The notes under the pieces were generated by a model. That model saw nothing but the letters and a program-made list of their open reading frames with translations, was not told where the DNA came from and ran no database searches. The position numbers and the translations under genes are program-made. Of a stretch of 20,910 nt of DNA, positions 1 through 20,910 are shown piece by piece (within the stretch, counting starts at the first letter, position 1; each line of letters begins with the position of its first letter). This DNA comes from a virus. The stretch lies in the IMG/VR virus record IMGVR_UViG_3300035157_000383, positions 1 through 20,910 of that record. One strand, written 5' to 3'.

Positions 1-3000
1 CGAGATCTCGCTTACATTTCGCATCTGAAGGAATTGAAGAAGAAGGATATTGCGTTTTCATGTCATCAAACGCCATTCCAGCAATCATTGCCTTATTCTT
101 CTGAATCATCCTGTAAGCGTCCTTAAATCGACTCCAAGAGTTAGTAATAACGTCAGATGGGAAATAGTAGTCTGGATAGTCAATTGCAATACTTGCTTCA
201 GCAAAATCGATGATTTCTTGCTTATTATTCAGAATATTACGTCTACCATCAAGGAATCTATTAGAAGCAATTGTATGGAAGGTAGAAACTGGATTTCCGT
301 AAAATGTCTTCTTATTACGGACTATCATGCCCTCAGAAAGAGTACCACCAGTAACTTGACTATAAGTTACTTCAGTTGTCCTAACTTGCTCAAAATCAAG
401 GAAATCAGCATTAATTCTTTGCTCAGAGTCGTAAAGCTCAGTTGGAGTGATAGAAGATTGTGAAATATCATCTAGGATCACGTTAGGGTTAGTTAGACTA
501 ACTAAACGCTCAAAGAGTAGTCCAAAGAAGGTTGTTCCCTTGTTAATGATCAATTCATCAACAATTTCATTATTAATTGGATCTTCATAAGGTGCAATGA
601 ATGTAATTTGGCCTGCTATCTTAGATGAGGCAGAATATATGAATTCATTGAGTCTAAGATCGAATATACCAGTTTCAAACTTAGGAGTACCTGAAGTCTT
701 ACTTACAACTAGTCTATCTGTCACATTACCAGCATTATCAATGTTAGTCTCTTCAACATAAGCAGTATCACCTTCAAGGTTGGTAATTGATTCACCAAAC
801 TCAAATATGGTAGGACTTGCGAGAGGAGTGATTGATTCTACTAATGCAGCAAATAATTCACCTCTCTTAATCTGCTCATTAAGATCAAATGTTCCAGTTA
901 AGTTAATAACGTCAATATGGTTAGTACCTGAATCGATAACAGTAGCAATGGTATCTGTATTCTGACCTTGTACCTGTTGACCTAATGTTGGGAATATACC
1001 GTAGTTTGAAGTGCCAAATCCATCATAAAGAGCAATCCTATAGATGGTAGTAGGTGTAACAGATATAGTCCTATAGTTAACCTTAGATGGTGGTTTAGGT
1101 GGCTCAGCAAATACTAAGTTACCACCAACAACTTGATATGAAGTACCAGGTGATTGAATAACACCATTAAGAGTAATCATTAACTGATTATCTTTAATAA
1201 TGACAGTTTCACCTTCAACAGTTATTGGGAATTGCTTCTTAATACCATCAAACTGATCTTGAATATTATCAAGCTTCTTAACAATAGAAGTTAGAATTTC
1301 CTCAGAAGATGTCAAACGCTTCTTACGGAAAAGCACCTCAGTGTTGTTATAGTCTGTGTAGATAGGTTGTGCAGCACCGAATGATGTAATCTGGTTTACA
1401 TTACTATAGTTGTTAATGTTAACTTGTTTTGTAAACTCAGTACCAATCTTACGTCCAGATACGTCCTTACCACCAGTCAGTTGTAACTGACCAAACATAT
1501 TGAAACCAGCAGGGTGGTTATTTTCTAATACCTGTGTCTTCCATTCTGTAATAGGAATCTCAGACTGTACAACATATGAGAAGTTCTGGTAGAAGAAACT
1601 ATCCTGAATCTTCTGGACAATTTCAGATGGTTTACCAACGTCATCAATAAATCGGCCTGGTGTCTTCGTTAGGGAGCCGATATTTAACACACCACGTGCT
1701 ATTGATAGGTTATCGATAAGACCAGATGCCTTAGATATCTCACCTGTTACTTTCTCACCTTCTGCCCAGTCACCAGTGTAATCAACGATCTTAAGAATCT
1801 TAGGACCAATTTGCCAACCAGTATTAGTAGATACCTTACCAGTTGCAGTAGCAGTTTCAACAGAAGATCCTTGGAATACTGCCTCTCCTTCTAAGAAACG
1901 AGATGTTTCAACAACAGCAACTGCTTTACCACCAAACACCTCAGTTAGAAGTACTTGACGACCAGATCCAGTAGTAAGGAATGTTATGTATGATCCAGCT
2001 TGTGCAGATGCTAATGTAAGACCAAATCTTAATTGATCAGATTCTAGACCAGCTGCATCACCAGCAATAGCATAATATGTCTGACCAGCAACTAAACTAG
2101 TTAAACCTGCGGTAGATGGTTTTGGTAATTCACCTTCTGTAGATCCAATGTCTTCAGCACGGAATTGGACTTCTGCACCAGTGGTTATACCATGTGGGAA
2201 GTTAAACTGTAGATAGTTAAGATCTAAGTTAACAACGTAGTTAAATTCTGATTTTAGAGTAACCGTTGGTTCGGATGAATATCCAGCACCACTGTTTTTA
2301 ATGATGATCTCACTAAGACGATTATTCTTAACAACTGCTTCTGCTTCTGCACCATCTCCACCACCACCTTCGATTACAACAGCAGGAGTTGATGTATATC
2401 CAGAACCTGGGTCAGTTATCTTGATCTGACTTAGTATTGATGTATTAAAGAGTTGTAGGTTAACAGGGAAGGTAATCTCTGGTTTTAGAGTATAGTCATG
2501 TGAATAACCGAAACCAAATTCATTATTCTTCAGTCTCTTAATCTTACCAATATTAGTACCTGTTAAGAATACAGATGCACCAGATCCTTCTTCTGGAATA
2601 ATAACATTAACAGATCCACCAGAACCTGCAAGTGTTTGTCCTAGTATTCCTGGAATACTATCAATATCAATAGATGCAATAGTATATCCTTTACCTGGAT
2701 CTGCTACTTGAGCTTGAGTGATTGTGCCTGATCCTACCTCAGCATCAAACTCAACAGTAATAGTTGCTTTACCACCTTCTCCATCTCCATTAACAGGGAC
2801 TTCATAGTAAACACCTGGAGCATACTCAGTACCTCCATCAACTACTACAATCTTCTCAATCTGTCTGTAAGATGCAATATCATTAATGATAGGTAACTTC
2901 TGATAGAAACCACCAGGAGATACTAGTTGAATACTATTGATTGGACCAACTGCTCTAGTAGAAGTTGTAGAATAGTATGAATATACATTACCAAATTCAT

Positions 3001-6000
3001 CAGTGCCAACTTCAGCAGAAGTCCTTTCTGGTTCTTTCAATAATGGGAATTGGAATTCAGTATCACTAAGTACTTGAGATATAGTAAAGGTACCTTGATA
3101 AGGTGTGGTGATAACATCAATGAATGAGTTATCTCCTACTGGAGAAGTACTTCCTGTCCTAGATGGATCAAAGTAGTAAGAAATGTTAGTAACATCACCC
3201 AATACTGAGAACTTAACGAATGGATAGTCTGCACCAGCTTCAGGTATACCTGGTGTGCCAGATCTAGTAATATTATTAAATGAGTATTCTAGTTTATACT
3301 GGTTGTCTTGAGAGAATGATAGGTAATAACCTAAGTTAGATGTATCAGATAAGTCAAAGACATATTGATGATTTCTAGTAAACTCTAGAGTTGGATGCTT
3401 CGCATATATGTTAACATTACCGATAGAATTAGCATTAAATGTAGGATCTTGTGATGCTACATCTCTAATACCAAATGTAAATTCTCTAGTACCAATAACT
3501 TGATCAACGAAGAATGATCCATTAAATTGTGTACCTTGGAAACCTTCGGTGTATATAATCTCATCCTCAATGAATCTATGAGGGGTAAGAGATGTGCAAT
3601 ATACTAAATTAGTCCTTGTATCAGCAGTCCTAAGAATATCCTTCTCAAGACGTGCAGTAACACGAATCTTCTTAACAGATGCAAATCCAGATATAACTAC
3701 ACTCTTTCTATCTTCTGCTTCAGTTATATTAACACTACTAACTGAAACAACGTCTTCTGGAATGTATGTTGAACCAGGTTGAATCTCTACAATTTGTACT
3801 GTATAGTTGTTACCTAGATCATATGGAAGAGTCCTAGCAAAAGCACTTATTGGTTGTGAAGTGGACTCCCATGTCCAAGTTACACCACCATCAGATACAG
3901 CACCAGTAGTATGTGTTGGAGGAGTTGTACCAGATACACCTGCACCACCTGCACCGACAACATATACATTCAACTTATGCCATACTTTCTGACCTACAAC
4001 ATATAACTTACCATTATCCCACTCAGGCATATCATTGCCTAGGTATTGAGGCATTGGATATGGATGCTCAGTTAGATCAACTGTAAACTTACCTGCATCA
4101 TCTACAAACGCCCAGTTAATTAAACCGTCAGTTACAACACCACCAGTATGTACTGGAGGAATTGTACCTGTAGTACCTGTACCTTGTGACTGGTAGATCT
4201 TCTTATCATAATATCTCTTCTCACCAGTTGTTACTGATACACCTGCTGCCCAAGGTATCTCAGGTTCTTCAACTGAGAAGTATGTACCAGCAATTTGGTT
4301 TATATCTCCAACGTCTGTCTTAAATCTATCAGTATTATTGAATGTACCATATATCTTACCAACCTTATACTTGTTACCCATTCCTGGGTCAGTTAAAGAA
4401 TTAGCATTTGGAATATCAACAATAGTACCATATCCAGCAACAACATCATTACCAGCAACAGTGGTGAATTGTTGAATTGTAGATCCCTTAGTTAACTTAA
4501 CATCTTGGTTGAAAGTGAATTCAAGGACATTATCAATCTTACTATATCCAGCATCACGAATATAAAACTTACTGATTACATCAGCAGATATTGTAAGTTT
4601 CTTACCTAATGGTGATGGTATGGTAGAAGTCTTAGTTGCATACTCATTCTTAGCAGAAGTAAATGTATATGTTCCAGGAATGTAAGTAGCAACAGTCTGA
4701 GACATATCAAGGATCTGTAAACCACCAGCACCAACTGTCCAAGGACTAAATGCTGAAACAGTCTGATCTACCCAAGTGGTAGCAGTCTCAATATCAGAAA
4801 ATTCAATATTAGTATATTTTGTTAATCCAGTTAATGTATATGCTGCTCTCTTATCATGCTGTCTATCAAACTTAATTAGAGCAACATCTGAAATGCTAGT
4901 AGTAATAGCGATCTCATCAGTTGGTACTGTATAAGAAGAAGTATATGGAGCAAGATCATCAATTACTAGATCATCAATCCAACCAATAAAACAGTTACCT
5001 GTATTAGGTCCACTATACTTACCAGCAACAGTAATATCTGCAATACTAATATCTGAAGTAGATTGATAGTTAACTACAAGGTTACCATTAAAGAATACCT
5101 CATACTGATACAATCCAAGAGATTCTTCTCTCTTCTGGAAGGTTACATGTACCCATGCAGCACTACCGAAGTTAGTCCAATAAGTGTTAGCAGTTGATGT
5201 TGCAACTTCTACTGAGTTTACATATAAAACTACCTTTCCGTAGTTACCACTAGTATTATCTCCATCCAATTCTACCTGAATAGAATCTCCAGTAATAGGT
5301 GTTATATCAAATAGTAATGGTTTTGTAGTACTAGCATGATGTGCTGTAGCCATTGCCATCCATGCTCTCATACTCCACTCTGTGCTTTGTAAGTTATAAG
5401 CAGGAAGTTTAACAGGGCATACACCACTTAACTTAAGAGCACTAGTGCCAAACTTATAGATTGATGTATCAATAGAAGCATTACCTGGTGTATGTAACGC
5501 CAGTGTTGCTAGATTCTGCTTTGTGAAGTCGTAATCTAAATCAAGAGCATCGTTAAAACGATATGATGCCATCTGATCAGATTGCCTACGATCTACAGCA
5601 ATAATGCAGTCTCCAGAATTGTCTAATGTATGAGACTTAGCTTGGAAACCAATATTGACAGTATCATCAACCTTAGTCTCTTTAATTACAGTACCATCAT
5701 ATTTTAGATAATGAATAACAGAATATCTCTGATTCTCAGATTCTATAACATCAGATACTAAACTATAGTTTCCAAATACATCTACATTAACACCAGCATG
5801 GCGAATAGAGTCTATAGATCCACTAACAGTTACTGTCTTAGTCCATTCCCATGCAGTATTAGCAGTTGCTATTGGGAACTTATTAAGTTGGATTTTTTCA
5901 TACTTGGTTGTAGCACTATTATAAACATCCCAAATCAATAAGACATCATCATACTCATCGATGATGAACTGTGGGTTTCTTACATATCCACCTACAGTTG

Positions 6001-9000
6001 GAATTTGTCTAATATACTCAATCTCAATGTTTGCACCGTCATACCAGAATACACCAAATATACAGTCATTATTTTGCTTGTTAATACCAACAAAGAAGAA
6101 CCTATCATCAGATATCCACTTAATCTGATTAATCATCTCTGAATCATCAGCAGATGCAATCTTTCTCTTCTCTACAAGGTCACCATCCCTATCACACTGA
6201 ATGACCCACATATCATCAGGATCAGGTGAGTTACTATCAGTATAACCTGCAATGTAAATTCTCTTCTCTTGATCTAATGCTATACTTGTTACATAATCTC
6301 TTCTTGCAAGACCTGATATACCAGCAATTGATCTTTGCCACTTAAGAATACCATCTGGAGCATTAGCATTATTGAATCCAGACTCATACTGTCCTAACCA
6401 AACGTCTGGGTTATATGCAGCATTATTAGGATCATATGTTTGACCAGCAAGGTATATTACATCGTTTTCTAAAGATTCGTCAATATGCATTTTGACGAAT
6501 TCCATCTTCTTAGTACCAGCATTCTGTGGTATAAGATTTCTTTCCCATACAAGTTGGCCTAGGTCATCAAACTTAGCAAGAATTGCTGACTGATCACCAT
6601 CTGTCTCTAATACACTACCACAGATATAAGTCCATCTGTCTGCTGTAGTCCAAGAATCCCAAATACTAACACTACCAGCTGCTTCTGTATACTCAGTCAA
6701 CCAGTAACGTGTCTTCTTAAATTGCTGTGGATGAGATACCCTTATTTGAGGTGGATTTGTAGAACTATAACCATTACCAGAATTGATAATATTAATTCTA
6801 TTAATCTGACCTGTGCCTTCCAATACCAACTGCAATTCAGCATCCTGACCAGATGCAGTAATTAACTCAAATGTAGGAGGAATATCAGTATTATATCCTG
6901 TACCAGCTTGTGTTACATTAATTCTCTCAACACCAGCAACAACCTTAACTTTATAAGTCTTACTTGTGTTATCAATAACAGGACGTGAATTTACAATAAT
7001 TTCATCCTGTTGTCTTAACTCATGTCCTACAGAAGTAGTAATATTACCGTAACAACGATCACCAATAATTGATTTAGTATAAGCAACTATTGATTGACCT
7101 TTAACAGATTCAATAATAGCAGATGCACCAAATCCACCAGTACCTTCATTATCGAAGAATACAGTGTCATTTACCTGATATGAAACACCTGGGTTTTCAA
7201 TAACAAATCCATCAATTTTAGCATTCTCAAACTGAGTAGTTGTATCAACTTCAATATCAACTCTAGACTCTTCCGATACTCTTGGGAAGTAATCATATAT
7301 CTGTAGAGTTGACTCTTCAGACATTTGCAACAATTCTTGTTGCTCATTAGCATCTATTAAACCATCATTGTTAGAGTCTTGTATTTCAAATATAATAGGA
7401 TATCCTTCTATCTCAGTAGTGAATACATCTGCCTCTTGGTTTGGTTGACGATCAACATCAATATCAACATCGGTGTATGGATCTCTATAACGGACAACAC
7501 CATCAGGAATATTCTCTTGTGTTGCAAGTTGATTAAAGTTCCAATCATCTGGTAATGAGTTGAACTGTGGACCCATGATATATGGATACTCAGGAATACC
7601 TGCATCACTAGCATCAATGGTGATAAAGTAAGCATAGACTCCATCTGGGAAATCAGGTGTCTTACAGAAACGACCATTATAGTTGTCTAAATCACCAGAC
7701 TGGAAATCATAGTAGTAGTCATCTACAAAGGTACCAGGAGCATATGTTGCTATAGGAGGACCATCTACCCTAGAAGGGTTAGGATTAGTTGCTTCATCAT
7801 ATACAACATTAGACTTCAATTTAAAGGATGTACGCATCCTTCTGATACCACTATTCTGATCAGTAGGATCAATGTATCCATATGGACCATATATTGGGTT
7901 ACCATCAAATGCCCAACCCAATATAGGTGAGTGTTGATAGTTAGCTGCTACTTCTTGGAAATTCTGTGTAACAGGGTTTAAGAATACGTTATCACCAACA
8001 ACATATCTTAATTCTTTAGGATCTGATAGGTGAGCATATTCACCACCAAACTGATTGTTATATCCAGTAAATACATAACCCCTTGCATTATCAAATTTAG
8101 ATGCAAGATCATATTCTAGGTTTTTATTCCACTGGTATACAGTAGGTGTAAATGACGCTAATTGACCTACTGCTTCGAGTCTAACAGTCGTTGTGCCCTG
8201 TATATACCCAATACCCTTGTTAGTAATAGTTACACCTAATACACGACCTTTATCTTCTCCAATCGTGCCGATTGTTGCTTTAGCGATAGCACCGAAACCT
8301 TCACCATTAATGATTATATTTGGTGCAGTAGTATAAGATTCACCAGAGTTAATAATAGCGATAGAAACGATTCTACCATTAATAACGATTGGTTGTGCTA
8401 GAGCACCTTCACCAGAGTTAACCTTAATAGCAGGAAGTGAAGTATAACCGCTACCAAAGTTTGTGACAGCTACGCTACTAATAGGACCACGGACGTTTGC
8501 AGTTGCAGTAGCACCAGTACCCCCACCACCAGTAATAGAAACTAGAGGTTGTGTTGTATATCCTGTTCCTGGTTGCTCAACTAGAATTCTTGTTACTCTA
8601 CCACCAGTAATAACTGCCTGTGCAGTAGCACCAGATCCACCACCACCAACAATAGAAACTAAAGGTGATTCTGTATATCCACTACCTTCAGTAGTCATAT
8701 CAAAGGATGTTAGACTACCATTAACGATAACTTCAGCAACAGCACCTGATCCTCCACCACCTGTAATTTCTACGTTAGGTTTAGCACCAGCATCATATGA
8801 CTCTCCAACATTAGTTACACTAATAGATGTTAGAGGACCATATTGGATAAACTCTCTTGATTTGTAAGACCAGATAGAAACACCATTAACCCAAGCACCA
8901 ATTGGTGTTCCTGGATCTATAGTTTTTCTCTCAGATATAGTTTGGACTATTCTAGGGAATCTTAGTAATTTTCTTTGGTTACCTGGAATAAGAGCAGATC

Positions 9001-12000
9001 CTGTAAATGGACCTATCTTATAGTTTGGTAGACCAGATGCAGCAACATAAACGTAATTGTCATTAAAGAAGGTATTCTGAATGTTTGTAGTAAACTCACT
9101 AACCACACTATTGATAGAAGTGATGTCAGACTTACCTCTGTTTAAATCCACCGATAGTAAAATATTACCTTGAGGTATGATGTCGGTTGGTACGTTAATC
9201 TGATATGAGAAGGTAAATTGGTCAATCCTTGATGTTACAGTAAATGTGCCGTTGTACACAACAGGGTTAGCACCATATATCGTAACCTGATCGGATACTA
9301 GTAGACCGTGTGGGTTATTACAAACTACAGTAGCAGTTTGATTATTAACACCACCAGGAGTAATAGTACCAACTTGAATCAATTTCTTGACGTTATATAA
9401 CCAAGATTGGAGTCTTAACTCCTCAGCAGTAGATCCAAGGTTTGCAACCTTCAGTTTATCACCACCAAGGTAGTAACTACCAGTATCGTTTAGTACTGTG
9501 GTACCTGCTTCAGCAATACCTAAAATCCTTAACTTACATTCCGTTGCAGTGTCTTTATTGACATATACGAAAATATCTGACTGAATTATAGTACCAGGAT
9601 CCCAATCTTCGACGATTCCATTCTTAGACCTAGTACACTCGATAAACTGGTTTAGAGACTTCTCTTTATACTGGACTTGCTCCTCATCATTGATTCTAAT
9701 AGTACCATTCCTTTCGGGCCATCCAATAGTGGAGTCAACGGTTATGATTTGACCAGTTGTAGTAAGAGGCTCAACTAGACGAGTTTTATAAGGTATGATG
9801 AAGCTACCAACTAAGGTTTCTTCGGATATTGCCAATTCATAGATGGTGTCAGTACCTTCAATGATAGTAATGACGTTTTCAATCAATGCAGATGCATTGG
9901 TAACACTAGAGTCTACTTCATCAGCATATTGGTTAACTTGAGAGTCTATTAGGTTTGCAGGATCACCAGATATCAACTCAGCACGTAAAATAGTGTCTAC
10001 AACCCAAGTTGCATGAGATGGACTGATAATTTCATCTTTTGGATAGTAAAGAGAAACATCTTCACCAAATAAGATCTTAAAGAGGTATTGTGTTGCTAAT
10101 TCTGTACCTTTCGAGATATAGAAGTCACTAATATTCTTAATTACCTGTACTGGGTTAACTTTAGAAAAATCAATATCCAAAGTAGGCAAATACTGCCTTC
10201 TAAACTTATCAAAGACTTCTTTAATGAATAAAGAGTCAAGGTTGGTTACAGCAGCACCAGCAAGGTGATTTGATTGCCTTAAAGCTGCTTCTCCAGCATA
10301 TATCTCATTATGGAGGTTATCATACCCAACTGGTCCAGAAACGCCTCTAGCACACCCTAGGAAGGCACTAGGAGAGTATCCTGTACCATCTTCTATAATA
10401 TCAAATCCAGTAACCTGATCAAACCCAACATCTACTGATGCTCTTGCTGCTTTTGGTTCTGCGATGTATATTTTAGGAGGTTCTGTTTCAGAGTAACCAG
10501 ATCCAAAATCAGTGATGTTAATATCGGTAATTTCACCATTAAAGATAGTAGCAGCTGCTTTAGCACCAGTACCACCTATTGGTTCTCCATATCCGTCTTT
10601 TCTATCGTCTACAATATAAACTGAAGGTGCATCGGTATATCCTTGTCCACCAGTCAACATTTCGATATTTGTTACTGATCCAGACGCTACAGTAACGTCT
10701 AATATCTGAGCACCAACTGGATCAATAATTTTCACCCTAGGAGGTGTAATATACCCTCTACCACGGTTAGTAATCTGAATTTCGTATACTTGACCGTCTT
10801 GGTTAATTCTTGATATTGCTTGAGCATTAATTCCACCAATAGGTGCTTGGTCGATGTAAACTACAGGTGGATTGCTATATCCACTGCCCATTTCGTCAAC
10901 AGCGATACTTCCTATATTAACTCTACCTTCAGAGTCGATAGTAGGAGCACCAATGGTTGCACCACCAGGATTCTTGAATGATATGGCAGGAATGAAGTCA
11001 TATCCACTACCACTATCAGTAATAGTAATAGTATCCACCATTCCAGTCTCATCATTGACTGTAAGACTTAATCTGGCAGCTGTACCATTAACATTACTAG
11101 CATCAGCAACAATAGGGATAGGTGGGTTGTATGAAGAGTATCCTTGACCACCATCGATCAAATTGATGTCTTTAATACCACCAATTAGAGATCTAGCAGT
11201 AGCATTCTTACCAGTGGTACTAGTAATAGTAACTTTAGGTGCAAAGTCTAATCTATACTTAGATCCGCCACTTTTGGGGATTAAACTGGTAATTATGCCA
11301 GCATCAGACACCTTAGCAATTGCTGAGGCTCCTGAACCGTAACTAGGAGGAATATATTCAACAGAACGAATATGAATATCATCAGCAGCTCCGATTTCAT
11401 TTTTAAAGACAATTGTGTCTTCAAAAACGGTAAAATCGTCATATGGGATTTGTAAACGACCATTTTTGTTGATTACGAGTCCAACTTCCGAAGTTGGAGT
11501 GTAACTTGCTCCAGAAATCCTTAATGGGTAAATTTTAGTGTTTTGCCACTCTTGATAAGGGATAGAATCGCAAACTTTGATTGTCTGATCCGAATATCCA
11601 ACCAAATAAGTGATTTGAGTGAATTCTGAGTCATCAGATCCAATTTGATCTCTAGGTGCTTCTGCAAAACGAATATTTTGCCCTTCTACAAAATAATCGA
11701 CTCCAGGTACCTTCATATCATTGTAAGCGACTACAATGAGGTGATCTGCCGAGGTTGGAGCTACTGGAGTACCTAAAAAGCTTAATGGGAAGATGGTTTC
11801 AGTGCCATCAAACAATGTAAAGGGATTTTCTAGTTGTTGCTTCTTCTTATTGAATTGGGGGTAAGAGATCCCAGGAGTAATAATAACATCAGGACCACGA
11901 GTAACAGATTCATAGTAAATTACCTCATTATCAATCATTATGGAGCCATCTTGCTCCTGGAATCCATCTATGCTCTCAATTTCAATCTTTTTATCGTACA

Positions 12001-12232
12001 CACCGATATCTTTGAGCAATTCAGTTGCACTTGCAAGTTGCTCAGAGGTATAACTATCCAGATCAAGATATCTCAGTAAGTTATTGAGGATATCATAAGG
12101 TCTACCTGTTTTCTCCTGAGATTTGTAATATTCAAACAAGAAGTTGACTAATTGTCTATCTTCTTGACGAATGAACTCGGGTAACTGATTTTCGACCCTA
12201 TCAGAGACGTTGATATTCTTTGTAATCGGCAT
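1..12232 (-). CDS. Giant mosaic virion/baseplate protein in the gp7 position (at least 4077 aa, C-terminus beyond window)
   Basis: A single frame runs from ATG at 12232 to the window edge; I read every codon and found no stop. It starts 5 bp after the gp6 stop, where T4 has gene 7 (a wedge protein of about 1030 aa). Order seen: N-terminus with LPEFIRQEDRQLVNFLFEYY (about residues 18-37); eight GGxGY beta-repeat units (317-620); a helical domain with FYISKGTE and LFKILFGEDV (660-760); six more GGxGY units (1130-1350); a YHYH domain (1370-1560); an EF-hand-type loop (1619-1630); a beta-propeller-like segment (1840-2225); a LamG-like fold (2245-2435); two PTHT repeats (2660-2790); a stretch with YVFDLSDTSNLGYYLSF (about 2955); further GGxGY units; the segment IQDSFFYQNFSYVV (near 3540); and DAYRMIQKNKAMIA near the edge. 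Many of these segments resemble large cyanomyovirus structural proteins. Inference: virion-associated wedge and adhesion protein. A late promoter box lies 61 nt upstream. Confidence 0.95.
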   Translation of the reverse strand, partial: MPITKNINVSDRVENQLPEFIRQEDRQLVNFLFEYYKSQEKTGRPYDILNNLLRYLDLDSYTSEQLASATELLKDIGVYDKKIEIESIDGFQEQDGSIMIDNEVIYYESVTRGPDVIITPGISYPQFNKKKQQLENPFTLFDGTETIFPLSFLGTPVAPTSADHLIVVAYNDMKVPGVDYFVEGQNIRFAEAPRDQIGSDDSEFTQITYLVGYSDQTIKVCDSIPYQEWQNTKIYPLRISGASYTPTSEVGLVINKNGRLQIPYDDFTVFEDTIVFKNEIGAADDIHIRSVEYIPPSYGSGASAIAKVSDAGIITSLIPKSGGSKYRLDFAPKVTITSTTGKNATARSLIGGIKDINLIDGGQGYSSYNPPIPIVADASNVNGTAARLSLTVNDETGMVDTITITDSGSGYDFIPAISFKNPGGATIGAPTIDSEGRVNIGSIAVDEMGSGYSNPPVVYIDQAPIGGINAQAISRINQDGQVYEIQITNRGRGYITPPRVKIIDPVGAQILDVTVASGSVTNIEMLTGGQGYTDAPSVYIVDDRKDGYGEPIGGTGAKAAATIFNGEITDINITDFGSGYSETEPPKIYIAEPKAARASVDVGFDQVTGFDIIEDGTGYSPSAFLGCARGVSGPVGYDNLHNEIYAGEAALRQSNHLAGAAVTNLDSLFIKEVFDKFRRQYLPTLDIDFSKVNPVQVIKNISDFYISKGTELATQYLFKILFGEDVSLYYPKDEIISPSHATWVVDTILRAELISGDPANLIDSQVNQYADEVDSSVTNASALIENVITIIEGTDTIYELAISEETLVGSFIIPYKTRLVEPLTTTGQIITVDSTIGWPERNGTIRINDEEQVQYKEKSLNQFIECTRSKNGIVEDWDPGTIIQSDIFVYVNKDTATECKLRILGIAEAGTTVLNDTGSYYLGGDKLKVANLGSTAEELRLQSWLYNVKKLIQVGTITPGGVNNQTATVVCNNPHGLLVSDQVTIYGANPVVYNGTFTVTSRIDQFTFSYQINVPTDIIPQGNILLSVDLNRGKSDITSINSVVSEFTTNIQNTFFNDNYVYVAASGLPNYKIGPFTGSALIPGNQRKLLRFPRIVQTISERKTIDPGTPIGAWVNGVSIWSYKSREFIQYGPLTSISVTNVGESYDAGAKPNVEITGGGGSGAVAEVIVNGSLTSFDMTTEGSGYTESPLVSIVGGGGSGATAQAVITGGRVTRILVEQPGTGYTTQPLVSITGGGGTGATATANVRGPISSVAVTNFGSGYTSLPAIKVNSGEGALAQPIVINGRIVSIAIINSGESYTTAPNIIINGEGFGAIAKATIGTIGEDKGRVLGVTITNKGIGYIQGTTTVRLEAVGQLASFTPTVYQWNKNLEYDLASKFDNARGYVFTGYNNQFGGEYAHLSDPKELRYVVGDNVFLNPVTQNFQEVAANYQHSPILGWAFDGNPIYGPYGYIDPTDQNSGIRRMRTSFKLKSNVVYDEATNPNPSRVDGPPIATYAPGTFVDDYYYDFQSGDLDNYNGRFCKTPDFPDGVYAYFITIDASDAGIPEYPYIMGPQFNSLPDDWNFNQLATQENIPDGVVRYRDPYTDVDIDVDRQPNQEADVFTTEIEGYPIIFEIQDSNNDGLIDANEQQELLQMSEESTLQIYDYFPRVSEESRVDIEVDTTTQFENAKIDGFVIENPGVSYQVNDTVFFDNEGTGGFGASAIIESVKGQSIVAYTKSIIGDRCYGNITTSVGHELRQQDEIIVNSRPVIDNTSKTYKVKVVAGVERINVTQAGTGYNTDIPPTFELITASGQDAELQLVLEGTGQINRINIINSGNGYSSTNPPQIRVSHPQQFKKTRYWLTEYTEAAGSVSIWDSWTTADRWTYICGSVLETDGDQSAILAKFDDLGQLVWERNLIPQNAGTKKMEFVKMHIDESLENDVIYLAGQTYDPNNAAYNPDVWLGQYESGFNNANAPDGILKWQRSIAGISGLARRDYVTSIALDQEKRIYIAGYTDSNSPDPDDMWVIQCDRDGDLVEKRKIASADDSEMINQIKWISDDRFFFVGINKQNNDCIFGVFWYDGANIEIEYIRQIPTVGGYVRNPQFIIDEYDDVLLIWDVYNSATTKYEKIQLNKFPIATANTAWEWTKTVTVSGSIDSIRHAGVNVDVFGNYSLVSDVIESENQRYSVIHYLKYDGTVIKETKVDDTVNIGFQAKSHTLDNSGDCIIAVDRRQSDQMASYRFNDALDLDYDFTKQNLATLALHTPGNASIDTSIYKFGTSALKLSGVCPVKLPAYNLQSTEWSMRAWMAMATAHHASTTKPLLFDITPITGDSIQVELDGDNTSGNYGKVVLYVNSVEVATSTANTYWTNFGSAAWVHVTFQKREESLGLYQYEVFFNGNLVVNYQSTSDISIADITVAGKYSGPNTGNCFIGWIDDLVIDDLAPYTSSYTVPTDEIAITTSISDVALIKFDRQHDKRAAYTLTGLTKYTNIEFSDIETATTWVDQTVSAFSPWTVGAGGLQILDMSQTVATYIPGTYTFTSAKNEYATKTSTIPSPLGKKLTISADVISKFYIRDAGYSKIDNVLEFTFNQDVKLTKGSTIQQFTTVAGNDVVAGYGTIVDIPNANSLTDPGMGNKYKVGKIYGTFNNTDRFKTDVGDINQIAGTYFSVEEPEIPWAAGVSVTTGEKRYYDKKIYQSQGTGTTGTIPPVHTGGVVTDGLINWAFVDDAGKFTVDLTEHPYPMPQYLGNDMPEWDNGKLYVVGQKVWHKLNVYVVGAGGAGVSGTTPPTHTTGAVSDGGVTWTWESTSQPISAFARTLPYDLGNNYTVQIVEIQPGSTYIPEDVVSVSSVNITEAEDRKSVVISGFASVKKIRVTARLEKDILRTADTRTNLVYCTSLTPHRFIEDEIIYTEGFQGTQFNGSFFVDQVIGTREFTFGIRDVASQDPTFNANSIGNVNIYAKHPTLEFTRNHQYVFDLSDTSNLGYYLSFSQDNQYKLEYSFNNITRSGTPGIPEAGADYPFVKFSVLGDVTNISYYFDPSRTGSTSPVGDNSFIDVITTPYQGTFTISQVLSDTEFQFPLLKEPERTSAEVGTDEFGNVYSYYSTTSTRAVGPINSIQLVSPGGFYQKLPIINDIASYRQIEKIVVVDGGTEYAPGVYYEVPVNGDGEGGKATITVEFDAEVGSGTITQAQVADPGKGYTIASIDIDSIPGILGQTLAGSGGSVNVIIPEEGSGASVFLTGTNIGKIKRLKNNEFGFGYSHDYTLKPEITFPVNLQLFNTSILSQIKITDPGSGYTSTPAVVIEGGGGDGAEAEAVVKNNRLSEIIIKNSGAGYSSEPTVTLKSEFNYVVNLDLNYLQFNFPHGITTGAEVQFRAEDIGSTEGELPKPSTAGLTSLVAGQTYYAIAGDAAGLESDQLRFGLTLASAQAGSYITFLTTGSGRQVLLTEVFGGKAVAVVETSRFLEGEAVFQGSSVETATATGKVSTNTGWQIGPKILKIVDYTGDWAEGEKVTGEISKASGLIDNLSIARGVLNIGSLTKTPGRFIDDVGKPSEIVQKIQDSFFYQNFSYVVQSEIPITEWKTQVLENNHPAGFNMFGQLQLTGGKDVSGRKIGTEFTKQVNINNYSNVNQITSFGAAQPIYTDYNNTEVLFRKKRLTSSEEILTSIVKKLDNIQDQFDGIKKQFPITVEGETVIIKDNQLMITLNGVIQSPGTSYQVVGGNLVFAEPPKPPSKVNYRTISVTPTTIYRIALYDGFGTSNYGIFPTLGQQVQGQNTDTIATVIDSGTNHIDVINLTGTFDLNEQIKRGELFAALVESITPLASPTIFEFGESITNLEGDTAYVEETNIDNAGNVTDRLVVSKTSGTPKFETGIFDLRLNEFIYSASSKIAGQITFIAPYEDPINNEIVDELIINKGTTFFGLLFERLVSLTNPNVILDDISQSSITPTELYDSEQRINADFLDFEQVRTTEVTYSQVTGGTLSEGMIVRNKKTFYGNPVSTFHTIASNRFLDGRRNILNNKQEIIDFAEASIAIDYPDYYFPSDVITNSWSRFKDAYRMIQKNKAMIAGMAFDDMKTQYPSSSIPSDAKCKRDL
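1470..1680 (-). other. Conserved C-terminal segment IQDSFFYQNFSYVV of the giant protein
   Basis: About residues 3518-3588 read GRFIDDVGKPSE, then IQDSFFYQNFSYVVQS, then PITEWKTQVLENNHPAGFNM and FGQL. The pattern of an IQDSxFYQxFSYVV strand followed by W and HPAGF is one I associate with large cyanomyovirus virion proteins. It supports the view that the frame is a genuine phage structural protein far from its start. Confidence 0.55.
2240..2830 (-). repeat. C-terminal GGxGY beta-repeat units in the giant protein
   Basis: About residues 3135-3330 contain DGGTEYAPGVYYEVP, DPGKGYTIASID, DPGSGYTSTPAVVIEGGGG and NSGAGYSSEPTVTL. These are four diverged units of the same beta-repeat family. A long beta-rich segment and the conserved IQDSFFYQNFSYVV stretch follow. 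Confidence 0.7.
3865..4255 (-). repeat. Two tandem PTHT repeats in the giant protein
   Basis: About residues 2660-2790 hold two homologous units. One reads KIYQSQGTGTTGTIPPVHTG then GVVTDGLINWAF. The other reads NVYVCGAGGAGVSG then TTPPTHTTGAVSDGGVTWTW. The shared pattern, N/I-x-Y, glycine run, PPxHTxG, DG, x-x-W, is a small beta unit frequent in phage tail fibres and cyanophage structural proteins. A linker of about 35 residues separates the units. Confidence 0.75.
4930..5500 (-). other. LamG/ConA-like lectin fold in the giant protein
   Basis: About residues 2245-2435 contain, in order, YKFGTSALKLSG, WSMRAWMAMATA, VVLYVNSVEVATS, AAWVHVTFQKR, YEVFFNGNLVVNY and FIGWIDDLVIDD. This is the usual course of a laminin-G or concanavalin-like jelly roll, including the WxHV strand, the FNG turn and the closing G-x-IDD-L strand. 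Such folds often bind glycans, so a host-surface contact is a reasonable inference. Confidence 0.8.
5560..6720 (-). other. Beta-propeller-like segment (SBBP-like repeats) in the giant protein
   Basis: About residues 1838-2225 show recurring blade-like units. Examples are WTYICGSVLETDGDQSAILA then KFDDLGQLVWERN; DVIYLAGQTYDPN then DGILKWQRSIAG; YVTSIALDQEKRIYIAGYTD then MWVIQCDRDGDL; DDRFFFVGINKQNND; and FGNYSLVSDV. The alternation of an aspartate-rich strand, Y-x-A/C-G and G-x-x-x-W-x-R resembles SBBP-type beta-propeller repeats used in extracellular binding. Blade number is uncertain because later units are more diverged. Confidence 0.6.
6720..7200 (-). repeat. Three further GGxGY-type units between the EF-hand loop and the propeller
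   Basis: About residues 1678-1838 contain IENPGVSYQVNDTVFF, TQAGTGYNTDIPP and NSGNGYSSTNPP. These are diverged units of the same beta-repeat family as the tracts at 10370-11290 and 8175-8835. They act as a linker into the propeller-like segment. Confidence 0.65.
7343..7378 (-). other. EF-hand-type calcium loop in the giant protein
   Basis: Residues 1619-1630 read DSNNDGLIDANE. Positions 1, 3, 5, 6, 8 and 12 carry D, N, D, G, I and E, the canonical EF-hand or dockerin loop pattern. It sits just after the YHYH domain in an acidic stretch (DVDIDVDRQP is nearby). Calcium binding could stiffen or trigger the protein outside the cell. The loop is directly visible; binding is inferred. Confidence 0.75.
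7560..9060 (-). other. YHYH domain and its N-terminal extension in the giant protein
   Basis: The core (about residues 1420-1557) reads NYQHSPILGWAFDGNPIYGP, then YGYIDPT, an Arg-rich strand, DDYYYDFQSG, and NGRFCKTPDFPDGVYAYF followed by YPYIMGPQF. This matches the YHYH domain pattern, whose hallmark strand has become NYQHS here. Upstream, YVYVAASGLPNYKIGPF and IGAWVNGVSIWSYKS match the extension that cyanophage copies usually carry. The role of the domain in virions is not known to me; it is common in cyanomyovirus structural proteins. Confidence 0.85.
8175..8835 (-). repeat. Six-unit GGxGY beta-repeat tract, second copy
   Basis: About residues 1133-1353 form six units of about 36 residues. 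Turns in order are GESYDAG, GSGYTESP, GTGYTTQP, GSGYTSLP, GESYTTAP and GIGYIQG. Several units also carry a GGGGSGATAQA-type glycine/alanine tail. The glycine-rich codons make the opposite strand look like a proline-rich reading frame, which is an artefact. The tract directly precedes the YHYH domain. Confidence 0.85.
9950..10250 (-). other. Conserved helical domain of the giant protein (FYISKGTE / LFKILFGEDV)
   Basis: Residues about 660-760 contain NLDSLFIKEVFDKFRRQYLP, then VIKNISDFYISKGTE, then LFKILFGEDVSLYYPK and a downstream Trp/Arg/Gly-Asp stretch. This mixed helical segment interrupts the beta-repeat regions and recurs, as I recall it, in large cyanomyovirus structural proteins. Function is unknown; a folding or docking unit is likely. 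Confidence 0.55.
10370..11290 (-). repeat. Eight-unit GGxGY beta-repeat tract, N-terminal copy
   Basis: About residues 317-620 of the giant protein hold eight diverged units of roughly 35-40 residues, each with a hydrophobic beta strand, a G-S/Q/R/T-G-Y turn and a following PP or AP. The turns seen in order are GGSKY, GGQGYSSYNPP, GSGYDFIP, GSGYSNPP, GRGYITPP, GGQGYTDAP, GSGYSETEPP and GTGYSPS. Such repeats are common in cyanophage structural proteins and suggest an extended beta-rich fibre-like stalk. Confidence 0.8.
12100..12232 (-). other. N-terminal baseplate-type segment of the giant protein
   Basis: Residues 1-45 read MPITKNINVSDRVENQLPEF and continue FIRQEDRQLVNFLFEYYKSQ. The pattern LPxFIRxxxxxxVxFLxxYY resembles the start of large baseplate-associated proteins of marine T4-like phages. 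It is probably the anchor to gp6 or another wedge component. The family link is from memory of sequence pattern, not from a search. Confidence 0.6.
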
Positions 12233-12237
12233 CTATC

Positions 12238-14367
12238 TTAGAAACAGGATTCGCTGACTGGATATGTGAAACTATCCGTTGGATAATCAATGATATTTAT
12301 ACCACCTGTGTCACCGAAATTATAACCATTAAAGTTATTCGGATCAAAGGTAGGGATTGCAGTATCGTTGATTGTGTAGTCAATTGGATTGACTGCTGGG
12401 TTAAAGATTGTTGGATCTACTCCTGGTGGGATATTAATTGATCCACCGCCAGGTAATACTTGTATTGGGAGTCTTGTAGTGTCATCTGGAGTGCCCTGAA
12501 TCGCTACAGGACCAACACAGACCTGACCACTACCATAATCTACACTTCCTACTGATGCATTAAGTGTTAATTCGGTTTCATCCCTTATTGTTACGAGAAT
12601 TAGGTTACCACGACCATCATCTCTTATATTTACTGGTACCAAGACCTGATTTGTGACATTTGTCGATATTCCAGGAGTTGTTATAACAGCAGATGTAGCA
12701 CCATCAGTTAAAGTTAGATTTACAAGGTCTTCTGTGTAACCAGTGGCATAAAATGTGCCAGATTTAACTACAGAGAAGTTTGGTTTACACTTATTGCCAG
12801 TTCCACCACTTCCATCATCTCCATTGTCATCATCATCAGTACCATCACCATCTGGAGTGCCAGAATAGTTAGATGGATCATAAAGTGGGTTACCAAAGTC
12901 TAAACATTGAGTAAATACTTGACCAAATTCAAATTTATCTAAATTCTGACCCAAAGTCATCTGAGTGACATTACCAGAAATGGAATTATCACTATTATCA
13001 ATCATTGCACCGAATTTAGACCCATCAATACGTCCATTAAACCTATTTGTTTGACCTGCCTTGTTGTAATCGTCAATTCCTTGTAAAATCTTAGTTCCAA
13101 GTTGAGATCCAGTCAAATTAGTGTCATTTCCATTGAAATAAACGTAAGATTTAGGAATAACATAGAAACTTGTTGGATCAATGATGACTGGCTCGATAGA
13201 TGCAACAGAATACTTCGCCAAATCCTTCTTGATCTTATTTTTTGTCGTTTCATTCAACTTATTTCCTGTTTTTGGTCGAATTGCGACATAAACTTTCCCA
13301 TAAACAGGTGGAGTTAACTTCTCACCTCCAAAAGCAGTCACAGATGCTGCTTGAGGGTAGATTTCAGAGACAATATGCTCAAAATCATTCTCTGTAACCG
13401 CCCTATTCTGAGTTGCGTACGCTCTAGGTGCTCTAAACTTAACTGAGAGTGCTGTTTCACGGTCTTCACCGTCTTGAGCAGCATCTTTTGTAGTTAATGA
13501 TATAGAATTTGGAGAAATAGTGCGTTGATCACTATCAACTATGTTACCAATGAAGTCAAAACCCTTCGCACCGTTGGCTTCTACCCCATCTGTAGAGACA
13601 TATGTGGTTCTAATGTATTCTCCATCAATTAATTTACGTCCAATTGACCCATCTCCGAAAATAAGACGATATCGCATGTCATCAGTCTCTTCTAGGTAGT
13701 AAATTCTACTAGTAGAGTCCGCATTTGTAACATTTTGTGCTGGACTATAGGTATCAGTCTCTGAAGATTGTGCAGTTGGTGAAATATCTACAGTTAGAAG
13801 TCCAGTATCTACATTTTCATCAGGAATAATGTACTCTTGCCTCTTAGTATAGTCAACTGTGAAGTTATAAGTGAGTAGATTACCTTGATATACAAGCACA
13901 TTATCAAAAGTTGCCCTACCAGTAGCGGAATCTACTGGTACTTGGATGTCTTGAGTGAGTGCAAAGGTGTAACTATCGAAATCATTATCCGCAACAAAGA
14001 CATCACCCTTCTTAAGAGTCGCATATTCTGGGAAAGTAGTGCCATTTAGTCCTACTGCTGTCTGTGCAATCAATTTTACACACGCTCTAGGTGCTTTTAT
14101 TGACCGTGGAGTGTAATTTAACTGCTTTGCAATGCGGACAATGTTATCTCTGACCGTAGATGTCTCTAAAAATGCCTCATTCAACGCCATATTAGCGTTA
14201 AAAGCAGTGTAATAAGTGTTATATGCTAAAATATCAATCAAATAAGACGCAGAGCTTCCCTCAAAATCGTAATCTGTAAACTCTTTTCGGGTGCGTAAGT
14301 ACGATTTGATGGATTCTTTGATCTCAAAGAAGTCTAACGACGTTAATTGTGATGGAATTGCTGACAT
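12238..14367 (-). CDS. gp6: Baseplate wedge protein gp6
   Basis: A protein of 709 aa (T4 gp6 is 660 aa). gp6 forms the ring-like core of the contractile baseplate wedge and binds gp25 and gp7. The N-terminus has the typical gp6 stretch NANMALNEAFLE and continues RIAKQLNYTPRSIKAPRA (residues 57-95). A central beta-rich part follows, with a conserved-looking RYRLIFGDGSIGRKL and a segment with NRAVTENDFEHIV. Residues about 500-525 are an unusual Gly/Asp linker (GTPDGDGTDDDDNGDDGSGG), after which come about 185 residues of beta-rich sequence ending PVSESCF. I take this tail as an extension not needed for the wedge fold. The start follows the gp25 stop by 1 bp, so the genes are probably translationally coupled. 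The family call is firm; the tail's role is unknown. Confidence 0.93.
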   Translation of the reverse strand: MSAIPSQLTSLDFFEIKESIKSYLRTRKEFTDYDFEGSSASYLIDILAYNTYYTAFNANMALNEAFLETSTVRDNIVRIAKQLNYTPRSIKAPRACVKLIAQTAVGLNGTTFPEYATLKKGDVFVADNDFDSYTFALTQDIQVPVDSATGRATFDNVLVYQGNLLTYNFTVDYTKRQEYIIPDENVDTGLLTVDISPTAQSSETDTYSPAQNVTNADSTSRIYYLEETDDMRYRLIFGDGSIGRKLIDGEYIRTTYVSTDGVEANGAKGFDFIGNIVDSDQRTISPNSISLTTKDAAQDGEDRETALSVKFRAPRAYATQNRAVTENDFEHIVSEIYPQAASVTAFGGEKLTPPVYGKVYVAIRPKTGNKLNETTKNKIKKDLAKYSVASIEPVIIDPTSFYVIPKSYVYFNGNDTNLTGSQLGTKILQGIDDYNKAGQTNRFNGRIDGSKFGAMIDNSDNSISGNVTQMTLGQNLDKFEFGQVFTQCLDFGNPLYDPSNYSGTPDGDGTDDDDNGDDGSGGTGNKCKPNFSVVKSGTFYATGYTEDLVNLTLTDGATSAVITTPGISTNVTNQVLVPVNIRDDGRGNLILVTIRDETELTLNASVGSVDYGSGQVCVGPVAIQGTPDDTTRLPIQVLPGGGSINIPPGVDPTIFNPAVNPIDYTINDTAIPTFDPNNFNGYNFGDTGGINIIDYPTDSFTYPVSESCF
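12294..12301 (-). promoter_or_regulatory. T4-type late promoter box TATAAATA inside gp6, ahead of the giant gene
   Basis: The minus strand reads TATAAATA exactly, within the last codons of gp6 (Gly-Ile-Asn-Ile). It ends 61 nt before the ATG of the giant gene, which would leave a leader of roughly 50 nt. The octamer is the T4 late promoter core, recognised by the gp55-type sigma factor. Chance occurrence in AT-rich coding DNA is possible, but I found only one other exact copy, upstream of gp25. Confidence 0.55.
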
Positions 14368-14368
14368 T

Positions 14369-14782
14369 TTATGCTTTCTCTAGAAGAAAATCGACATTTT
14401 GGACTTCACTTTCACCTATTATCTTATAATCTATGGCAACTTGGACAGAATTTATCTCAGAATCATCACGAAGTCTGACACCAGTTACCTTTATCCTAGG
14501 TTCGAGTCTCGATAAACAGTTCATAATCTCGCTTCTCATAGCATCCACGCTGAATGGATCCCATTGTTCAAATAAAAGCATCTTAACCCTAGATCCAATC
14601 TCATCTTGAAATGGTCTTTCTCCGAACATAGTTAAGATGAGGTTACGAACAGACTGCTTTATAGCATTCTCATTCTTAACCACACCAAAATCACCAGTAT
14701 TAGGATTGTCTTTAAAGGAAATTGCTAAATCCTTGAATCCTCTACTAATATATTTCTCAGATCTGAACCTATAAGAGGGCAT
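14369..14782 (-). CDS. gp25: Baseplate wedge subunit gp25 (GPW/gp25 family)
   Basis: A protein of 137 aa, close to T4 gp25 (132 aa). gp25 is a small wedge subunit with a lysozyme-like fold that joins gp6 and helps start sheath polymerisation. Family features seen are a leading segment with KDLAISFKDNPNTGDFGVVK, then NAIKQSVRNLILTMFGERPF, then EIGSRVKMLLFEQWDPFS, MRSEIMNCLSRLEPRI and a closing beta hairpin VQVAIDYKIIGES. The start is the ATG after AGG-N5. An exact late promoter box and a hairpin lie in the 57-bp gap upstream. The stop is 1 bp before the gp6 start. Confidence 0.95.
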   Translation of the reverse strand: MPSYRFRSEKYISRGFKDLAISFKDNPNTGDFGVVKNENAIKQSVRNLILTMFGERPFQDEIGSRVKMLLFEQWDPFSVDAMRSEIMNCLSRLEPRIKVTGVRLRDDSEINSVQVAIDYKIIGESEVQNVDFLLEKA

Positions 14783-14796
14783 TCTAACCTACTTTT

Positions 14797-14820
14797 AAAG
14801 ATATTTATCACTATATCTTT
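14797..14820 (-). other. Perfect 8-bp inverted repeat in the gp25 leader
   Basis: The minus strand reads AAAGATAT, an 8-nt loop AGTGATAA, then ATATCTTT. The two arms are perfectly complementary. The element begins right after the late promoter box, so transcripts would start at or inside it. It could be a 5' stabilising hairpin or an operator-like palindrome. It is AT-only in all but one pair per arm, so a terminator role is unlikely. Confidence 0.6.
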
Positions 14821-14828
14821 TATTTATA
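14821..14828 (-). promoter_or_regulatory. T4-type late promoter box TATAAATA upstream of gp25
   Basis: The minus strand reads CCTATAAATAAAAG, containing the exact T4 late core TATAAATA. It lies 38 nt before the gp25 ATG in a non-coding gap, the expected place for a late promoter driving gp25, gp6 and perhaps the giant gene. A second weaker match, GATAAATA, lies at 14803-14810 on the same strand, only 20 nt from the ATG. Confidence 0.8.
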
Positions 14829-14839
14829 GGGTTTTCCGA

Positions 14840-14977
14840 CTATTTGCCTTGACCCCTATACCTTTTCTTAGCTGCGTTACGTGAAGTGGCAGCAATTTTT
14901 GTGTTTTTAGAGTTACCTTGCCTTGTTTTCTTCGCTGGAGGAGCAATATAATCTCCATTTGAACCGTATAATGCCAT
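14840..14977 (-). CDS. Small basic 45-aa phage protein
   Basis: An open frame of 46 codons including the stop lies between the PAAR-like gene and gp25. It reads MALYGSNGDYIAPPAKKTRQ, then GNSKNTKIAATSRN and AAKKRYRGQGK. About a quarter of its residues are Lys or Arg, and the C-terminal KKRYRGQGK is strongly basic. The sequence resembles small conserved proteins of similar pattern that I recall from cyanomyoviruses, with an APP-x-KK start and a RGQGK end, of no known function. The ATG lies 17 nt after the upstream stop without a strong ribosome site. A nucleic-acid or acidic-surface binding role is only a guess from charge. Confidence 0.75.
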   Translation of the reverse strand: MALYGSNGDYIAPPAKKTRQGNSKNTKIAATSRNAAKKRYRGQGK

Positions 14978-14994
14978 TTTTGGTTAATAAACTA

Positions 14995-15528
14995 CTATGA
15001 TGATAGCACAGTTGCATGCCCCCAGGCAACCACAGATGAACAAGGGTAACTAAATCCTGAAAAACCAACTCCTAGAGGGTCTAGAATACGAGCAATGGGC
15101 AATTTCAAAGCAAATACTGTTACAGTTGTCGCCATAAGGATTCTAGTATGCCCTACTCCACCTCCATCTTCAATTGTTAACTGACTACACGGTATAGGAG
15201 TAGGTACTGGACACGTGGATTTACCACAAGGACACATGTACACAATAATATTAGTACATACTGCTATATGCGGTTGGAATGTATCCCCATGTAACATAAT
15301 AGGAATACGATTTACTTGCACAGTTGCCCTATATGGAGTTACTGGAAAGATTGGAATTAATGCTTGAGGAGGCCACCAACATGTATATTCCTTAATGACT
15401 ATGCTGTAGGGGATTGGAGTGCTGCCACAGGACTGTACAGAGTGCACAGTGGACGGTATACACAATCCATGACCACTACAGGGTAATCCGTTTAAAGATG
15501 ATACTGGTAATAGATATCCAAATGCCAT
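14995..15528 (-). CDS. Cysteine-rich PAAR-like baseplate spike-tip protein
   Basis: A protein of 177 aa with ten cysteines (17, 23, 34, 50, 91, 99, 101, 106, 114, 163). Residues 70-91 read VQVNRIPIMLHGDTFQPH followed by IAVC, and residues 135-153 read TVTVFALKLPIARILDPLG, ending SSVVAWGHATVLSS. A V-x-x-N-x-xP-I-x-x-x-GD strand, a following His/Cys, then a second V-F-x-x-LP-I-x-R-x-D unit is the course of PAAR repeats. PAAR proteins cap the spike needle of contractile tails and bind one metal ion through His and Cys. In T4 the PAAR gene 5.4 lies just before gene 6; here the gene sits just before gp25-gp6. Residues 17-50 are a separate cysteine-rich arm. The ATG overlaps the upstream stop (TAATG) with AGAGG well placed before it. 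The PAAR call is by pattern and is moderate. Confidence 0.55.
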   Translation of the reverse strand: MAFGYLLPVSSLNGLPCSGHGLCIPSTVHSVQSCGSTPIPYSIVIKEYTCWWPPQALIPIFPVTPYRATVQVNRIPIMLHGDTFQPHIAVCTNIIVYMCPCGKSTCPVPTPIPCSQLTIEDGGGVGHTRILMATTVTVFALKLPIARILDPLGVGFSGFSYPCSSVVAWGHATVLSS

Positions 15529-18500
15529 TATAACCTCTTAGGTTCTACTATATCATTAAGTGTGGTTCCATCTGTCCAAGAATTATCCTCACTACACTCA
15601 TCAAAGTAAGGATTACCATAATTACGCAACGCCCTACCCAGTGCTATAACTCCACCTGTAAGATAATTCCTTACAGTCATGGTACCATTATAAGCACCCA
15701 TTTGCAACCTAGCAGTAGATCCAGATCCTTCCACACGTTTAGGTTGAACGGCAATAGATGAATCCATACATTTATCTAGTGCTAGACAAGGGTTGTTGTG
15801 CAATTCAGGAACGTTACAGTAAGTCTGACCTGCTATACCATTACCATCTGCATCATAACCACAGTATACAGTAAGAGGACCATCAGATGCATTAACTCCC
15901 CGTACGTATGTATCCCAACATTCATTAGGTGGTACACCGTTGGTACAACTTGCCACGGTTAACGCAGTATAATCTACAGAGTGAGGTGTACCTGCTGGAT
16001 CTCCTGCCGTAGGGTGACCCAACCATGTCTGCACTGCTTGACTACTTGTGATATTCTGACCAGCCCACATCTGTAACTGTTCCAGCTCTGTATAGTTAGA
16101 TCTGTTGTAGTCGTAGGTGTTTTCATCTAACCCGACAGGAACAAAGATCATATTAGCAGGATCTCCAGGATCACGGTAACATCTACCATCTATACTACTC
16201 CTCTTACACTTCCAAGTCCTAGTACCAGCATTCACTGCTATATCTCGTTTTTCTTGCAAATGAGGTACTGGCATATTCTGAAGGTAGTCCATAAATGCTG
16301 CACCTTGACTGCCACCAACATATCCTTCTATTTCCATTGATACACGGAATGCTGCCTCCTTTTGCTCAGAAGCACAATACTTAAACGGCAACCATCCAAA
16401 TGCCTTTCTTTCACCCTCACTACCAACATCAAGATAAGCACAAGGCATATCAAACCAACGAGTAATATTATAAAGTTTAGGTTGTGCCACAGTGATACAC
16501 TCATCCCCAAAAGGACCATATAAGGATGACATATTACCACCAAAGGTATCCGCAGCTTCAACACCTTGATGTACCCAAGGCATAGTCATGGATTCAAATG
16601 CACCAACTCCATTAGGATCTAATGAAGTAACAACTGCCATATTCTCTATATCTGGTAGAGCATCAGGTAGATTTGCCTTTCCATTAATCTCAATACAGTT
16701 TGGCGGTAGATTGAAACAAAGTTTAGTTACCTTATCCAATTCTATACCATCTGCTGCTGCCCTTATATAACTGTCTGGTACCTCAACGTAGACCTGAGTA
16801 GCAGTATTTCCTAGCATCCCAGGTTGTGCAGTATTCTTCATATTCTTTCCAACTACTTCCATAGTCGCAGGATCCATTAGGTTACCTATAGGCTCCACAC
16901 TATAGTCTGCTTGCTCTACTCTAGCTGCACTATAGCTTCCAATCTCCTTCTCCTTATACTCATGGTTAAATGCATCATCCATCAACTTATGAGTATCTTC
17001 CATTTCTTTTCCACCGTAAACATCCCCACCACCATCAAACTTAATCCTTTCAGGATCAACTATATGAATATGAGGTAAGTTAACTTGATTATACCCTGCA
17101 CCACCATCTATTATTCTGACTGCTTTAATACAACCCAACTCATCTTTCTGTGCTATCTCAAGCTCTGCTCTCTTCAACTTAAACAGATTATTATCTTTAT
17201 CCTTCGTATCGATAGCTTGCATAGCAGTACCCCACTTACGTCCAGCAGTCTTCATTTCCGAAAGGGTGTGTGACCTATCCTCTTTTGAGACATCTCCAAG
17301 TGCTTTAACGTAATCAGGATCCATAGTAAGTTTATCTTCCATGAAGTCTGCACTGTCAGTAGGGGAGAAGCTATCCATCTCCCGTGGATTCATTATATGA
17401 ATCTGTGCATTATCCGTATATCCTCTACCACCATTAATAATAACTACGTCTACTACACTACCATCATCACCTACTACCGCTTCAATTTCTGCTTGGTCTA
17501 AACTACGATGAGGTATAAGTGCTTTAGGATCTATCTCTACTTTCCAGTAGGAGATCTTCTTAGGAAACTCATATGTGCCACACATAGCAGTTTTATTAGG
17601 TATACCATACCCTGCTAATACCTCTGCTGTGCCTATCTTATCGCCTCCAGGACCGTCGTTAGGGGCAGAGTTGTATGTATCTTGGTATGCGAAGGTATTA
17701 GGGTTAGGATCCCTACTAATATTCTGCACTCTAGTCTCTAGTGTATAAGTGCCTGGTCCAAGTGTCATAGGGAAGGTCTCTTGCCCCATACCATTAGCGT
17801 AAGTGATCTCTCTATCTACGAGGACAGTACCACCAGAGTCTGTAATCTTCATGTAACCGTAGTTGTCAGACTCTATCCTTAAGGAGTAATCTCCCGCAGT
17901 AGGTATAGTAAACGTTGAGGTATGCACCTGCCATATACCAATATACGGATCTACTACGTCATCTGCTGGTAATACAGGGTATATACCATACGACTTCATG
18001 TGCTGTGTCCAACCAGTTGCGGGATGATTGGGCGTACCTATAGCAACCCACGACCCCTTCTCTGTAATAGAATTGGTTATCTCCGCATTACTACTATTGG
18101 TAATACGCCATGCCAAGCAAGCAGGGTTAACATACCACTTATTATCATTACTGGTATCCCATGTAAGCTCCATGATACCGCACTTCAACTCATCACCGAA
18201 GTAATAAACAGATACTACATCCCATCCATTAATCTTGTCACCTGCATTAAAGTCTCCAGTACGGGTGGTATAACGGAAGAATACAATAGGACTCTCAGTA
18301 TCAATAGTCCAGAATGACTCATTTACTCCCTCAGTAGAGGTATCATGTAGGGAGAGCTTAGTCTTAGTGGTATTCCATACATCTCCATTAATCTCGTAGT
18401 AATGACTGTGGTATGTCCATACTGGAGCACACTGAGGACATCCTTCAGGGTCAGTAGTATTAGGACAGCACTGAGCATTACTAAGGATATACTGAGTGGA

Positions 18501-19697
18501 GAAGATAGGACCATTCCAAGGGTTTGTAGTGTCGAATAGGTAAAATACAAACTGGGAGTCATACATATCCTCGAATCCAAGGAAACGTGGTATAGCACCC
18601 TTTACAGCACCACTCAGACCATAACTCCACTCGAATAGTGCTTCATTATCTAATATCTCTACATTATCTGGATTACCCCAACCATTAACGTTAGGTGGAC
18701 CTTCTACACTAACACCATTACTATCACGCATCTGCTCATACATGAATTGGGTCCATGGACCCATTCCACTAATAATTCCATTCCAAGTTGCTTGTCTGCC
18801 AAAGGTATAGTCATACCATCCACTCTTATCAACACATGCTCCAGTAGGACCAATCCTACCAACGTCTATTATAGTGTCCGTAGGAGCGTCTAGAGCACGT
18901 GTTGCAAACGCCCACCCTATGATTCCAACATAGGAGTATTGTTTACCTAATGGATCTTTAGGAGGTATAGGACTATTATCTGCTAAGTTTACTTCATTTG
19001 CAGGATCTATAGTATAGAAGTGATCAGGGTCTGGATGTAGGTATTCATAGATTGGTCTAGGTGTTTCACCAGGACTACAGACTGCTAATGCATTTGCTTC
19101 TGTATCAAAAACATATCCTAATGTATCTACCTCCAAATATTTGTTTCTTCCACAACCTACCCCATTTAATCCAGTAGGGACATTTGTACCAGCACATAGC
19201 TGGGTATCATCAGGCCAATATGAATAGAATGCTTTGAGTGGTACCGTATTAGGTACCTGCTGTGTCATAACATAGAACACAGGTTTACCACTCCTAGGCT
19301 CAGGATTATACCCAGAAGCAGCACGTTTCCAACTCTCGTTTTCGCAACCGAAGTCTCTCTTTATTAACTGTGGGTCTCTACTATACTTGTGATCATCCTT
19401 TGGTGCTCTATAAAACCTGTATATACCTGCTCTCTCATTACCATCTCTACTTACATTAGTAGGCTCCTCATCACCAATGTAGTGGATAACATCTTTACCC
19501 ATTGGCATAGAACCAGGACCACCATCATCGAAGGTGATCTGATAATTCATACTACCAGCATTATCTGTATTCTGCCCAGGATAGTCACTAGAAGTCCTAT
19601 ACTTACTACTCGCAGGTCGTTTAAACGTTTGAGTAAAAGCACCACTTTTAATTGGATTAGGATAACTCCGACCTGTTTCCTGTATATAAGCAGGCAT
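15528..19697 (-). CDS. Large mosaic cysteine-rich virion structural protein (1389 aa)
   Basis: I do not recognise a named T4 equivalent. Segments seen: residues about 91-268 hold two or three diverged DUF5648-like units (GIYRFYRAPKDDHKYSRDP; PIYEYLHPDPDHFYTIDP, closing IIGWAFATR). Residues about 579-670 form a PA14/CBM-like jelly roll (FTIPTAGDYSLRIESDNYGY, then LGPGTYTLETRV). Residues 746-885 carry two GGxGY units (VVDVVIINGGRGY and IKAVRIIDGGAGY) separated by a charged helical insert of roughly 90 residues. The C-terminal third is cysteine-rich (27 Cys overall) and has a DADGNGIA calcium-loop-like motif (1282-1289). The end reads YNGTMTVRNYLTGG and NYGNPYFDECSE. The ATG overlaps the previous stop (TAATG) and the stop overlaps the next ATG. 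Inference: peripheral baseplate or fibre-like protein working with the PAAR-like protein. Structural role likely, exact job unknown. Confidence 0.93.
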   Translation of the reverse strand: MPAYIQETGRSYPNPIKSGAFTQTFKRPASSKYRTSSDYPGQNTDNAGSMNYQITFDDGGPGSMPMGKDVIHYIGDEEPTNVSRDGNERAGIYRFYRAPKDDHKYSRDPQLIKRDFGCENESWKRAASGYNPEPRSGKPVFYVMTQQVPNTVPLKAFYSYWPDDTQLCAGTNVPTGLNGVGCGRNKYLEVDTLGYVFDTEANALAVCSPGETPRPIYEYLHPDPDHFYTIDPANEVNLADNSPIPPKDPLGKQYSYVGIIGWAFATRALDAPTDTIIDVGRIGPTGACVDKSGWYDYTFGRQATWNGIISGMGPWTQFMYEQMRDSNGVSVEGPPNVNGWGNPDNVEILDNEALFEWSYGLSGAVKGAIPRFLGFEDMYDSQFVFYLFDTTNPWNGPIFSTQYILSNAQCCPNTTDPEGCPQCAPVWTYHSHYYEINGDVWNTTKTKLSLHDTSTEGVNESFWTIDTESPIVFFRYTTRTGDFNAGDKINGWDVVSVYYFGDELKCGIMELTWDTSNDNKWYVNPACLAWRITNSSNAEITNSITEKGSWVAIGTPNHPATGWTQHMKSYGIYPVLPADDVVDPYIGIWQVHTSTFTIPTAGDYSLRIESDNYGYMKITDSGGTVLVDREITYANGMGQETFPMTLGPGTYTLETRVQNISRDPNPNTFAYQDTYNSAPNDGPGGDKIGTAEVLAGYGIPNKTAMCGTYEFPKKISYWKVEIDPKALIPHRSLDQAEIEAVVGDDGSVVDVVIINGGRGYTDNAQIHIMNPREMDSFSPTDSADFMEDKLTMDPDYVKALGDVSKEDRSHTLSEMKTAGRKWGTAMQAIDTKDKDNNLFKLKRAELEIAQKDELGCIKAVRIIDGGAGYNQVNLPHIHIVDPERIKFDGGGDVYGGKEMEDTHKLMDDAFNHEYKEKEIGSYSAARVEQADYSVEPIGNLMDPATMEVVGKNMKNTAQPGMLGNTATQVYVEVPDSYIRAAADGIELDKVTKLCFNLPPNCIEINGKANLPDALPDIENMAVVTSLDPNGVGAFESMTMPWVHQGVEAADTFGGNMSSLYGPFGDECITVAQPKLYNITRWFDMPCAYLDVGSEGERKAFGWLPFKYCASEQKEAAFRVSMEIEGYVGGSQGAAFMDYLQNMPVPHLQEKRDIAVNAGTRTWKCKRSSIDGRCYRDPGDPANMIFVPVGLDENTYDYNRSNYTELEQLQMWAGQNITSSQAVQTWLGHPTAGDPAGTPHSVDYTALTVASCTNGVPPNECWDTYVRGVNASDGPLTVYCGYDADGNGIAGQTYCNVPELHNNPCLALDKCMDSSIAVQPKRVEGSGSTARLQMGAYNGTMTVRNYLTGGVIALGRALRNYGNPYFDECSEDNSWTDGTTLNDIVEPKRL
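15532..15544 (-). promoter_or_regulatory. Short hairpin covering the ribosome binding site of the PAAR-like gene
   Basis: The minus strand reads AACCTAAGAGGTT followed by ATAATG. AACCT and AGGTT pair perfectly around a 3-nt loop, and the Shine-Dalgarno AGAGG lies in the loop and 3' arm. The upstream gene's stop TAA overlaps the ATG, so ribosomes finishing the large gene would open the hairpin. This suggests translational coupling that keeps the two proteins in ratio. The stem is only 5 bp. Confidence 0.4.
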
Positions 19698-19966
19698 TAC
19701 GAATCAATTTTCTCTTCTATCTTATTTAGTCTGTTATCTATAGCATTGATAGAATCGAAGAGTATATCTAATACTTCTTTGAAATTACTGTACGTGGGAC
19801 TACCAGGTGGTCTATACTTAATCATGTCAGGACCTGGGGGAGGGATTTTTTGTAATCCTCCTTCTACCTGCTCTATACGACTCGTTAAGTTAGTTATTGC
19901 TTCTGAGATCCTCTCCAGTGCCCAACTTATATACTCTTCCGTAGTTTCAAACTGAGGGTTTTCCAT
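19697..19966 (-). CDS. Small two-helix (coiled-coil) phage protein, 89 aa
   Basis: The sequence has two amphipathic, charged helical parts. Residues 1-40 include EEYISWALERISEAITNLTS and a heptad-like RIEQVEGGLQKI. Residues 60-89 include FKEVLDILFDSINAIDNRLN and KIEEKID. They are joined by a proline/glycine linker (PPPGPDMIKYRPPGSP). No signal peptide, membrane segment or enzyme motif is visible. Its stop overlaps the ATG of the 1389-aa gene (TAATG), so the two are translated together; it may be an oligomerisation partner or chaperone for that protein. Start ATG with a weak GGA site. No family recognised. Confidence 0.85.
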   Translation of the reverse strand: MENPQFETTEEYISWALERISEAITNLTSRIEQVEGGLQKIPPPGPDMIKYRPPGSPTYSNFKEVLDILFDSINAIDNRLNKIEEKIDS

Positions 19967-19989
19967 GAAATTCCGATTTTTTTCACGCT

Positions 19990-19999
19990 AATTTTTTAT
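19990..19999 (-). promoter_or_regulatory. ATAAAAAATT box in the leader of the 89-aa gene
   Basis: The 86-bp gap 19967-20052 carries on the minus strand CATAAAAAATT, 23 nt before the ATG. The same 10-mer ATAAAAAATT occurs at 20738-20747, 18 nt before the peptidase start. It differs from the late box NATAAATA in one position. It may be a weak late promoter or simply an A-rich translation enhancer. The same gap also holds a 5-bp hairpin TGTTA-TTTG-TAACA. Confidence 0.3.
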
Positions 20000-20044
20000 G
20001 AGACTGATAATGTTACAAATAACAAGTATCGTCAAACATATCTG

Positions 20045-20073
20045 ATTATACCTCATTCTTCCACTTTATGCAA
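20045..20073 (-). promoter_or_regulatory. Sigma70-like promoter ahead of the 89-aa / 1389-aa genes
   Basis: The minus strand has TTGCAT, a 17-bp spacer, then a perfect TATAAT. The -10 lies about 78 nt before the ATG of the 89-aa gene. Spacing is ideal; the -35 matches only the first three bases of TTGACA. The -35 overlaps the last codons of the AbrB-like gene. It could be used by host RNA polymerase earlier than the late genes. Confidence 0.5.
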
Positions 20074-20250
20074 TATGATACTTCCATCAGTCTCCTCCTC
20101 GTATTCTAATTCTGTCCCTATATCCCATCCACAATCTCTCATAACATCTTCAGGGATGTGTATGAAGTTATCCCCATATTCATCTTCCTCTATTCGTAGT
20201 GTGAAGCGTTTCATTTCATACTTTACTTGTATATCTGCTTTATGTAGCAT
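20053..20250 (-). CDS. Small AbrB/MazE-like protein, 65 aa
   Basis: From residue 13 the sequence reads MKRFTLRIEEDEYGDNFIHI, then PEDVMRDCGWDIGTELEYEE, then DGSIILHKVEE. The order strand, IPxDVMxxxGWxxGxxL, strand, closing I-x-L-x-K is that of the swapped-hairpin AbrB/SpoVT/MazE fold. In phages such small proteins may be transcription regulators or antitoxin-like; no partner toxin is seen here. It overlaps the peptidase gene by 11 bp. The first ATG (20250) has a GAGG site just upstream; the second Met (20214) matches where I would expect the family to begin and may be the true start. Confidence 0.7.
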   Translation of the reverse strand: MLHKADIQVKYEMKRFTLRIEEDEYGDNFIHIPEDVMRDCGWDIGTELEYEEETDGSIILHKVEE

Positions 20251-20719
20251 TTTCCCTCACTACACCTACACAACATATACGATAATGCCTATTTAACTCC
20301 ACTATCTCTGAGTCACATTTCCATAACTGGTGAAGCATCCACCCATCACCTAGGTAAATCGCTCCATGATTAGGAGACCTTCCGTTAGGATCCCGATACC
20401 CACCACCGAGTGCTTCATTGTATATCTTAAACAAGAGTAAATCATTCTTCTGTAAGATAGACGTATCCCAGTCCTCTCCCCACTCTGGTCGTAATATCCA
20501 CTTCCCATCCTCTTCTGCTACTGCATCATCTGTAAAGGACGTGTACAGTCCTGAGAAGGACTTGAGAGACCTGTTAACATGTGTCTGGTAGTATTTCTGT
20601 ATAACGTCATAACAACCTGGATATCTTCTACCAGGCCATGGGCGACCAATGAGATCTTTAAACTCCTCGTTTAATTGCTCTTGGAGAATCTCTTTGGGAC
20701 TTTGATTAAACTCTGACAC
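20240..20719 (-). CDS. NlpC/P60-like cysteine peptidase (159 aa)
   Basis: Residues 24-44 read IGRPWPGRRYPGCYDVIQ then KYY, giving the helix with catalytic Cys36. Residues 91-130 have NDLLLFKIY, then NHGAIYLGDGWMLHQL, giving His118 and a possible third polar residue His130. This is the NlpC/P60 order: Cys at the start of a helix, His at the start of a strand. These enzymes cut peptide bonds in peptidoglycan; in tailed phages they occur on tail tips or in tail assembly, easing penetration of the cell wall. The start is GTG at 20719: upstream in frame there is a TAG with no ATG in between, and AGG lies 8 nt before the GTG. It is probably the first gene of this transcription unit. Confidence 0.7.
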   Translation of the reverse strand: MSEFNQSPKEILQEQLNEEFKDLIGRPWPGRRYPGCYDVIQKYYQTHVNRSLKSFSGLYTSFTDDAVAEEDGKWILRPEWGEDWDTSILQKNDLLLFKIYNEALGGGYRDPNGRSPNHGAIYLGDGWMLHQLWKCDSEIVELNRHYRICCVGVVRENAT

Positions 20720-20910
20720 TTGAAAAACCTATGGGGGAATTTTTTATATTGGAAATTTTTTTATTTCTCGCTCGATGCTATACTTTTGTAGGTTACACAA
20801 ACTCGAAAAGTTAATAACTGTTTATTAACATTTTGTGTGTATACGCTAATTGTTAATTAGTGCATGCAATATGCCCCACTATGTGATACTCACATGCATG
20901 CACAGTTGTT
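20720..20910. other. Non-coding leader with a cluster of small palindromes
   Basis: No convincing gene was seen in these 191 bp. They hold four short symmetrical elements: GTTAATAA-CTGT-TTATTAAC (20810-20829, perfect 8-bp arms), CTAATT-GTT-AATTAG (20846-20860), ATGTGA-TAC-TCACAT (20881-20895), and the self-complementary octamer TGCATGCA twice (20861-20868 and 20895-20902). The first could act as a weak terminator for a gene entering from the left strand or as an operator. The TGTGA-TAC-TCACA unit looks like a protein-binding dyad. Confidence 0.5.
20738..20748 (-). promoter_or_regulatory. Late-promoter-like box TATAAAAA ahead of the peptidase gene
   Basis: The minus strand reads ATATAAAAAATT. 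TATAAAAA (20741-20748) matches the late core TATAAATA at seven of eight positions. It ends about 21 nt before the GTG start, which leaves a very short leader that still contains the AGG site. It shares a 10-mer with the leader of the 89-aa gene. Confidence 0.35.

Follow-up and report, generated by a model that had tools for sequence, protein, structure and literature searches.

PAAR spike tips are usually shown as minimal cones that hold one metal ion, and the additions known so far are mostly effector domains at the N or C terminus. In the model for phage T4, gp5.4 caps the gp5 trimer at a ratio of 1:3, and contraction of the sheath drives the capped spike into the envelope (PMC7600766). In the T6SS PAAR proteins c1882 and VCA0105, zinc is bound by three histidines and one cysteine (PMC10715212, PMC8651086), and in the IglG/DUF4280 protein of Francisella, four conserved cysteines help to bind zinc or iron (PMC5349215). 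Here we describe a tip of this kind that is enlarged between its metal ligands.

The tip is encoded at 14995-15528, on the minus strand of a viral fragment of 20.9 kb (20,910 nucleotides; we will refer to this whole stretch as the window). The open reading frame begins with ATG and encodes 177 amino acids with ten cysteines, at positions 17, 23, 34, 50, 91, 99, 101, 106, 114, and 163; the first-pass annotation of this DNA had both the coordinates and the number of cysteines exactly right. Compared to its relative L005, 45 of 531 nucleotides differ and only four residues are changed, so the gene is under purifying selection and is a real gene, not a chance frame. Using tblastn with E values of up to 10, we found matches to the tip in 255 of 50,697 phage records, and all but one of these (a weak match) bear the names of Synechococcus phages, Prochlorococcus phages, or cyanophages. 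From these relatives, we infer that the window comes from a T4-like marine cyanophage, and the taxonomy of the best match (S-SZBM1, 67.8% identical) points to the Kyanoviridae. A search of cellular genomes with a single pattern yielded 12 matches, none of which was confirmed (this is weak evidence of absence), and a search of plasmids yielded one match, with E = 0.5.

The product of this gene is the PAAR spike tip of this cyanophage, as judged by profile matches, the predicted fold, the pattern of ligands, and synteny. This upholds the suggestion, in the first-pass annotation, of a PAAR-like tip. The protein matches the profile of PHROG 281 (PAAR) with E = 5e-18, or E = 1.1e-20 in a second search. 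(This profile gives matches in 3 of 14 control genomes as well, which is expected because the family has bacterial members.) A Pfam search of the tip gave no match even at E = 10, and PF05488 was matched by 7 of the 16 members of the tip's alignment. We also compared a profile of 15 tips, comprising the window's and 14 from phages, to the PDB. T4 was left out of the profile, as an alignment that holds gp5.4 would be circular. The profile matched c1882 (E = 2.4e-8), VCA0105 (E = 3e-5), the KP1 tip (E = 3.2e-5), and T4 gp5.4 (E = 6.3e-4).

The AlphaFold2 model of the tip (from 92 sequences) has a mean pLDDT of 83.3 and a pTM of 0.78, and the predicted fold is PAAR. The top five Foldseek matches are the tips of T4, KP1, and P1 along with c1882 and VCA0105, while the remaining 21 rows have probabilities of 0.02 or less. 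Foldseek's raw E value for T4 gp5.4 is just 1e-3. When Foldseek's own matches were re-examined with VIA, T4 gp5.4 aligned over 96 of 96 residues at 1.5 Å (Z = 11.8), and the other four tips aligned over 92-97 residues with Z scores of 9.7-11.2. No solved structure of a tip with an expanded apex turned up, and the best relatives in the PDB are the T4, KP1, P1, and bacterial tips.

Within genomes, PHROG 281 has exactly one match in 24 of 26 phage records, none in two of them, and two in none, which means that none of these records (the window being itself a fragment) offers a better PAAR candidate by way of a second match. The tip does not resemble a T6SS effector carrier, as its neighbors are baseplate and other phage genes and no family besides PHROG 281 matched it. 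Some of its relatives are already annotated as PAAR, and the homologue in S-P4 and S-8S29 is annotated as a structural protein, which we count in favor of the main proposal below.

By sequence, the residues of the His3Cys metal site are present at equivalent places and are nearly invariant. We assign H20 (codon at 15469..15471, minus strand, as are all of the window's features below), H87 (15268..15270), H127 (15148..15150), and C163 (15040..15042) as the equivalents of H14, H46, H56, and C83 of T4 gp5.4. The T4 ligands were themselves assigned by elimination, as T4 also has C9. We checked these positions in 103 unique proteins of 150-210 amino acids, including the window's, out of the 175 that we found. 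The first ligand is His in 98 of them and Glu in the other 5, and the remaining three ligands are present in all 103. (In the tips of L161, L171, and L172, the first ligand has changed from His to Glu, with GEG instead of GHG.)

Relative to T4 gp5.4, the window's tip has 80 extra residues, and 68 of these are in three loops between the ligands. Insert 1 (residues 21-51; 15376..15468) is 29 residues longer than in T4 and contains C23, H29, C34, and C50. Insert 2 (residues 88-126; 15151..15267) is longer by 30 residues and contains C91, C99, C101, C106, and C114, and insert 3 (residues 152-162; 15043..15075) is longer by 9 residues. Thus, eight of the ten cysteines sit in the three loops. In blocks of ten residues, the pLDDT of the model is 90-95 in insert 1; 91, 73, 94, and 90 in insert 2; and 59 in insert 3, where it falls under 50 at residues 155-159. 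The lengths of the segments between the start, H, W, H, H, the P of DP, C, and the end are 13, 2, 28, 9, 23, 2, and 13 in T4 and 19, 31, 34, 39, 23, 11, and 13 in the window. Across the larger family described below, the distance from the third histidine to the D of DP is 23 residues in all 161 proteins that could be parsed (13 of 174 could not), and the loops vary: 27-57 residues from H1 to W, 36-71 from H2 to H3, and 4-14 for the third loop, with 4 to 14 cysteines per tip across the 174 proteins. In many cyanophages, the cone is enlarged between the metal ligands, with the spacing of the core kept fixed. Because the 68 extra residues adjoin the ligands, the loops probably lie at the apex.

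The first-pass annotation described a different architecture, with a cysteine-bearing arm at the N terminus and the PAAR domain at the C terminus. This fails because the supposed arm contains the first canonical ligand, H20; this residue is part of the cone, which spans residues 8 to 177. The supposed arm is actually loop 1 and the supposed cysteine cluster is loop 2, with the extra residues being inserts beside the ligands, split between residues 21-51 and 88-126. Nor is the protein a minimal tip, which would have short loops and about 90-100 residues: it has 177 amino acids, and its loops are longer by 29, 30, and 9 residues.

Our main proposal, with a probability of about 0.85, is that the protein is a PAAR cone, that it sits as a monomer on the end of the trimeric gp5 spike of its T4-like marine cyanophage, and that it has one metal ion at its apex and a point that is enlarged by the inserted loops. 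H20, H87, H127, and C163 would hold the metal ion, which is most likely zinc. Two loops of about 30 residues and a short third loop, inserted exactly between the ligands, would add a storey to the tip, either around the metal or beyond it. Given the homology to T4 gp5.4, contraction of the sheath would drive the capped spike through the outer membrane of the host. As for the spike itself, we found matches to the OB domain of gp5 in all 7 cyanophages that we searched, with 5 of them over the cut-off; the match in S-WAM1 is weak (E = 0.006), and 3 of the 14 unrelated genomes used as a control also gave matches, below the cut-off. The beta-helix repeats of Gp5_C, on which the tip of T4 sits, were over the cut-off in only one of the 7 cyanophages, which leaves us less sure of where the tip is mounted. 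Sullivan and colleagues (2010) list 41 proteins in virions of S-SM1 in a supplementary table (PMC3037559). In the literature, we found no experiments on the tip protein that addressed bound metal, disulfides, or virions.

To see which cysteines might work together, we collected 174 unique proteins (49 clusters at 75% identity) from the 418 of 435 sources that had a match; many of these overlap between scans. We had dropped 14 frames that lack a [ST]G[HE]G motif, another 10 because of their length, and 7 weak matches, and the motif filter biases the count at position 20 in this set towards His or Glu. The tree was built without the columns that bear cysteines, and we used a quick method for the tree tests.

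C23 (codon at 15460..15462) and C91 (15256..15258) are in the same state in all 174 proteins: both are present in 92 and both are absent in 82. In terms of clusters, the counts with both, with just one or just the other, and with neither are 21/0/0/28. Each of the two positions changed seven times on the best tree, and there are three independent pairs on supported branches, all in the same direction, which is too few for a sign test. C23 is three residues after H20 and C91 is four residues after H87. Both are just past residues that would bind the same metal, which makes it plausible that they are bonded to each other, and we consider a C23-C91 disulfide to be probable. The co-variation hints at a staple between loops 1 and 2. 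A second tie between these loops, from C50 to C114, is just possible because that pair (18/1/0/30 over the 49 clusters) has only one change on the tree.

We also considered other pairs of cysteines. C99 and C106 are associated across clusters (4/2/3/40; Fisher's exact test, P = 2e-3), but they never changed in the same direction on supported branches, so we dropped this candidate. In other clades, a pair at positions 118 and 146 (9/0/4/36) is weak on the tree and is absent from the window. Also in other clades, the equivalent of position 38 is paired with C112 (40/2/0/7); among supported pairs, 2 of 2 agree when starting from the first position, and 2 of 4 agree when starting from the second, with no difference in the other two.

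These results bear on the idea, from the first-pass annotation, that the cluster from C91 to C114 could hold more than one metal ion. We found no support for this cluster as a unit. C91 co-varies with C23, and C114 with C50, instead of with one another, and on a smaller tree, positions 91 and 114 lack a consistent direction. That C91 tracks C23 is a better fit to a disulfide than to a metal cluster.

A different set of residues might bind one or more further metal ions, which would be compatible with our main proposal. The likeliest are C17, H29, C34, and C101, which we propose because they are left over after the canonical site and the possible disulfides are accounted for; as such, they were picked after seeing the data. 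Position 29 is His in 171 of 174 proteins and in 48 of 49 clusters, and position 101 is Cys in 46 of these clusters. The figure for position 101 changes with the alignment, however: in our first one, only 21 of 31 clusters had Cys there. At position 34, only 29 of the 49 clusters have Cys, and the HHPG-type tips have Gly. Overall, we regard additional metal binding by these residues as rather doubtful.

Position 17 (codon at 15478..15480), three residues before H20, is Cys in 137 of the 174 proteins and Asp in the other 37, and both of these are usual metal ligands. The codons are TGT or TGC versus GAT or GAC, which are at least two nucleotides apart. Position 17 changed 15 times on the best tree, with 12 independent pairs on supported branches, and C23, C34, and C101 almost never changed along with it. 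Four of the nearest pairs of tips, which are about 98% identical, differ at position 17, and the window and L005 are one of these pairs. In one pair (L237 and L244), the nucleotide differences cluster around codon 17, so the switch may be carried by local recombination. No partner cysteine disappears when position 17 switches, which makes a disulfide at C17 unlikely; metal coordination is a possibility. Combining these ideas, the loops could form a second, stabilized storey of the tip, with loops 1 and 2 stapled by C23-C91 and C50-C114, and with a second metal ion at C17 or D17, H29, C34, and C101; the Cys/Asp switch would then re-tune the metal or the redox state, for instance to the supply of metal or to the oxidizing, light-lit surface of the host. 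We view this full combination as unlikely. The switch itself offers a ready natural experiment on the role of the tip's metal.

On the minus strand, the order of genes in the window is NlpC/P60-like, MazE/AbrB-like, an 89-amino-acid protein, a 1389-amino-acid protein, the tip, a 45-amino-acid protein, gp25, gp6, and a giant gene that is cut by the end of the window. The tip precedes the genes of the baseplate wedge proteins gp25 (14369..14782; PF04965, E = 2.6e-12) and gp6 (12238..14367; PHROG 219, E = 4.7e-202), and it stands just ahead of gp25-gp6 in all 15 cyanophage records that we examined (in S-SSM6b, gp25 is annotated as hypothetical only). The first-pass annotation took this position to be the T4 order. 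The tip is indeed near gp6, but in T4, gene 5.4 runs straight into gene 6, and gp25 is outside the 77-87 kb stretch, so the agreement does not extend to gp25. The small basic protein just downstream of the tip (14840..14977) belongs to PHROG 516. In the cyanophage records examined, the tip is likewise followed by a gene of about this size (T4-GC 394 in P-RSM4, S-MbCM6, and S-PM2), and in the pelagiphage HTVC008M, a frame with a similar ending is placed before the tip. The giant frame (2-12232) encodes at least 4077 amino acids, with many GGxGYT-like repeats and matches to PHROG 701 and 2885. At the other end of the window, the MazE/AbrB-like frame (20053-20250; 65 amino acids) matches PF04014 with E = 6.6e-5, which is just under the cut-off, and it overlaps the 159-amino-acid frame (20240-20719) that is weakly similar to NlpC/P60 (E = 0.022).

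The 1389-amino-acid protein that is upstream of the tip (15528..19697) matches PHROG 22792 and, in part, PHROG 719 (E = 1.2e-12). It lacks a clear Pfam match and has a GGxGYT-type stretch as in giant baseplate proteins. Its stop codon and the start codon of the tip share base 15528 (TAATG), and the two genes may well be translationally coupled. One base is shared in the same way at 65 of the 159 loci that have an upstream frame of over 100 amino acids, and the upstream frame is 683-1437 amino acids long at 108 of the 113 loci where it is complete. (In this survey, the loci are non-unique and frames run from stop to stop; five frames of 17-28 amino acids are failures of our simple search.) A PHROG 719-like protein is present at the tip locus in all 15 records with an apex-expanded tip, at full length in 11 and partially in 4, and in none of the 8 records whose tip is minimal or missing; given the shared history of these phages, these are not 15 independent events. 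Four of those 8 records have no match to PHROG 719; in the other four, there are only short matches away from the tip locus, and nearly all of these fall at profile positions 477-564. The co-inherited protein would probably be near or on the enlarged tip.

What, then, might the loops do? Instead of forming a sharpened point, they could serve mainly as a docking surface for the upstream protein, which would cap or sheathe the spike before contraction. The co-inheritance of the two proteins and the overlap of their genes favor such a role, as do the minimal-tip phages S-CAM3 and ACG-2014e, which have a different upstream protein (295 and 312 amino acids; PHROG 9712). Yet this linkage could reflect shared ancestry of a single operon, and the upstream proteins of the window's clade match just part of PHROG 719 (about positions 376-613 for S-SZBM1, S-WAM1, and P-TIM40), including a stretch that is also found in giant proteins. 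On balance, we see docking as a possible role that we lean against. Another explanation, in which the loops do nothing in particular and are passive decoration left to drift within one phage family, could account for their varying lengths and numbers of cysteines. It does not sit well with the retention of H29 and of the C23/C91 pairing across distant relatives, or with the predicted tips of S-RIM14 and S-RIM12 (from BFVD), which match our model over its full length (TM scores of 0.83 and 0.74), and we consider it quite improbable. We prefer the enlarged, metal-bearing point as the main reading.

That the protein is a PAAR tip is ordinary. What is new is the expanded apex, the co-varying pair of C23 and C91, and the Cys/Asp switch. 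Among the matches listed by our searches of the open-licence literature, which covered titles and the openings of abstracts, we found no paper on an apex-expanded PAAR tip from a cyanophage (this is no proof of absence). If our reading is true, then it shows that the point of the spike is open to stapling and remodelling.

Within the cyanophages, the closest comparison is to the minimal tips that occupy the same locus before gp25-gp6 and also match PHROG 281: S-CAM3 (101 amino acids), ACG-2014e (98), S-PM2 (107), and S-H9-2 (112). These are about 100 amino acids long, with two cysteines each and without a PHROG 719-like protein at the locus. The tips of S-PM2 (L196:4216-4539) and S-H9-2 (L199:2448-2786) have zero histidines, belong to PHROG 15927, and have a weaker match to PHROG 281; they apparently lack the canonical metal site. 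Elsewhere, minimal tips are found in T4, BUCT-ZZ01, Vibrio phage K452, Cr30, and HTVC008M. We found no match to PHROG 281 in the records of ACG-2014f and phiM12; in ACG-2014f (L198, a record of 226.5 kb), there are other small genes at the place before gp25.

Among the bacterial tips, c1882 (4JIW) and VCA0105 (4JIV), from PF05488, have the same fold as the window's tip (Z = 9.9 and 9.7), and residues 144-147 of the tip form a PIAR motif as in these proteins. However, they are chains of 93 amino acids, 92 of which align, and they lack the long loops. The IglG/DUF4280 proteins of Francisella (PF14107) are also PAAR-like tips with several cysteines. The window's tip, in contrast, retains the full canonical His3Cys set, and its other cysteines come on top of it; PF14107 gave no row for the tip at E values of up to 10, with HMMER's filters dropping weak matches.

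Finally, T4 gp5.4 (PDB 4KU0 and 5IV5; PHROG 281) shares with the window's tip the whole PAAR cone, the equivalent three histidines and one cysteine, a location near the baseplate wedge genes, and a single match to PHROG 281 per record. The T4 protein has 97 amino acids and two cysteines, as compared to 177 and ten in the window, and it lacks the two long cysteine-rich loops that recur in many cyanophages. And unlike in T4, the tip gene in the window is separated from gp6 by gp25 and overlaps a large gene upstream.
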